Shown in pieces: positions 1 to 64,000 of a DNA stretch of 64,000 nucleotides. The stretch's first letter is position 1; each line of letters opens with the position of its first letter. The notes beneath the pieces are model-generated. The model was not told where the DNA came from. It searched no databases and worked only from the letters and a program-made list of their open reading frames with translations. The stretch comes from Myxococcota bacterium (lineage in GTDB: Bacteria > Myxococcota_A > Bradymonadia > UBA7976 > UBA1532). A program made the translations under genes and the position numbers. The stretch lies in the NCBI GenBank assembly GCA_963169045.1, contig CAUJDF010000070.1:1-64000 (forward strand), given 5' to 3'.

Positions 1-87
1 GACTTCGAACGCGTCGAGAAAGGCGGCTACACTCGGCTCGGGCACGGACGGTCTCCCGTGGCTGTTGAACGTGTGGTAACGCCAACA

Positions 88-393
88 TCACGGGACCGTC
101 CGGCCCTGTCTACCGCCAAAATGGCGAAACCCGAGTCTGAGCCCACTACCTGTCCGGCGCTGCCCGTCGGCGCCGGCCTCGTTCGTCGACAAGAGCGCGA
201 CGACGTCCACCTCAAGCACCTTCGCGACTTCGTTCAGCCACGACAACGTCGGCGACCGCCCGCAGCGCAGCACCTCCCAGAAGTGCGAGCGCGAGACGCC
301 CGCGCGATCGGCCAGATGCGACAGCGGGAGCCCTTTCGCTTTGGCGAGGGCGCGGATCCGCACGGCAACGCGCCGATGAAGCTCGTCGTCCAC
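88..393 (-). CDS. XRE-family helix-turn-helix regulator
   Basis: Small DNA-binding protein of 101 residues. Residues about 8-68 form an XRE/Cro-CI type helix-turn-helix: a first helix around HRRVAVRIRALAKAKG, then LSHLADRAGVSRSHFWEVL as the helix-turn-helix core and an LSWLNEVAKVLEVDV third segment. The C-terminal 30 residues are Arg/Gly-rich and unstructured. The start is GTG at 393; a short inverted repeat (399-413) lies just upstream over the ribosome-binding region. It is divergent from the lipoprotein gene at 562, so it may control that gene or itself. The target is unknown. Confidence 0.8.
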   Translation of the reverse strand: MDDELHRRVAVRIRALAKAKGLPLSHLADRAGVSRSHFWEVLRCGRSPTLSWLNEVAKVLEVDVVALLSTNEAGADGQRRTGSGLRLGFRHFGGRQGRTVP

Positions 394-561
394 AGCCGCC
401 CCCTTCGAGGGGGTCGGACGGTAGCCGTGAGCCTAGGCTGCGGCTTTCCTTTATAACGGCAAGTGCCGCTTGCCGCGGCTACAACTGTGCGGTACGAAGC
501 GGGGATGTCCGCTCCTGAGACAGCGGGCGATTCGATAGCGGGCGTGGGGGAGGTGCTGGCG
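394..561. promoter_or_regulatory. Divergent promoter region with two short dyads
   Basis: Gap between the XRE regulator and the lipoprotein gene. It holds CCCCC-TTCGA-GGGGG at 399-413 and an inverted repeat CGGCAAG-TGCCG-CTTGCCG at 457-475, next to an AT-rich TTTATAAC stretch (450-457) that could be a -10 element on the plus strand. An operator role for the XRE protein is inferred from position only. Confidence 0.35.
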
Positions 562-2310
562 ATGTCGTTCTTCGGTCGCGGCGTTGTCGCAAGTGTACTG
601 CTTGCGGCCCTGCTTGGTGGTTGTGGCGAGTCGGACGGCGAGGGGGCGCGGGAGCCCGTCTGCGTGCCGCATGTCGAGGAGAGCTGCTTCTCGCTCGGTG
701 GCTGTAGCGGTACTTGGATCTGTGATGCAGACGGCACCGGTTACGGGCCGTGCGTCTGTGACGACCCCGAACCTTCGCCCGGTGGGAGCGGCGGCGGAGG
801 CGGAGGCGGCAGCGGTGGGCATGGCGGCGCAGGTGGCGGTGGCGTCGGCGGAGGTGGCGGCGGGCGCGGGGGTGAAGGCGGCGCTGTTGGCGGCGCCGGC
901 GGGGGCGCGCAGGGCGGAAGCGGCGGCTCTGGCGGTAGCGGCGGCTCTGGCGGCCTTGGTGGTAGCGGCGGCGTCGGCGGTGATCCAGGCCCCGACGAGC
1001 CTAACGTCGAAGCCGACTTCAACTTTTCCGTCAACGTCGGAGACGATGCGCGCCCGCGCTTTCCCGGCATGATCGCGCATCTCCTCGGCCGTGAAATTGG
1101 AGGTCGGCGGATCGACCTCGTCTGCTACGTGCTTGTAAATGTGGGGGACGCGGCAGCCACGATAGTTATCGACACGGAGTTGACCGGGTTCAGTCGTACA
1201 GCATCGCGGATGCACGAAGTCGCTCCTGGCGAAGTAGTGGACGACTGTATCTCGCCCGCGGTTGACTTCGGCGCGCTGGTGCAGCTTCACGCCCCCGTGC
1301 GGCAGGTCATCAACGCTGAGGCGCGCCTACGCGATGCAGCAGGGCCCTTTGCAACGTACTCGCAGCCGGTCGAGGTGCTTCCATCAAACGTGATGCCGTG
1401 GCGCGCCTTCGGCGAGAGCTTCTGGATCTTCTTGCCGACTCTCGTCGTGCCGCAGCACCCGACGCTGCGCCGGCTACAGGACGACGTCGCGGTCTACTCG
1501 GCACGTGACGGCGGATTCGGCGTCGGCGGCTACGATCCGCCGGGGGGCGCCCGCGCCGCATCGATCGAAGCCATCGAGGACGGGCGCTGTCGCGGGCACA
1601 ACGTACCCGCCGCGGCCGGTGAATCCATATCGGTGGAGGTGCGTCTTGACGAAGGCGACAGCATCCAGGCGCAGATCCAAGACGCCGCTGGACAGGTGAT
1701 TACGGAAGAGCGCAACGCGCGGACTGGCACGCGCATTGCTGCCAACAATCTCGATGCCGGCATCTACACAATCTATTTCTGCAACATCACCGGTGGCCCA
1801 CATGCGGTAACGTATTGGCGGAACTGGCTGCGAAACGACGTCGTCACCGACTACCTCTCCGCCATCTTCGACTTCGCGCGTTCGAGCGGCCTCGCCTACG
1901 CAAACCTCGCGCCAGAAGCCTTCAACAACGGGCAGCTGATTCGGCGGCCAGACGAGTCGATCGAGGGAATGGGGGCGAACTGCGTCGAGGGGGCTCTCCT
2001 CTTCGCCAGCTTCCTTGAGATGTTCGGTGTGGAGGCCGTCATCATCGTGAGCCTACGCAACGGCCATGCGTTCGTCGGTATGCGAACGGCGCCGGGCAGC
2101 CGTATCATCATGCCGATCGAGACGACGGTGGTTAACGATCAACAGTTCTCTGCCGGCAGCGCCATCAACTACGCGATTGCTGAGTTCAACTGCTGGGTTG
2201 CGAACGACGCAGACGCGTGCGAGCGCACGGGCATGAACCATGACCCGGATACCTGGATTATTGACGTCAGCGACCTGCGCCAGCAGGGCATCCTTCCGCA
2301 ACCGCAGTAG
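562..2310 (+). CDS. Lipoprotein with Gly-rich linker and transglutaminase-like domain
   Basis: Predicted lipoprotein of 582 residues. The start at 562 is chosen because GGGGGAGGT sits just upstream and it gives a clean lipoprotein signal peptide ending LLGGC; an in-frame start at 463 would bury that signal. After a short Cys-rich segment comes a long Gly/Ser linker (about residues 70-150), then a globular region. Near the C-terminus NCVEGALLFASFLEMFGVEA followed by NGHAFVGM supplies a Cys and a His spaced as in transglutaminase-like/bacterial cysteine protease folds; the third residue (Asp) is not certain. It is likely anchored facing the periplasm or surface. Substrate unknown. Confidence 0.75.
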   Translation: MSFFGRGVVASVLLAALLGGCGESDGEGAREPVCVPHVEESCFSLGGCSGTWICDADGTGYGPCVCDDPEPSPGGSGGGGGGGSGGHGGAGGGGVGGGGGGRGGEGGAVGGAGGGAQGGSGGSGGSGGSGGLGGSGGVGGDPGPDEPNVEADFNFSVNVGDDARPRFPGMIAHLLGREIGGRRIDLVCYVLVNVGDAAATIVIDTELTGFSRTASRMHEVAPGEVVDDCISPAVDFGALVQLHAPVRQVINAEARLRDAAGPFATYSQPVEVLPSNVMPWRAFGESFWIFLPTLVVPQHPTLRRLQDDVAVYSARDGGFGVGGYDPPGGARAASIEAIEDGRCRGHNVPAAAGESISVEVRLDEGDSIQAQIQDAAGQVITEERNARTGTRIAANNLDAGIYTIYFCNITGGPHAVTYWRNWLRNDVVTDYLSAIFDFARSSGLAYANLAPEAFNNGQLIRRPDESIEGMGANCVEGALLFASFLEMFGVEAVIIVSLRNGHAFVGMRTAPGSRIIMPIETTVVNDQQFSAGSAINYAIAEFNCWVANDADACERTGMNHDPDTWIIDVSDLRQQGILPQPQ

Positions 2311-2314
2311 GCCG

Positions 2315-2632
2315 CTACCGCGCCGGTGCGGACACGGGCCCGCCGATCATGGCCGCCGCTTCGGCGTACGGGAAGTAGAGCATCGCGACGTGCCGTGCGG
2401 CGCGGACGTGGGCCGCCAGTTGCGCAGCCTCACGCGGATGACGCCCCACCGCGACGAGGTGAGCCGCCGCGGCGTCGGCGAGGGCGAGGCCGTTCGACAA
2501 GTTGCGGAGCGCGCTGCGGTACATGGCGGCCACATACGCCGCGCCCTCGACGGCCGCCCCGTGCCCCGGAGCTGCCGCCGCATGTCGCACAGGCGCCGGA
2601 AGGGCGCCGGGGGCCGAAATGTAGTACGTCAT
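2315..2632 (-). CDS. Small Ala-rich hypothetical protein
   Basis: 105 residues, Ala-rich, with a helical middle (YVAAMYRSALRNLSNGLALAD) and no recognisable domain or signal peptide. I accept it because GAGGT lies seven to eight bases before the ATG at 2632 and because it fills an otherwise empty gap, ending 4 bp from the end of the convergent lipoprotein gene. Function not recognised. Confidence 0.5.
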   Translation of the reverse strand: MTYYISAPGALPAPVRHAAAAPGHGAAVEGAAYVAAMYRSALRNLSNGLALADAAAAHLVAVGRHPREAAQLAAHVRAARHVAMLYFPYAEAAAMIGGPVSAPAR

Positions 2633-2848
2633 TGGTCAACCTCGAAGAGTGTCTGTGCGCCCCCCTCGCGGAGTGTAGCAGCAACAGCCGATCGCCGCAT
2701 GTCCATAGCCGCAGATGGCGCGCAGTCAAGCGCGCGGGTGTTCAAGGCGCGCGACGCGGATCCGGAACCGCGGATCCGCCGGGAGTGTTCGGCGCGAACC
2801 GGATAGGCAAGGTTCGTTCGCGAGATCACGCCGGCACTGGCGGCCCTG

Positions 2849-3196
2849 TTGCTTGCGCCGGCCCTGTGCGCCTGGACGCCGGTCGACGCGTCACCCGAGA
2901 CGGCCGTGGCGCAGCGCGCGCCGGCGACCCGTCAGGGCGCGACCCCGGCCGTCGCCCCGAGCCCGGGGCCCGGGGCCCCCGCCACCACCGCGGGCGCGAA
3001 GCCGGTCGCCGCCCCCGCCGGCGACGGCTTCATCGACGACGATTACACCAGCTTCGTCAAGGTGGCCGGCGTGCGGGAGGAAGCCCGCATCGTGCGCTGC
3101 GCCGCCGGACGCTGCACGGTGAAGCTGAAGTCGGGCCGGACGCTGGAAGTCCCGGAAGCCGACGTCGAGCGGCCGGCGGCGCGACCGAAGAAGTGA
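2849..3196 (+). CDS. Small secreted hypothetical protein, start uncertain
   Basis: About 115 residues from a TTG at 2849. The reading frame stays open back to a stop at 2804, and the upstream codons read as a hydrophobic stretch (ITPALAALLLAPALCA) that looks like a signal peptide, so the true start is probably a little upstream at a non-standard codon or hidden by a sequence error. A Pro/Ala linker (residues 20-60) leads to a small C-terminal region with a C-x6-C pair (VRCAAGRCTVKLKSGRTLEV), resembling a small beta-rich domain. A 9-bp inverted repeat at 2756-2779 lies upstream. Function unknown. Confidence 0.45.
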   Translation: MLAPALCAWTPVDASPETAVAQRAPATRQGATPAVAPSPGPGAPATTAGAKPVAAPAGDGFIDDDYTSFVKVAGVREEARIVRCAAGRCTVKLKSGRTLEVPEADVERPAARPKK

Positions 3197-3211
3197 CGCG
3201 CGGGGTGACGC

Positions 3212-4426
3212 TCACGACGCCGCCAGCCCGACGACGATGATCGCGAGGTCGTAGGTGGCGTGCGCGGTCATCGCCGTGACGGTCCCCGACTGCCGCCGCA
3301 GCAGTCCGAACACCAGGCCGAGCGCGAACACCACGACCAGGCCGTCGAGTCCGTACTGGAAGGCGTGCAGCGACGTGAACAGCAGGCACGTCAGCAGCAC
3401 CCCGAGGCGCGGCTGCAACAGCCCGCGCATGGACAGCTCCTCGCCGACGCCCGCCGTCAGCGCCAGCGCCACCACCCCCAGCGGCGTCATCGCCCCGGCG
3501 AACAGCGCCTCGATCTTCGCCTCGTCGGTCGTCGGCACGCCGAGCGCGCGCCACAGGCCGTCGTCCACCGCGTCGAAGCCGACGACGAGCGGCACCAGCG
3601 CCAGGCCGACGAGCGCGCCGAGGCCCACCGCCTTGCCGCCCGGCCACCGCAGGCCGAGCCGGTCGATCGCCTCGTCCGCGCTCCGCTGGATGCCGTAGCC
3701 GGCCGCCACGAACGCGCCCGGCAGGAGCCAGACGAGGCCGTACATCATCGAGGCCGGCGTCAGCTCGAGCTCGGCGTCGTCGCTCGCCGCGAGGAGCTCG
3801 AGCAGCAGCGGCTCGCCCGTGCCCAGCAGCGATGCCAGCGGCGCCGTGGTCAGCGCGACGACGAGGAACAGCGCGAGCGCGTGCACCGGGTTCGCCGGGT
3901 CGATGGGCAACACGCGCGCGAGCGCACGCCGCACGCGGTCCTCGAGCGTGAGGAAGGTGAGCGCCGCGGCGGCGAGCAGGCCGAAGCCCACCGCCTTCAG
4001 CGCCACCGGATCGCGCAGGGCGGCGCCGGGCTCGAGCGTGCCGTGGACGGCGAACGCCGCGCCGAACGTGCCGAGGAAGAGGAGCGCGACCGCCAGCACG
4101 CCGACGACCCACGCCGCGACGCGGTAGCCGCCGCCGAGGCGCGCGAGCAGCGCCACGACCACCAGCGGCAACGACTCGACCGCGGCCCACGCGAGGTCGG
4201 AGAGCGCGCCGCCGGCCACGAAGCCCAGCACCAGCACGCCCGCGGCGATGGCCGCGCCTACACGGAGCATGCGCCGCGCCGCCGCCAGCCCGGAAGGCAG
4301 CCGCGCGCCACCGTCGTTCGTCACGGGCGGGGCGCCGTCCGCCGGCCGCGGCGCGCCGCACCCCGGACACGACGCCGCGTGCTGCGACACCTCGCGCCCG
4401 CACTCCCAGCACGCCAGCAGCGCCAC
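3212..4426 (-). CDS. CPBP-family intramembrane glutamic protease with N-terminal zinc ribbon
   Basis: 404-residue membrane protein. The N-terminus has a zinc-ribbon pair (CWEC ... CPGC), followed by roughly eight hydrophobic segments. The last 80 residues carry the three CPBP/ABI motifs: EELSMR (E329, E330, R334), FTSLH with H354, and HATYD with H389, so the catalytic set looks intact. CPBP proteins cleave substrates within the membrane; the family includes CAAX prenyl proteases, immunity proteins and the proteases proposed to process MYXO-CTERM tails. The GTG start at 4426 is chosen for its GGGAGG ribosome site seven bases upstream. The gene lies 107 bp downstream of the FrnE/DsbA-like gene and may be cotranscribed. 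Confidence 0.85.
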   Translation of the reverse strand: MALLACWECGREVSQHAASCPGCGAPRPADGAPPVTNDGGARLPSGLAAARRMLRVGAAIAAGVLVLGFVAGGALSDLAWAAVESLPLVVVALLARLGGGYRVAAWVVGVLAVALLFLGTFGAAFAVHGTLEPGAALRDPVALKAVGFGLLAAAALTFLTLEDRVRRALARVLPIDPANPVHALALFLVVALTTAPLASLLGTGEPLLLELLAASDDAELELTPASMMYGLVWLLPGAFVAAGYGIQRSADEAIDRLGLRWPGGKAVGLGALVGLALVPLVVGFDAVDDGLWRALGVPTTDEAKIEALFAGAMTPLGVVALALTAGVGEELSMRGLLQPRLGVLLTCLLFTSLHAFQYGLDGLVVVFALGLVFGLLRRQSGTVTAMTAHATYDLAIIVVGLAAS

Positions 4427-4533
4427 GCCCCGCCCTCCCCAGTGTCCTGGGCGCACCGTACGCGCTCGCGCGACGCCCCACCAGCCTCCCGCCGCGGCGG
4501 GGCCCGGCCCCACCCGGCCGCCGCCGCCCCGCC

Positions 4534-5211
4534 TCAGCCCGCGGCGGCCTGCAACGCCCGCCGCAGCGCCTCGGGCGACTGCGCGCCGTGCAGCGTCTGC
4601 GCACCGACGCGGAAGTGCGGCACGCCGCGGAGACCGGCGGCCGTCGCCCGCGCCGCCCGCGCCCGCACCTCGGCGAGACGCACCGGATCCGCCGACGTCG
4701 CCGCGTCGACGCCCGCGGACGCCGCCACCGCAGCGAGCACGCCCGCGTCGCCCAGGTTCTCGCCGCGCTGGAAGTACGCGTGGTGCAGCGCCTCGACCAG
4801 CGCCCGCCACCGCCCCGCCGGCGCCGCCGCGATCAGCGCGTGCCCCGGCGCGGTGTCCGGCGCCGTGCGCACCTTGTCCCAGTCGAAGCGCACGCCGTGC
4901 GCCGCTCCCGCCTGCGTCACGCGCGCGAACATCTCGTCCGGCGTGGCCTGCGGATACTTCCGCGCGAGATCCGCGCGCAGATCGCGCCCCTCCGGCGGCA
5001 TGTCCGGGTTGAGCAGGTACGGGTGCAGCGCCACCTCGACCGCGGGGCCCTGCCAGCCGTCGAGCGCCCGCCCGAGGTTGTGCAGCCCGATGTAGCACCA
5101 CGGACAGATGAGATCGTGCCAGACCTCGACCTTCAGCGCGGCGGTCGCCGGCGCCGGCGGGGACGCGTTCTTCATGTTGCACCCGGCCAGCGCCGACGCG
5201 CCGGCGATCAC
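4534..5211 (-). CDS. DsbA/FrnE-family thiol oxidoreductase, probable lipoprotein
   Basis: 225 residues. After a short signal ending ALAGC (from a GTG start at 5211) comes a thioredoxin-fold domain with the active site CPWC at residues 36-39 in the context ICPWCYIG, typical of the FrnE/2-hydroxychromene-2-carboxylate isomerase branch of DsbA-like proteins. The helical insert (DLRADLARKYPQATPDEMF and following) and the late cis-Pro region GVPHF also match. It would form or shuffle disulphides outside the cytoplasm. An alternative ATG 12 codons in (MKNASPP) would remove the lipobox. Neither start has a strong ribosome site. Confidence 0.8.
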   Translation of the reverse strand: MIAGASALAGCNMKNASPPAPATAALKVEVWHDLICPWCYIGLHNLGRALDGWQGPAVEVALHPYLLNPDMPPEGRDLRADLARKYPQATPDEMFARVTQAGAAHGVRFDWDKVRTAPDTAPGHALIAAAPAGRWRALVEALHHAYFQRGENLGDAGVLAAVAASAGVDAATSADPVRLAEVRARAARATAAGLRGVPHFRVGAQTLHGAQSPEALRRALQAAAG

Positions 5212-5420
5212 GAAAAAATCGTCGTCGATTCAAGACCTTCTCACGCCTCCGGGCGCCTCGACGCCGGCGCCGGGCGCAGGGTACGCGGCGGACGCGGTGA
5301 ACACCAGACGCGGCGCGCTTCCACCGGCGGCGAGCGCGGGACGGCCCGGGCCGGTTGACGCGCGCCCGCCGCTTCACGCTCAATCGGAAACACGAGACAC
5401 CGAGACAGAACGGAGACCGG

Positions 5421-6815
5421 ATGCGAACACCCGTTGCGCTCATCCTCGCCCTGTCGCTCGCCGGCTGCGACGACGACGGCTCCTCGGGCGGCGGCGAGCC
5501 GGACGCGGAAAGCGCGCCCGACGCCGCGGCCGCCGACGCGGCGCCGACCGCCGACGCCACCCCCGCCGACGCCGCGACGCCCGACGCCGCCCTCCCGGAC
5601 GCCGCGCCCGCCGAGTGCGCCCCGGGCGCCGTCGAGCCCTGCGGCGGCGAGGCGATCGGGCGCTGTCGGCCCGGCGCCCGCACGTGCGACGCCGCCGGCC
5701 GCTGGTCGCCGTGCGAAGGCGCCGTCGGACCGGCGGAAGAGACCTGCGACGGCACGGACGAGGACTGCGACGGCGTGACCGACGACGTCGCCCCGCGCGT
5801 CGCGACGACCGTCGTGGCGGCGGCGTCCCACCCCGGCGAGCTCGTCGGCCTCGCCGCCGACGGGGACGAGCTCGCCGTCGCATGGAGCGACACCGTCGAC
5901 GAGGGCGGGCGCGTCCTCCGCTTCGCGCGCCTCGCCGCCGCCGGCCCGGTCATCGGCGAGCCCGTCGAGATCGACCGCGGCGCGCCCTGGTCCCCGACGA
6001 TCCGCTGGACGGGCCGGGCCTGGGCCGTCGCATGGAGCGACACCGAACGGGGCGTGCTCTTCGCCCTGCGGGCGCCCGACGGCGTCCCGCTGGTCGTCGT
6101 CCGCCCGGTCGGCCTCCCGGGTCCGGCCGAGGCGCCCTCGCTCGCGTCGACCGGCGACGGCTTCGGCCTCCTCTGGCACGACTCGGCGGGGCGCGACTGG
6201 TTCCGCGCCCTCGACGCCGACGGCACGCCGTCGTCCCCCGAGCCCTTCCAGCTGCAGTTCGAGACCGCGTCGGTCGTGGCGGCCCTGACCTGGACCGGCC
6301 AGCGGTTCATCGGCGCCTTCAGCGAGGGCGTCCCCGGTATGGCCCACATCGTGGTCCGCGCCCCGCCGACCGACGGCCTCCCCATGGACGCCAGCGACCG
6401 CAACCACAACGCCGAGTACCCCGCCCTCGCCACGCGAGAGGGCCGCACCTCGCTCGCCTGGTTCGACGAGGACCGCGTCGCCGATCGGCGGCAGATCCTC
6501 CTCGCCGACCTCGACTTCGAGGGCCGCCCGAGCGGCGGGCCGTGGGTGGTCGCGGAGGGCGCGACCTGGGGCGACCTCGCGTGGGGCGCCGCGGGCCGGG
6601 CCGTCGCCTTCAACGACGGCAACGAGCGCGTCGGCTTCGTCCGCGTGACCGACGAGGGCACGCCCGACGGCGAGCCGGTCACGCTGGCGGCGGCCGACGT
6701 GCGCTCCTACGTCCGTCTCGTGGCGACCGAGACGGGCTTCGCCGCGGCGTGGTTCCAGGGCCCGGAGGGGCAGCCGACGCTCAACGTCGCGCGCGTCGCG
6801 ACGGGCTGCCCTTGA
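5421..6815 (+). CDS. Lipoprotein with MopE-type Cys repeat and beta-propeller-like domain
   Basis: 464 residues. The signal peptide ends LSLAGC; an Asp/Ala/Pro linker (about residues 20-60) leads to a short MopE-like block (CGGEAIGRC ... CDGTDEDCDGVTDD), a calcium-binding-like repeat common in Myxococcota surface proteins. The remainder has recurring VAVAWSDT/LAWF motifs spaced like a secreted propeller. The ATG at 5421 has GGAG six bases upstream. The last 35 bp overlap the 3' end of the convergent M23 peptidase gene. Role unknown; surface display inferred. Confidence 0.8.
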   Translation: MRTPVALILALSLAGCDDDGSSGGGEPDAESAPDAAAADAAPTADATPADAATPDAALPDAAPAECAPGAVEPCGGEAIGRCRPGARTCDAAGRWSPCEGAVGPAEETCDGTDEDCDGVTDDVAPRVATTVVAAASHPGELVGLAADGDELAVAWSDTVDEGGRVLRFARLAAAGPVIGEPVEIDRGAPWSPTIRWTGRAWAVAWSDTERGVLFALRAPDGVPLVVVRPVGLPGPAEAPSLASTGDGFGLLWHDSAGRDWFRALDADGTPSSPEPFQLQFETASVVAALTWTGQRFIGAFSEGVPGMAHIVVRAPPTDGLPMDASDRNHNAEYPALATREGRTSLAWFDEDRVADRRQILLADLDFEGRPSGGPWVVAEGATWGDLAWGAAGRAVAFNDGNERVGFVRVTDEGTPDGEPVTLAAADVRSYVRLVATETGFAAAWFQGPEGQPTLNVARVATGCP

Positions 6816-8715
6816 ACGGTCGGCGGCGGCGGAGGCCGGCGGCGGCGACGAGCAGCCACCATCCGGCACCGCCGCCGAAGCCCTGGGCGCAGCCGCCGTC
6901 GTAGGCGACGGTGTCGGCGCGGCGCTCGAAGCCCGCGGCGTCGACGTCGGACGCGGGCGGCGGCGCGCCGCCGTCGGCCATCGGCGCCGGGATCGCGCCG
7001 TCGGTGTCCGGAGGCGGCGGCACCACCACGCCGCCGTCGCCCGCGGGCGGAGGCGGCGGCGCGGGCGCCTCCGTCCCGAGCCGCACCTCCCCCACGTCGA
7101 TCCACGGGTCGCCGTCGCCCGGCCCGTCCACCGGCACGAGCCGCAGGCGCGTCAGCGTCCCGTACCACGACGGCGCCACGACGACGTCCGCGAACGCGCC
7201 GCCGCCCGGCGACGTGAACGCCACGCGCCGCGCCTCGCCGAACACCGGCTCCGCCTCGGTCGCCCAGTACAGGAAGCCGCCGCGCGCGCCCTGGTGCTGG
7301 CGCACGCGCAGGTGGACCGCGCGGTAGCCGTCGAGCGGCACGCGCACCGGCGGCCCCTCGACGCACGGGCCCGGACCGAGCACCTCGAGCGCCATCGCGC
7401 CCTCGTCGCGGTTCACGCGCATCTGCCCGACCGCCGCCGGATCGCAGCGCCGCCACCCCTCGACCTGCGCCTCGTCCGGCGCGTCGAACAGGAACGCGGT
7501 GGGATCGAACACGTCGAGCGCGGCGGCCACCTTCAGGTCGCCGCCGTTGAACGACTGCCCGTCGTTGTGCTCGACGCCGTCGTCCCAGCCCTCCTTTTCG
7601 CCATAGAAGTCGCGCACGTGGCGCACCCAGACCCGCGGCTCCGCGTGGCCGCCGGCGTCGATGCTGCGGCCGCGCGCCCGCAGGAAGAGCGTCAGCCGCT
7701 TGCTCTCGCCGGCGCTGAACCCGTTGAGCCGCAGCGTGCCGCGCTGCCGATCGAGCGCGTCCTCCCGCGGGTTCTGCGGGTTGTCCATCGCGTCGTTGCG
7801 CCCCCAGCTCGCGCGGTCCTTCGCCGGCCAGTCCGACTCGACGGCGTAGCGCGTCGCCTCGAGGAAGCCGGGGATCTCGTAGTCGACCGAGATCGCCGCG
7901 TCGCCCTCGCTCTCGCCGTGCGTGGCGCCGTTGCCGGCGTTCGTCACGACGACGCGCATCACGAGCTCTTCGCCGATCCACGCGTCGGGGACGCCGCCGC
8001 TCGCGCCGTCGCGGATGAAGTCCTCGCAGCTCTCGAAATCGCACGGGCGGCCGGGCAGCTCGAGCGCCGCCGCGAGGTGGAAGTCGGGCTTCTCGGGCGG
8101 GGGCGGCGGCGGCGGAGGCGGCGGCGGCTCCCCGCCCCGGCACTCGCTCGACGGCAGGCCGCGGTACGGCCCCTGGTCGACCCAGTACGACAGCGGACCG
8201 CCGCAGGGCCCCGTGAACGGGTCGTCGCCGGCGCCGTTGCCCGGTCGCACCTCGAAGTGGCAGTGCGGCCCGGTGCTGTAGCCGCTGCTGCCGACCTGGC
8301 CGATACGCTGCCCGCAGTCCACGTGCTGGCCCTCGCCGACCGACACCGAGCCGCGCCGCATGTGCCCGTAATAGGTGACCTTGCCGTCGTCGTGCTGAAT
8401 CGCGACGTAGTTGCCGAAGCCGCCGCCGCCGGGGCAGTCGGCGGTCGTGCAGCGGTCGAACTCGCCGTCGTGGGCGCGGATGACGGTGCCGGACGCGGCG
8501 GCGACGATGTCGCGGCCCTGGTCCTGGGCTTCGAAGCGCCCGATGATCGCGATGTCGGTGCCGCGGTGGCCGCCATAGGTGTTGCCGCCGCAGTTCCAGT
8601 CGCGGACGCCGCCCAGGTCGAAGTAGGCGGTGACGACCGCGTCGCCGACGACCGGGTTGCGGAACTCCGCGGCCCCGGCCGCGACCGGCAGCAGCAGAAG
8701 CCACAGGCGCCTCAT
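6781..8715 (-). CDS. Secreted M23-family peptidase with MYXO-CTERM-like tail
   Basis: 644 residues. A signal peptide (to AAGAA) precedes a LytM/M23 metallopeptidase domain (about 25-160) with the zinc ligands in HRGTD (H50, D54) and HCH (H151, H153) plus YGHM at 118, so it should be an active cell-wall or matrix endopeptidase. A poly-Pro linker, a large beta-rich middle and a Pro/Asp linker follow. The C-terminus (GGCAQGF, then a hydrophobic stretch and RRRR) fits a MYXO-CTERM sorting tail, a signal used by Myxococcota for surface attachment. Its start overlaps the stop of the upstream lipoprotein gene by ATGA. Confidence 0.88.
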   Translation of the reverse strand: MRRLWLLLLPVAAGAAEFRNPVVGDAVVTAYFDLGGVRDWNCGGNTYGGHRGTDIAIIGRFEAQDQGRDIVAAASGTVIRAHDGEFDRCTTADCPGGGGFGNYVAIQHDDGKVTYYGHMRRGSVSVGEGQHVDCGQRIGQVGSSGYSTGPHCHFEVRPGNGAGDDPFTGPCGGPLSYWVDQGPYRGLPSSECRGGEPPPPPPPPPPPEKPDFHLAAALELPGRPCDFESCEDFIRDGASGGVPDAWIGEELVMRVVVTNAGNGATHGESEGDAAISVDYEIPGFLEATRYAVESDWPAKDRASWGRNDAMDNPQNPREDALDRQRGTLRLNGFSAGESKRLTLFLRARGRSIDAGGHAEPRVWVRHVRDFYGEKEGWDDGVEHNDGQSFNGGDLKVAAALDVFDPTAFLFDAPDEAQVEGWRRCDPAAVGQMRVNRDEGAMALEVLGPGPCVEGPPVRVPLDGYRAVHLRVRQHQGARGGFLYWATEAEPVFGEARRVAFTSPGGGAFADVVVAPSWYGTLTRLRLVPVDGPGDGDPWIDVGEVRLGTEAPAPPPPPAGDGGVVVPPPPDTDGAIPAPMADGGAPPPASDVDAAGFERRADTVAYDGGCAQGFGGGAGWWLLVAAAGLRRRRPFKGSPSRRARR

Positions 8716-9344
8716 CGCCGCCACGCCTTCCCGGTGGATGGATCGAGGACCCACTCGCCGTCGCCGGCGTCGTACACCACGACGCCACTTTCGACGCGCG
8801 TGCGCTCGGGGCGCGCCGGCACCGGAACCTCGAGTCCGCGCGTGAGCTTGCGGCCGTCGCGCACCCAGCCGGCCACGCCGTCGGGCGCCGACGAGATCCA
8901 GAGCAGCGATCCGTCGGGCAGCGCGAACGGGCGGTCGCTGCGGCCGTCGCGGGTCACGGCGACGGGCGCGCCGCCGGGCGCGACCTTCCACACGTCGCTG
9001 TCGGGCGGGAGCGTCGAGCGCGCGAAGTACACGGTGCCGTCGGCGGCCACGGAGAGGCCCGGCAGCGCGCCCTCCGCCACCGGGCGCCCGTCGACCACGA
9101 GCCTGCGCGTCGCGTCGACCCACGCGCGGCCGCCGGGCGCCACGCCGATCACGCGGTCCACGCGGCGCCACTCGTCACCGGCGCGCGCCCACAGCGTCCT
9201 CGGCGCCGGCGACTCGGGCGGCGTCGGCCCCGGATCGGCCTCGAGCCGCAGGTGCGCCGCGCCCGTGACCGGCTCCGCCGGCGGCTTGCCCGCGTCGCCA
9301 CACGCGGCCAGCGACAATGTCAACGTGAACCAGCGCCACCCCAT
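8712..9344 (-). CDS. Lipoprotein with propeller-like repeats, coupled to M23 peptidase
   Basis: 210 residues. The signal peptide ends SLAACG (lipobox LAAC). The body has repeated Gly-Trp/Val-Asp motifs (GGRAWVDA, DGTVYFAR, DGSLLWIS, DGVAGWVR) that resemble blades of a small beta-propeller. The stop codon overlaps the ATG of the M23 peptidase gene, so the two are probably translated together and may act at the same place on the cell surface. Upstream only 26 bp separate it from the divergent M50-like gene. Function not recognised. Confidence 0.7.
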   Translation of the reverse strand: MGWRWFTLTLSLAACGDAGKPPAEPVTGAAHLRLEADPGPTPPESPAPRTLWARAGDEWRRVDRVIGVAPGGRAWVDATRRLVVDGRPVAEGALPGLSVAADGTVYFARSTLPPDSDVWKVAPGGAPVAVTRDGRSDRPFALPDGSLLWISSAPDGVAGWVRDGRKLTRGLEVPVPARPERTRVESGVVVYDAGDGEWVLDPSTGKAWRR

Positions 9345-9370
9345 CGCCGGAAATGATAGAGGATGTGCCC

Positions 9371-10051
9371 ATGTCGCGTCCCCCTTCGTCGCTGTGGTGG
9401 CTGCTGGGCTTCGCCGCGCTGACGGTCGTGTTCTGGCACTCGGCCGTCCTGTTCCCGCTGCGCGCGTTCGTGGTGCTCGTGCACGAGGCGGGGCACGCGC
9501 TCGCCGTGCTGCTCACCGGAGGCGAGGTGCTGCACCTCGTCGTGCGGCCCGACGAGTCGGGCGAGGTGCTGTCGCGCGGCGGCTGGCGCATCCTCGTCTC
9601 GAGCGCCGGCTACGTCGGCACCGCCCTGCTCGGCTCGATGCTGCTGGCGCTCACGCGCAACCCGAAGGCCCACCGCATCGCCGTCGGCATCCTCGGCGCC
9701 GTCCTCGTCCTCGTGACGGTGCTCTACGTGCCGTTCAGCAACCCGTTCGGCTTCGGCCTCGGCCTCGCCTGGGGCGCGCTGCTCCTCGTGATGGCGGTCA
9801 AGCGCTTCCCGCACCTGGCGCGCGTCGTCGACGCCCTCGCGGTGATGCTCTGCCTCTACGCGGTCTACGACTTCGCCGACTACCTGCTCCACGACACCGA
9901 TCGCACCGACGCCGGCATCCTCGCCCGGTATCTGGGCGTCCCCTGGCTCGCGTACCCGATCGGCCTCGGCTGGACGCTCGTCTCGCTCTGGCTCATGTAC
10001 CGCGGGCTGCGCATCGCGCTCGGGACGAAGGCGACGCCGACGCGCGGTTGA
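9371..10051 (+). CDS. M50-family (site-2 protease-like) integral membrane metallopeptidase
   Basis: 226 residues with five or more hydrophobic segments. HEAGHALAVLL (H38, E39, H42) inside an early transmembrane helix is the zinc motif of M50B peptidases; the spacing and lack of a PDZ domain fit the small M50B subgroup. The second metal-ligand Asp is not obvious. The ATG at 9371 is preferred over 9353 because AGAGGA lies eight bases upstream. Substrate unknown. srkA follows after 16 bp, so the two may share a transcript. Confidence 0.78.
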   Translation: MSRPPSSLWWLLGFAALTVVFWHSAVLFPLRAFVVLVHEAGHALAVLLTGGEVLHLVVRPDESGEVLSRGGWRILVSSAGYVGTALLGSMLLALTRNPKAHRIAVGILGAVLVLVTVLYVPFSNPFGFGLGLAWGALLLVMAVKRFPHLARVVDALAVMLCLYAVYDFADYLLHDTDRTDAGILARYLGVPWLAYPIGLGWTLVSLWLMYRGLRIALGTKATPTRG

Positions 10052-10067
10052 CCGCGCCGGAGGACCC

Positions 10068-11066
10068 ATGACCGACATCACCGCCCTCGACGCGAGCCCG
10101 CTCGCCGAGCAGTTCAATCGCCTGTCGCCGGAGAGCGTGCTCGACGCGGTCGAGGCCGGCGGGCGGCGCTGCAGCGGGCGCTTCCTCGTGCTCAACAGCT
10201 ACGAGAACCGCGTCTACCAGCTCGAGCTCGAGGACGCGGAGGGCGAGACCTCGATGGTGGTCGGCAAGTTCTACCGGCCCGGCCGGTGGAGCCGCGACGC
10301 CATCCTCGCCGAGCACCGCTTCCTCGCCGAGCTCGACGAGAACGAGGTGCCCGTCGTGCGCCCGCTCGAGATCGAGCCCGGCCGCACGATCGGCGAGGTC
10401 CACGGCATCCTCTACGCGCTCTTCCCGCGCGTGGGCGGCCGCGCCCCCGAGGAGCTCACCGACGAGCAGCTCGCCCTCCTCGGCCGCCTGCTGGCGCGCA
10501 TCCACAACGTCGGCGCCGACGCGCGCGCCCCGGAGCGCCCCACGCTCACGCCCGCGACCTACGGCCGCGCCAACCTCGCGTACCTCGTCGAGCACCAGGT
10601 CGTCCCGCCCGAGGCGCGCGAGAACTTCGTCGCCACCGCGAACATCCTGCTCGACCGCATCGAGCCGATGTTCCATGGCATTCGGAACATCCGCATCCAC
10701 GGCGACTGCCACCTCGGCAACCTCCTCTGGACGCCCAAGGGACCGGTCTTCCTCGACTTCGACGACATGCTCAACGGCCCCGCCGTCCAGGACGTCTGGA
10801 TGCTCACGCCGAGCAGCGACGCCGAGGGCCGCCGCCAGCGCGAGGTGCTCGTCGAGGCGTACCGCGGCTTCCGCGACCTCGACCCCGCCGAGCTCCGCCT
10901 CGTCGAGCCGCTGCGCGCGCTGCGCTTCATCCACTACGCGACGTGGATCGCGCGCCGCTGGCACGACCCCACCTTCCAGCGCACCTTCAACTGGTTCGGC
11001 ACGCTGCAGTACTGGCAGCGCGAGACGAACGACCTGCGCGAGCAGCTCGCCCGCATCCTCGACTGA
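10068..11066 (+). CDS. srkA: Stress response kinase A (SrkA/YihE/RdoA-type)
   Basis: 332 residues, the usual length. It belongs to the aminoglycoside-phosphotransferase-like kinase fold: HGDCHLGN at 211-218 is the catalytic loop (D213, N218) and DFDD around 230-233 holds the metal-binding Asp. The N-terminal GRFLVLNSYENRVYQLEL and FYRPGRWS segments are characteristic of SrkA, a protein Ser/Thr kinase that protects Gram-negative bacteria from envelope and oxidative stress death. Here it follows a membrane protease rather than dsbA, which accompanies it in enterobacteria. Confidence 0.92.
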   Translation: MTDITALDASPLAEQFNRLSPESVLDAVEAGGRRCSGRFLVLNSYENRVYQLELEDAEGETSMVVGKFYRPGRWSRDAILAEHRFLAELDENEVPVVRPLEIEPGRTIGEVHGILYALFPRVGGRAPEELTDEQLALLGRLLARIHNVGADARAPERPTLTPATYGRANLAYLVEHQVVPPEARENFVATANILLDRIEPMFHGIRNIRIHGDCHLGNLLWTPKGPVFLDFDDMLNGPAVQDVWMLTPSSDAEGRRQREVLVEAYRGFRDLDPAELRLVEPLRALRFIHYATWIARRWHDPTFQRTFNWFGTLQYWQRETNDLREQLARILD

Positions 11067-11195
11067 CCCCGACGCCCGGCGCCGGCGCGCCGCTCGTCCA
11101 GGCCGATGCCTGCGCTGGACCCATGACCGCGTCCGGCGTCCGAGCCACCGTGACCACGCTGGCCTCGCGCCTTCCATCGGAGGCACGATGCGCCC

Positions 11196-11501
11196 ATGCA
11201 GTCGAGACCGAACACCATGGAGGCCGCGCGAGACGAGCTCGCACGATTGCGCGATGAGCGCCGGCGCGCGGGCCGCTTCTTCTGGGCGTTCATCCCGCTC
11301 GGCATCGGCGTGCCGCTGATCATCCTCGGCGATAACGCCGGCACCGCCGTGATGGGCCTCGCCTTCGCCGTCTGGGGCGGCGGCACCGCGCTCGGCTTCA
11401 TCCCCGCGGCCAACCCGCCGAGCCGCTACTACCCGGACACCAACCGCATCCGCTACCTCGAAGGCTACGTCGCCGGGCACCGCGACGACGAGACCGGGTG
11501 A
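11196..11501 (+). CDS. Small membrane protein with two transmembrane segments
   Basis: 101 residues. A basic helical N-terminus (ARDELARLRDERRRAGR) is followed by two hydrophobic segments (WAFIPLGIGVPLIIL; AVMGLAFAVWGGGTALGFI) and a short soluble tail ending in EGYVAGHRDDETG. The start could be 11196 or the in-frame ATG at 11217. No family recognised. It ends 60 bp from the convergent ccoI gene. Confidence 0.6.
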   Translation: MQSRPNTMEAARDELARLRDERRRAGRFFWAFIPLGIGVPLIILGDNAGTAVMGLAFAVWGGGTALGFIPAANPPSRYYPDTNRIRYLEGYVAGHRDDETG

Positions 11502-11561
11502 ACGTTCAGAGGCCCCCGTACCGGAAGCCCACGCGGCGGCATTTCCGACGGACACCGCACC

Positions 11562-13715
11562 TCACGCGCCCGCGGCCGGCGCACGGAGACGAAGCGCGTT
11601 CAGCGTGACGGTCAGGGAGCTGGCGACCATCGCCAGGGCGGCGACCTCCGGGCGCACGAGCCCGCTCATGGCGAGCGGCACCGCCAGCGCGTTGTAGCCG
11701 ACGGCCCAGCCGAGGTTCTGGCGCATGACCCGGAGCGTGCGGCGCGCGAGCGCGAGTGCTTCGGCCACCCGCTCGGCCCCGCCGGCCTGGAGCACGATCG
11801 GCGCGACCGCGGCGGCCGCGTCGGTCGAGCCGGCGACCGCGATGCCGAGGTGGGCCGAGGCCAGCGCCGGAGCGTCGTTGATGCCGTCGCCGACGAAGGC
11901 CACGCGGGCGCCGTCGCGCTGCGCCGCCGCGACCCAGGCCGCCTTCTCCTCGGGCGACTGCTCGCCGCGCGCCTCGGTGATGCCGACCGACGCCGCCACC
12001 CGGCGGACGACGGCCGCCGCGTCCCCCGAGAGCAGCGCGACGCGGCGGCCCTCGGCGACGAGGCGCGCCACCGTCGGGGCCGCCTCCGCGCGAGGGGCGT
12101 CGGCGAGCACGAGGCGGCCGAGCAGGCGGCCGCCGTCCTCCACCCAGACCTCCGTGTCGCCGGTCGCGGGGAAGGGCAGGTCGGCGAACCACGCGCGCGA
12201 ACCGACCCGGACGACGCTGCCGTCGGCCCGCGTCCAGACCACGCCGCGACCGATCACCGCCTCGCGAATGCCGGGCAGGTCGCCGACGCTGCGCGCCTCG
12301 CGGATGGCGCGCCCGACCGGGTGCTCGCTGCCCGCCTCCGCCGCCGCGGCCACGTCGAGCAGCCGCGACGTCGCCACGCCGGCGACGGAGTCGAACGCGA
12401 CCACGCGCGGCCGGCCCTCGGTCAGCGTGCCGGTCTTGTCGAACGCGACCGCCTCCACCTCGGCGGCGCGCTGCAGCGCCTCGGCGCCGCGGAACACGAT
12501 CCCGCGGGACGCGGCCCGCCCGACGGCGACCGCGAGCGCAACGGGCGTGGCGAGCCCGAGCGCGCATGGGCAGGTGACGACGAGCACCGCCACCGCGCGC
12601 AGCACCGCCTCGGCGCCCTGGCCGGTCCACAGCCAGGTGACGAGCCCCGTCGTGACGGCGAGCGCGAGCACGACCGGGGTGAGGCGCTCGGCGAAGCGCT
12701 GCGCCACCGCCTGAAGCTCGGTGCGCTGGTCGACCGCATCGCGGACCTGCTCGGCGATGCGGTCGATGCGGCGCGAGCCGACGGCCCCTTCGACACGCAC
12801 GCGCAGAACGCCCTGGCCGTTCAGGCAGCCCGCGTGGACGCGGTCGCCCTCGCCCACCGGCATCGGACGCGACTCCCCGGTGAGCGGCGAGCGGTCGAGC
12901 CGGGAGCGACCCGCGACGACGAGGCCGTCGAGCGGCACGCGCGCGCCGGGACGCACCTCGACGACCGCGCCCGGGGGGACATCGGCGGCGGGCACCTCGC
13001 GGATGGCGTCCCCGTCGACGCGCCAGGCCGCCTCCGGCGTGAGGTCGAGCAATCGGCGGACGGCGTCGGCCCCGCGCCGCCGGACGGCGTGCTCCACGAG
13101 ACGGCCGACGAGCAGGAAGGTCACGAGCATCGCCGCGGTGTCGAACCAGGTGTGGCCGGCGCCGCGGGCGAGCTCGACCGCCGACAGCCCCCAGGCGCCG
13201 AGCGCGCCGAGCGCGACGAGGAAATCCATGCCCGGCACCCCGGCGCGCAGCGTGCGCAGGCCGGCGCGCAGGAAGCCCCAGCCTCCGACGAAGACGACCG
13301 GCGTGGCGAGAACGCCCGCGGCGAGGCCGACCCAGCGGCGCACGTCCGCGTCGAGCTCCCCGGGCGGGCTCGCATAGAGCACGAGCTGCGCGACCATCGT
13401 CCACATCGCGAACGGGACGCTCACCGCAAGGCGCATCTGGACGACGCGCAGCCCGCCGTCGTCGCCCTCGAGCCCCGACGCCTCCGGCGTGTACGGGCGC
13501 GCCTCGTAACCGAGGGCGCGGACCGCCGCGACGAGACGGTCCTCGGAGACGAGCGCGGGGTCGCCGTCGACCACGGCGACGCCCGTCGCGAAGCTCACTC
13601 GGGCGCCACGCACGCCTGGCTGCTTCTGGAGCACGCGCTCGGTCGCGCGCGAGCAGCTGGTGCACCACATCCCGGCGACGCGGAGCAGGAAGGGGCGCTC
13701 GGCGACGGCGTTCAT
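11562..13715 (-). CDS. ccoI: Copper-transporting P-type ATPase of cbb3 oxidase assembly
   Basis: 717 residues. An N-terminal heavy-metal-associated domain with CTSC (C18-C21) precedes eight membrane helices. The ion-binding CPC lies in TCPCALGLATP (about 381), the phosphorylated Asp in DKTGTLTEG (about 425) and the hinge in GDGINDAPAL (about 608). CcoI/FixI exports or delivers Cu(I) for the CuB centre of cbb3 oxidase. The ATG at 13715 overlaps the ccoP-like stop (ATGA), placing it last in the oxidase operon, which supports this role over general copper export. Confidence 0.93.
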   Translation of the reverse strand: MNAVAERPFLLRVAGMWCTSCSRATERVLQKQPGVRGARVSFATGVAVVDGDPALVSEDRLVAAVRALGYEARPYTPEASGLEGDDGGLRVVQMRLAVSVPFAMWTMVAQLVLYASPPGELDADVRRWVGLAAGVLATPVVFVGGWGFLRAGLRTLRAGVPGMDFLVALGALGAWGLSAVELARGAGHTWFDTAAMLVTFLLVGRLVEHAVRRRGADAVRRLLDLTPEAAWRVDGDAIREVPAADVPPGAVVEVRPGARVPLDGLVVAGRSRLDRSPLTGESRPMPVGEGDRVHAGCLNGQGVLRVRVEGAVGSRRIDRIAEQVRDAVDQRTELQAVAQRFAERLTPVVLALAVTTGLVTWLWTGQGAEAVLRAVAVLVVTCPCALGLATPVALAVAVGRAASRGIVFRGAEALQRAAEVEAVAFDKTGTLTEGRPRVVAFDSVAGVATSRLLDVAAAAEAGSEHPVGRAIREARSVGDLPGIREAVIGRGVVWTRADGSVVRVGSRAWFADLPFPATGDTEVWVEDGGRLLGRLVLADAPRAEAAPTVARLVAEGRRVALLSGDAAAVVRRVAASVGITEARGEQSPEEKAAWVAAAQRDGARVAFVGDGINDAPALASAHLGIAVAGSTDAAAAVAPIVLQAGGAERVAEALALARRTLRVMRQNLGWAVGYNALAVPLAMSGLVRPEVAALAMVASSLTVTLNALRLRAPAAGA

Positions 13716-14308
13716 GGCGAGGGCACCAGTCGCACGAGCTCCGCCTCGCCCTCGATCGGGCCGGCCCGGTCCGCGAGGGCGGCGCGCGCCGCGGCGACGG
13801 TGTCCACCTCGACCGGCGGCGCGCCGTTGCCCCAGGCGCCGCGGGCGTAAGTCAGGATCGCGGCGATCTCCGCGTCGGAGAGCTGGTCGCGGAAGGCCGG
13901 CATCGCGCCCTGGTACGCGTGGCCCTTCACCTGGATGGACCCGCCGAGACCGGCGACGACGATGGACGCGGGGCGAGACGCCGCGCCGAGCACCCACTCG
14001 CTGCCGGCGAGCGGCGGGAAGGCGCCGGGCAGGCCCAGGCCCGAGGCCTGGTGGCACGCGGCGCAGCGCGCCTCGTACAGCGCCTTGCCGTCGATCGCCC
14101 CCCCGCTCGCCGGCCGGACGAGGAGCGCGGCCGGCGTGCGCTGGTCGCCCTCCCCGAAGCGCCCCTCGCCCGCGTCCCTCCAGAGATAGGCCGCGCCCCA
14201 CGCGGCGAGCGCGACCACCAACGCCGCGAACACCGGCGGCATGCGGCGCGGCGCCTCGATCGGCTCGCGGTTCTCGCGGGCGAGGGCCTCGTGGTTGAGG
14301 CGGATCAC
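13712..14308 (-). CDS. Monoheme c-type cytochrome, CcoP-like subunit of cbb3 oxidase
   Basis: 198 residues. One N-terminal transmembrane helix (about 25-43) is followed by a class-I cytochrome c domain with CAACH at 82-86 and a likely Met ligand in GAMPAFRDQLSD. Position after ccoO makes it the CcoP equivalent, but canonical CcoP carries two heme c domains; here there is one. Electrons would pass to CcoO and then CcoN. The GTG start at 14308 overlaps the ccoO stop and has GGGAG upstream. Confidence 0.85.
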   Translation of the reverse strand: MIRLNHEALARENREPIEAPRRMPPVFAALVVALAAWGAAYLWRDAGEGRFGEGDQRTPAALLVRPASGGAIDGKALYEARCAACHQASGLGLPGAFPPLAGSEWVLGAASRPASIVVAGLGGSIQVKGHAYQGAMPAFRDQLSDAEIAAILTYARGAWGNGAPPVEVDTVAAARAALADRAGPIEGEAELVRLVPSP

Positions 14309-14883
14309 GGCACACTCCCTTCCGCCGGCGCGACCGGATAGGTGTGGTCGAGCGAGAGCAGGTAGGCCACGAGGTCGAGCGCCTCGGGCCGCGCCACCGC
14401 CGTCCCGCCGCCGGGCAGGTTGACGACCACGTCCTCGGGGCCAGCGGCGCCCCCCACGTCGAAGAGGAAGCGATGCGCCGGCATGATGCTGCCCGGCACC
14501 ACCGCGCGCGGGTCGTACAGGTGCAGCAGGTGCCAGTCGCGGCTCGGCTGGCGGGCGCCGATGTTGAACAGGTCCGGGCCGGTCCGCATGGTGCCGAGCA
14601 GATGCGGGTGGTCGTAGGCGTAGTCGGCGGGCACCGACGGGCGGCCCCACCCGCGCTCGGCGTCGGGCGCCTGGCGCGGGTCGCGGGGCTGCTGGCTGTG
14701 GCAGTAAATGCAGCCGAGCGCCATGTATGCCTCGCGGCCGCGCGCCGCCTCGGCGGTGTACGGCCGAAGCCCGGCCGGCGCGCCCTCGCCGCGGAGCTGG
14801 GCGTACGGCGCGCCCACGAGCAGGCTGCCGGCCAGCGCGAGGAGCCCGACGGCGCCGAACGCGGTCCCGAGGGCGGCGTTCAC
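14305..14883 (-). CDS. ccoO: cbb3-type cytochrome c oxidase subunit II
   Basis: 192 residues with one N-terminal membrane anchor and a monoheme cytochrome c domain: CIYCH at 58-62, followed by the CcoO hallmarks SQQPRDPR, YDHPHLLGTMRTGPDL and a Met ligand near GSIMPAHR. It relays electrons to the catalytic subunit. The GTG at 14883 overlaps the ccoN stop (GTGA) and is preceded by an excellent AGGAGGT. Slightly shorter than typical CcoO (about 200-240). Confidence 0.93.
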   Translation of the reverse strand: MNAALGTAFGAVGLLALAGSLLVGAPYAQLRGEGAPAGLRPYTAEAARGREAYMALGCIYCHSQQPRDPRQAPDAERGWGRPSVPADYAYDHPHLLGTMRTGPDLFNIGARQPSRDWHLLHLYDPRAVVPGSIMPAHRFLFDVGGAAGPEDVVVNLPGGGTAVARPEALDLVAYLLSLDHTYPVAPAEGSVP

Positions 14884-16517
14884 GACAGCACCTCCTGCGC
14901 GGCGGGCGCCATCGACGTGGCCGCCGCGGCCCGTCGCCGCGACGCCGCCCACAGGATCCCGCCGACGTGCGCCGCGAACACGACGTGCCCCAGCGTCATC
15001 AGCGTCCCGCCGACGCTGCGGGCGAGCAGGTACGGCAGGGTCACCTCGACCGATTCCATGAACGGCCGGCTCGCGTCGAGCATCGCCGCCCCCTGCAGCA
15101 GGCCGCCGATCGACAGGAAGACGACGTAGACGGCGAAGCCGGCGACGACGAGGGCGAAGTGCGCCGACACGAGGCGCGGCCACGGCCACTCGGCGCCCGT
15201 GATGCGCGGCATCAGGAAGTACACGGCCCCGAAGAAGACGAACGTGTTGAAGCCGTACGCGCCGAGGTGCGCGTGGGCGACGGTGTAGTGCGTGAAGTGG
15301 GTGAGCGTGTTCAGGCTGCGCAGCGCGTGCAGCGAGCCCTGGACCGACGCGACGGTGTACATCATCGCGCCGAGCACCACGAAGCGCAGCGTCGGCGAGT
15401 GCCGCAGCGCCGCGAGGCGGTCGAACGCGGTGAAGTGCAGGTTGACCGCCGTCGCCAGCACCGGCACGCACATCGCGACGCTCGTCACGATCGAGAGCGT
15501 GACCACCCACGTCGGGACGGGGCCGCCGATGAGGTGGTGCACCCCGACCTGGCTGTAGAAGAGCGCCAGGGCCCAGAAGGCCAGCAGCGAGAGCTGGTAG
15601 CTGTGAATGGGGCGCCCGACGATCTTGGGGATGAGGTAGTAGGCCGCGGCGAGCGACATCGGCGTGAACCAGAGGCCGAGCACGTTGTGCGCGAACCACC
15701 AGTTCACGAGCGCGTGCTCGACGCCGAAGTGCACGCCGGGCACGTTCGCGACCACGAAGAGGATCGGGAACCAGACGAGCGCCGCGATGATGTACCAGGT
15801 CGAGACGTAGAGGTGCTCGACGCGGCGGTGCTGCAGCGTGAGCAGCAGCGGCACGCCGGCGAGCGCGCCGCCGACGACGAAGAACAGGTCGATCTGCCAC
15901 GGGAACTCGAGCCACTCCACGCCTTCGGTGTGGCCGGTGAGCAGCGCCGCCACGCCGAGCACCATGCCGACGTTCCAGACGAGCGCGCCGGCGACGGCCC
16001 AGCGCCCGCCGCGGAGGGGCGTGCGCAGGAGGCGGGGCAGCAGCCAGAGCGCCACGCCGACGCCGGCCATCGACAGCCAGCCGTAGGCGATGATGTTCAG
16101 GTGCAGGGGCCGCACGCGCCCGAACGTGGTGTAGACCGACGCGTCGAGCACCTCGGGCCAGTGCATCTTGACCGACGCGAGCACCCCCAGCAGCGAGCCG
16201 AGGAGCAGCCAGACCACCGCCGAGACGACGAACCAGAGGACGGGCCCGCGGGACGAGCGGTCGGCGCGCGTGCGGTCGGCCACGTCGGCGGGGGGGCTCG
16301 CCGCGGGCGGTGGGACGCCCAGCGACCGCTGCAACAGCGCGGGCGACGGCGCGACGGGGTCCTCGGCGCGGCCCTCCTCGCCGGGGCCGAAGATCACGCG
16401 CGCGCCGGCGGCCAGGTGGGTGAACTGCCGGCGGCTGACGGCCCAGACGAGGCCCAGAAGGCCGACCACGGCCACGAGGAAACACAGCGCCAGGAGGCGC
16501 GCGAGGGTGTCGTTCAC
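14880..16517 (-). CDS. ccoN: cbb3 oxidase catalytic subunit I with fused CcoS-like N-terminus
   Basis: 545 residues. Residues about 95-540 are the twelve-helix heme-copper oxidase subunit of the cbb3 class; histidines in HALVNWWFAHNVLG and in the late THFTHYTVAHAHLG segment match metal and heme ligand positions. Residues 1-60 (one helix, then SRRQFTHLAAGARVIFGPGEE) resemble the separate assembly protein CcoS (helix, then QFDDL...A.RIL.DD), so ccoS appears fused in frame to ccoN through a Pro/Ala linker. Oxygen is reduced to water with proton pumping at low oxygen tension. The gene is first in its operon, behind a sigma-54 promoter. Confidence 0.92.
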   Translation of the reverse strand: MNDTLARLLALCFLVAVVGLLGLVWAVSRRQFTHLAAGARVIFGPGEEGRAEDPVAPSPALLQRSLGVPPPAASPPADVADRTRADRSSRGPVLWFVVSAVVWLLLGSLLGVLASVKMHWPEVLDASVYTTFGRVRPLHLNIIAYGWLSMAGVGVALWLLPRLLRTPLRGGRWAVAGALVWNVGMVLGVAALLTGHTEGVEWLEFPWQIDLFFVVGGALAGVPLLLTLQHRRVEHLYVSTWYIIAALVWFPILFVVANVPGVHFGVEHALVNWWFAHNVLGLWFTPMSLAAAYYLIPKIVGRPIHSYQLSLLAFWALALFYSQVGVHHLIGGPVPTWVVTLSIVTSVAMCVPVLATAVNLHFTAFDRLAALRHSPTLRFVVLGAMMYTVASVQGSLHALRSLNTLTHFTHYTVAHAHLGAYGFNTFVFFGAVYFLMPRITGAEWPWPRLVSAHFALVVAGFAVYVVFLSIGGLLQGAAMLDASRPFMESVEVTLPYLLARSVGGTLMTLGHVVFAAHVGGILWAASRRRAAAATSMAPAAQEVLS

Positions 16518-16553
16518 GCAGGCTCCGTCGATTGGTGGACGCCGCGCGGCCTA

Positions 16554-16569
16554 GGCAAGCCCCGGGCCA
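16554..16569 (-). promoter_or_regulatory. Sigma-54 promoter of the cbb3 oxidase operon
   Basis: On the minus strand the sequence reads TGGCCCGGGGCTTGCC: GG and GC separated by exactly ten bases, matching the -24/-12 consensus TGGCACG-N4-TTGC. It would start transcription near 16543, about 26 bp before the ccoN ATG. A sigma-54 activator gene is divergent from it. I found it by eye, not by a matrix scan. Confidence 0.75.
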
Positions 16570-16610
16570 CCACGGCCAGGGGCGGTTCCGCCCACGCGCC
16601 TGGCGCTCGA

Positions 16611-16647
16611 CTGCCATTTCTGGCAGAACCTCGTGGCAGGACTGCCA
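16611..16647. promoter_or_regulatory. Two inverted-repeat sites, probable activator-binding sites
   Basis: CTGCCA-TTTC-TGGCAG at 16611-16626 and TGGCAG-GA-CTGCCA at 16634-16647 use the same hexamer in opposite arrangements. They lie about 45-90 bp upstream of the sigma-54 promoter and just upstream of the activator gene's start at 16669, where an enhancer-type activator would bind both to activate ccoN and to control itself. Confidence 0.6.
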
Positions 16648-16668
16648 GTTTCGTCAGGAGGCGCCCCC

Positions 16669-17937
<1,269 letters not shown>

Positions 17938-18013
17938 AGACGCTGACCGCGGCGACCGCGGCTGCGCGACGTCCCGCGGGCCCGCCCGGACGCGGTCCGA
18001 GGGCGAGCGCTGG

Positions 18014-18347
18014 TCAGAGGCAGACCTCGCTCACGCCGTACGGGTCCCGGGCCGCGGTGCAGGGGCAGGCGGGGCTGGGGTCGCCGGCGACGTCGACAGG
18101 TCGAGCTCCGAGCGCTGGTTCTGCCCGCCGAGCCCCCCGAACCGGTGGCCCGACTCGGGATGCAGGCGCAGGCCGTCGGCGATCGGCGGCACGAAGACGC
18201 CGGGCGCCGTCGCGTCCGCCGCGTCAGCCGTCGCGGCGGCGTCGCCGGCAGCCGGCGCGGCATCGAAGCGCCCACCAGGCTCGCCGGTTTCGCGGCGACA
18301 CACGCCTCGAGCAGGATTGCGAATGCCAGTGAGATAGAGCGCGACAT
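18014..18347 (-). pseudogene. Frameshifted small lipoprotein gene
   Basis: A good start (ATG at 18347, GAGGG eight bases upstream) opens a lipoprotein signal, MSRSISLAFAILLEAC, but that frame soon becomes Arg-rich noise. The neighbouring frame then carries an Asp/Ala linker (FDAAPAAGDAAATADAAD) and FVPPIADGLRLHPESGHRFG, and the third frame ends plausibly with CPCTAARDPYGVSEVCL and a stop at 18014. The simplest reading is one lipoprotein gene of about 110 codons broken by two small frameshifts (near 18255-18290 and near 18070-18100), either real decay or sequencing/assembly error. Confidence 0.5.
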
Positions 18348-18492
18348 GGCACCCTCGATGCGGCGAGGTCACACCGCCCCCATCCGACGAAGGGGCGCGA
18401 GCCGAAGCGGGCCGGCCGAACGGCCCCCGCGCAATCGCGGTAGCACGAACCACGCTTTCGCGTAGAATCGGCAAGCCGCGAGGGGGGAAGCC

Positions 18493-20736
18493 ATGCTCCG
18501 AAGAAGTCTCGGTCGCGCGATCGGCGTTGCGGTCGCGCTCGCCGCGTCGCCCGGCGCCGCGCAGGTGCCCGGCCTGCTACATCAGGAAGGTTTGCTGGTC
18601 TCGGCGGACGGCAATCCGATCGACGGCCCGGTCCCGATCCGTTTCGAATTGTTCGCCGACGCCGAGGGCGGCCCCGCCCGTTGGGCGGAGAACCACCCGA
18701 ACGTCGACCTGCTCGAGGGCTACTACAGCGTCATCCTCGGACAGACCGCGCCGCTGTCGGTGCAGGCCCTGACCCAGGCGACGTGGCTGCAGGTCACCGT
18801 CGACGGCCAGGTCCTGCGTCCGCGCACGCGGCTCGTGTCGGTGCCGTTCGCGCTCGTCGCCGGCAGCGTCTCCGGCGGGTCGGTGAGCGCGACGAGCGTC
18901 GAGGTCGGCGGCTCCGTGGTCATCAACGCGCAGGGGCGCTGGGTGGGCGACCCCACCGGCCTCGCCGGGCCGCCGGGACCTGCCGGACCGGCGGGACCGG
19001 CGGGACCGGCCGGCGGCGCGGGCAGCCCCGACACGCCGCAGCAGGTGCTCGCGAAGCTGCTGACGGTCGACCTCCCGGGCAGCACCCTCAGCGCCGACCT
19101 GCTCGACGGCATCGACTCGACGAAGTTCATGCGCAGCGACGGCAACACGGGCACGACCGGCGACCTGGTGGTCGGCGGCAAGACCACCCTCGGGGGGCTC
19201 GTGGCCGGGGCGGCGAGCTTCGGCGGCACGGTCGACCTGAAGGGCAACGGCCTCGAGAACGTCGACGCCCTGCACATCAACGATCCCGGGCCCGACGGCC
19301 GCATCCTGTGGTCCGGCACCCAGGCCCAGATCTACGTTGCGCCGCTCGACGACTCGAACGCCGCCGGATACCTGCGGCTGCGCAACGACGGCGGCATCAG
19401 CCTCGAGGCCGACGTGCGCACGACCGGCAGCGTGTTCCTGCACGGCAACAACCCGCTCCTCACGTGGTCGGGGGCCGCAGGCGATTGCTGCTACACCGCG
19501 ATCAATCTGGACAACCGCGACGTGGTGGGGGCCAACCGCTACCTGATCGCCGATCCCGGGCCCGGCGAGGGCTTGCTGTGGAGCGGCAGCCAGGCGCGCG
19601 TGGTGGTGTCGCCGCTCGACGACGCCAACACCGACGGCTATCTGCGCCTGATCAACGACGAAGGCATCAGCCTCGAGTCCCACGTGCGCGTTTCGGAAGC
19701 CATGACCGTCGGCGGGCGGCTCGGCGTCGGCACCCTCGAGCCCTGGTCGGCGCTGTCGGTGAGCGACGACTCCGCCGTGGAGACCGGTGTCACGGTTCGC
19801 AACGCGCGGGCGAACACCAACACGCGGCCCTTCCTCAAGCTCGAGGGCGCCACGACCCTGAGCCAGTCCACGTGGGGCATGATCCAGGCGCTCTCCGGCG
19901 TCGAGGCGGGCGGCGCGAACGGCTCGAACCACGGCGGGCTGCAGTTCCTCGTCTCGACCGGCGGCGCTGCCGCGCCGAACACCGTGATGACGATGGAGCA
20001 CAACGGCGACGTGGGCATCGGCACGACCAACCCGCTGAACGCGCTCCACGTCGCGCGGCCGCGGCACCTGCACGCGATCTTCGACCGCACCGACACGTCC
20101 GACCACCTGACGGCGGTCGTCGGCAGCAGCGGCAGCGGCTTCCGCTTCTCCGACTCCAACGTCTTCATCATCGGCAGCCAGCCGTACGCCGACCGCAACA
20201 ACGACGTCGGCCAGGAGTGGTTCCGCATCACGCCGCAGGGCAACACGATCGTGCGCGGCAAGCTGACGGCCGAGCGCGGCCTCGACGTGTGGGATCCCGA
20301 CGCCCGCATCGTGCAGCGGATGGGCGTCTTCTCGTTCGTGCACCCCGCGGGCGGCTACGCGGCCGGGCAGGAGTGGGCGGCGCGCTACTACCACATCCGC
20401 ACGCCCGATCTGTGGAAGAACGACGAGATGTACCGCTACGACCTGAAGGGATACTCGTATGGCATCGGGCGTCCCCTCGGGTTCACGTGGGTGGGCTATC
20501 TGTACTCCGCCAGCGACGGCATCCTTCAGCAATCCGCCATCGAGACGGCGGGCAACAACATCCCGGTGACGCAATACATCGGCACGGACCGTCACCTGTA
20601 CCTGAAGTTCGGCCCGGTCAGTCAGTACTACAACAGCTTCGTGCTCGACTATCAGAGCGGATCGACCGGGGAGCGCATCAACCACGGAGCGGGCGGCTAC
20701 TCGGTGACGCTGACCGTGAACAACGTGACCCTATGA
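18493..20736 (+). CDS. Secreted collagen-like / tail-fibre-like protein
   Basis: 747 residues. A signal peptide ends GAAQ. An N-terminal beta domain (20-130, with FELFADAEGG and LVSVPFALVAG) matches proteins that precede collagen-like stretches. Residues about 155-175 are a short GPPGPAGPAG collagen-type repeat. An internal duplication follows: DPGPDGRILWSG...PLDD..AGYLRLRNDGGISLE and DPGPGEGLLWSG...PLDD..TDGYLRLINDEGISLE. The rest has VGIGTTNP and MEHNGDVGIG segments common in phage tail-fibre-like surface proteins. Probably displayed or secreted. Its stop overlaps an ATG of the next lipoprotein gene. Confidence 0.8.
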   Translation: MLRRSLGRAIGVAVALAASPGAAQVPGLLHQEGLLVSADGNPIDGPVPIRFELFADAEGGPARWAENHPNVDLLEGYYSVILGQTAPLSVQALTQATWLQVTVDGQVLRPRTRLVSVPFALVAGSVSGGSVSATSVEVGGSVVINAQGRWVGDPTGLAGPPGPAGPAGPAGPAGGAGSPDTPQQVLAKLLTVDLPGSTLSADLLDGIDSTKFMRSDGNTGTTGDLVVGGKTTLGGLVAGAASFGGTVDLKGNGLENVDALHINDPGPDGRILWSGTQAQIYVAPLDDSNAAGYLRLRNDGGISLEADVRTTGSVFLHGNNPLLTWSGAAGDCCYTAINLDNRDVVGANRYLIADPGPGEGLLWSGSQARVVVSPLDDANTDGYLRLINDEGISLESHVRVSEAMTVGGRLGVGTLEPWSALSVSDDSAVETGVTVRNARANTNTRPFLKLEGATTLSQSTWGMIQALSGVEAGGANGSNHGGLQFLVSTGGAAAPNTVMTMEHNGDVGIGTTNPLNALHVARPRHLHAIFDRTDTSDHLTAVVGSSGSGFRFSDSNVFIIGSQPYADRNNDVGQEWFRITPQGNTIVRGKLTAERGLDVWDPDARIVQRMGVFSFVHPAGGYAAGQEWAARYYHIRTPDLWKNDEMYRYDLKGYSYGIGRPLGFTWVGYLYSASDGILQQSAIETAGNNIPVTQYIGTDRHLYLKFGPVSQYYNSFVLDYQSGSTGERINHGAGGYSVTLTVNNVTL

Positions 20737-20753
20737 AACGACGCGGAGGTGAA

Positions 20754-21731
20754 ATGCGCGCGTGCGCGGCAGTGCTCGCGACCCTGCTGGCCTTCGGCTG
20801 CGGCGGTGAGGGCGGTGGCGGCGGCTCGGGCGGTGGCGGCGGCTCGGGCGGTGGTGGCGGCTCGGCCGGCGGCGCGGGCGGCGGCGGCGCGGGCGGAGGC
20901 GGCGCCGGTGGCGCGGGAGGAGGCGCCGGGCGACTCGACGCGGGCGCGTCCGACGGGGCCCCCACCGACGCCGCGGTGACGCACGACACGGGCGGCGCCA
21001 CGCCGACCGACGCGGCAGCCGGCGACGCGACCCGGCCGCCCTCCGACGGCGGGACGCCGCCCGCCGACGGTGCGGCGCCCCCGAGCGACGTCGACGAAGA
21101 CGGCGTCGCCGACAGCGCGGACAACTGCCCCGATCGGTTCAACCCGGAGCAGATCGACGCCGACGGCGACGGGCTGGGCGACGCCTGCGAGCCGCCGGCC
21201 CCCGACGCGGGCCTGCCCCCGGGCGACACCGACGAGGACGGCGTCCCCGACGCGCGCGACAACTGCCCCGAGCGCAGCAACCCGGAGCAGACCGACACCG
21301 ACGGCGACGGCGTGGGCGACGTGTGCGAGCCCCGCCCGGCGGCCGACGCCGGCCCGCCGCCCGCGGACTTCGATGGCGACGGCGTCCGCGACGCCGACGA
21401 TCTGTGCCCCGAGGACCCCGATCCGATGCAACGCGACGGCGACGGCGACGGTGCGGGCGACGCCTGCGACACCTGCCCCGCGATCGCCGACGACGACCAG
21501 CTCGACCAGGACGGCGACGGCGTCGGCGACGCCTGCGACCTCTGCCCCGAGCGCAGCGATCCCGGGCAGCTCGACCGCGACGGCGACGACGTTGGCGACG
21601 CCTGCGACAACTGCCCCGACGCCCCGAACCCCACCCAGGAGGACCGCGACTTCGATGGCCGCGGCGACGCCTGCGCCCAGGACGGCCGGCCCGACTTCGG
21701 CCTGCCGTTGCCGCCCGACGGCGGCCTCTGA
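20754..21731 (+). CDS. Lipoprotein with thrombospondin type 3 repeats
   Basis: 325 residues. The signal ends LLAFGC. A Gly/Ser linker (about 20-65) and an Asp/Ala/Thr/Pro linker lead to five to six calcium-binding thrombospondin type 3 repeats of the form D-x-DGDGVGDACD-x-CP. These stiff Ca-binding stalks occur in OmpA-linked and surface proteins. No C-terminal OmpA domain is present; it ends FGLPLPPDGGL. The start at 20754 follows GGAGGT; the in-frame ATG at 20733 overlaps the previous stop and is the alternative. Confidence 0.8.
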   Translation: MRACAAVLATLLAFGCGGEGGGGGSGGGGGSGGGGGSAGGAGGGGAGGGGAGGAGGGAGRLDAGASDGAPTDAAVTHDTGGATPTDAAAGDATRPPSDGGTPPADGAAPPSDVDEDGVADSADNCPDRFNPEQIDADGDGLGDACEPPAPDAGLPPGDTDEDGVPDARDNCPERSNPEQTDTDGDGVGDVCEPRPAADAGPPPADFDGDGVRDADDLCPEDPDPMQRDGDGDGAGDACDTCPAIADDDQLDQDGDGVGDACDLCPERSDPGQLDRDGDDVGDACDNCPDAPNPTQEDRDFDGRGDACAQDGRPDFGLPLPPDGGL

Positions 21732-22021
21732 CTCGAGTTTCGCCATCTTCGGCGGCGGCGGCCGGCCCCGCCCGGCCGCCGCAGCGCGCTCCCAACAGGC
21801 GAAGCCGCCGTCTTGCGGTGGCGAGTGTGCCCGAAGGGGTCGGTCGCTTCGCTGCGCTCGCCGAATTTCGGTCTCGCCGAGCGCGGCCCGTGGGGCGACG
21901 TCACCGTCGGCGACCCCGCCCCGCCCTGACCGGGCGCGCTGGAAGAATGGGGGCGCCGGGCCGGAGCGCTTGCCCGAGATCGCCCGCGGCAGGGACCATG
22001 GGCCCCAAAGAGGGGTGAGCG
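21732..22021. other. Intergenic stretch without a supported gene
   Basis: 290 bp between two lipoprotein genes. It is GC-rich with several short dyads (for example around GGTCGCTTCGCTGCGCTCGCCGA, described here only by position 21839-21861) and reads open in several frames, but no ribosome site, signal peptide or domain supports a gene. It probably holds the terminator of the upstream gene and the promoter of the next. Confidence 0.4.
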
Positions 22022-22741
22022 ATGAACCCGAGGATCTGGCGTATGTGCGCATGGACGCTCGCGGCCGCCGCCGGCCTGTGGGCGTGTGACGACGACGCCG
22101 AGGGTGGTCCGCCGGACGCGGGCCGCGACGGCGGGTCGGGCGGCGACGCGGCATCCACGCCCGACGTCGGGCCGCCGAACGACGCCACGCCCGACGCCGT
22201 CCCGCCGAACGACGCCACGCCCGATGCGGTCCCGCCGAACGACGCCACGCCCGACGCCGTCCCGCCGAACGACGCCACGCCCGACGCCGTCCCGCCGAGC
22301 GACGCCACGCCCGACGCCCTCCCGCCGAACGACGCCACGGCCGACGCGTCCCCCGACGCCGGCGCGTTCTGTGCCGCCACCTCTGCCTGCCTGGATCACC
22401 CCGCACCGATCCGGTGCTTGGGCGCCTGGCGGTGCGATCCCGGCCGCGAGGTGTTTGCGGATCACTACGGCGCCGATGGCTGCAACTACACCTGCTGGGG
22501 CGCCCTGACACCGTGCGATGCCGCCACCCCGGCATGCCCGCAGCCAGGCGATGTGTGTCGGCCATGCCCGATCGCGGATCTGTGTCCTGATACGGGCAGT
22601 GCCTGCACCGATCCCGACATGGCGACGGTGTGTCGAAACGAGAACCCCGCGGCGGAGTGCGCGCACCTGCCACACGACGACTGTGTCGGCGCGTGGACCT
22701 GCACCGGTCGCCGCTGCCTCTGGGTGTGCGACCAGGGGTGA
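22022..22741 (+). CDS. Cys-rich lipoprotein with repeated PPNDATPDAV linker
   Basis: 239 residues. Signal peptide ending GLWAC, an Asp/Gly-rich stretch, then six copies of a ten-residue PPNDATPDAV unit encoded by 30-bp direct repeats (22172-22351). The C-terminal 120 residues contain about 16 Cys, including paired patterns (RCLGAWRCDPG, CVGAWTCTGRRC) suggesting two related disulphide modules. No enzyme motif. Likely surface-exposed with the linker as a spacer that can vary in length by repeat slippage. Confidence 0.75.
   Translation: MNPRIWRMCAWTLAAAAGLWACDDDAEGGPPDAGRDGGSGGDAASTPDVGPPNDATPDAVPPNDATPDAVPPNDATPDAVPPNDATPDAVPPSDATPDALPPNDATADASPDAGAFCAATSACLDHPAPIRCLGAWRCDPGREVFADHYGADGCNYTCWGALTPCDAATPACPQPGDVCRPCPIADLCPDTGSACTDPDMATVCRNENPAAECAHLPHDDCVGAWTCTGRRCLWVCDQG
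22172..22351 (+). repeat. Six 30-bp tandem repeats in lipoprotein linker
   Basis: Units begin at 22172, 22202, 22232, 22262, 22292 and 22322 and each codes for PPNDATPDAV or a close variant. The period is a multiple of three, so copy-number change keeps frame. Confidence 0.85.
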
Positions 22742-22809
22742 CGCGCCTCGCGCTCGGCCGCCGGAGCCCTTGCGCGACGAGACCGGATCGGCCAGAAAGG
22801 CCCCACGCC

Positions 22810-23775
22810 ATGACCGCCCTCGTCGACCAGATCCGCAAGGCCTCCACCCACGAGCTCCGGGAGCGCATCGCCGGCGGCCACCCGGTGGCCCCGGGGGCGA
22901 TCGAGGGCTGGGCCTACCGCGGCACGGCGCTCGGCCTGCCTCGCGTCGTCGAGAAGCTCACGTGGAAGACGTTCCAGAAGACGTTCTGGCGAGATCCGTC
23001 CACGGGCCGGCTCCTGGGCTGGAACGTGCGCCTCCACCAGGACGGGCCCGACGCGCCGAGCCGTCCGAAGCTGAAGCGCGGCCTGCCCCACACCGTCTGG
23101 CACTACGAGGTCGTCCCCGCCGCGGGCGTGCCGATGCCGCCCGGCTTCGATCGCGGCCTCGTCATCGACTACGGGCGCGGGAACAATCCGCCGTGGGACA
23201 CGATCCGCTTCGCCCGCGACCCGCTCGTCGCCGTCGAGCGGGACAACCCGGACCTGCTGCTCGGCGTCAGCTACGTCTCGCTGGGCGGGCGGTGCCTCGA
23301 GACGCCCACGTACTTCCTGCTCGAGCGGGAGCACCGCATCGACTACGTGCCGCCGGAGGCGGGCGTCCCGGGCGCCGGCGTGGCGACGCAGACCGGCGCG
23401 CTCCTGGCCTTCGAGCGGCGCTGGGCCGAGCTCTTGTTCGACGCGCTGCTCGGCACCGGGGGTGACGAGGGCCTGCCTCCGTTCGAGGCCATCGACCGCG
23501 CGGCCTTCTGGCAGCGGCTCGCCGCGGGCACGCCGCCGTACTTCGGCCCGGGCCTGCGTGCGACGGTGTACGCGCTGACGTTCCTGCCGGTCACCACGCC
23601 GGGGCTCCGCCGCCCGCTCTTCGCCCTGCCGCGCGACGCCCGCCGCGCATTCGTCGAGCGCCTGGGCGACGACGAGCGCCACACGGTGCGGCAGATGCTC
23701 TCGACGCTGAAGATCCTCGCCTGCTTCGCGTACTTCGAGGATCCGCAGGTCCGCGTGCGGCTCGGGACGCCATGA
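22810..23775 (+). CDS. Partner protein of GMC oxidoreductase
   Basis: 321 residues, no signal peptide. A beta-rich body (KLTWKTFQKTFWRDPSTGRLLGWNVRL; LVIDYGRGNNPPWD) is followed by a small helical C-terminal domain (RRAFVERLGDDERHTVRQMLSTLKILACFAYFEDPQVRVRLG) of the sort found as a small subunit or fused domain beside GMC dehydrogenases. Its stop overlaps the start of the GMC gene (ATGA), so the pair should be translated together and probably form one complex. I do not recognise the N-terminal part. Confidence 0.75.
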   Translation: MTALVDQIRKASTHELRERIAGGHPVAPGAIEGWAYRGTALGLPRVVEKLTWKTFQKTFWRDPSTGRLLGWNVRLHQDGPDAPSRPKLKRGLPHTVWHYEVVPAAGVPMPPGFDRGLVIDYGRGNNPPWDTIRFARDPLVAVERDNPDLLLGVSYVSLGGRCLETPTYFLLEREHRIDYVPPEAGVPGAGVATQTGALLAFERRWAELLFDALLGTGGDEGLPPFEAIDRAAFWQRLAAGTPPYFGPGLRATVYALTFLPVTTPGLRRPLFALPRDARRAFVERLGDDERHTVRQMLSTLKILACFAYFEDPQVRVRLGTP

Positions 23776-25304
23776 CCGCTCGCCTGGTGCACACCGACGG
23801 CCGCGAGGTGACCTCGCGGCTCACCGCCGAGGCCGACGTGGTGGTCGTCGGCAGCGGCCCCGCGGGCGCGGCGGTGGCCAGGGCGTGCGCGCTCGCCGGC
23901 GCCGACGTGCTGGTGCTCGAGGAGGGCCACGAGGCCGCCGGCTTCCCGGCGAGCGGCTTCCAGGCGATGGCGGCGCTCTACCGCGACCTCGGCACCTCCG
24001 TGGCCTTCGGGCCGCTCGTCATCCCCTTCCTGCAGGGCCGCGCGGTGGGTGGCACCTCGGTCGTCAACGGCGCGATCTGCTGGAACCTGCCGCGGGACGT
24101 GCACGAAGCATGGGTGAGGTCCGAGCCGCGCCTGGCCGACGCCCTGCCGTTCGAGGCGCTCGCGCGCGCCGAGGCGCTGATCGAGGCGCGGCTCGGCGTC
24201 GCGCCGACCGCGCCGAGCGTGGCGGGGCCGAAGAACGAGCTGCTCGCGAAAGGCGCCGCATCGCTGGGCCTCGAGCACCGGCCCATCCGCCGCAACGTCG
24301 CCGGCTGCGCGGGCTCGGGGCGGTGCCTGCAGGGCTGCCCCAACGGCGCGAAGCTCTCGATGGACCGCACGTTCCTGCCCGACGCCGTCGCGCGCGGGGC
24401 CCGCATCGTGTCGGGCGTGACGGTGCGGCGCGTGCTGCTGGATCGCGGCCGCGCGGTGGGCGTGACGGGGCGCTCGGCGGCGGGCGCCGAGGTGCGCGTC
24501 CGCGCTCGACGGGCCGTGGTGCTGGCGGCGAGCGCGATCCAGACGCCGGTGCTCCTGCGCGAGAGCGGGCTCACCCGCGGCCCCGTGGGCGACGGCCTGA
24601 TGGCGCACCCCGGCGTCTCGGTGACGGGGCTCTTCGACGCGCCGGTGAACAACCACCTCGGCGCCACCCAGGGGCACGAGGTGACGGGGCTGCGCCACGA
24701 GGGCATCAAGGTCGAGGCGCTCGGCTTCGATCTGTCGATCCTCGCCAGCCGCGTGCCCGGCGCGGGCGCCACCTTCGCCCGCAACCTCGCGCGCCTGTCG
24801 CACTACGCCGTGTGGGGCGCGGCGCTGCGGGCGCAGGCCCGCGGCACGGTGCGCAGCCTCGGCGGGCGGCCGGTGGTGCGTTACGCGCTCACGGCCGACG
24901 ACGTCCGCAAGGCGCGGCGCGCGACGCGCGTGCTGGTCGACCTGTTCCTCGCGGCCGGCGCGCGGGAGGTCTACCCGGGCCTCCCCGGCGTGCCGTCCGC
25001 CCTCCGCGACCCGGCCGCCGCCGCCGCCGTCGAGTCGAGCGGTCCCCTCGACGCCCGCGCCTACGCGATGTCGATGACGCACCTGTTCGGCACCGCACGC
25101 ATGGGCGCCGACCCCCGCACGTCGGTGGTCGGGCTCGACTTCCAGCACCACGACGCCAGGCGCCTGTACGTGGCCGACTCGAGCGTCTTCCCCTCGAACA
25201 CGGGCGTGAACCCGCAGATCCCCATCATGGCCGTCGCCCACCTGTGCGCGGAGCAGCTGGTCCAGGCGGCCGGGGAGTCGACGCAGGCGACGGCGGGACC
25301 GTGA
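23772..25304 (+). CDS. GMC-family FAD-dependent oxidoreductase
   Basis: 510 residues. N-terminal FAD-binding Rossmann motif VVVVGSGPAGAAVARACA, the GMC segment GRAVGGTSVVNGA, and the C-terminal signature MTHLFGTARMGADP followed by LYVADSSVFPSNTGVNPQIPIMA. A Cys-rich loop (CAGSGRCLQGCPNGAK) resembles that in membrane-linked GMC alcohol/sterol dehydrogenases. Substrate is probably an alcohol or sterol-like compound; electron acceptor unknown. No signal peptide, so cytoplasmic or membrane-associated. Confidence 0.88.
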   Translation: MTARLVHTDGREVTSRLTAEADVVVVGSGPAGAAVARACALAGADVLVLEEGHEAAGFPASGFQAMAALYRDLGTSVAFGPLVIPFLQGRAVGGTSVVNGAICWNLPRDVHEAWVRSEPRLADALPFEALARAEALIEARLGVAPTAPSVAGPKNELLAKGAASLGLEHRPIRRNVAGCAGSGRCLQGCPNGAKLSMDRTFLPDAVARGARIVSGVTVRRVLLDRGRAVGVTGRSAAGAEVRVRARRAVVLAASAIQTPVLLRESGLTRGPVGDGLMAHPGVSVTGLFDAPVNNHLGATQGHEVTGLRHEGIKVEALGFDLSILASRVPGAGATFARNLARLSHYAVWGAALRAQARGTVRSLGGRPVVRYALTADDVRKARRATRVLVDLFLAAGAREVYPGLPGVPSALRDPAAAAAVESSGPLDARAYAMSMTHLFGTARMGADPRTSVVGLDFQHHDARRLYVADSSVFPSNTGVNPQIPIMAVAHLCAEQLVQAAGESTQATAGP

Positions 25305-25334
25305 CCGCCGGCCTTCGCGGCGCCCGGCGGTCGT

Positions 25335-25457
25335 TCAGGGACACACGTTCGTATCGCCGCCGCAGAACTCGAGGCCGACCAGGCCGCAGACCTCCCCAGA
25401 GATCGCACCGCCGAGAATAGAGGCGGAGGATTCATCAACGAAGTCGCGGGGCTCCAT
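25335..25457 (-). CDS. Candidate 40-residue Cys-containing peptide
   Basis: An ORF below the usual length cut-off, ATG at 25457 to TGA at 25335. The N-terminal half is acidic (EPRDFVDESSASILGG); after a Gly-Gly comes AISGEVCGLVGLEFCGG and then DTNVCP, with three Cys. Codons in the N-terminal half (GTT, GAT, GAA, TCT, ATT) are less GC-rich at third positions than the neighbours. It overlaps the last codons of the upstream gene by 23 bp, so it could ride on the nap transcript. No clear ribosome site. It could be a short peptide with a double-Gly leader, or chance. Confidence 0.35.
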   Translation of the reverse strand: MEPRDFVDESSASILGGAISGEVCGLVGLEFCGGDTNVCP

Positions 25458-25782
25458 CGTCACGAGCCGGCGGGACGTCGGACGGGGCCCCCGTCGGCGG
25501 GTGGCGCATGCGGACGAGGCGCACGCCTTGCCCGGACCGCAGCAGCGTGTCCGTCCACTCGTCGCCGCCGAAGCGGTAGTGGACCTGGAGGCCGCGCGCG
25601 TGACCGTCGAGGAAGGCGGCGCGCGCCCGGTCGAGCGACAGCGGCGCGGCGTCGGCGTGGCGCTCGGCGGCGGCCTTCAGGCGCACTTCGAGCACCTCGG
25701 CGCAGGCGGCGAGGTCGTCGAGCACCCGCCGGATCGTCTCGTCGTCGAGCCAGCCCTCGTGGAGATCGGGGAGAGGTGTCAA
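25435..25782 (-). CDS. Small hypothetical protein at the end of the nap operon
   Basis: 115 residues from a TTG at 25782 whose bases overlap the stop of the ferredoxin gene (TTGA), with GGAGG upstream. Two helices (DETIRRVLDDLAACAEVLEVRLKAA; LDRARAAFLDGHARGL) precede a beta segment (VHYRFGGDEWTDTLLRSGQGVRLVRMRH). No family recognised. Position suggests an accessory role in nitrate reductase assembly. Confidence 0.7.
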   Translation of the reverse strand: MTPLPDLHEGWLDDETIRRVLDDLAACAEVLEVRLKAAAERHADAAPLSLDRARAAFLDGHARGLQVHYRFGGDEWTDTLLRSGQGVRLVRMRHPPTGAPSDVPPARDDGAPRLR

Positions 25783-26114
25783 CGGGCGCCTCCGCGGACG
25801 GGCAGCAGCAGGATGGCGACGTTCGGCGCCGGACAGACGGCGCGGCAGACGCCGCAGCCGGTGCAGGCCGCGGGCGCGAAGACCGGTCGCCCGGCGTCGA
25901 GGCGGATGGCCCCGGGCGCGGGGCAGCGCTCGGCGCACACGGTGCAGAAGGAGCCCTGCCACGCGAGGCACGAGGGGGCGCGGAGCCACGCGGTCACCGC
26001 CGCGCCCGCGCCCGAAGGCGCGGGCGCCTCCGCGGCGGGCGTCCGGACCGGCGCGGCCGCGCGGTCGGGGCGCAGCACACCGCGCAGGAGATCGCGGCGG
26101 GTGAGGGCGGTCAC
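25779..26114 (-). CDS. NapF-like 4Fe-4S ferredoxin
   Basis: 111 residues from a GTG at 26114 that overlaps the napB stop (GTGA). The N-terminus TRRDLLRGVL resembles a twin-arginine motif as in NapF. Two cluster motifs follow: CTVC-x3-CP (with CP in ERCPAPGAIRL) and CTGC-x2-C-x3-CP. The first lacks the middle Cys spacing of a full 4Fe-4S motif as written (C-x2-C-x3-C). NapF helps mature NapA or passes electrons in the cytoplasm. Confidence 0.8.
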   Translation of the reverse strand: MTALTRRDLLRGVLRPDRAAAPVRTPAAEAPAPSGAGAAVTAWLRAPSCLAWQGSFCTVCAERCPAPGAIRLDAGRPVFAPAACTGCGVCRAVCPAPNVAILLLPVRGGAR

Positions 26115-26842
26115 GGCAGCACCTCGGCGCGCTGGTCGAGGGCCGCCGAAGGGGCGTGGCATTGCTGGCAGTTCTGGCGCTCGGGGTGCGACGAACGCAT
26201 GGGCGAGGCGCCGTACGGGCCATGGCACGAGAGGCACTGCTCGCGCATGTGCGTGCGGTGGGGGATCTGCGGCGGCGCGATCGACCACGCGCGCGGCCCG
26301 CTCGGCGGCGCCGGCAGTCCGGCGAACGTGTTGGCGTCGGCGGGCGGGCCGGGCGGGAGCCCCTCGCCGCCGGGCATGGGACCGTCGCCTTCGACGTGGC
26401 ATTGCACGCAGCTCGAGTATTCGGGATGGCTCAGCGGGCGCGCCACGTGGCCGCGGATCGTCGCGCCGTCCCGATGGCAGGCGAGACACTCCGCCGCCGC
26501 CGACTGCCGCACGGGGTGGGGGATCGTGGGCGGCGCGCCGTCGTACGCGCGGCGCGACGCGCGGGCCGCCAGCGTGGCGGCGAGCGTCGTGTCATCGGCG
26601 GGCGGCGGTCCTTGGTTCAACCGGCCGGACCACGGCTCGACCGCCGGCGGCGGCGCCGCGCGCATCTCGGCGTAGCTGCGGGCGGCGGACGCCGGGGCCG
26701 CGGCCGCGGCGGCGGCGGCCCGGGGTGCCCCTGGCGGCGGGCCCGCGCGCGTGCCGACCGTGAAGCCGATCAGGGCCACGCCCACGACCACCGACAGGGC
26801 CACGACGAGGGCGGCCCGCGCCGAAGGCTTCGAGGTCGCCAT
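26111..26842 (-). CDS. napB: Tetraheme double-NapB cytochrome c subunit
   Basis: 243 residues, larger than ordinary NapB (about 150). After an N-terminal membrane anchor/signal (about 10-30) and an Ala/Pro linker there are two NapB-like modules: PPTIPH...CLACH (119-123)...CVQCHV (145-149)...NTF, then PPQIPH...CLSCH (203-207)...CQQCH (225-229). Each module matches the diheme NapB plan, giving four c-type hemes. It transfers electrons to NapA in the periplasm. Its GTGA overlap with the ferredoxin gene and 3-bp gap to napA confirm the operon. Confidence 0.88.
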   Translation of the reverse strand: MATSKPSARAALVVALSVVVGVALIGFTVGTRAGPPPGAPRAAAAAAAAPASAARSYAEMRAAPPPAVEPWSGRLNQGPPPADDTTLAATLAARASRRAYDGAPPTIPHPVRQSAAAECLACHRDGATIRGHVARPLSHPEYSSCVQCHVEGDGPMPGGEGLPPGPPADANTFAGLPAPPSGPRAWSIAPPQIPHRTHMREQCLSCHGPYGASPMRSSHPERQNCQQCHAPSAALDQRAEVLP

Positions 26843-26845
26843 GGC

Positions 26846-29239
26846 TCATGCCTTCAGCCGGCGCACGCGCGCCGCGCACTTCTTGTAGTCGGGCTGCTTC
26901 GAGAACGGGTCGTGCGCCTCCAGCGTCACCTGGTTGATCACCAGTCGCTCGTCGAAGAACGGCACGAAGAGCGAACCGGGCGGCGGCTGGCCGCGCCCGT
27001 CGATCCAGACGGGCAGGTCCACCGCGCCGCGCCGCGTCTCCACGCGGACGGTCTCGCCGTCGCTCACGCCGAGCCGCCGGGCATCCTCGCGGTTCATCTC
27101 GAGGTAGGCCTGCGGCATCGCGCGCCGCAGCTGCGGGACCCGCATCGTCATCGTGCCGGTATGCCAGTGCTCGATGACGCGGCCCGTGCAGAGCCAGAAC
27201 GGGAACTCGTCGTCCGGCTTCTCCGGCGGGTCCTCGTACGGCCGGAACCAGATCTGTGCGCGGCCGTCCTTGGTCGTCGAGTGATAGAACTCGATGTCGC
27301 GGCCCTTCGACACATACGGGTCGTCGAACGCCGCGAAGCGGAACTTCGTCTCGCGCCACGTGCCGTCGGGCTGCTGCACCACCGGCCAGCGCAGGCCGCG
27401 CGCCTTGGCGTACTCGTCGTAGGGCGCGAGGTCCTTGTGCTTGGCGCGCGTGAACTTGCGGTACTCCTCGAAGAGCGCGCGGTCGACGTTCACGTCGTAG
27501 TAGTGCTTCCAGTCCCAGATCGGCACCTCGCGGCCGCGGTCGTCGGTGACGTGGAACAGGAAGCGACCGTCCTTGTCGCGCATCCCGGGGAAGCCGCGGC
27601 GGAAGAGCTCGTGCGCGACGGCGATCGTCTGCCAGCAGTCGTCGCGGGCCCGTCCGGGCGGCGGCACCATCCGGAACCACTGCTGGGTGCGGCGCTCGGA
27701 GTTGCCGAACATGCCGTTCTTCTCGACCCACATGGCCGAGGGCAGCACGAGGTCGGCGATGCGCGTGGTCTCGGTGGGATACACGTCCGAAACGATCAGG
27801 AACTTGTCGGGATCGCGCCGGCTCGGATCGACGAGCGCCGGCCGGTTCGGCAGGCTCTGCGCCGGGTTCGTGACCTGGACCCAGATCGTGTTGATGTCGC
27901 TGCCCGGCGTGGAGAAGCGCTTCCACATCTCGACGGTGTGATGGCCGGGCTTGCCGTGGATGCGCCCGGCCTCGACGTTCCAGATCTCCTCGGCCTGCCT
28001 GCGGTGCGCCTCGTTCGTCACGACGCCGCCGCCGGGCAGGCCGTGCGCCAGCGTGCCGACCTCGCGCACCGTGCCGCAGGCCGAAGGCTGCCCCGTGAGG
28101 CTGGTCGGCGCGTCGCCCGGGCGGCCGAAGTGGCCGCTCAACAGATGGATGCCATGCACCAGCGAGTTGATCGCCGTGCCTCGCGTGTGCTGGTTCATGC
28201 CCATGCACCACAGCGAGGTGATGCGCAGGCGCCGATCGCCGAAAAGGTCGCCGAGCAGGCGGATGTCGGCCGCCGGCACGCCCGACAGCCTCTCCACGTG
28301 CTCGGGCGTGTAGGCCTCGAGCGACCGAGCGTACTCGTCGAAGGTGATGGCCTTGCCGTCGAGCGTCGGCGGGTCGCTGTCGGCCCGGAACGCGCAGTTC
28401 TTCTCGACGAAGTCGCGGTCCCAGGTGCCGTTCTTCAAGAGCAGGTGGGCGATGCCGTTGGCGATCGCCAGGTCGGAGTGCGGCCGGAACTGCAGGAAGT
28501 GCTGCGCGTGCGCCGTCGACCGCGTGCGGCGCGTGCCGATGTCGATGATCCGGATCTGCTCGCCGCGCGAGCGCCGGTCGACCACGCGCGAGAACAGCAC
28601 GGGGTGCATCTCCGCGGGGTTGTTGCCCCACAGGATGAGCACGTCGCAGTGGTCGAGGTCGTCGTAGCAGCCCGCGGGCTCGTCGACGCCGTACACCGCC
28701 AGAAACCCCGTCACCGCCGATGCCATGCACAGGCGCGCGTTGGGGTCGATCTGGTTGTTGCGCAGGCCGGCCTTGACGAACTTCTGGGCGGCGTAGCCCT
28801 CGGGGATGGTCCACTGGCCGCTGCCATACATGGCGAAGCCCTTGGGATCGCGCTCCACGCGGTCGGCGATGATCCCGATGGCTTCCTCCCACGAGATGGG
28901 CACCTGGCGGTCCCCGCGACGCAGGAGCGGCGTCGTCAGCCGGTCGGGGCCGTAGAGCGCGAGGCCGACGTGGTAGCCCTTCACGCAGAGCAGCCCCTTG
29001 TTGACCTCGGCCTTGCGGTCGCCGGCGATGGCGACGACCTTGCCGTCTTTCACGCCGACCTGGACGTGGCAGCCGGTGCCGCAGAAGCGACAGGGCGCCT
29101 TGTCCCAGGTCACGCCGTCGCCGGCGCGGGCCGCCAGCGCGGCATCGAGGCCCTCGGGCGGGGGCGCGCCGGCGGCTCGGGCGGCGGCGCCGGTGGCCGC
29201 GGCCATCGCCGACCACTTCAGGAAGTCACGCCGGTCCAT
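26846..29239 (-). CDS. napA: Periplasmic nitrate reductase catalytic subunit
   Basis: 797 residues, close to the usual 800-830. Twin-arginine signal DRRDFLKWSA, then the 4Fe-4S ligands C50, C53, C57 and C85 (CRFCGTGC...GLLCVKG), the Mo-ligating Cys in NARLCMASAVTGF (about 171), and family segments such as LWGNNPAEMHP, MGMNQHTRGT and the C-terminal molybdopterin domain. It reduces nitrate to nitrite using a Mo-bisMGD cofactor. The ATG at 29239 has AGGAGGT upstream; napD overlaps its start by 14 bp. Confidence 0.95.
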   Translation of the reverse strand: MDRRDFLKWSAMAAATGAAARAAGAPPPEGLDAALAARAGDGVTWDKAPCRFCGTGCHVQVGVKDGKVVAIAGDRKAEVNKGLLCVKGYHVGLALYGPDRLTTPLLRRGDRQVPISWEEAIGIIADRVERDPKGFAMYGSGQWTIPEGYAAQKFVKAGLRNNQIDPNARLCMASAVTGFLAVYGVDEPAGCYDDLDHCDVLILWGNNPAEMHPVLFSRVVDRRSRGEQIRIIDIGTRRTRSTAHAQHFLQFRPHSDLAIANGIAHLLLKNGTWDRDFVEKNCAFRADSDPPTLDGKAITFDEYARSLEAYTPEHVERLSGVPAADIRLLGDLFGDRRLRITSLWCMGMNQHTRGTAINSLVHGIHLLSGHFGRPGDAPTSLTGQPSACGTVREVGTLAHGLPGGGVVTNEAHRRQAEEIWNVEAGRIHGKPGHHTVEMWKRFSTPGSDINTIWVQVTNPAQSLPNRPALVDPSRRDPDKFLIVSDVYPTETTRIADLVLPSAMWVEKNGMFGNSERRTQQWFRMVPPPGRARDDCWQTIAVAHELFRRGFPGMRDKDGRFLFHVTDDRGREVPIWDWKHYYDVNVDRALFEEYRKFTRAKHKDLAPYDEYAKARGLRWPVVQQPDGTWRETKFRFAAFDDPYVSKGRDIEFYHSTTKDGRAQIWFRPYEDPPEKPDDEFPFWLCTGRVIEHWHTGTMTMRVPQLRRAMPQAYLEMNREDARRLGVSDGETVRVETRRGAVDLPVWIDGRGQPPPGSLFVPFFDERLVINQVTLEAHDPFSKQPDYKKCAARVRRLKA

Positions 29240-29510
29240 CACCCACCTCCTGCCGGCCCTCAGCTCCCGTCGAGACGACGTCGGCGAAGTGGGCGAACGC
29301 CACGTCGAGCGCCAGGACGCCGGGCACGTCCTGCAGCGCGGCCCACGCCGCCTTGTCTTCGGCCCGGCTCCGGGTCTCGAGCACCAGCGGCAGCCGGTCG
29401 CCGGTGAGCTCGCCGAGCGTCACCCACGGGTCGGCGCGCAGTGCGCAGAGGGCCGCCTCACGCTCGTCGGCGCGCGACGACAGCACGGCCACGACTCCGA
29501 GCACCGGCAT
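29226..29510 (-). CDS. napD: NapD chaperone for the NapA Tat signal
   Basis: 94 residues with the ferredoxin-like NapD fold pattern: LGVVAVLSSRADEREAALCAL then LVLETRSRAEDKAAWAALQDVPGVLALDVAFAHF. NapD binds the twin-arginine leader of NapA until the cofactor is inserted. The ATG at 29510 shares a base with the stop of the NrfD-like gene (TGATG), and the 3' end overlaps napA. Confidence 0.9.
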   Translation of the reverse strand: MPVLGVVAVLSSRADEREAALCALRADPWVTLGELTGDRLPLVLETRSRAEDKAAWAALQDVPGVLALDVAFAHFADVVSTGAEGRQEVGDGPA

Positions 29511-30733
29511 CACGCTCCCTCCTGATGGCGCATCTTTCCCGTGAACACCGATGTGGCGAGCTTCAGCCCCACGGTGAAGATCATCAGCCCCAGCGCCCAG
29601 ACCCCGGCGGTGATGCGCCACTCGGTCTCGGTGGGGCGGTACTCGACGATCTCGTGGAGCGTGCTGGGGATGAAGCCCGGCACGATGAGCCCCATGCCCT
29701 TCTCGATCCACACGCCGACGAAGGTCAGCACGCACGCGAGGCTGATCCAGCGCAGGTGCTTCTCGGTGTCGCTCACGAGCAGCAGCACCGCGGCGACCAC
29801 GTTCAGCGCGATCGCCGTCCAGATCCAGGGCACGAGGCCGTCGTGGCCGTGCAGGCCGAAGTAGAGGTACTTCGCCGAGGCGGTGTGACTGCCGCCCGAG
29901 TAGAACTCGGTGAAGACCTCCGAGAGCACCATGAACAGGTTCAGCAGCACCGACACGCGCATGATCTTCACGAGCGTGCGCAGCGCGCCGTCGCCGACGT
30001 GGAACGTGGTGAAGCGGCGCACGAGCTGCAGCGCGAGCACGACGAACGCGGGGCCGGTCACGAAGGCCGAGGCGATGAAGCGTGGGGCGAGGATGGCGGT
30101 GTTCCAGAACGGGCGGCCGCCGAGGCCGCTGTACAGGAACGCCGTGACGGTGTGGATCGACACCGCCCACACGATCGAGATCACGACGAAGGGCAGATAC
30201 CATCGGCGCGCCGGCGGCTTGCCGAGGAAACGCATGTAGATGAGATACCCGGTGATGTGCAGGTTCAAGAGCAGGTAGCCGCCGAGCGCGATCACATCCC
30301 ACGTGAGCATCGACACCGGCCAGTTGAAGCGACCGACACCCGGCAGGATGTGCCAGAAGCGGTCGGGCCGACCGAGGTCCACGTTGACGAAGACCAGCGC
30401 CATGACGATGGCGGCGACGGCCAGGATCTCGCCGACGATGACCACGTCGTGCATCTCGTGGTCGTGATAGACGTACGCCGGGATCACCATCGTGACCGCG
30501 CCGGCGGCCAGCCCCACGAGGTAGGTGAAGTTGGCGATGTACAGACCCCACGAGACGTGGTCCGTCATGCCGGTCACGTCCATGCCCTGCACGACCTGGT
30601 GGGCCCAGGCGTTGACGCCGACCAGCATCACCGCGGTGAGGAACGTCATCCAGGCATAGAAGGGCAGGCGTCCGTCGGTGGCGACGCCGACGGCGCGCCA
30701 GAGGAAGCGGGGATAGCTGACGGCGTGTCTCAT
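29510..30733 (-). CDS. NrfD-like integral membrane quinol-oxidising subunit
   Basis: 407 residues with eight to ten transmembrane helices and the NrfD/PsrC family look (MTDHVSWGLYIANFTYLVGLAAGA; DLGRPDRFWHI; SMLTWDVIALGGYL). NrfD-type subunits bind quinol at the membrane and pass electrons to a partner FeS protein. It sits between the FeS protein and napD, so it probably replaces NapC as the electron entry for the nitrate reductase. Confidence 0.9.
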   Translation of the reverse strand: MRHAVSYPRFLWRAVGVATDGRLPFYAWMTFLTAVMLVGVNAWAHQVVQGMDVTGMTDHVSWGLYIANFTYLVGLAAGAVTMVIPAYVYHDHEMHDVVIVGEILAVAAIVMALVFVNVDLGRPDRFWHILPGVGRFNWPVSMLTWDVIALGGYLLLNLHITGYLIYMRFLGKPPARRWYLPFVVISIVWAVSIHTVTAFLYSGLGGRPFWNTAILAPRFIASAFVTGPAFVVLALQLVRRFTTFHVGDGALRTLVKIMRVSVLLNLFMVLSEVFTEFYSGGSHTASAKYLYFGLHGHDGLVPWIWTAIALNVVAAVLLLVSDTEKHLRWISLACVLTFVGVWIEKGMGLIVPGFIPSTLHEIVEYRPTETEWRITAGVWALGLMIFTVGLKLATSVFTGKMRHQEGA

Positions 30734-30743
30734 CGGCCTCCCC

Positions 30744-31643
30744 TCACTCGTCGAAGAAGTAGAAGAACCGCGGGTCGGTGCCGAGGTCCTCCTTCAGGAC
30801 GAAGACCCGCTTGTTCTCGAGCACCCAGCGGATCTCCGACTTCGGGTCGTTCAGATCGCCGAACACGCGCGCGCCCGTCGGACACGCCTCGAGGCAGGCC
30901 GGCAGGCGTCCGTTGCGCGTGCGATGCAGGCAGAACGTGCACTTCTCCATCACCCCCTGCGGGCGGATGCGGTTGGACAGATACGCCTGCACGAGGTTGA
31001 TCTCTTCGGCCGGCACCTCGGGCTTGCGCCAGTTGAAGCGGCGCGCGTGATAGGGACAGGCCGCCTCGCAGTAGCGGCAGCCGATGCACCAGTCGTAGTC
31101 GACGACGACGATGCCATCCGGCTCCTTCCACGTGGCCTCGACCGGACACACCTTCACGCAGGGCGGGTTGCCGCACTGCTGGCACTGCACCGGCATGTAG
31201 AACTTGTCGGGCTGCGGCACGGGGTGGTCGTAGTCGGCGCGCCCCCGCTCCATGTCGAGGCTGCCCTTCGACATCTCCAGCACGCGGATGTAGGACTGGT
31301 GGGTCGATCGGTCGTGGTTGTTCTCGACGTGGCAAGCCTCGGCGCACTTGCGGCAGCCGATGCAGATCGAGAGGTTCAGCGCGTAGCCGAACTCGACGCC
31401 GGGCGTGGGTCTGACGTCCTCGATCGTCGGGCGCGCGCCATACTCGCGCTCGGTCTTCGCCTCGTGCCGGCGCAGCACCGCGCGCATCTCGTCCCAGCTC
31501 AGTTCCTTGTAGTGACGCTGCAGGAACTCGTCGGCCGAGAGGGTCTCGGTCCACTCCGTCAGGGGCGCGAGCGCGCGGGCGAAGGCGGCCGCGCCGAGCG
31601 TCGCGCCGACCCCCTTCAGCGCCGTGCGGCGGTCGACGCTCAT
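30744..31643 (-). CDS. Four-cluster ferredoxin subunit (NrfC/PsrB-like), Tat-exported
   Basis: 299 residues. Twin-arginine leader DRRTALKGVGATLGAAAFA, then four 4Fe-4S Cys groups: CIGC-x2-C-x3-CH, CQQC-x4-C-x3-CP, CIGC-x2-C-x3-CP, and CTFC...C-x3-CP. This is the standard DmsB/NrfC arrangement that carries electrons between an NrfD membrane subunit and a periplasmic partner. Only 10 bp precede the NrfD-like gene; the start overlaps the tetraheme gene's stop (ATGA). Confidence 0.92.
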   Translation of the reverse strand: MSVDRRTALKGVGATLGAAAFARALAPLTEWTETLSADEFLQRHYKELSWDEMRAVLRRHEAKTEREYGARPTIEDVRPTPGVEFGYALNLSICIGCRKCAEACHVENNHDRSTHQSYIRVLEMSKGSLDMERGRADYDHPVPQPDKFYMPVQCQQCGNPPCVKVCPVEATWKEPDGIVVVDYDWCIGCRYCEAACPYHARRFNWRKPEVPAEEINLVQAYLSNRIRPQGVMEKCTFCLHRTRNGRLPACLEACPTGARVFGDLNDPKSEIRWVLENKRVFVLKEDLGTDPRFFYFFDE

Positions 31644-32284
31644 TGGTGGCCTCCCTCGGCGGGGCGCAGGTAGCGGTCGGCCGGCGCCAGCACGGGCTGC
31701 ACGGGGCCGAGGGCCGGCGCGTGCGGCGAGTGGCAGTCGAGGCAGTGGTTGCGGATGCGCGGGCCGCGCCGCAGGTCCCAGTAGCCGTTCATGCCGCCGT
31801 GGGATCCGCGCCGGTAGTCGCGCGTCTGCGGACCGTGGCACTGGCCGCACAGGTCCATGGCCTCGGTGAACGCCCGCGGCGATCCGTCGGCCAGGCGCAG
31901 GCGCGCGCGGTCGGCCGGATCGTGGCAGGCGTCGCAGCTCAGGCCGCCGTGCGCCACCTGGATGTGTTCGTGGGCGCCCGCCGGCGGGCCGTCGCTGCCG
32001 GCGAACGACGTCTCGGGCGTCGGGCCGTGGCACGTCGCGCAGCCCACGCCGATGGGGGCGCCGTTGACGTCCACCGCGGCGGTGTCGAGGGCCCCGAGCG
32101 TCGCGGGCTGGTGGATCGTGACGGGGTGTGTCGGCGCGTCCGCCGGGACCGGCGGCCCGAACTTGCGCTCGGGATCGGTGAAGTCGCCGACGCACGCCGG
32201 CGCCCAGGCCAGGACGGCGATCAGGGCGAACCGGGCGGGGAGGTGGCGGCTCACGCCGCGCTGTCTTCGCAATTCCGGGACCAT
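31640..32284 (-). CDS. Tetraheme c-type cytochrome lipoprotein, first gene of nap operon
   Basis: 214 residues from the ATG at 32284 (a GTG at 32320 is possible). A basic N-terminus and hydrophobic stretch end WAPAC, a fair lipobox (C31). Four heme motifs: CATCH (82-86), CDACH (117-121), CGQCH (146-150), CLDCH (181-185). It lies directly before the NrfC/NrfD pair and would take electrons from them to the doubled NapB. No strong ribosome site was found for either start. Family beyond multiheme cytochrome not recognised. Confidence 0.82.
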   Translation of the reverse strand: MVPELRRQRGVSRHLPARFALIAVLAWAPACVGDFTDPERKFGPPVPADAPTHPVTIHQPATLGALDTAAVDVNGAPIGVGCATCHGPTPETSFAGSDGPPAGAHEHIQVAHGGLSCDACHDPADRARLRLADGSPRAFTEAMDLCGQCHGPQTRDYRRGSHGGMNGYWDLRRGPRIRNHCLDCHSPHAPALGPVQPVLAPADRYLRPAEGGHQ

Positions 32285-32373
32285 CGCCACGGAGCCGCGT
32301 GGGACCGCGGCGGGCGTCACCGGGTCGTGACTCGACCGCGCGACGACGTCACGGAACGGCGGCCCGCGCGTCA

Positions 32374-32500
32374 GTCGTCGCGGCCCTCAGCCCCCCGGGC
32401 TGCGTTGGACCTCCTCCGCGCAGGACAAAGCGACGCGTTCGTCGGCCCGCTCTGCCCGGCGGGCCGATGGCTCGCGCCTTGGGCGCGCGAACTTCGGGAC
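32374..32500. repeat. Interspersed 127-bp structured repeat, copy A
   Basis: Matches 53199-53325 along its full 127 bp with only about ten differences by eye. It includes GGCCCGC...GGCGGGCC and CGCGCC...GGCGCG hairpin-forming segments. It lies between the nap operon promoter side and a small secreted protein gene, outside any supported gene. Confidence 0.85.
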
Positions 32501-32609
32501 TGCCCCGCTACGGTTCGAGGACGAGGAGCTCGTGGGCGTCCGACCCGTCGTCGCGGACGACGGCGAGCCGGCCGTCGCCCCGTCGCGGCGCCGCGGACCG
32601 CGCCGGTCA

Positions 32610-32897
32610 TCAGCCGGTCATCAGGACGAACCGGCGACCGGGGGCGAGGTCCACCGGCTCGCGGCAGTCGTCGGGCAGCTTCGCGCGCGCCGGCCCGCCG
32701 GCCAGCGGGCACAGGCCGCCCTCGGGGGCGACCACCGCCACGGCGTCCTCGCCGACGGGCCAGGCGCCGCGCAGCCCGCCCACCGACAGCGTGCGCAGCG
32801 CATCGCCCGTCTCGACCGACCCGACGGCGACCCGCCCCGGCCCGGCGGCGGCGACGACGATCAGGGCGGCGACGATCAGGAGGGCGCGACGGCACAT
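32610..32897 (-). CDS. Small secreted hypothetical protein
   Basis: 95 residues from the ATG at 32897. The signal-like MCRRALLIVAALIVVAAAG is followed by a beta-rich stretch (VAVGSVETGDALRTLSVGG; DAVAVVAPEGG) with a C-x-n-C pair (GLCPL...DDCREP) and ends RRFVLMTG. No ribosome site stands out and no homologous family is recognised, so the call rests on the signal peptide and composition. Confidence 0.45.
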   Translation of the reverse strand: MCRRALLIVAALIVVAAAGPGRVAVGSVETGDALRTLSVGGLRGAWPVGEDAVAVVAPEGGLCPLAGGPARAKLPDDCREPVDLAPGRRFVLMTG

Positions 32898-33100
32898 CGC
32901 GCCAGCCTGGGCGACCAGCACCGCACGGACGACCCTCGATGGGTCTCGCCGGGAACCCCGTCACGTGGTCCGTCCACGGAGCGTGCGCGAGGCGGGCGAC
33001 GATCGCGAGCGCCCCAGGCGGCGCATCCCCATCGACCGCCCGCGCGCCGCCGTCGCCGCTGTCCAGGAAGTTCTTGCGCGCCCCGTCCGCCGCCGCTAAC

Positions 33101-33120
33101 GTACAACCACATGGTTGCAC
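33101..33120. promoter_or_regulatory. Probable ArsR operator spanning the start codon
   Basis: GTACAACCA-CA-TGGTTGCAC is an inverted repeat with nine-base arms matching at eight positions, covering the ATG at 33111. Its location would let the ArsR protein block its own operon. Assignment is inferred from symmetry and position. Confidence 0.6.
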
Positions 33121-33446
33121 GAATTACCGAGGCCGAGCTGAGCCGGGTGTTCCGCGCCCTCGCGGACGCCACCCGCCGCGACATCCTCCGGCGCACCCTC
33201 CTGGGCGCGGTCTCGGTGAGCGGCCTCGCCGCCGACTACGACATGTCCTTCGCGGCGGTGCAGAAGCACGTCGCGGTGCTCGAGGAGGCCGGCCTCGTCG
33301 CGAAGCTCGCCGCCGGCCGAGAGCGGCTCGTCCGCGCCGACCCGGAGCAGATCGCCCGCGCCCGCGCCTGCCTCGACGAGCTCGAGGTGATCTGGCGCCA
33401 CCGTCTCACCGGACTGGACGCCGTCCTGTCCGAACCCGAGGAGTAG
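33111..33446 (+). CDS. ArsR-family winged-helix regulator
   Basis: 111 residues. LSRVFRALADATRRDILRRTL and SVSGLAADYDMSFAAVQKHVAVLEEAGLVAKLAAGRERLV form the ArsR winged helix; there is no metal-binding Cys motif in the recognition helix, as in the subgroup paired with SRPBCC/AHSA1 genes. It probably represses itself and the SRPBCC gene four bases downstream. Confidence 0.9.
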   Translation: MVARITEAELSRVFRALADATRRDILRRTLLGAVSVSGLAADYDMSFAAVQKHVAVLEEAGLVAKLAAGRERLVRADPEQIARARACLDELEVIWRHRLTGLDAVLSEPEE

Positions 33447-33450
33447 ATCC

Positions 33451-34434
33451 GTGCCCATCACGTCCGTCGTGTCCGACCCGACCGCCCTCACCCTGACCGC
33501 CACCGGCGAGTACCCGGTGTCTGTCGAACGCCTGTGGAAGGCCTGGGCCGATCCGCGCCAGCTCGAGCGCTTCTGGGGTCCCCCGTCGTGGCCCGCCACG
33601 TTCACCCGCCACGACATGACGGAGGGGGGCCGCACCGAGTACTTCATGACCGGCCCCAACGGGGAGATGGCCTACGGTTACTGGCAGTACGTGCGCGTCG
33701 AGGCGCCGCGGGCGTTCGAGGTGCTCGACGGGTTTGCGAACCCCGACGGCACGCCCAACCAGGCGCTCCCCGAGTCGCGGATGCTCTTCCGTTTCGAGGC
33801 CACGCCGGAGGGGTCGCGCTTCGTGGGCGTCACGACGTTCGCCAGCGTCGAGGCGATGGAGCAGCTCATCCGGATGGGCATGAAGGAGGGCCTCACCGAG
33901 GCGCTCGCGCAGATGGACGACGTGCTCGCGGATCTGCGCGACCACGCCGCCGGCTTCCGCACGTCGCTCGAGCTCGTCGATGACACGCGCGTCGTGGTCA
34001 CCCGCGAGGTGCGCGGCTCCCTTCAGCAGGTGTGGCGCGCGCACCACGAGGCGACGTTGATGAAGCGCTGGATGCTGGGGCCGCCGGGCTGGACGATGCC
34101 CGTGTGCGAGGCCGCCATGAAGGTGGGCGACACCTATCGCTTCGAGTGGCAGAACGAGGCGGATGGCATGCGCTTCGGCTTCACCGGCGAGCTCCTCGAG
34201 AGCGAGGCGCCGCGCCGCGCGGTGACGACGGAGCGCATGATCGGGATGGACGGCCCCGGGACCGTGAACGAGCTGATCCTCACGCCGCGCCCCGGGAGCC
34301 GCACCCGCATCGAGGTGCGCATCACCTATGCCTCGAAGGAGATGCGCGAGGCGGTCCTCGCCACCGGGATGGTCGACGGGATGGAGGCGTCGTACGCGCG
34401 GCTCGAAGCCGAGGTGCTGCAGGTGTCGGCGTAA
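33451..34434 (+). CDS. Double SRPBCC (AHSA1-like) domain protein
   Basis: 327 residues comprising two START/SRPBCC ligand-binding domains: one at about 12-155 (PVSVERLWKAWADPRQLERFWGPP...GYWQYVRVEAPRAFEVLDGF) and one at about 170-325 (GSLQQVWRAHHEATLMKRWMLGPPG...ERMIGMDGPGTVNELIL). Each has the hydrophobic-pocket fold of the AHSA1 group; natural ligand unknown. GTG at 33451 has GAGGAG upstream. Cotranscribed with the ArsR gene. Confidence 0.88.
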   Translation: MPITSVVSDPTALTLTATGEYPVSVERLWKAWADPRQLERFWGPPSWPATFTRHDMTEGGRTEYFMTGPNGEMAYGYWQYVRVEAPRAFEVLDGFANPDGTPNQALPESRMLFRFEATPEGSRFVGVTTFASVEAMEQLIRMGMKEGLTEALAQMDDVLADLRDHAAGFRTSLELVDDTRVVVTREVRGSLQQVWRAHHEATLMKRWMLGPPGWTMPVCEAAMKVGDTYRFEWQNEADGMRFGFTGELLESEAPRRAVTTERMIGMDGPGTVNELILTPRPGSRTRIEVRITYASKEMREAVLATGMVDGMEASYARLEAEVLQVSA

Positions 34435-34549
34435 GGCGGACCGCTCCGGCTCCATGATGAGGCGGCCGTCGAGCGCGAGGCTGCCGCGCCGAAGCGTGGC
34501 GCGCCCGACGTGCGGTTGCGGCGGCCGAGGTCGGGACGACGCTCGCCGG

Positions 34550-35062
34550 TCACCCCCGCAGTCGCGCCGCCGCCTGCCGGAGCTGCTCGGCGAGCGCCGT
34601 GCGCCCGGCCGCCGCCGCCGCGTCCGCCTGCGCCTCGTACTGCGCCGCCAGCAGCGCGCGCGTCGCGTCGGCCGCTGCGGGCGGTGCGTTCGGCGGCGGC
34701 TCGACCGCGCGCGGCGCGGCGAACCACGCGAGCAGCGCCGTCCGGACGACGCGCGCGACGTCGTCGGCCTCGGCCTCCCACTGCGCGTCGCTCGTGAAGA
34801 ACCAGGCCGGCTCCCCGGTAAAGGCGGGATCGAGGCGCCGCACCTCGACGGGGCGCTGCACCGCCTCGCAGCTCGCGCCGACGTCGAGCCGCCGGCGGCC
34901 GCGCCAGTCGCGAAACGCGTGCAGCGTCACCCGGTCGGGGTGCCCGGGGGCCGCGCGTTCGTATGCCACGGTGCGGCCCTGCGGATCCCGCTGGTCGGCG
35001 ACCTGCGCAAAGCCCGCCGACTCCAGGACCGGCCCCACCCGCTTCAGGACGGCGTCGATCAT
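34550..35062 (-). CDS. Candidate immunity protein for the RHS toxin
   Basis: 170 residues, no signal peptide. Mixed alpha/beta N-terminal part (IDAVLKRVGPVLESAGFAQV; RVTLHAFRDWRGRRRLDVGASC) and a helical, Ala-rich C-terminus. Its ATG at 35062 overlaps the stop of the RHS gene (ATGA) and AGGAGGG lies upstream inside the toxin gene. Polymorphic toxin loci place the cognate immunity gene exactly here. No immunity family is recognised, so the role is inferred from position. Confidence 0.7.
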   Translation of the reverse strand: MIDAVLKRVGPVLESAGFAQVADQRDPQGRTVAYERAAPGHPDRVTLHAFRDWRGRRRLDVGASCEAVQRPVEVRRLDPAFTGEPAWFFTSDAQWEAEADDVARVVRTALLAWFAAPRAVEPPPNAPPAAADATRALLAAQYEAQADAAAAAGRTALAEQLRQAAARLRG

Positions 35063-38000
35063 GCGGACCCTCCTGGCTGGCGCAACGAGTCGCCGGGCCG
35101 CCGCGGATCCGCCGTGCAGGCCGCGGGGGCGGCCACGAGCGCCGAGCCGCCGCTGAGCACGATGACGGCAAGGCCCGCCAGGCCGATCAGGATCCACTCG
35201 CCGACCGACGGGCCGCTGTCCGGCTCTTCGAGGAGCTCGCGATCGGGCGCCCGCGCCGGTTCGCGGACCGTCTCCGGGACGGGCACGCGCTCGAGCACCG
35301 GGACCGGCACGGGCTCGGGCGGCGGCCGCAGCACGCAGCCGTAGTAGATCATCCCGGGATCGCTCGGGTACGTGTAGAGCCGCAAGTTCTGCCACGCGTT
35401 CAGCGGGAACGGGAACGTCTGGTAGTCGAGCGGCCCCATCATGCTCACGCCCGGGACGGCGTTGCCGCCGGGGAAGTTGACGACGTAGCGCTCGAGCTGC
35501 TGCAGCCCGGCCTCGTTCATGGGCGAGCCGGGCCGGTAGTTGACGGGCTTGATCTCGTAGATCTCGGCGGGCAGCCCGGACACGCCCAGCACCCGATCGA
35601 GGTAGAGCACGACGTCGGGGTAGCCGTAGCCACCGCCGCGGCCGGCCCCCGGGATGGCCGGGCTCTCGATGGAGACGCCCGTGCCGTGGATGGCCACGAA
35701 GGCGCCCTGGACCATTTTGTGAACGAAGTCGCCGATTTCGGTAGAGGACATGCCGGGGACGAAGCAGCCGCCCGCGCTCTCCAGCCCGTAGAGGTCGACG
35801 AAGTTCCGCGCGTTGCCGCGGGCGTACAGATAGGGGTGCAGGTCACCGGTCTCGACGGCCGGATCGGGGCTGAGGTAGCGCCCCGAGGCCGGGTCGTACC
35901 AGCGCGCGAAGTTGGAGTGATAGCCGGTCGCGGGATCGGCGTAGTGATGCCTTACGCGGAAGGCATCATCCTCGCTCGAGGCCGGATCTGGCTCGGCGGC
36001 CTCGAGGGGCGTGTACTCGGCGCGCCGCACGACCGCGCCCGCCTCGTCGGTCGTGGCCATGCACCGGCCGTCGACGTCGGCGTGGTGGAAGCGGACGGCG
36101 ATGGCGCCGGCCCGGTGCACGACCGTCGCGATGCGTTCGCGGCCCAGGTATACGAACTCGCGGCGCTCGACCTCCCGCCCCGCGGCATCGAAGCGCACCT
36201 CGGCCAGGAGCTCCCCGAAGTGCGCGAACACATCATGGGCGCGGCCGTCACCGGTCTCACGCAGACAGAGACGACCGAAGCCATCGTAGTGATAACTGGC
36301 GACTGTGGACGCGCCCTCGGTGACGGCCACGAGGCGGCTCCAGCCATCCCATCGCAGCCGCCGGCCGCCCTCGACGGTGCGGTTGCCGGCCTCGTCGTGC
36401 TCGACGGGCGTTCCGCCGAGCGCCGTGATCTGCTCGCCGCGGTAGGCATGGGTGACGGCCGCCCCGTCGCGTGTCAGGCGCAACAGGTTGCCGGCGGCGT
36501 CGAAGTCGAAGGCGAAGTCGCCGTTGCGACAGACGGCGGTGCGCAGGCGGCCCACGAGGTCGTAGGTGTATCGCTCCACGCGGCCGTCGCCCCACATGGC
36601 GCTGCGCAGGAGGTTGTCGGCGCGGCGCTCGTAGCGCACCTCGATCGGACCGCTCCGGATGCGCTCGACCGCCATGCCCGCGTCGCGTCGGACGTCGAGC
36701 TCGAGGCCGTTGCCGAAGGTGAGCCCGTCGACCGCCCCGAGCGGATGCCAGCGGATGTCGCGCGCGACCACCCGGCGCACGCCGCCGTGCTCGACGGCGA
36801 CGGTGGCGACGCGGTGCGGATCCGCGGCGGACGTCTCGTAGACGACCGCCATGCCGCTCGGGTAGCTGACGCGCCGCAGCGCGCCGCCGGTGTGTCGCGC
36901 GTAGGCGAGCGCGTGGGCGACGCCGTCGACGACGAGCGTCTCCGCCGCCACCTGCCCGTCGGCGGCGTAGCGCACGTCGACGCGCGAGCGCGCCGTCGCC
37001 ACCGAGGCGAGGCGCCCGGCCCCGTGCGGATCGGACGGATCGTCGAAGCGCGCCGTGATCCGGTCGGCGGGGTCGCCGGTCGTCTGCTCGAGGACGCGGC
37101 CGAGCGCGTCGCGCCGGTAACGCTGCACCGATCCGCCCGGACCGCGGCGCTCGACGAGGAAGCCGGCCTCGTCGTAGAGGAAGCGGTGCTCGGCGCCCCA
37201 GCTCCGGCGAAGGCGGCACAGGCGCAGCCGGTCGTCGTAGGTGAAGGCCGTCTCGTTGCCCTCGGCGTCGCGCCGCAGGATGGGCGGTCCGGCCGGCGCG
37301 CGCTCGTAACTGGAGAGGCGGACGGGCGCCGCCGGGCCCGCGTCGTCCCGCCCCTCGCGCCGGACGCCGACGAGCGCTCCTCGGGCGTTGCGCTCGAGGA
37401 CGGAGACGTGGCCGTCCGCGTGGTCGATGCGCACGCGGCGCTTCAGCGGCGTGTAGGTGTGCCGGTCGGAGAGCGAGCCGTCGGCGGCGCGCGGCTGGTA
37501 CGTGCGGGCGACGAGGGCCGCGTCGTTCCAGTCGACGCGGAACGCCGTGCCGCGGGGGCCGCCGGCGTCGCTCACGGTGGCCTCGCGCCGCTCGCCGCGC
37601 TCGGTGAGGGCGTAGTCGACGCGCAGCAGCGCCCCCGCGGGGCCGGCCTCGGGGTCCGTCGCGGTCACCACGATCGCGGTCACCCGGTCGAGGTCGTCGG
37701 TCTCGTAGCGCGCGAACGTGCCGTCGAGCAGCGAGACCACCGAGAGGCGGCCCGACGGGGCGTAGCGCCAGCGCACGGTGCCCTCGGGCCCGGTGCGGCG
37801 CGTGGGGCGCCCCGCGGCGTCGGTCTCGTGCTCGACGACCCCGCCGTCGGGCAGCACGATGCGGCACGGCTGGCCGAAGCGGTCGTAGTGGCTGTAGGTC
37901 GTGGTGCCGGCGGGCGTGGTGTGCGTGCGGATCTGCCCGCGGTCGTTGAGCGACGGGGCGTTCGCGGGCCAGTAGCCGACCTCGAGCGTCACCACGCCGG

Positions 38001-39765
38001 GCGCCGGGCCGACCGTGCGGACGAGCTGGCCGCGCGCGTTGCGCTCGAGCTCGATGCGCCGCTCCCAGGGCACGGTCCGGCCGTCGGCGTCGAGCGTGAA
38101 GCCCCGCTCCAGCACGCGGTGGACCTCGCGCGTCGGGCGCGCGTTCGGCCGCGGGCCCGGCAGGACGTCGTGGTCGAGGACGAGCGTCTGCCGGCCCGCG
38201 CCGAGCAGCGAGGGCGTGCTCCGCTCGGCGAGCAGGCCGTTGGACGCGTATTCGAGCTCGACCGACCGCTCGACGTCGGTGCCCGCGAACTCGGTCGAGC
38301 GCCGCAGGCGTCCCGCGTCGTCGTACGTGCGCCGGTGACGGTTGCCGTCGAGGTCCTCGTACTCGAGGACGTGGCCCGAGGGGTCGACGGCGAACGGCGC
38401 CGCGCGGTCGGGATCGACGGTCTTCGCGCCGTCGGCGTCGGCGACACCGGCGAGCCGGCCGGCCGCGTCCCACTCGAAGCGGCTGCGGAGCTTCGCGCCG
38501 TAGCGGACGTGGGTCACGTGGGCGGGGTGGCGGGCGTCCTCGTAGCCGAAGGTCTGCACGCGCCCGGTGGCGTCGGTCACGGCGACGAGGCGGTCGCCGT
38601 CGTACGCGTACGTTGCGATCGGCGCGGCGGCGTCGGGCCCGGCGAGGCCGACCAGCCGGCCGCCGTCGTAGTCGAGCCGGAGGGCGCGGCCGTAGGCGTC
38701 GCGCACCGCCACGAGCAGGCCGTCGGCCCACTCGAACGCGAGCACGTCGCCAGCGTCGTCGGACAACGCCTGGATGCGCCCATCGACAGCGAGGCGGTAG
38801 CCGTAGCCCCAGCGGTCGGTGTAGAGCCAGCCGCCCGCCAGCGCGGCCAGCGTCGCCGCGTCGCCGGGGGCCGCCGCCAGGCCGTCGGGCGTGCGACGGT
38901 GCAGGCGCGTGCCGCCGTCGGGCAGCACGAGCGCCACGTACATGCCGTGGTCCGCGACGTCGAACTGCCACCCGTGGCGCCAGCCGCGGCCGAGGGGGCC
39001 GTCGTCGAGGCGCGCCGTCGAGTACCAGCGGGTGAAGCGCAGGCACTGGTGGTCGCCGGCGAGGCGGTAGTCGGCGTACGGACCGAGGACGCGCACGCCC
39101 ACGCGCCGTGCCGCCGCCTGCGCGAGCGCCGACGCCCAGGCCGCCTCCGCTTCGGCGGCGCGCAGCGAGTCGGCGGCGGCCGCCTGCGCGTCGGCGGCGG
39201 TCTTCGCCTCGCGCTCCGCGTCGCGCGCCGCCGTCTCGGCGCGCTCGACCGCCTCGACGGCGGCCCGCTCGGCGGACCCGGCGTCGTCGAGCGACGCGCC
39301 GGCGGCCTCGACGGCCTCGTCGGCGAAGCGGGCGGACCGTTCGGCGTCGAGCATCTCGTCGGCCGCCTCGTCGGCCTCTTCGTCGGCCTCGTCGAGCTCG
39401 GCCTCGGCCTCCTCGAGCGCCTGTTCCGCGTCGTCGAGCGCCCGGCGCGCGGCCTCGAGCCGCTCCGCGACGGTCTCGAGCCGCAGCGCGGCCGCCTCGA
39501 CCTGCGCCTCACGCTGCGCGACGGCCTCCTCGGCCGCCAGCAGTCGCTGCTCGGCCGCCGCCACCGCGTCGGCCGACGCCGCCGCGCTCTCCGCCGCGGA
39601 CTCGACGGCGGCCTCCGCGGCCGAGGCCTCCTCTTCGCGGGCGGCGAGGTCGGCCTCCGCCGCCGCCAGCGCCTGCTCGGCCTGCTCGAGCTGCGCGGCG
39701 AGCGTGTCCCGGCGCGCCTCGGCCTCGGCGATCCGCGCTTCGAGCGCCTCGATCTCGTCGGACAC
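35059..39765 (-). CDS. RHS/YD-repeat polymorphic toxin with coiled-coil N-terminus and PD-(D/E)xK-like C-terminus
   Basis: 1568 residues. Residues 1 to about 215 are a long Glu/Ala coiled coil with no signal peptide or PAAR motif. About 235-1330 is the YD-repeat shell (many G-x4-Y-x-YD-x2-G-R variants) closing with the RHS core end RYLSPDPAVETGDLHPYLYARGNARNFVDLYGLE. The variable tail (about 1330-1568) has H1349, then YPDVV (D1384), EIYEIKP (E1404, K1406) and QLERY, a PD-(D/E)xK nuclease-like set with the Q-x3-Y helix. A Pro-rich stretch and one transmembrane segment (about 1524-1545) end the protein. Likely a nuclease toxin released from the shell by autocleavage. Confidence 0.88.
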   Translation of the reverse strand: MSDEIEALEARIAEAEARRDTLAAQLEQAEQALAAAEADLAAREEEASAAEAAVESAAESAAASADAVAAAEQRLLAAEEAVAQREAQVEAAALRLETVAERLEAARRALDDAEQALEEAEAELDEADEEADEAADEMLDAERSARFADEAVEAAGASLDDAGSAERAAVEAVERAETAARDAEREAKTAADAQAAAADSLRAAEAEAAWASALAQAAARRVGVRVLGPYADYRLAGDHQCLRFTRWYSTARLDDGPLGRGWRHGWQFDVADHGMYVALVLPDGGTRLHRRTPDGLAAAPGDAATLAALAGGWLYTDRWGYGYRLAVDGRIQALSDDAGDVLAFEWADGLLVAVRDAYGRALRLDYDGGRLVGLAGPDAAAPIATYAYDGDRLVAVTDATGRVQTFGYEDARHPAHVTHVRYGAKLRSRFEWDAAGRLAGVADADGAKTVDPDRAAPFAVDPSGHVLEYEDLDGNRHRRTYDDAGRLRRSTEFAGTDVERSVELEYASNGLLAERSTPSLLGAGRQTLVLDHDVLPGPRPNARPTREVHRVLERGFTLDADGRTVPWERRIELERNARGQLVRTVGPAPGVVTLEVGYWPANAPSLNDRGQIRTHTTPAGTTTYSHYDRFGQPCRIVLPDGGVVEHETDAAGRPTRRTGPEGTVRWRYAPSGRLSVVSLLDGTFARYETDDLDRVTAIVVTATDPEAGPAGALLRVDYALTERGERREATVSDAGGPRGTAFRVDWNDAALVARTYQPRAADGSLSDRHTYTPLKRRVRIDHADGHVSVLERNARGALVGVRREGRDDAGPAAPVRLSSYERAPAGPPILRRDAEGNETAFTYDDRLRLCRLRRSWGAEHRFLYDEAGFLVERRGPGGSVQRYRRDALGRVLEQTTGDPADRITARFDDPSDPHGAGRLASVATARSRVDVRYAADGQVAAETLVVDGVAHALAYARHTGGALRRVSYPSGMAVVYETSAADPHRVATVAVEHGGVRRVVARDIRWHPLGAVDGLTFGNGLELDVRRDAGMAVERIRSGPIEVRYERRADNLLRSAMWGDGRVERYTYDLVGRLRTAVCRNGDFAFDFDAAGNLLRLTRDGAAVTHAYRGEQITALGGTPVEHDEAGNRTVEGGRRLRWDGWSRLVAVTEGASTVASYHYDGFGRLCLRETGDGRAHDVFAHFGELLAEVRFDAAGREVERREFVYLGRERIATVVHRAGAIAVRFHHADVDGRCMATTDEAGAVVRRAEYTPLEAAEPDPASSEDDAFRVRHHYADPATGYHSNFARWYDPASGRYLSPDPAVETGDLHPYLYARGNARNFVDLYGLESAGGCFVPGMSSTEIGDFVHKMVQGAFVAIHGTGVSIESPAIPGAGRGGGYGYPDVVLYLDRVLGVSGLPAEIYEIKPVNYRPGSPMNEAGLQQLERYVVNFPGGNAVPGVSMMGPLDYQTFPFPLNAWQNLRLYTYPSDPGMIYYGCVLRPPPEPVPVPVLERVPVPETVREPARAPDRELLEEPDSGPSVGEWILIGLAGLAVIVLSGGSALVAAPAACTADPRRPGDSLRQPGGSA

Positions 39766-39777
39766 GACCTTCCCCGT

Positions 39778-40560
39778 TCAGGCCACCGGCGTGCCGCCGG
39801 AGCCGGGCTCGACCGGCGAATCTTCGCGGAGCTCCTTGCCGGGCTCCGCCGGATCGCCGTCCCTCTCCTCGGCGTCGTTGGCGCGCTCGAGCAGCGCGTC
39901 GAGCGCTTCGTAGAGCGCCTCGAGCGCGTCGTCGGCCGCGTCGAGCGCTTCCTGCAGAGCGTCCCGGCGGGCCTCCGCCTCGTCGCGCCGCTGCTCGGCG
40001 GCCTCGCGCGCCCGCTCCGCCCGCTCGTGCCGGTCCTCGGCCTCGGCGTGCGCCGCCTCCGCCTCGTCGTGCGCCTGCGCGGCGTCGTCGCGCCCCGTCT
40101 CGGCCTCGTCGCGCGCCTGCTCGGCCTCTCCCTGCGCCGCTTCGGCGTCGCCGTGCGCCGACTCCGCGTCGTCGTGCGACTGCTCGGCCGCGCCGTGCGC
40201 CTCTTCGGCCTCGTCGCGGGCCTCGGTGGCCTCGTCGACCGCCGTCTCCGCCTGCTCGCGGCGCGCCGACGCTTCTTCTTGCCGCCGGCCCGCCTCGCCC
40301 CACGCCTCCCGCGCCCGCTCGGCGTCGGCGCCGGCCTTGCGGGCCGCACGCTCGGCGGCCTCGCGACGCGCCCCGGCCTCCGCGCGGGACGACCGCGCGC
40401 GTTCCAGCGTCGCCCGGGCCTCGGCCGCGGCGCTCGCCGCCCGGGCGCCCTCCCCCGCCCGACGCTCGGCCTCGGCGCGCTCGGCATCGAGCCGCGCCTG
40501 CGCCGCGCCGGCCCGCGCGTCGGCCGCTTCGCGCGCGGCGTTGGCGATGCACGGGTTCAT
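39778..40560 (-). CDS. Long coiled-coil protein of the RHS operon
   Basis: 260 residues, almost all Ala/Glu/Arg/Asp heptads (AEARATLERARSSRAEAGARREAAERAARK and similar patterns across residues 5-225), with an acidic, Pro-containing tail. No enzyme motif or signal peptide. It resembles the coiled-coil N-terminus of the RHS protein encoded 12 bp downstream, so the two could pair or arise by duplication. It might act as a scaffold or loading adaptor (inference). Confidence 0.78.
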   Translation of the reverse strand: MNPCIANAAREAADARAGAAQARLDAERAEAERRAGEGARAASAAAEARATLERARSSRAEAGARREAAERAARKAGADAERAREAWGEAGRRQEEASARREQAETAVDEATEARDEAEEAHGAAEQSHDDAESAHGDAEAAQGEAEQARDEAETGRDDAAQAHDEAEAAHAEAEDRHERAERAREAAEQRRDEAEARRDALQEALDAADDALEALYEALDALLERANDAEERDGDPAEPGKELREDSPVEPGSGGTPVA

Positions 40561-40562
40561 CG

Positions 40563-41882
40563 TCAGTCCTCCTCGGCCTCCGCCCAGAGCGCCTCGAAGC
40601 GGATGCCCACGAGCGCCGCGAGCGCGGTCGAGTCGAAGTACAGGCTCATGTCGTCGTAGGCGTAGATCGAACCCGCCGTCCAGTTGTGGCTGCCGAGCAG
40701 CACGTGGCGGCCGTCGACGGCGAGCGCCTTCGAGTGCGTGGTCACTTCGACGCTGTCGTGCCGCACCGGCACGCCGCGCGCCCGCAACAGGGCGAAGGCG
40801 CCCTCGTTCACGATCCGCGAGCCGGCCACGCCGCCCTCGGCGTCGAGGTCGAAGAGCACGCGCACGTCGACCCCGCGGGCGTGGGCGGCGGCCACGGCCT
40901 CGACCAGCGCGTTGGCGGGGTGGTCGGGCTCGTCGGCGAGGTACCGGGCGAAGAACATCACGAGCCGCACGGAGCCCTGCGCCGAGTCGAGGAGCTGGCG
41001 CGCGAGCGTCGCGTAGCGGGCCCCCTTCGCCATCGACGCGCCCCGCGCGGCCACCGCCTCGGCCTCCATCGCGGCGACCGCCGACCGGCGCGCGAACCAG
41101 GCGTCGACGTCGGCGGCGCGCACGCGCACCAGCGGGTGGGGGTTGGCCTCGGCCTCGAGCTCCTGCGCGGCGCGCTCCAGCGTGCGGAGGAGCCGCCGGG
41201 CCGGCGTGGTCCCGGGCGCGCCGGCGTCGTCGAACGGGGGCCACTCGCCGCCCGTGTCGCGCAGCAGCCCGGCCAGCGTCGCCGGCCCCGGCTCGGCCAC
41301 GAACGCCGCCAGGGCCGGGTGCACGAACGCGAACGCGCCCGCGGGGCGCCAGGCGCGGATCCACGGGCGCGCGCGCTCGAGGGCCTCCGCCGAGAGGATG
41401 CGTCGCTCGCGGAGGTCGTCGACCGTGGCGAAGGGACCGGCTTCCCGGCGGCTCGCGGCGAGGCGGCGGGCCGTCGTCGGCCCGAAGCCGGGGCGCGCGG
41501 CGAGCGCGGCGACGCTGGCGGTGTTGACGTCGATGCGGTCGACCACCTCGGCCGGCGCCAGCAGCCCGCCGAGCGCCGCGTCGGGCGGCGTCGCCGTGGC
41601 GACCGCACGCGACTGCACGAGGCGGCGCGCGTCGGTGGGCCGCCCGAGCTCGTGGGCCCAGCCCGTGATCACCCGCGCGAGCGCCTGGCGCGTGCGCAGC
41701 GCCACCCAGGCGCGGTAGGCCTCGGCCCCGGGCGCCTCGCCCGGCGCGACGAGCGCCCGGTTGCACCGGCCCGCGCACCGCAGCCACCAGCGGGCGAGGC
41801 GGCGCTCGCCGGGGCCAGGCTCGATCCCCGCGAAGTCGGCGAGGACGTCGTCGAGGGCGGCCTCAATTGACGAGAGGGGCAT
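40563..41882 (-). CDS. Phospholipase D-like protein with helix-hairpin-helix region
   Basis: 439 residues. A helical N-terminus is followed by a ComEA-like helix-hairpin-helix at about 115-165 (IDVNTASVAALAARPGFGPTTARRL...FATVDDLRER), which usually binds DNA. The C-terminal third is a PLD domain with one HKD motif, THSKALAVDGRHVLLGSHNW (H-x-K-x4-D). A single HKD implies a dimer, as in Nuc-type nucleases. It is separated by 2 bp from the coiled-coil gene and overlaps the preceding PLD gene by 20 bp. Confidence 0.85.
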   Translation of the reverse strand: MPLSSIEAALDDVLADFAGIEPGPGERRLARWWLRCAGRCNRALVAPGEAPGAEAYRAWVALRTRQALARVITGWAHELGRPTDARRLVQSRAVATATPPDAALGGLLAPAEVVDRIDVNTASVAALAARPGFGPTTARRLAASRREAGPFATVDDLRERRILSAEALERARPWIRAWRPAGAFAFVHPALAAFVAEPGPATLAGLLRDTGGEWPPFDDAGAPGTTPARRLLRTLERAAQELEAEANPHPLVRVRAADVDAWFARRSAVAAMEAEAVAARGASMAKGARYATLARQLLDSAQGSVRLVMFFARYLADEPDHPANALVEAVAAAHARGVDVRVLFDLDAEGGVAGSRIVNEGAFALLRARGVPVRHDSVEVTTHSKALAVDGRHVLLGSHNWTAGSIYAYDDMSLYFDSTALAALVGIRFEALWAEAEED

Positions 41883-42441
41883 CGCCCGCCTCCGGGGGCT
41901 GGGAGAGGTCGACGCGGAGGCCGTCGAACCAGAGCCGGTCGAGGTGGTGGGCGACGACGCGCGCCAGCGGCGTCGATCGGACCCACACGCTGTCCTCGCG
42001 GCTCCGGCCGAGCGCGTTGGGCGACCAGTTGTGGCTGCCGAGCAGCGCCTCGCGCTCGCCGAAGACGGCGATCTTGTCGTGCAGGCTCGCGCCGCCGGGC
42101 GCGCGCACCATGCGGACGGGCACCCCGCGGCGCTCGAGGTAGCCGGCGGCCACCCGGTTGGCGGTGTCGATGGGGGAGCCCTCGCGCCCGGTGCCCAGCA
42201 CGATGCGGACGTCGACGCGGCGCCAGGCGGCGTCGGCGAGCGCGTCGAGGATCGCCCGCACGCGCCCGTCGCGGTCGTCGGCGGGCAAGGGGTGGACGAT
42301 GAACACCGCGACGCGGATGCTGCGCGTCTCCTGCTCGATGCGGTCGAGCAGCCAGGCGTGGTAGTCGCCGTCGGAGACGAGCCGGCACGCCTCGACGTCG
42401 AGCCACGGCAACCCGTCGACGGGCGTGAACGCGCCGGCCAT
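41863..42441 (-). CDS. Short phospholipase D-like protein
   Basis: 192 residues forming a single PLD domain. LHDKIAVFGEREALLGSHNW gives H-x-K with the usual GSHN follow-on, but the Asp of HKD is replaced (Gly/Glu at that position), so activity is uncertain unless it pairs with the downstream PLD protein. VAVFIVHPL and VDVRIVLGTG are the core strands. No signal peptide. Its first base overlaps the stop of the upstream small gene. Confidence 0.85.
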   Translation of the reverse strand: MAGAFTPVDGLPWLDVEACRLVSDGDYHAWLLDRIEQETRSIRVAVFIVHPLPADDRDGRVRAILDALADAAWRRVDVRIVLGTGREGSPIDTANRVAAGYLERRGVPVRMVRAPGGASLHDKIAVFGEREALLGSHNWSPNALGRSREDSVWVRSTPLARVVAHHLDRLWFDGLRVDLSQPPEAGDAPLVN

Positions 42442-42743
42442 CAGGGCTCGCCGCGCGGGGCAGCGGCGAGGGCGGCGAGCACGGCTTCGACCCGCTCGCG
42501 GGCGAGCGCCTGCCGGTTGCGCGACGCGCCGGCCAGGCGCCCGTGGCGGTCGGCCAAGCCCTCGAGGGCCATCGCCCGCTCGTAGCTCGCCTCGGTCAGG
42601 GCCTCGCCGCGCGCCGGGGCCGCGGCATCGCGTCGCGCCACGAGCGCGGCCCGCTGCGCGGCGAGGTGGACCTGTTCGTCGAGGAGCGCGTCGTCGAGCG
42701 CGCGGAACGCGTCGAAGAGCGCCAGGTTCAGCTGCGTGCTCAT
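42441..42743 (-). CDS. Small helical protein, first gene of the RHS/PLD operon
   Basis: 100 residues, all predicted helix (LFDAFRALDDALLDEQVHLAAQRAALVARRD; YERAMALEGLADRHGRLAG). No family recognised. Its stop shares a base with the start of the PLD gene. Composition resembles the coiled-coil parts of the other operon members. Confidence 0.7.
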   Translation of the reverse strand: MSTQLNLALFDAFRALDDALLDEQVHLAAQRAALVARRDAAAPARGEALTEASYERAMALEGLADRHGRLAGASRNRQALARERVEAVLAALAAAPRGEP

Positions 42744-42810
42744 CGGCGGCGGCGACTATGCGCCCGCGCCTTCTACGGGCGCAAGCGGTGCGGCCCCGCG
42801 CGACGGCGGG

Positions 42811-43935
42811 TCACCAGGCCAGCCACGCCGGCCGCAGCAGAAGCAGGACGCCGAGCGCAATCATCACGAGGCCGCCGACGAGCTTCAGGACGCGGCCGCC
42901 CTTCTCCTGCAGGGGGCGGCGGGTCAGCGTGACCACGGCCACGAGCACCATGAGCGCGTCGTCGAAGACGTACGCCAGGTTGTAGAGCGCGAGGTAGGCG
43001 TAGTAGCCGCCGCGCGAGAGCTCGTGGGCCGACAGGACCTGGGTGTAGACCGCGGGCAGGCCGGCGGTGCACAGCAGCTCGACCAGGTTGACGAGCACCG
43101 CGAGCACGGCGACCGCGCCGAGCGCGGCGGGCAGGTCCTCGGCGGTGAGGACGCGGCGCGCCCGGCGGAAGATCGTCGGCTTCGCCGCCGCGGGGATGCG
43201 CAGCGAAGGCCCGTGGCCGAAGGCGAAGAAGTCCTTCACGTTCACCGCGCCCGCGAGGAGCGCGACCACGCCGAGCGCGATCCGGACGCCGCGCGAGACG
43301 CCCAGCGCCAGGAAGAGGTTCAGCCACGCCGCCATGAAGGCGAAGTAGACCAGGCCGCCGACGGCCACGAACGTGCCCGCGACGATCAGCATGCGGCGGC
43401 GGTCGCGCAGGTTCACGAGCAGCGAGAGCAGGAACAACAGCACCCACATCGCGCACGGGTTGAAGCCGTCGACGAGGCCGAGCAGCACCGTGAAGAGGGG
43501 CAGGCCGATCGACTCGAGCCTCAGCTCGCCGAGCAGCGGGACGGACACGCCGTCCGGCGCCGGCGCGGCAGCCTCGTCGATCAGGCGCTCGAGCGCCCGG
43601 CCGCTCGTCTCGGGCCCGGAGAAGCCGACGAGCAGCGCGCCGCCGACATGGAACGCGGGCACGCCCACCACCGGCGTGCCGGTCTCGGCCGCGAGCGCCC
43701 GCAGCCGCTCCCGCGCCGCGGGATCGCGCACCACGTCCCGAAGGACGACGTCCACGTCGGGCCGGCGTGCCGACAGATCCTCCAGGTATGCCTCGGCGTG
43801 CCGACAGTGCGTGCAGCCTTCGCGCACGAAGACTTCGACGGTGACCGCGCCCGCCGCCGAAGGCTGGACGAGCAGGCACGCGACAACGAGCGCCACCCCC
43901 AGGCGCCTCGCGGCGTCCCCTTTTGATCCCGTCAC
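42811..43935 (-). CDS. Glutaredoxin-like domain fused to CcdA/DsbD-type membrane thiol transporter
   Basis: 374 residues. Signal peptide (ARRLGVALVVACLLVQPSAAGA), a glutaredoxin/thioredoxin-like domain with CTHC near residue 35, then six or more transmembrane helices of the CcdA/DsbD kind with a Cys/Pro-containing helix (GFNPCAMWVLLF) and a second (NLVELLCTAGLP). It would carry reducing power across the membrane to the periplasmic thiol domain. GTG start at 43935 inferred; only 25 bp separate it from the divergent OsmC gene, suggesting shared control by thiol or peroxide stress. Confidence 0.85.
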   Translation of the reverse strand: MTGSKGDAARRLGVALVVACLLVQPSAAGAVTVEVFVREGCTHCRHAEAYLEDLSARRPDVDVVLRDVVRDPAARERLRALAAETGTPVVGVPAFHVGGALLVGFSGPETSGRALERLIDEAAAPAPDGVSVPLLGELRLESIGLPLFTVLLGLVDGFNPCAMWVLLFLLSLLVNLRDRRRMLIVAGTFVAVGGLVYFAFMAAWLNLFLALGVSRGVRIALGVVALLAGAVNVKDFFAFGHGPSLRIPAAAKPTIFRRARRVLTAEDLPAALGAVAVLAVLVNLVELLCTAGLPAVYTQVLSAHELSRGGYYAYLALYNLAYVFDDALMVLVAVVTLTRRPLQEKGGRVLKLVGGLVMIALGVLLLLRPAWLAW

Positions 43936-43960
43936 CGAAGGCACGGACGAGGAGGTCTCG

Positions 43961-44524
43961 ATGGCCGATCTCATGAAGAACGGATCCGTCAACGGCGTGG
44001 ACGTGGCGCGTCTCCAGGAGACCATGCACCTGATCGAGGGCGACAAGCGCATCGCGAAGTCGCGCTTCGAGGCCGACAACCGCTGGATCTCCGGCGGCGA
44101 GAACCGCAGCCGGATCGACCACTTTTTCGGCGCCTGCGAGGACCGCCGGCACGAGCAGGCGTTCGAGCTGAGCGCCGATGAGCCGCCCCTGCTGCTGGGC
44201 CAGGATCGCGGCGCCAACCCCGTCGAGCACGTGCTGCACGCGCTCGCCGCGTGCCTGACGACGTCGCTCGTCTATCAGGCCGCGGCGCGCGGCATCAAGC
44301 TGACGTCCGTGAAGTCCCACCTCGAGGGCGACCTCGACCTGCGCGGCTTCCTCGGCATGGACGCGTCGGTGCGCAACGGCTACGAAGGCATCCGCGTGCG
44401 CTTCGAGATCGAGGGCGACGCGCCGCGCGAGCAGCTCGACGAGCTCTGTCGGATGGCCCAGGAGCGCTCGCCCGTCTTCGACATCATCACCAACCGCGTG
44501 CCGGTGAAGGTCGAGATGGCCTGA
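43961..44524 (+). CDS. OsmC-family peroxidase-like protein
   Basis: 187 residues. The OsmC fold is indicated by RSRIDHFFGACEDRRHEQAFELSADEP, a Cys-bearing helix HALAACLTTSLVYQAAARGI, and a C-terminal Cys in DELCRMAQERSPVFDII, the two-Cys arrangement used by OsmC/Ohr to reduce organic peroxides. Start ATG 43961 has GGAGGT upstream. Divergent from the thiol transporter. Confidence 0.88.
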   Translation: MADLMKNGSVNGVDVARLQETMHLIEGDKRIAKSRFEADNRWISGGENRSRIDHFFGACEDRRHEQAFELSADEPPLLLGQDRGANPVEHVLHALAACLTTSLVYQAAARGIKLTSVKSHLEGDLDLRGFLGMDASVRNGYEGIRVRFEIEGDAPREQLDELCRMAQERSPVFDIITNRVPVKVEMA

Positions 44525-44563
44525 GGCCCCGGCGACGGAGGGGGGTGCGGTGCCCCAATGGCA

Positions 44564-44581
44564 TCCTGAAGGCCTTCAGGA
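44564..44581. other. 18-bp perfect palindrome between convergent genes
   Basis: TCCTGAAGGCCTTCAGGA reads the same on both strands and lies between the ends of the osmC-like and DUF4215 genes. With no loop it is a poor hairpin terminator; it could be a protein-binding site or a decayed bidirectional terminator. Confidence 0.4.
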
Positions 44582-44674
44582 CTCGACAGGCGTGGTCGTG
44601 ACGCGCGCTCGCGCGAAGTTGCACGACGGCGACGGGACGCCCGCCGCCGCAGCCGCGAACGGAGCATCCGGCGG

Positions 44675-46561
44675 TCAGGGCGTCACCGCGACGCGATAGC
44701 GGAAGGCCGCCTCGGCCGACGTCCGGAAGCCGAGCGTGTGGTCGCGGTTGGCCCCGTTCACCGTCCAGCGGACGAGGAAGCTGCCCGGGGGCACCCGCTC
44801 CCGACAGTCCACGCCGCGCGTGCCGCAGAACGTGAGGTCGGCGCACGCGACGCCGTCGACGCTGAACGTGCGGCACGACAGCAGCGCGTCGCGCTCGTAG
44901 TAGACCCTCGCGACCTGGCTCGGGGCGTCGCCGAGCCGCGCCCGGAAGAAGTCGACCTCGCCGGGACGCAGCACGCCGAGCAGCCCCTCGCCCAGGGCGT
45001 CGGCGTCGGCCGCGCGGTCGTTGGGCTCCGACTCCGTGGCCTCGCAGGCGTTGGTGCAGGCGTCGCCCGGCACCCACTCCTCGTCGTTGCCGTCGTCGCA
45101 GCCCTCGAAGCCCGCGGCGCCGGGCGCGAGATCGGCGCGCCGGATGCCATCCCCGCAGGTCGCCGTCCGGCAGCGAGCGGTGCACGCGTCGTCGTCGGCG
45201 TCGTTGCCGTCGTCGCACATCTCGCCCACGTGCGCGATGGCGTCCCCGCAGCGCGCGATCGCGCAGGCGTTCGTGCAGCCGTCGGCGTCGTCGTCGTTGC
45301 CGTCGTCGCATTCTTCCGCGTCCGCCTGAACGAAGCCGTCGCCGCAGCGCGCGGCCACGCAGCCGGCGACGCACGCGTCGTCGTTGCCGGCGTCGCCGTC
45401 GTCGCACGCCTCGCCGGCCTGCACGAAGCCGTCGCCGCAACGCGCCGGCAGGCAGGCCGTCGTGCAGGCGTCGGTGTCGTCCTCGTTGCCGTCGTCGCAC
45501 CCCTCGCCCGCCTGGGTCATGCCATCGCCGCACCGCGCGATCCGGCAAGCGTTGGTGCAGCCGTCGCCGTCGTCGTCGTTGGCGTCGTCGCAGCCCTCGC
45601 CGTCCTGCACGACGCCGTCGCCGCAGCCCGGCACGCGGCACGCCGCGGTGCAGCCGTCGGTCTCCGCGTCGTTGCCGTCGTCGCACGCCTCGCCCGCCTG
45701 CACGATGCCGTCGCCGCAGAACGGCAGCCGGCACCCCGCGGTGCAGCGGTCGGCGTCCTCATCGTTGCCGTCGTCGCACTGCTCGCCGTCCTGCACGATG
45801 CCGTCGCCGCAGGCGGGCAGGCGGCACTCGTTGGTGCAGCCGTCGTTCGTCGCGGCGTTGCCGTCGTCGCACTGCTCGTCGCCGCTGCGCACGCCGTTGC
45901 CGCAGCGCGTGCGGCTGCAGTTGGTGTCGCAGCCGTCGCCGTTCTCGACGTTGGCGTCGTCGCACTCCTCGCCCGGGCCGACCTCGCCGTCGCCGCAGCC
46001 GGCCGCCACGCACGCCGCCGCCTCGCCGGGCGACGTGGCGCACACGCGGCCCGCGGGGCAGTCGACGGCATCGGCCCACACGCCGCGGGGCGTGCACTCC
46101 TGGATGCGCTCGCCCCGGCAGCGGCTCTGCCCCGGCTGGCAGTCGTCGCCGCCGCAGTCGACGGGGCAGGCCTCGAACGACTCGCCCGGCTCGCACACGC
46201 CGTTGCCGCAGCCGGTGGGCGCCCGGCAGAGGATGCCGTCGGTCGGCGACACCCGCTCGACGCCGAAGTCGCATGGCACGACGAGCGCGCAGACCAGGCG
46301 GCACGACCCCGAGCCGACGCAGGCGTTGCTCACCGCGCCGCTGCCCGAGGCGCCGAGCGGCCCGTCGGACACCGCGATGCTGCCCGCCTCGTTGCAGACC
46401 GCCTCGGCGTCGGCCTCGAGCCGGGGCACGGTGTTCGGCGGACACTGCGCGACGAGGTCGTTCTGCACGCACTCCCTCGCAGCCCGCGTGCCCTGCTCCG
46501 CGCCCTCTTGGGTGCCGCAGGCCGCGATCCAGACGGCGCCGAGCGCCAGGAAACGTCTCAT
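44675..46561 (-). CDS. DUF4215 Cys-rich repeat lipoprotein, copy 2
   Basis: 628 residues. Signal peptide ending WIAAC, an N-terminal domain shared with its neighbour (NDLVAQCPPNT...GSGAVSNACVGSGSCRLVC...PTDGILCRAPTGCGNGVC), then about ten DUF4215 repeats of the form CGDGIVQ-x-GE-x-CDDGN-x3-D-x-C-x3-C, and a C-terminal beta domain (ESEPNDRAADADALGEGLLGVLRPGEVDFF) resembling pre-peptidase C-terminal folds. Surface-exposed, function unknown. GAGGT precedes the ATG; 9 bp separate it from copy 1. Confidence 0.88.
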   Translation of the reverse strand: MRRFLALGAVWIAACGTQEGAEQGTRAARECVQNDLVAQCPPNTVPRLEADAEAVCNEAGSIAVSDGPLGASGSGAVSNACVGSGSCRLVCALVVPCDFGVERVSPTDGILCRAPTGCGNGVCEPGESFEACPVDCGGDDCQPGQSRCRGERIQECTPRGVWADAVDCPAGRVCATSPGEAAACVAAGCGDGEVGPGEECDDANVENGDGCDTNCSRTRCGNGVRSGDEQCDDGNAATNDGCTNECRLPACGDGIVQDGEQCDDGNDEDADRCTAGCRLPFCGDGIVQAGEACDDGNDAETDGCTAACRVPGCGDGVVQDGEGCDDANDDDGDGCTNACRIARCGDGMTQAGEGCDDGNEDDTDACTTACLPARCGDGFVQAGEACDDGDAGNDDACVAGCVAARCGDGFVQADAEECDDGNDDDADGCTNACAIARCGDAIAHVGEMCDDGNDADDDACTARCRTATCGDGIRRADLAPGAAGFEGCDDGNDEEWVPGDACTNACEATESEPNDRAADADALGEGLLGVLRPGEVDFFRARLGDAPSQVARVYYERDALLSCRTFSVDGVACADLTFCGTRGVDCRERVPPGSFLVRWTVNGANRDHTLGFRTSAEAAFRYRVAVTP

Positions 46562-46570
46562 GGCTGAACC

Positions 46571-48502
46571 TCAGCGGTTGTCCGTCACGCGGAGCTGGTA
46601 GGTGATGGTGTCGGCCACCGCCGACGTGATCCCGAAGGCGTACTCGCCGCCCACGGTGCCCGGGAACGTCCAGCGGAAGCCGCTGCGCGTGCGCACCAGC
46701 GGGAAGCAGGGGTTGGGATCGACGGGGTTCGGGTCCACCAGGCGCGGGCAGGCGCCGTTGCGCACCGCGCACAGGGTCACCGGACACTGCTCGGCGCCGC
46801 GTCGCGAGAAGCTCAGGTCGAACGTCCAGGTGAGCTCGAGCCCGTCCGGGCACTGCTCGCCCTGGCCCACGCCGCAGCCCAGATGGAACTGGAAGTAGTC
46901 GGTGTCGCCCCGCGCGAGCTGGCCGTGGACGAAGCCGGCGTCGATGCGGTCGCCGGCGTTGAACTGGTTGTTCGGCTCGGTCTCGGTGGGCTCGCAGCTC
47001 GCGTTGCAGCCGTCGTAGGCCACGCGGTCGCTGCCGTCGTCGCAGTACTCGAAGCCCGGCTGGCCCGCGGTCAGGTCGGTGCGCACGACGCGGTCGCCGC
47101 AGCGCGCCGCCGCGCAGCCGTTGGTGCAGGCGTCGGCGTCGTCGGCGTTGCCGTCGTCGCAGACCTCGTCGGGGTGCGCGAGGCCGTCGCCGCACCGCGG
47201 AAAGACACACTGCCGCGTGCACTCGTCGTCGTCGCTCTCGTTGCCGTCGTCGCACGCCTCGACGCCGGCCCGCACGAAGCCGTCGCCGCAGACCGCCAGC
47301 GCGCAGCCCTGCGTGCAGCCGTCGTCGTCGTCGTCGTTGCCGTCGTCGCACGCCTCGACGCCCGCCTGCACCACGCCGTCGCCGCACCGGGCCGCCGCGC
47401 AGTCGTTCGTGCACGCGTCGTCGTTGGCGTCGTTGCCGTCGTCGCAGACCTCGCCCGCCTGCTGGATGCCGTCGCCGCAGCCCGGCCGCCGGCAGTCGTT
47501 GCTGCACTCGTCGGCGTTCTCCTCGTTGCCGTCGTCGCAGCCCTCGCCGTCCTGCGCCACGCCGTCGCCGCAGGCCGCGCGGACGCACGTCGTCACGCAC
47601 GCGTCGGTGTCGTCGTCGTTGCCGTCGTCGCACTGCTCCCCGGCCTGGACGAAGCCGTCGCCGCACTCGGGCAGGCGGCAGAAGGCCGTGCAGGCGTCGG
47701 TGTGCGCGTCGTTGCCGTCGTCGCACGCCTCGCCGGCCTGCACGATGCCGTCGCCGCACCGCGGGAGCTGGCAGTCGTTGGTGCAGTCGTCGTTGTCGGC
47801 GCGGTTGCCGTCGTCGCACGCCTCGCCCGCGGTGCGCAGGCCGTTGCCGCAGCCGGTCAGCGTGCAGTTGGAGTCGCAGCCGTCGCCCTCGGTGCCGTTG
47901 CCGTCGTCGCAGAGCTCGCCCTCGTCGGCGACGCCGTCGCCGCACGAGCTGACGCGGCACGCCGCCCCGCCCTCGGCGCGGCACTGCTGCGGCGCCGGGC
48001 ACGGCTCGGGCTCGGCCCACACCCCGCGCGGCGTGCACCGCTGCAGGTCGTTGCCCACGCAGCGCATCTCGCCCGGCGAGCAGTCCATGCCGCCGCAGTC
48101 GATCGGACAGTCCTCGAACGACTCCCCGGGGTCGCACACGCGGTTGCCGCAGCCCGTCGGCGCGCGGCAGATGATGCCGTCGGTGGGCGAGACGCGCTCG
48201 ACGCCGAGCTCGCAGGGCGCGAGCAGCTCGCAGACCAGGCGGCACGAGCCGCTGCCCACGCAGGCGGCCGACACCGCGCCGCTGCCCGAGCGCCCGATCG
48301 CGTTCTGCGACACGTCGACGCTGCCCTGCGCCGAGCAGACCGCTTCGGCGTCGGCCTCGAGGCGGGCCATCGTGTTCGGTGGGCACTGCGCCACCAGGTC
48401 GTTGCGCGCGCACTCCGTGGCGGGTGCCGTCCCCGACTTCGCCCCCTCTTGCGCCGTACATCCCGCGCTCGTGAGCGCGACCAGGAACCACAGGCGTCTC
48501 AT
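46571..48502 (-). CDS. DUF4215 Cys-rich repeat lipoprotein, copy 1
   Basis: 643 residues, paralogue of the next gene with the same order: lipoprotein signal (ending TSAGC), shared N-terminal domain, ten to eleven DUF4215 repeats, and a C-terminal beta domain beginning TETEPNNQFNAGDRIDAG. The ATG at 48502 has GGGGGAGA upstream; the longer in-frame start at 48586 lacks a signal peptide. First of a two-gene operon. Confidence 0.88.
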   Translation of the reverse strand: MRRLWFLVALTSAGCTAQEGAKSGTAPATECARNDLVAQCPPNTMARLEADAEAVCSAQGSVDVSQNAIGRSGSGAVSAACVGSGSCRLVCELLAPCELGVERVSPTDGIICRAPTGCGNRVCDPGESFEDCPIDCGGMDCSPGEMRCVGNDLQRCTPRGVWAEPEPCPAPQQCRAEGGAACRVSSCGDGVADEGELCDDGNGTEGDGCDSNCTLTGCGNGLRTAGEACDDGNRADNDDCTNDCQLPRCGDGIVQAGEACDDGNDAHTDACTAFCRLPECGDGFVQAGEQCDDGNDDDTDACVTTCVRAACGDGVAQDGEGCDDGNEENADECSNDCRRPGCGDGIQQAGEVCDDGNDANDDACTNDCAAARCGDGVVQAGVEACDDGNDDDDDGCTQGCALAVCGDGFVRAGVEACDDGNESDDDECTRQCVFPRCGDGLAHPDEVCDDGNADDADACTNGCAAARCGDRVVRTDLTAGQPGFEYCDDGSDRVAYDGCNASCEPTETEPNNQFNAGDRIDAGFVHGQLARGDTDYFQFHLGCGVGQGEQCPDGLELTWTFDLSFSRRGAEQCPVTLCAVRNGACPRLVDPNPVDPNPCFPLVRTRSGFRWTFPGTVGGEYAFGITSAVADTITYQLRVTDNR

Positions 48503-48721
48503 GCGTTCTCCCCCGGACCCCACCGCGCTCCGGCCGTCGGCCGGATCGTTCTCGAGACACCCGCCGCGCGCCGACGCGGCGGGCACCCCGTCCGCAGTGA
48601 CGAGGGGCGTTCCGTCGTTTTGCGGAGATCGAACGAATCGCGGCGTTGGAGGAGCGACGTTCCTTCATCACAACTTCGCTCGCGACGCGGCATCCCGATG
48701 CAGTCACGTCGGAGGTGTGTC

Positions 48722-50407
48722 ATGCGAAGAGCCTGGCTCGCGATGGCGCTGATCGGCTGCTCCGACGAGCTGCCGAACGACCGCGGGGTCTGGTACCTGT
48801 GCAACGTCGGCATCTCGGTGGACACCGGCTCGGGCAGCGGTGACCTGACCGGCGGGGCGGGCCTCCAGCTCCGCGTCTGCGGCAACCCGGGCCTGCCCGC
48901 CGGCGACGTCAACGGGGCCTGCATCGACCAGTGCGAGGACGACCTCGGCGGCTTCTGCTTCGGCCTCGGCTACGACTCGGGCAGCGACGAGTTCGAGCTC
49001 TTCGAGTGCGGGCCCGACTGCTTCGCCAACGGCACCCCCATCCAGACCGGCGAGTCCTGTGCCGACGGATCGATCGTCCCGGGGCCGCCGGCCCTCGCCC
49101 AGGCGGACGTGACGCTCGACCCCACCGCGCGCTTCGTGCTCGACGTCGACGACGAGTCGAGCGGCGAGGTCCTCGCGCAGGGCGCCCTGAAGTACACCGC
49201 CGTCCCCTGCGACACCGCGCCGTGCCCGTTCCACCTCGCCGCCTTCCGGTTCACCACGCCCGACTTCGAGATCGCCGACGTGCCGATCACCGGCGTGCTC
49301 GTGCAGTCCGCCGGGCTCGCGGTCGGCACCATCGACGCCGCCGGCAACTTCACGCTGCCGCCGGGCCAGGTCCGCGCCTCGGTGAACTTCCACGCGGACG
49401 GCGACCGCGGCAGCATCACGCTCACCAACGCCGCGCCGATGACCGGCCACGCGAACCCGAACGCCGACACCTTCACCATCAACGGGCAGTTCAGCCAGGA
49501 CGAGGTGTCGGTGAGCCTGATGCTCTCCGGCTTCCACACGAACCTGCCGCCGGTCGCCGACTTCACGCCGCGGGCCGACGTCGAGTGCACGGGACCGCAG
49601 GGGGCGCAGGTGACGCTCGACGCCAGCCCCTCGACCGACCCCGAGGGCGAGGCGGACATCGGGTTCTTCCGGTGGCGCGCGCGCGGCGTGAACCTCGGGA
49701 GCGGCCCGCAGGTCTCGACCCTGCTGCCGTTCGGCGCCTCGACCGTCGGCCTCGGCGTCGTCGACCGCCAGCTCGCCCGGGACGCGCTCGTGCGCACCCT
49801 CACGGTCGTCGACACGACACCGCCGACGGTGACCGCGCCCCCGGACCTCGCGGTCGAGTGCACGTCGCCCGGCGGCACGCCCGTCGCGCTCGGCACGGCC
49901 ACCGCCGCCGACGTGTGCGACGCCACGCTCGCCCTGAGCAACGACGCCCCGGCGGCCTTCTCGCTCGGGGCGACGACCGTGACCTGGTCCTCCACGGACG
50001 ACGCGTCGAACACGGGCACCGACACCCAGGAGGTCCGCGTCGCCGACACCACGCCGCCGGCGCTGGCCGTGACGGTCACACCCGCGGTCCTCTGGCCGCC
50101 GAACCACGCGCTCGTGCCGATCGAGGCCCGGATCGACGTCCGCGACGTCTGCGACGCGAACCCGACCGTCCGCCTGGTCTCGATCGTGAGCAACGAGCCC
50201 GACGACGCCCGAGGCGACGGCCACACCGCGCCCGACGTCCAGGGCGCCGCGCTCGGCGCCGACGACCGCGGCTTCCTGCTGCGGGCCGAGCGTTCCGGCC
50301 CCGGCGCCGGGCGCGTCTACACGATCACGTACGAGGCGCGCGACGCGAGCGGCAACACGACCCGCACGCAGGCGACCGTGACGGTGCCGAAGAGCCGGGG
50401 CCGCTGA
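48722..50407 (+). CDS. Lipoprotein with PKD-like and HYR domains
   Basis: 561 residues. Lipoprotein signal ending ALIGC, a Cys-containing N-terminal region, a beta middle, then a PKD-like segment (PPVADFTPRADVECTGPQGAQVTLDASPSTDPEGE split here only by naming its ends at about 280-315) and a HYR-type Ig-like domain (about 365-435) with TPPTVTAPPDLAVECT and GATTVTWSSTDDASN. A last beta domain (TPPALAVTVTPAVLWPPNH) ends the protein. Such domains mediate adhesion or spacing at the cell surface. GGAGGT precedes the ATG. Confidence 0.82.
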   Translation: MRRAWLAMALIGCSDELPNDRGVWYLCNVGISVDTGSGSGDLTGGAGLQLRVCGNPGLPAGDVNGACIDQCEDDLGGFCFGLGYDSGSDEFELFECGPDCFANGTPIQTGESCADGSIVPGPPALAQADVTLDPTARFVLDVDDESSGEVLAQGALKYTAVPCDTAPCPFHLAAFRFTTPDFEIADVPITGVLVQSAGLAVGTIDAAGNFTLPPGQVRASVNFHADGDRGSITLTNAAPMTGHANPNADTFTINGQFSQDEVSVSLMLSGFHTNLPPVADFTPRADVECTGPQGAQVTLDASPSTDPEGEADIGFFRWRARGVNLGSGPQVSTLLPFGASTVGLGVVDRQLARDALVRTLTVVDTTPPTVTAPPDLAVECTSPGGTPVALGTATAADVCDATLALSNDAPAAFSLGATTVTWSSTDDASNTGTDTQEVRVADTTPPALAVTVTPAVLWPPNHALVPIEARIDVRDVCDANPTVRLVSIVSNEPDDARGDGHTAPDVQGAALGADDRGFLLRAERSGPGAGRVYTITYEARDASGNTTRTQATVTVPKSRGR

Positions 50408-51017
50408 CGAGCCCGCGCCGGGCGCCGCCGCGCGGCCGGCGAGCGCCGTCGGCGCGCGGCGCTTCGGCGGTCGCGTCGTGGTCGCCGCACGCGCCGGACC
50501 GTGGGCGTGGCGCAGCCGAGGACGCGGCGGCGAGGGCGTGTCATCGGCAGGCAGGGCAGGCGGCGACGCGCGCCCACCGCGGCGGGCAGCGCGCCTGTTG
50601 CGCCCGACGGCGGCGTCCTTCCCCGGGCAGCGCGCGTGTTGCGCCCGACGGCGGCGTCCTTCCCCGGGCAGCGCGCCTGTTGCGCCCGGCGGCGGCGGTC
50701 TTCCCGGGGCAGCGCGCCTGTTGCGTCCGGCGGCGGCGGTCTTCCCGGGGCAGCGCGCCTGTTGCGCCCGGCGGCGGCGGTCTTCCCGGGGCAGCGCGCC
50801 TGTTGCGCCCGGCGGCGGCGTTCTTCCCGGGGCAGCGCGCCTGTTGCGCCCGGCGGCGGCGTCCTTCCCGGGGCAGCGCGCCTGTTGCGCCCGACGGCGG
50901 CGTTCTTCCCGGGGCAGCGCGCCTGTTGCGCCCGACGGCGGCGTTCTTCCCGGGGCAGCGCAGCGCCCGGAGACGGCGGACGCCCCCGGGCCAGCGCGGT
51001 GGCGCGGCAGGGAGCGG
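50408..51017. other. Gene-free interval carrying a 41-bp minisatellite
   Basis: 610 bp between two convergent genes. Apart from the tandem repeat listed separately I see no gene. All frames read open through it only because the repeat unit lacks stop codons. Confidence 0.7.
50586..50954. repeat. 41-bp tandem repeat, nine full copies
   Basis: Units start at 50586, 50627, 50668, 50709, 50750, 50791, 50832, 50873 and 50914, with a partial tenth from 50955. Each starts GCAGCGCGCCTGTTGCGCCC and ends in CTTCCCGGG; copies differ at a few positions, mostly C/T or A/G. The period is not a multiple of three. Confidence 0.95.
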
Positions 51018-51308
51018 TCAGTTGAGGGGCGGGCTCGGCTCCTCGGGGTCGGCCTCGACGCGGCCGGGCCGGCGCACCGAGGGCCGGACGCGCTCGGCCT
51101 GCTCCGCGTCGTGCGCTTCGTCCGCCGCGACCATCGCCGCCGCGTCGCGCCGGATCACGTCGCCGAGCGCGCGGATCGTCGCCGCGGCGTCGGGCGCCTC
51201 GCCGAGCAGCGCCTTCAGCTTCTCGCCCACCGCCGGTCCGTGTGTCTCGGCCGCCTGCATCACGAGCAGCGCCGAGCGATTGCGGTCGAGGACCACCTTC
51301 GATGCCAT
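51018..51308 (-). CDS. Small helical hypothetical protein
   Basis: 96 residues from the ATG at 51308 with GGGAGGT upstream. A helical region (NRSALLVMQAAETHGPAVGEKLKALLGEAPDAAATIRALGDVI, residues about 9-51) and a charged tail rich in Asp/Glu/Arg. No family recognised. It is convergent with the HYR-domain lipoprotein gene across the minisatellite. Confidence 0.7.
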   Translation of the reverse strand: MASKVVLDRNRSALLVMQAAETHGPAVGEKLKALLGEAPDAAATIRALGDVIRRDAAAMVAADEAHDAEQAERVRPSVRRPGRVEADPEEPSPPLN

Positions 51309-51464
51309 GCCCACCTCCCATCGAGTGCCTCGAGTCTGCCCCGCCCCACCGCGCATCGCCACGCGGTGGCGCCCGACGAACGCGCGGGCGTCGCCCTCGG
51401 TCGTCCCAGGCGGAACGTCGCGCTCTCCTCGCCCGGCGCACGGACCGTCCGATAGAGTGCGCGC

Positions 51465-52145
51465 ATGGAATTCGCCCTCCTCGCGTTCGCGCTCGGCGTC
51501 GGCTACGCGCTGCGCCGCCTCTTCACCCGCCGCCGGTCCGTGCTGGAGGTGGCGCTCGAGCACCTCGCGCGGGGCGCCCCGGTGCGCGCCGAGCACGTCG
51601 CCGAGCGAGCGGTCCGGGCGGCGCGCCGGCCGGCGGACCGGGCGCGCGCCCGCCTCGTGCTGGCGCGCGTCCTCGTCGAGACCGGCGAGCTCCGCCGCGC
51701 GGCGGCCACGCTCGACGAGGCGCAGCCGGTCCTCGACGAGGTCGGCGACGAGGCGGCCCGCGCCGAGGCGGCCGCGATGCGCGCGCGGATCGAAGAAGCC
51801 CGCGCCACGGTCCCCGCCGGCGACGGCGACCCCGGCGCGGCGATCGACCTCGCGCCGGGCGGCGCCCCCGACGCGCCGCCGCCGGACCCGCCCTCGATCG
51901 CCGACCGCTGCGGCGGGGGCGGCTGCGGCTGCCGCGTCGAAGGCGAGCTGCATCCCGAAGCCAGCCGGGCGCTCGCCAGGCTCCTTCAGCAGGGCGGGGC
52001 CGCCGGCCTCGTCCGCGCCGCCGAGATCCGGCGCGACGGCGACCGTCTCGTCCCCCGCGTGACGCTCGCCGGCAACCTCACGCCCGAGCAGGAGCGCACC
52101 GTCGAGCAGGCCGTCCGGGGCGCGATGAGCACGCTCTTCGGGTAG
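51465..52145 (+). CDS. Membrane-anchored TPR-like protein
   Basis: 226 residues. A short N-terminal hydrophobic segment (FALLAFALGVGYALRRLF) followed by helices resembling tetratricopeptide repeats (VLEVALEHLARGAPVRAEHVAERAVRAAR; LVLARVLVETGELRRAAATLDEAQPVL), a Pro/Asp linker, a CGGGGCGC motif and a C-terminal alpha/beta segment. No enzyme motif. Probably a small inner-membrane protein; function unknown. Confidence 0.65.
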   Translation: MEFALLAFALGVGYALRRLFTRRRSVLEVALEHLARGAPVRAEHVAERAVRAARRPADRARARLVLARVLVETGELRRAAATLDEAQPVLDEVGDEAARAEAAAMRARIEEARATVPAGDGDPGAAIDLAPGGAPDAPPPDPPSIADRCGGGGCGCRVEGELHPEASRALARLLQQGGAAGLVRAAEIRRDGDRLVPRVTLAGNLTPEQERTVEQAVRGAMSTLFG

Positions 52146-52328
52146 GCGACGAAGGGAGAGGCCTCGCGCCCGTCCGGCCCGACGAGCCGGAACGCCGCCG
52201 GGGAGCGGTAGAATGGGACGCTCCTGTCTGGAACGGACCGAGACCGAAGTGCGCCGCGCGACGCAGCGGCGGCCGGTCGGGGCCGGCCACAGGCAGCCGA
52301 AGTTGGCGAGACTCGCGTCGGAGAGAAG

Positions 52329-53102
52329 ATGCGGCGAACGACCGGCGCGCTGGCGGCGGTACTGCTGGGGGGCGGCTGCACCCTGGTCATCGACGTGGAC
52401 GGGCCGCTCCCCGACAGCGGCGCGGCGCCGTCGGCCGACGCGGCGCCGGCGCCGACGGACGGGGCCGCGACGCCCGACGCGGCGCCCCGCCCCGACGCCG
52501 CGCCGCCCCGCCCCGACGCGACCCCCGACGCCGCGCCGCCCCGCCCCGACGCCGCGCCGCCCCGCCCCGACGCGACCCCCGACGCCGCGCCGCCCCGCCC
52601 CGACGCCGCCCCCCCGCCCGACGCGGCGCCCGACCCCTGCGCGCCCGGCGGCTGCGAGTGGGCGCCCGGGCCCTGGAGCGACTGCCCCGTGACCTGCGGC
52701 GAAGGCCAGCAGCGGCGCGACGTCCAGTGCGTCGACGCCGCCGGCGCCGAGGTCTCCGCCGACCGCTGCGCCGAGCCCCGCCCCGAGCGGGTGCGCACCG
52801 TCGACTGCACCGTCCCGGAGGCCCGCGCCGTCTGCGTCGACGAGGCGGTCTGGTGGGCCGACGGCTGCGACGAGCCGGTGCGAGAATGGATCGACTGCGC
52901 GATCCGCGGCGGCTGCCGCGACGGCAGCTGCCTCTGCTCGGAGAAGCCTCGGCTGCACATCTGCTGCTGGACCGTCGCCCAGCACACGCGCTACGCGGGC
53001 TGCCTCGAGATCGAGGCGGCGACCATCCGCCAGCGCATCTGCCCGAACGGCCCCGACGACGTCGATCCCGGATGGGCCGCCGAGAACTGCCAAAGCCCCT
53101 GA
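52329..53102 (+). CDS. Lipoprotein with Pro/Asp repeat linker and thrombospondin type 1-like domain
   Basis: 257 residues. Signal ending LLGGGC, a long repetitive linker (DAAPPRPDATPDAAPPRPD pattern, about 30-100), a thrombospondin type 1-like block (WSDCPVTCGEGQQRRDVQC, about 115-160) and a Cys-rich C-terminus. Predicted surface-exposed adhesive or matrix protein. The linker is encoded by direct DNA repeats (about 52470-52620). A hairpin at 53157-53184 lies 55 bp past the stop. Confidence 0.75.
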   Translation: MRRTTGALAAVLLGGGCTLVIDVDGPLPDSGAAPSADAAPAPTDGAATPDAAPRPDAAPPRPDATPDAAPPRPDAAPPRPDATPDAAPPRPDAAPPPDAAPDPCAPGGCEWAPGPWSDCPVTCGEGQQRRDVQCVDAAGAEVSADRCAEPRPERVRTVDCTVPEARAVCVDEAVWWADGCDEPVREWIDCAIRGGCRDGSCLCSEKPRLHICCWTVAQHTRYAGCLEIEAATIRQRICPNGPDDVDPGWAAENCQSP

Positions 53103-53156
53103 TCGGGGACGGACGGCGAGCGGGCCGATGGCTCGCGCCTTCGGCGCGCGAACTTC

Positions 53157-53184
53157 GGGACCGACCCATTCGTAGGTCGGTCCC
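53157..53184. terminator. 10-bp stem hairpin after lipoprotein gene
   Basis: GGGACCGACC, an 8-base loop, then GGTCGGTCCC: a perfect ten-base stem 55 bp downstream of the stop at 53102. There is no T-run, so intrinsic termination is uncertain; the stem extends imperfectly on both sides and shares sequence with the 127-bp repeat. Confidence 0.5.
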
Positions 53185-53198
53185 GAGAATTCGCTCGC

Positions 53199-53325
53199 GT
53201 CGTCGCGGCCCTCGGCCCCCCGGGCTGCGTTGGACCTCCTCCGCGTAGGGCAAGGCTACGCGTTCGTCGGCCCGCCTTGCCCGGCGGGCCGATGGCTCGC
53301 GCCTTCGGCGCGCGAACTTCGGGAC
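53199..53325. repeat. Interspersed 127-bp structured repeat, copy B
   Basis: Near-identical in length and sequence to 32374-32500. Here the internal arms are intact: GGGCAAGGC pairs with GCCTTGCCC, GGCCCGCC with GGCGGGCC, and CGCGCC with GGCGCG. A partial third copy of its right end (CGGGCCGATGGCTCGCGCCT and onward) lies at 53121-53166. Confidence 0.88.
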
Positions 53326-53345
53326 CGACCCACTAGACTGCGCGC

Positions 53346-54722
<1,377 letters not shown>

Positions 54723-54731
54723 GCGGCCGCA

Positions 54732-56711
54732 TCAAGGGGGGCACTCGCCGTTCGGGCGGCAGCGCGCCAGGCCCGCGCCCTCGTCGGTGCTCCAGCCCAC
54801 GTAGAGCGCGCCGGGGACGGGGACCAGCTCGGCCACCGCGCCGGGCGCGACGACGTGCTCCTCCATCAGGCGGAGGTCGGCCGAGAGGCGCAGGACGACC
54901 GCCGATCCGACGGTGAACGGGCTGCCGATGGGCCAGCCGCGGATGCCGCCGACGAGGAGGCCGCCGTCGTCGGTGGCGACGGCGGCGGTCAAGAGATCCA
55001 TGTGGCGGGTCGGGTTCCAGTCGAACTGCCGCGCGGCCCGACCGGAGCGCAGGTCGAAGCGGACGACGCGGCCGACGCCGTCGCCGTCGCCGGGCGCCTC
55101 GAAGCCGACGACGTCGACGTGGTCGCCGCGGAGCAGCACCCGGCGGCCCTCCGCCCAGCCTTCGCCGAGCAGCGACGGCGCCGCCGCCTGGAAGACCGCG
55201 TCGCAGCCGCAGGGCGGGACGACGCTGACGCAGCCCAGGTCGAAGGCGCGCAGGGCGAGGGCACCGTCGATCATGCCGGTCATGTAGACGCGCCGCCCCG
55301 GCACGTCGAGGGCCAGCCCGCGTCCGAGGCCGTGCCTCTCGGCGCCGGCGTTCCAGCCGCAGGCGCGGCCGGCGAGGTCGGCCGTGATCCCCCACCAGGC
55401 CCGTTGCTCCTCCCGGGCGTTGGCGGAGCCGCTCATCCAGACCGTGCCGCCCGGCGCCACCTCGATGTCGAAGACCTCGTCGAACGACGGGCTGCCCGTG
55501 AGCTGGGCCAGCCAGCGCGCCTGGAGGCCGGGCGCGGCGAGCCGGGCGACGAAGCCCTGGCCCGGGTCGCCGAGGGGCAGGCCCTCGAGGGTGCCGGCGA
55601 CGAGCAGGTCGCCCTCGGTCCACGCCAGCGCCGCGGAGGCGGAGCTGGCCTCGCCGGCGACGTCGAGCCGGACGTTCGCGATCTCGCCGCCGCAGGCGTC
55701 GAACGAGGCGACCCGCGCGTGCCCGCCGGCCCGGCCGGCGGCATAGACGCGCCCGTCCGGTCCGTGGAGCACGGCCGCGAGCGCGTCCATGCCGATGGCG
55801 CGGCGCCAGCGATCGGCGCAGCAGCGGTCGCCGCCGCAGATCTCGCCGGCGCCGCAGCATCCCTCGCCGCACGCGGCGCCGGTGCAGACGCACTGGCCGC
55901 GCGCGCAGGTGCGCCCCGGCTCGCAGAGGCCGCAGGTCCCGCCGCAGCCGTCGTCGCCGCAGGCGCGACCGCGGCAGTCCGGGACGCAGCGGCACTGCCC
56001 GCCCTCGCACTGCTCGCCGGCGCCGCAGGCGCCGCAGGTCCCGCCGCAGCCGTCGTCGCCGCAGGCGCGACCGCGGCAGTCCGGGACGCAGCGGCACTGC
56101 CCGCCCTCGCAGACGCGGCCCGCGTCGCAGGCGCCGCAGTCGGTGCCGCAGACCGGGTCGGGCCCGCAGACGCGGCCGCGGCAGTCGGGCACGCAGCGGC
56201 AGCGCCCGTCCTCGCAGCGGTGGCCGGCGGGGCAGGCGCCGCAGTCGGTGCCGCAGACGGGATCGGGCCCGCAGGTGCGCCCGTCGCAGTCGGCGCCGCC
56301 CGGGCACTGGTCGGGCACGGGCCGACAGTTGGCGCCGTCGCAGTAGTCGCCGGCGGGGCACTCGCCGCACCGGCCGCCGCAGCCGTCGGGACCGCAGGCG
56401 CGCCCGTCACACGCCGGCACGCAGGCGCAGGCGCCGTCGACGCAGTCGAACTGCTCCGGGCAACGGCCGCACGGCAGCCCGCACACGGGCTCCTCTCCGC
56501 ACTCGCGCTCGCCGCAGTCGCCCGCGGCCGGGCACGCCGGGACGAAGGCGTCGGGGCTTGGCGAGGCGTCGGACACCGACCCGGCCGCGTCGGCGGGCAC
56601 GGCGGCCGCGTCGCCGCCGCCGGCGTCGCCGGGCGCCTCAGGCTCGACCTTCGCGCAGCCGAGAAGGACGACCGAGACGAGAAGGCCCACGCTCCTTGCG
56701 CGCTGCGTCAT
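54732..56711 (-). CDS. Cys-rich repeat lipoprotein with C-terminal propeller-like domain
   Basis: 659 residues. Signal ending VVLLGC, an Asp/Ala linker, then about six Cys modules of the form CVPDCRGRACGDDGCGGTCG (residues about 60-300), two of them nearly identical at DNA level. The C-terminal 350 residues have repeated VYAAGRAG, LLVAGTLEG, VWMSGSAN, VYMTGMID and GGLLVGGIRG blades of a beta-propeller. GGGGAGG precedes the ATG at 56711, preferred over 56741. Surface location likely; role unknown. Confidence 0.8.
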   Translation of the reverse strand: MTQRARSVGLLVSVVLLGCAKVEPEAPGDAGGGDAAAVPADAAGSVSDASPSPDAFVPACPAAGDCGERECGEEPVCGLPCGRCPEQFDCVDGACACVPACDGRACGPDGCGGRCGECPAGDYCDGANCRPVPDQCPGGADCDGRTCGPDPVCGTDCGACPAGHRCEDGRCRCVPDCRGRVCGPDPVCGTDCGACDAGRVCEGGQCRCVPDCRGRACGDDGCGGTCGACGAGEQCEGGQCRCVPDCRGRACGDDGCGGTCGLCEPGRTCARGQCVCTGAACGEGCCGAGEICGGDRCCADRWRRAIGMDALAAVLHGPDGRVYAAGRAGGHARVASFDACGGEIANVRLDVAGEASSASAALAWTEGDLLVAGTLEGLPLGDPGQGFVARLAAPGLQARWLAQLTGSPSFDEVFDIEVAPGGTVWMSGSANAREEQRAWWGITADLAGRACGWNAGAERHGLGRGLALDVPGRRVYMTGMIDGALALRAFDLGCVSVVPPCGCDAVFQAAAPSLLGEGWAEGRRVLLRGDHVDVVGFEAPGDGDGVGRVVRFDLRSGRAARQFDWNPTRHMDLLTAAVATDDGGLLVGGIRGWPIGSPFTVGSAVVLRLSADLRLMEEHVVAPGAVAELVPVPGALYVGWSTDEGAGLARCRPNGECPP

Positions 56712-56779
56712 CCACCTCCCCACGGCGCACCGTCGGGCCATCGTAGCAAACGGGAGGAGCGCCGCCGGGATCGGCAGGC

Positions 56780-57943
56780 TCAGCGGTAGGCTTGCCGCAG
56801 CGCGTCGAGCATCCCCTCGGCGTCGCAGCCCTGCCGGCAGCGTTCACTCACGACGGCGCGGGCCGCCCAGGCCCGGGCGCGGTAGTGTTCATTGACGTCG
56901 CTGTCCCAGGCGCGCGCGTGGTTGCCCTGGCATGCATCGCCCCACGCGTCGGTCAAGCCGCGCTCGCCTACGCGCGCGAGACACTCGGCCTCGGTCTCGC
57001 GACCCATCGCGTCCCGGTAGCTGCAGTACTCGGTGCGGTGCAGCGAGTTGATGCGGCAGTAGCAGCCGGTCGAGCAGCCCTCGGTGACCCCGTGGCGGAA
57101 GGGGTAGGTGATGTGTCCGTCGCCCATGTTCTTGATGATCCCACCCTCCAGCGGGAAGATGCGCGACGACTGGTTCATGGTCTGTCGCGCCATGATGCGC
57201 AGGCCCTCGACCCAGGTGCGGCGGTCCGTCTCGCGCAGCGCGTCGAAGGCCGGGATGACACCCGCGGCGTCGATGATCCAGCGCGCCACGCGCCGCGGCG
57301 GGGGGTTGGCGACCACGACCCGGGCCGACAGCGGACCGGCGGCGTAGTCGCAGCGCTGGGCGGGGTGCGGCCAGCCCCGGTGCTCCACCGGCACGCAGTC
57401 GCCCTCGACGTAGGGGCGGGCGTCGAGCTCGTCGACGAGGGCGCGGGGGATGTCCTCGATGGGCGCCGCGCAGCGGTCGGGCACGCCCCGCGGCATCCAG
57501 TCGCAGGTGGTGGCGCAGCGCTCGACGGGCACGCGTTGCCCGTCGCGGCAGGTGTAGAGGACCTGCGGATCGCCGCCCACGCCGTTGCCGCCGCAGACGC
57601 GGCCGCCGTCGCGATTGCACGGACCGATGGCGCCCGCGTCGGGCGGCGACGCGGCGTCGGGCGCCGGCGCGGCGTCGGGCGCCAGCGCGGCGTCGGGCGC
57701 CAGCGCGGCGTCGGGCGGCGACGCGGCGTCGGGCGGCGACGCGGCGTCGGGCGCCGGCGCGGCGTCGGGCGCCGGCGCGGCGTCGGGCCGGCGTGCGCCG
57801 TCGGGCGCCGGCGTCGTGCCGTCCGCGGACGAGCGCATGTCGGCGGCGTCGGCGGCGCCCTCGGGCCCGTCGGTCTCGGCGCAGCCGGCGAGCAGGAGCA
57901 ACCCGACGATCGCGCGACGCCTCCAGGTTTGGCGTGTGTTCAT
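56780..57943 (-). CDS. Lipoprotein with long Ala/Pro/Asp repeat linker
   Basis: 387 residues from the ATG at 57943 (signal ending LLLLAGC). The linker (about 35-110) is built of DAAPAPDAASPPDAA units encoded by direct repeats in 57640-57800. The globular part is Cys-rich with TCRDGQRVPVERCATTCDW, EGDCVPVEHRGWPHPAQRCDY, and a C-terminal segment with GCSTGCYCRINSLHRTEYC. No enzyme family recognised. The ribosome site is weak. Confidence 0.72.
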   Translation of the reverse strand: MNTRQTWRRRAIVGLLLLAGCAETDGPEGAADAADMRSSADGTTPAPDGARRPDAAPAPDAAPAPDAASPPDAASPPDAALAPDAALAPDAAPAPDAASPPDAGAIGPCNRDGGRVCGGNGVGGDPQVLYTCRDGQRVPVERCATTCDWMPRGVPDRCAAPIEDIPRALVDELDARPYVEGDCVPVEHRGWPHPAQRCDYAAGPLSARVVVANPPPRRVARWIIDAAGVIPAFDALRETDRRTWVEGLRIMARQTMNQSSRIFPLEGGIIKNMGDGHITYPFRHGVTEGCSTGCYCRINSLHRTEYCSYRDAMGRETEAECLARVGERGLTDAWGDACQGNHARAWDSDVNEHYRARAWAARAVVSERCRQGCDAEGMLDALRQAYR

Positions 57944-58057
57944 CACAGTGATCGTCAGGCTCGCGCCGACGGCAGTCAACGCGTGGCGAGCGCCCGCGAC
58001 GCTCGTCACCACGTAGGTTCCCATTCGCCCGCCATCCACCCGCGGCCTCCTGTTCCA

Positions 58058-58108
58058 GGTTCCGGAATCGAGGAACCGAGCAATCCAACTTCACGAACGA
58101 AGTTGGAT
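58058..58108. promoter_or_regulatory. Two dyads in the divergent promoter region
   Basis: GGTTCC...GGAACC (58058-58077) and a perfect ten-base inverted repeat ATCCAACTTC-ACGAAC-GAAGTTGGAT (58083-58108) lie between a lipoprotein gene and the TPR/binding-protein/kinase operon. The second is unusually AT-rich for this DNA and could be an operator or a hairpin. Confidence 0.5.
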
Positions 58109-58209
58109 CAGCACCGGCGACGACCACCGCATTTCACGCTTCCTTGACCCTGCGGGAGAGCGGCGCATACGATCCGCCGGCGTTCGCAGGCATCGTGGGG
58201 GACTGGAAT

Positions 58210-58956
58210 ATGCGGCGGTCGTTGGGCCTCGTCCTCGCGCTGGCGGGCGCGCTCCCCACGGGAGCCGCCGCGCAGGACGCGCCCGCGGCGGTCGACGTCG
58301 AGGCGCTGGCGCGCCGCGCGAGCGAGCTCTACAAGGCGGAGCAGTACACCGAGGCGGTGTCGGTCTATCTGCAGGCGTGGCAGGCCGCGCCCGCCGCCGC
58401 CCTGCTCTACAACGTCGCGCACATCTACGACCGCAAGCTCGGCGAGCGCGAGCTGGCCATCGATTTCTATCGCAAGTACATCACGTCGCCCGACGCCGAT
58501 CCGACGGCGGTGGCGCGCGCGACGGAGCGCATCCAGGTGCTCAAGCAGCAGCAGGCCGAGGCCGCCGCGGCCCCGAAGCCGGCGCCGGTCGTGACGGCGC
58601 CGCCCCCGGACCCGCCACCCGTCGTCACCCAGCCGGCCGAGCCGCCGTCGGGCCGCCGCCGCGCCGTCGGGTGGATCCTCGCCGGCACCGGCACCGCGCT
58701 CCTCGCCGGCGGCGGCGTGCTCGGCTACGTGGCGCGCACCGACGCCGACGCCTTCGCCGACAGCACCGATCTCGACGAGAAGCGCAGTCACCGCGACAGC
58801 GGCCAGTCCAAGGCGCTCGCCGCCGACGTGATGATGGGCGTCGGCCTGGCCGCGGGCATCACCGGGGCCGTCCTGTTGCTCATCGGCGACGACGCCCCCG
58901 CGCCGGTGACCGTCGGCGCCGGGCCCGGCTTCCTCGTGATCGGAGGCTCGCTGTGA
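58210..58956 (+). CDS. Periplasmic TPR protein with C-terminal membrane segments
   Basis: 248 residues. Signal peptide ending GAAAQ, two tetratricopeptide repeats (about 35-115: ASELYKAEQYTEAVSVYLQAWQAAP; LLYNVAHIYDRKLGERELAIDFYRKY), a Pro-rich linker, then two transmembrane segments (AVGWILAGTGTALLAGGGVLGYV; VMMGVGLAAGITGAVLLLIG). This architecture is common in Myxococcota beside Ser/Thr kinases. Its stop overlaps the next GTG (GTGA). Confidence 0.82.
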   Translation: MRRSLGLVLALAGALPTGAAAQDAPAAVDVEALARRASELYKAEQYTEAVSVYLQAWQAAPAAALLYNVAHIYDRKLGERELAIDFYRKYITSPDADPTAVARATERIQVLKQQQAEAAAAPKPAPVVTAPPPDPPPVVTQPAEPPSGRRRAVGWILAGTGTALLAGGGVLGYVARTDADAFADSTDLDEKRSHRDSGQSKALAADVMMGVGLAAGITGAVLLLIGDDAPAPVTVGAGPGFLVIGGSL

Positions 58957-60461
58957 AGCGGCTCGCGCTCGCGGCGCTGCTGGCCGGCTGCTCGTTCACG
59001 CTCGACTTCGAGGACGAGTGCGCCGCCACCGACGACTGCGCCGCCGGGCTCTCCTGCGTCGGCGGCCTGTGCGTCGGCGGCGGCGGCGGCAGCGACGTGA
59101 CGAGCGCCGACTGCCCGACGGTCTACGGCGTCCCGGCGGCGCGCGCCCGCGACGCCGACGTCGTCCTCATCGGCACGCTGCTGCCCGCCACCGGTCAGCT
59201 CGCCGAGTACGGTCCGCCGATGGAGCGCGCCGTCTACCTGGCCGTCGACGAGATCAACCAGAGCGGCGGCATCAACGGCAAGACGCTGGCCGTGCTCTCC
59301 TGCGACGACGGCAGCACCGACGAGGTGAAGTCGATCGCCGCGGCGAAGCACCTCGTCGACACCGTCGGCGTGAAGGCGATCATCGGCTCGGCGGCGAGCT
59401 CGCTGACGATCAAGGTCTTCAACGACGTCGCCAAACCCGCGGGCGTGCTGATGATCTCGCCCGCGTCGACCTCGCCGGCGATCACCGACCTGCCCGACGG
59501 CAACCTGCTCTGGCGCACCGTGCCGAGCGACGCCATCCAGGGCGCGGCCATCGCCGCCCACGTCATCGCCGAGGGCCACACGAAGGTCGCCGTCGTCAAC
59601 CGCGACGACACGTACGGCAACGGCCTGCAGGAGGCCATCCGCAACGGGCTGTGCAAGCAGGACCGCTGCGGCGAGGCCCACTACCTGCCGCAGCGCTACG
59701 ATCCCACGCCCGAGAAGTTCCAGGAGCCGCAGTCGCGCGCGCTCGTGCGGCTGCAGGACTTCGCGCCGGACGTCGTCGTGCTCGTGGGCTTCCTCGACGA
59801 CGGCATCCACTTCCTGAAGCTCGCGGCGACGGCGGGGCTGAACAAGTTCATCCTGACCGACGGCATGAAGGACGCGCGCGTCGTCGCCGAGGTGCCCGAC
59901 ACGGCGCTCGTCGGCGGCATCCTCGGCACCGCGCCCGCCGATCCGCAGGGCGAGAACTACCGCGCGTTCACGTTCCGCTTCCGCAGCAAGTGGGACGCCG
60001 ATCCCGGCGCCTACACGGCCAACGCGTACGACGCGGCCTACGCGATCGGCTACGCGCTCGGCGCGCTCGACGGCCGCTTCCCGATCACCGGGGGCGCCAT
60101 CGCCGGCCAGCTGCGCCGCCTGTCGTCCGGGCGCACGCGCATCAACGTCGGCGGCACCGACTTCAACCGCGGCGTGCAGACGCTGCGGCGCGGCGGCGAG
60201 GCGACGATCGACATCGAGGGCGCGTCGGGCTCGCTGAACTTCGACGGCGCGCGCGGCGAGGCGCAGGCGAACATCGAGGGCTGGCGCTTCGATGCCGCCG
60301 GCCAGCGCGTCCGCTCGATCGGCCTGCTGTACCTCGCCGACGGCACCTACGTGCCGCCGATGGCGGAGACGCCGCCCGACGCGGGGGGGCCCGAGCCCGA
60401 CGCGGCCGCCCCGGAGCCCGACGCGGGCGTCACCGACGCCGCGCCGCCCGCCGACCAGTGA
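58953..60461 (+). CDS. LivJ-like ABC-type substrate-binding lipoprotein
   Basis: 502 residues. Lipoprotein signal ending LLAGC, a short Cys-rich region (CAATDDCAAGLSCVGGLC), then a type I periplasmic-binding fold of the branched-chain amino acid class (about 65-440): IGTLLPATGQLAEYGPPMERAV, INQSGGINGKTLAVLSCDDG, GVLMISPASTSPAITD, VAVVNRDDTYGNGL. A Pro/Asp tail ends the protein. No ABC permease or ATPase is adjacent, so a sensing role is more likely than transport. GTGA overlaps join it to both neighbours. Confidence 0.88.
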   Translation: MKRLALAALLAGCSFTLDFEDECAATDDCAAGLSCVGGLCVGGGGGSDVTSADCPTVYGVPAARARDADVVLIGTLLPATGQLAEYGPPMERAVYLAVDEINQSGGINGKTLAVLSCDDGSTDEVKSIAAAKHLVDTVGVKAIIGSAASSLTIKVFNDVAKPAGVLMISPASTSPAITDLPDGNLLWRTVPSDAIQGAAIAAHVIAEGHTKVAVVNRDDTYGNGLQEAIRNGLCKQDRCGEAHYLPQRYDPTPEKFQEPQSRALVRLQDFAPDVVVLVGFLDDGIHFLKLAATAGLNKFILTDGMKDARVVAEVPDTALVGGILGTAPADPQGENYRAFTFRFRSKWDADPGAYTANAYDAAYAIGYALGALDGRFPITGGAIAGQLRRLSSGRTRINVGGTDFNRGVQTLRRGGEATIDIEGASGSLNFDGARGEAQANIEGWRFDAAGQRVRSIGLLYLADGTYVPPMAETPPDAGGPEPDAAAPEPDAGVTDAAPPADQ

Positions 60462-62176
60462 CCACCTGGATCTGCGCCCGCTGCCGGACCCGCTTCGACC
60501 ACAAGGTCCTGCGGTGTCCGCACGACGGCAAGCGCGTGGTCGAGGACCTGTCGGGCGTCACGATCGCCGGCCGCTACGAGCTGCGCGAGCTCGTGGGCAT
60601 CGGCGGCATGGACGGCACCGTCTGGAAGGCCTGGCAGACGTCGACGCACCGCGCCGTCGCCGTGAAGCTGCTGCCCGCCGGCGACGACGCGGCCAACATG
60701 CGCTTCGACCGCGGCGCGCGCATCGCCTCGAACCTGAACCACCCGCACATCACGATCGTCCACGACAACGGCCGCACCGAGGACGGGAAGCTGTTCCTCG
60801 TGATGGAGCTGCTCGAGGGGCAGTCGCTCCACCGCATGCTGAAGGACGGCGCGGGCCTGCCGCTCGAGGTCGCGCTGCACGTCGCCGACCAGACGCTGCG
60901 CGCGCTCGAGCACGCCCACAAACAGCGCGTCGCCCACCGGGACCTCAAGCCGGGCAACCTGTTCCTCGTGCAGAAGAACGACGACCCGCACTTCGTGAAG
61001 GTCCTCGACTTCGGCATCGCCAAGTACGTCGCCGACGACGCCGACGGGGCCGACCTGCGCCACGAGGTGACCGAGGAGCGCCAGATCTGCGGGACGCCGC
61101 ACTACATGGCGCCCGAGCAGATCATGATGGGGCAGGTCGACGGCCGCACCGACCTGTACGCGCTCGGCGTGGTGCTCTTCCGCATGATCACCGGCCGCCT
61201 GCCGTTCGAGAGCAAGGAGCACCACGAGCTCTTCCGCATGCACCTGAACCAGGAGCCGCCGCGGTTCTCGCAGGTGCGGCCCGATCTCGACGTGCCCGGC
61301 GCCGTCGAGGACGCCGTCCGCACGGCGCTCGCGAAGCTGCCGGAGCAGCGCTTCGCCGACGCGGCCGAGATGCGGCGCGCGCTGCGGCAGGTGCGGCACG
61401 GGATGGGCATCTTCTCGGGCGACGACGACTCGCTGAGCCTGGCGGCGGTGTCGTGGCCGAACGCGGCCTCGATCGACTTCAAGCCGTCGCCGAAGCCGGC
61501 GGCGCCGCCGAAGCGCGCCCGGGCGCTGCCCGTGGTCGCCGTCGCGCTGCTGGCGCTCGGCGGCGCGTTGTGGGCGCTGTGGCCGTCGCCCGAGGCGCCG
61601 CCGCCCGCGCCGCCCGCGCCGCCGCCGCCGACGGCCCCCGCGGCGCCCGCGAGCGTGCCGCTGAAGCTCGCCAGCGCGCCCGAGGGCGCGGTGGTCTTCG
61701 TCGACGGGGCGCGCGCGGGCCTGACGCCGGTGCAGCTCGACCTCGCGCCGGGGCGGCACACGCTGCGGTTCGAACGCGAGGGACACCTCGCGGCGACGCT
61801 GGACGTCGACGTGCCCGCCCAGGCCCCGCCGGAGGGCCTCGAGCGGACGGTGACGCTCGAACCGGAGCCGCCCGCCGCGCCGCCGAGCGCCCCTGCGCCG
61901 GCGACCGTCGCGCGTCCGGCCTTGGCGGCGCCGCGGCCCGCGGCGCCGGTGAACGCCCCCGCCGCCCCGCCGCCCCGGCCCGCGGCGCCGGCGAGCCAGC
62001 CCGTCACCCTGCTCGACGGCGCGCCGACGCCGCCGCCGGCCCCCCGGCCCGCCGCCGCCGCGAAGCCCGCGGCCATCCATCTGCTCGACGACCCCGACGG
62101 CGCGCCCGCGAAGGCCGCGCCGGCGCCCGCGCCCCGCCCCGCCCCCGCCGGCGCGAAGATCGACCTGCTCGAGTAG
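60458..62176 (+). CDS. Ser/Thr protein kinase with zinc ribbon, membrane segment and PEGA domain
   Basis: 572 residues. An N-terminal zinc ribbon (C6, C9, C20) precedes a kinase domain (about 38-310): glycine-rich loop VGIGGMDGTVWKA with one extra residue compared with the usual G-x-G-x2-G-x-V, K70 in AVAVKLL, HRDLKPGN (about 160), DFGIAK and GTPHYMAPEQ. A transmembrane helix (about 350-372) is followed by a PEGA domain (APEGAVVFVDGARAGLTPVQLDL) and a Pro/Ala tail outside the cytoplasm. The last gene of the three-gene operon; it may be controlled by the binding protein (inference). Confidence 0.9.
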   Translation: MTTWICARCRTRFDHKVLRCPHDGKRVVEDLSGVTIAGRYELRELVGIGGMDGTVWKAWQTSTHRAVAVKLLPAGDDAANMRFDRGARIASNLNHPHITIVHDNGRTEDGKLFLVMELLEGQSLHRMLKDGAGLPLEVALHVADQTLRALEHAHKQRVAHRDLKPGNLFLVQKNDDPHFVKVLDFGIAKYVADDADGADLRHEVTEERQICGTPHYMAPEQIMMGQVDGRTDLYALGVVLFRMITGRLPFESKEHHELFRMHLNQEPPRFSQVRPDLDVPGAVEDAVRTALAKLPEQRFADAAEMRRALRQVRHGMGIFSGDDDSLSLAAVSWPNAASIDFKPSPKPAAPPKRARALPVVAVALLALGGALWALWPSPEAPPPAPPAPPPPTAPAAPASVPLKLASAPEGAVVFVDGARAGLTPVQLDLAPGRHTLRFEREGHLAATLDVDVPAQAPPEGLERTVTLEPEPPAAPPSAPAPATVARPALAAPRPAAPVNAPAAPPPRPAAPASQPVTLLDGAPTPPPAPRPAAAAKPAAIHLLDDPDGAPAKAAPAPAPRPAPAGAKIDLLE

Positions 62177-62353
62177 TGTGAACGCGCGGCTCGCGGTCTG
62201 TGGCGCGGCGTTCACACGCGCTCCGCGAGGCGGAGCGCGGCCACGGTCGCCTCCAGGAGCCGCGGCAGTGGTTTCCGCAGGAAACCGCGGGAGCCGCCCG
62301 TCGAGGCGAAGCGGAGCGCGCCCACGGTCGTCTCCAGGAGCGGCGGCAGTGGT
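62176..62353. repeat. Inverted and direct repeats downstream of the kinase gene
   Basis: GTGTGAACGC (62176-62185) and GCGTTCACAC (62208-62217) form a ten-base dyad starting at the last base of the stop codon. A 43-bp direct repeat with three differences lies at 62230-62272 and 62311-62353, and GGTTTCC-GCA-GGAAACC (62270-62286) forms a hairpin between them. The dyad may terminate the kinase operon. Confidence 0.6.
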
Positions 62354-62444
62354 CTGACCCGGTGCCGCCCCGCGAGACGCGTCGCCTGCAACGGGTGGCA
62401 CGCCCCGTGCTCACCTCCGAGACGACGCCGTGCCCGGAGGAAAC

Positions 62445-63089
62445 ATGTTGGTCCGCCTGTCCATCCCGCTGCTCGCCGTGACCCTCGCCGCCCCGGCGCT
62501 GGCGCACCCCCCCGAGTGGGAGGCGCACCCGTTCCAGCTCGGGCCGCGCCTCGGGCACCTGCGGCTGACCGACGTCGAGACCGACGAGGAGCTCGACCTC
62601 GGCGGCTTCGGCGCCTACCTGCGCTGGCGCATCTCGCGGCGGTTCGCGCTCGAGGGATCGTTCGACCTCTTCGCCGCCGAGCAGCGCTGGGACGAGGAGG
62701 CCGGCGAGGGCACCGTGACCCGGGTGACCGTGCCGATGATGGTCTCCGGGCTCTTCCATCTGTTCCCCGAGGGTGACTTCCAGCTGTACGGCCTCCTCGG
62801 CCTCGGCGTGGCCGGGCATGCCATCGCGTACCGCGAGCTCGGCGAGCAGCTCAGCTTCCCGTCGCCCGTCTTCCAGCTCGGCCTCGGCGCGCGCCTGCAG
62901 GTGAGCCCGAACGTGATCCTCGACGCCTCCATCCGCGGCCTCACGCTGAACCAGCGCGCCGACGAGATGGAGCGCGAGCCCCTGCCCGAGGGCGCCACCG
63001 CCGCCGGCCCCGTCGACTACCGGCCGCGCGACGGCGACCGCCAGATCTCCGGCGGCATGCTCACCGTGGGCGTCCTCATCGGCATGTAG
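62445..63089 (+). CDS. Outer-membrane beta-barrel protein
   Basis: 214 residues. Signal peptide ending APALA, then alternating amphipathic strands (FQLGPRLGHLRLTD; FGAYLRWRISRRFALEGSFDLF; FQLYGLLGLGVAG; FQLGLGARLQVSPNVILDASI) of an eight-stranded OmpA/OmpX-like barrel, ending GGMLTVGVLIGM. GGAGG lies five bases before the ATG at 62445. Function beyond the barrel not recognised. Confidence 0.8.
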   Translation: MLVRLSIPLLAVTLAAPALAHPPEWEAHPFQLGPRLGHLRLTDVETDEELDLGGFGAYLRWRISRRFALEGSFDLFAAEQRWDEEAGEGTVTRVTVPMMVSGLFHLFPEGDFQLYGLLGLGVAGHAIAYRELGEQLSFPSPVFQLGLGARLQVSPNVILDASIRGLTLNQRADEMEREPLPEGATAAGPVDYRPRDGDRQISGGMLTVGVLIGM

Positions 63090-63133
63090 CCTCCATTCGA
63101 CGGCACGCCGCCGGTCGTGGTATGGGGGGCGCG

Positions 63134-63640
63134 ATGACCGCCCAAAAGCGCCTGCTGACGCTCTTCGCCTTCGCCGCGCCGGTGTTCGTGCTCGACCTGC
63201 TGCTCAAGCACTGGGTGCTCGACCACATGGCGTTCCGCGCGACGATCCCGCTGCTCGACGGCTGGTTCGCGCTGACGCACGCGCGCAACGAGGGCGCCGC
63301 GTGGAGCATGCTCGCCGGCCAGAAGTGGCTGCTCGTGACGTTCGCCGTCGTCGCGTCGGGCGCGATCATCTGGCACGCGTCGAAGGCGAAGACGGCGAAG
63401 CCCACCTACATCGCCGCGCTGGGCCTGCTGCTCGGCGGCGCCGTCGGCAACCTCGTCGACCGCCTGCGCTGGGGCTGGGTGGTCGACATGTTCGACCTGC
63501 AGAACGGCAGCGGGAAGAACGTCTTCCCGATCTTCAACGTCGCCGACATCGCCATCAACGTGGGCGTCGGCCTGCTGCTGCTCCTGTCGTTCATCGAGGC
63601 GCGCCGCGAGAAGCGCGCGAAGGCCGCGCAGCGCGCCTGA
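63134..63640 (+). CDS. lspA: Lipoprotein signal peptidase (signal peptidase II)
   Basis: 168 residues with four transmembrane helices. The catalytic Asp pair lies in GNLVDRLRWGWVVDMFD and FNVADIAINVG, the two conserved LspA blocks, and ALTHARNEGAAWSM is the conserved N-terminal block. It cleaves prolipoproteins before the lipidated Cys in the inner membrane. The ATG at 63134 is preferred for its GGGGGG upstream. It serves the unusually many lipoproteins encoded nearby and elsewhere. Confidence 0.95.
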   Translation: MTAQKRLLTLFAFAAPVFVLDLLLKHWVLDHMAFRATIPLLDGWFALTHARNEGAAWSMLAGQKWLLVTFAVVASGAIIWHASKAKTAKPTYIAALGLLLGGAVGNLVDRLRWGWVVDMFDLQNGSGKNVFPIFNVADIAINVGVGLLLLLSFIEARREKRAKAAQRA

Positions 63641-63699
63641 ACGTTGTCGCGCATCCGTCGTTTCGCTTACGCTCCGCCCCCGAAGAAGGGGGACAGCCG

Positions 63700-64000
63700 A
63701 TGCGATGGAACGGATTGTGGGCGCTCGCCGCGGCGGCGGCGCTCGCCGGCTGCGAGGGCAGCACGGACGACGGCACGAACGCGCGGGGGGACGCGGCGCC
63801 CGGCGCCGACGCCGCGCCCGGCGACGACGCGGCGACCGACGCCGGGCCGACGCCCGACATGGGCGGCGAGCCGGAGGATCCCGGCGCGCTGATCGCGGTG
63901 CGCATGGACAGCCAGGTCGGCGTGCTGCTCGACGAGGTGCCCGAGTCGATGCGCGAGCGCGTGGCGACGGCCATCCTCGCGAAGCCGGCGGCCTTCTGGG
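63700..64000 (+). CDS. Lipoprotein, cut by the window end
   Basis: The first 100 codons of a lipoprotein with signal ending ALAGC, a short Asp/Ala/Pro linker, then a globular region starting ALIAVRMDSQVGVLLDEVPESM. No stop occurs before the end of the window. The ribosome site AAGGGGG precedes the ATG at 63700. Not enough sequence to assign a family. Confidence 0.75.
   Translation, partial: MRWNGLWALAAAAALAGCEGSTDDGTNARGDAAPGADAAPGDDAATDAGPTPDMGGEPEDPGALIAVRMDSQVGVLLDEVPESMRERVATAILAKPAAFW

Follow-up and report, generated by a model that had tools for sequence, protein, structure and literature searches.

The N-terminal place of RHS proteins is usually occupied by PAAR, spike, WXG or signal sequences. 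At the end of the core, Rhs1 of Photorhabdus self-cleaves at an aspartyl-protease motif, a two-Asp ending (PMC8636562). The Tox-REase-9 signature comprises GxxxH, E, D, ELKP and YxxE, and its partner Imm54 is marked by GF and Q (PMC3482391). In myxobacteria, Myxococcus xanthus is reported to have two Rhs proteins, Rhs4 and Rhs5, that kill independently of T6SS (PMC10433427).

The locus described here lies in a 64,000-nt stretch of DNA from a Myxococcota bacterium (contig CAUJDF010000070.1; below, the window). With the Rhs effectors of T6SS (RhsP, Tse15, Rhs1/Tre23, Tse5) it shares an RHS core, a DxxGL ending, a C-terminal toxin domain and an adjacent candidate immunity gene, but it differs from them in the absence of a PAAR or spike domain, the loss of the first 14 positions of DUF6531, a coiled-coil N terminus, and the presence of PLD and coil partners. 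We consider it probable (about 0.6) that the locus represents an Rhs-class polymorphic-toxin operon in which, less certainly, coils would be used for docking and the PLD proteins would serve as an accessory co-effector. As a class assignment, the toxin-immunity half is well supported. The features are as follows.

42441 to 42743, minus strand: 100-aa helical protein of no known family (open reading frame)
41863 to 42441, minus strand: 192-aa PLD protein with one HKD motif (PLDc_2, 8.7e-17)
40563 to 41882, minus strand: 439-aa HHH_3 plus PLDc_2 protein (open reading frame, Pfam, paralogy to the 192-aa protein)
41355 to 41537, minus strand: ComEA-like HHH_3 of the 439-aa protein, aa 116-176 (1.7e-13)
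40584 to 40997, minus strand: PLDc_2 of the 439-aa protein, aa 296-433, with one canonical HKD motif (HSKALAVD...GSHNWT)
39778 to 40560, minus strand: 260-aa heptad coiled-coil protein (open reading frame, 3.50 period)
35059 to 39765, minus strand: 1568-aa coiled-coil/DUF6531/RHS protein with a predicted nuclease domain (open reading frame, Pfam, nearest solved chains)
39121 to 39765, minus strand: heptad coil at the N terminus (aa 1-215) of the RHS protein (period 3.50)
35782 to 39102, minus strand: RHS cage, aa 222-1328, with the C-terminal end ...SPDPAVETGDLHPYLYARGNARNFVDLYGLE (domain matches, solved-chain comparison)
35296 to 35781, minus strand: predicted PD-(D/E)xK toxin domain, about aa 1329-1490 (relatives, alignments, model, fold search)
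35134 to 35205, minus strand: hydrophobic helix, aa 1521-1544, close to the C-terminal end (helix in the model, low confidence)
34550 to 35062, minus strand: 170-aa probable immunity protein (position, weak collinear match to partners of related toxins)

All six minus-strand genes of the preliminary description are present as open reading frames at these positions, and its domain assignments were borne out or supported. Both proteins that it called PLD proteins contain PLDc_2 (5.8e-18 and 8.7e-17, Pfam), the coiled coils that it reported in the 260-aa and 1568-aa proteins have a 3.5-residue period above the 99% shuffle level, the 1568-aa RHS toxin matches RHS_repeat (PF05593, 5.6e-36), and an alignment of the family as well as a comparison of structures support its PD-(D/E)xK-like tail. 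As also described there, genes neither overlap nor stand apart by more than 12 bp, the junction of the two PLD genes excepted. By coordinates, the 100-aa and 192-aa genes overlap by 1 bp and the two PLD genes by 20 bp, 2 bp separate the 439-aa PLD gene from the 260-aa coil gene, 12 bp lie between the coil gene and the RHS gene, and the toxin gene shares its last 4 bp with the start of the 170-aa gene. Using a codon-usage model trained on the rest of the window, we compared the annotated frame of each gene with the five others; it scored best for all six, with a clear margin for the PLD and RHS genes and a modest one for the 260-aa coil gene (0.17 versus 0.12 for the antisense frame). The genes that flank the operon are unrelated to it: a glutaredoxin-domain protein gene 67 bp upstream on the same strand, with an OsmC protein beyond, and, downstream and convergent, an SRPBCC-like gene with an ArsR-like gene (read by eye). 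Elsewhere in the window, two adjoining lipoprotein-like genes with near-alike N termini (CVQNDLVAQCPPNT / CARNDLVAQCPPNT) at 44675-48502 are probably a tandem duplication, and a gene run at 25779-32254 resembles, by eye, an alternative complex III/molybdopterin oxidoreductase operon.

The nearest solved relatives of the RHS core are T6SS Rhs effectors (8h8a, 5e-26; Tse15, 7q97, Tse5, and Tre23). The DUF6531 match (2.1e-6) is partial and starts only at profile position 15, while the end of the core is recognized by TIGR03696 (2.6e-13). It reads SPDP...VDLYGLE, a boundary motif before the variable tail, and this DPxxx...DxxGL ending resembles the aspartyl-protease motif of Rhs1; the DxxGL motif is what is seen here of a putative aspartyl autoproteolysis. 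The hydrophobic period of 3.50 in aa 1-215 reaches a power of 18.5, versus 8.2 at the 99% level of shuffles, and that of the separate 260-aa protein 11.7 versus 8.5; both are true heptad coils. No close relatives of the N-terminal part of the RHS protein were found in 360 genomes. Its best match (G252), a 2471-aa RHS protein of different build, was rejected as a counterpart.

Residues conserved in the predicted toxin domain are G1345xxxH1349, E1367, D1384, E1404-I-K1406-P, Q1423, and Y1427. Searches of Pfam, NCBIfam and PDB sequences with the tail gave no match, 360 genomes held no close relative, and the bare EIYEIKP pattern retrieved no RHS-tail relative from viral contigs. Relatives were found by a contig scan steered by a three-row alignment, two rows of which were guide sequences written by us and not real proteins; the scan used the pattern [ED][VI]YEIKP[VI] and a helix-1 pattern, and each match held up in a tblastn search that used the window sequence. 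Twelve loci were recovered, nearly all of them C-terminal tails of RHS proteins of Paenibacillus, Lachnospiraceae relatives, and Treponema; in two of them, L086 and L093, the reading frame is interrupted or cut short where the match lies. The carriers differ: L088 and L097 have helical N termini read as WXG/LXG-like, and L087 has a cysteine-rich, PAAR-like start (by eye). When the alignment is restricted to real sequences, the invariant positions are G, H, G, D, E, YEIKP, Q, and Y.

The structure model of the tail has a mean pLDDT of 63.8 and is good over the core only, with most blocks of residues 21-110 at 80 to 91. The order of its core elements is helix-strand-strand-helix, as expected for PD-(D/E)xK, and the top PDB matches of a fold search were mostly PD-(D/E)xK enzymes (SSO0001, McrC, Exo5, PspGI, EcoRII), the best at an E value of 0.059 and none reaching 0.001. 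The tail carries the GxxxH, E and D residues of Tox-REase-9 (PF15650) and EIKP for ELKP, and it likewise has an RHS carrier and a GF-type partner gene. It differs in falling outside the Pfam model, in that YxxE was not identified in it, and in its weak immunity similarity. PF15650 matches 3 of 10 members of the tail family at E values up to 1 (best, 1.8e-4). Tox-WTIP (PF15654) resembles the family in that two tail relatives match it (1e-9) and the family ends with a hydrophobic helix, but it is described as pore-forming with two membrane helices, and it does not match the window tail. In several relatives, a hydrophobic segment stands at the same place as the aa 1521-1544 helix; among L087-L097 (Bacillota, Spirochaetota), the tails have such a segment near the C terminus and include the two that match Tox-WTIP. 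The REase and WTIP signatures may sit within a single tail of the nuclease family.

Where relatives of the toxin have intact frames, one gene then follows at -1 to 36 bp (the L088 gap depends on the chosen start codon). The 170-aa protein is collinear with six of these partners over 110 columns at an hhalign E value of 0.055, the lowest among the window proteins and with a score reached by 2 of 200 shuffles; over short stretches, raw scores above this one were obtained for two longer proteins of the window. HMMER gave no significant score, the protein matched no family, and only weak matches were found in the phylum. Its model is fairly confident (pLDDT 77.6), a fold search with it returned no clear PDB relative, and a GF, part of the GF and Q motif of Imm54, follows the first helix. 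A PHROGs baseplate-hub match covered only the helical C-terminal part and was not accepted as homology. By position, and with suggestive homology, we regard the 170-aa protein as the probable immunity protein. Together, the toxin and the gene downstream of it appear to fit a known polymorphic-toxin pattern, with a Tox-REase-9-like tail and an Imm54-like partner, and thus no new toxin mechanism is needed for this half.

In the upstream half, the 439-aa protein begins with a region of no assigned family, followed by HHH_3 and then PLDc_2, in which the HxKxxxxD plus GSxN motif of PLD superfamily HKD nucleases is canonical. The motif of the 192-aa protein reads HDKIAVFG...GSHNWS, with G in place of the usual D of HxKxxxxD. 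To judge from 32% identity between their PLD domains over 139 aa (E value of 4e-13), the two proteins are paralogs. Both resemble PLD nucleases and not lipases, the nearest solved chains of the 192-aa protein including mitochondrial cardiolipin hydrolase (Zucchini type) and the endonuclease 1byr. Like Nuc/Zucchini-type single-HKD nucleases, the nearest solved relatives of the pair, each chain has one HKD motif; the difference here is that two unlike chains are co-encoded, one with an HHH domain and one without the Asp of HxKxxxxD. Their sequences suggest a DNA nuclease built from two different PLD chains. No relatives were found for the 260-aa coil protein, and none, on viral contigs or otherwise, for the 100-aa protein, from which the heptad period is absent.

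The preliminary description had proposed scoring the co-occurrence of the flanking genes with RHS genes; no ortholog of a PLD protein was found, either with or without RHS. For the 439-aa protein, the search used exact 8-residue patterns, an insensitive method, across 84,980 species genomes and also covered 16 genomes of the order, 57 of the class, and 379 of the phylum; for the 192-aa protein, it covered 360 genomes. The matches that the PLD proteins do have in the phylum are PLD genes, mostly two-domain, with no RHS neighbours in the stretches examined. We also surveyed the DUF6531-RHS loci of the class by six-frame open reading frames (31 stretches from relatives and 4 of the same genome, several of them short contigs). 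None of these 35 other loci has a PLD pair like that of the window, and the sole weak PLD match is a separate gene with a signal-peptide-like start, a few kilobases from the RHS match; as a control, the same search with outside PLD queries recovered both window PLD genes. No such pair adjoins the related toxins, and a literature search for Rhs with PLD and HHH genes found no such papers. An empty-site comparison showed the flanking genes to be non-syntenic in the single relative with a good match. The combination of a PLD pair with RHS is not common in the class, the companion set of four upstream genes is unusual and so far unique to one genome, and it is the operon spacing in that genome that ties the toxin to the PLD and coil genes.

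As reported earlier, the operon encodes no export adaptor: PAAR, VgrG, a signal peptide and the known T6SS adaptors are all absent from it, and domain searches of the RHS protein and the operon detected no PAAR, VgrG/spike domain or N-terminal adaptor site. The genome carries T6SS core genes (TssC, 1.6e-127; TssB and Hcp by HMM). They lie in a T6SS core locus on contig C61 (L114, L115), in which ClpV and TssA, F, G, K, and M were also recognized by eye. Two Phage_base_V-DUF6531-RHS fusions are encoded elsewhere in the genome, one of them beside a DUF2169 gene. That fusion (L062:6637-15832, contig C48) is accompanied by further Phage_base_V genes, and the cluster looks like a T6SS spike-effector cluster; the second (L063:7200-13090, contig C108) is followed by a 158-aa gene, possibly its immunity gene.

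Under the preferred reading of the locus as an Rhs-class toxin operon, and by analogy with solved Rhs proteins, the RHS shell would fold as a closed cage round the nuclease and cleave itself after the DLYGL motif; the nuclease would be released into a neighbouring cell and cut nucleic acid there. Kin would be protected by the 170-aa protein. Less certainly, the N-terminal heptad coil may be a docking part that stands in for the usual PAAR/spike module and has the 260-aa coil protein as its partner, and the two single-HKD PLD proteins may join as a heterodimeric DNA nuclease, set on DNA by the HHH domain, which would act as an accessory (co-effector) of the same weapon. The T6SS of the same genome would be the likeliest delivery route and is the one we prefer, with no adaptor seen. 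It is tempting to go further and assign the PLD pair, the separate coil and the 100-aa protein to one complex dedicated to assisting the Rhs toxin. The free coil would then bind the RHS coil and so take over from PAAR/EagR-type loading, and the HHH-bearing PLD heterodimer would be a second nuclease, delivered with the caged nuclease or acting before it; we regard this extension as tentative and rather unlikely.

An ordinary Rhs toxin-immunity pair may instead stand beside an unrelated PLD/HHH nuclease module for defence or DNA processing, the two being co-transcribed by chance. This account, which we hold possible if somewhat unlikely, is favoured by the lack of a second example of the combination among the 35 class loci and the loci of related toxins, and by the scores of the PLD domains against the defence-system PLDs DrmC (DISARM) and MkoB (Mokosh). 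Those matches, however, lie mainly over the PLD domain, which is the likeness to DISARM and Mokosh; their partner genes (helicase, methylase, kinase) are unmatched among the other operon proteins in a PADLOC scan of the operon's proteins. The spacing of the coil gene, 2 bp from the PLD genes and 12 bp from the RHS gene, also argues against separate modules, as does the fact that the RHS N terminus is a heptad coil like the 260-aa protein.

The absence of an export adaptor fits two further accounts. The RHS weapon could be displayed on the surface or released by lysis, independently of T6SS, as Rhs4 and Rhs5 of M. xanthus are (PMC10433427); the report of this mode in myxobacteria speaks for it, but Rhs4 and Rhs5 are about 4000 aa long with signal sequences, whereas the window RHS protein starts with a coiled coil and has no visible signal, and we think this route improbable. 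Alternatively, an RHS protein that stays inside could kill the cell that makes it when phage infects, and the PLD pair would act as sensor or effector. PLD nucleases do occur in DISARM and Mokosh, and the operon has no export signal; yet an RHS cage, a C-terminal toxin and an adjacent immunity gene are hallmarks of exported polymorphic toxins, no sensor domain is present, defence-family matches are limited to PLD domains and generic coils, and no relatives were found in the viral contigs or phage records searched. We think self-killing very improbable. The preliminary description had suggested a distinct contact-dependent, contractile or intracellular defence system; such a system was not shown. 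With its T6SS core genes and two spike-RHS fusions, the genome offers a contractile route, though one not linked to the operon, and nothing specific supports intracellular defence.

If the upstream genes are unrelated to the toxin, what remains is a toxin-immunity pair of the ordinary Rhs type, carried in an unusual way. N-terminal modules decide how Rhs toxins leave the cell. The pairing of a coiled-coil N terminus with a coil on another protein, if true, would be a way of loading that the literature searched does not describe, and an Rhs toxin linked with two PLD nucleases would point to multi-enzyme warheads.
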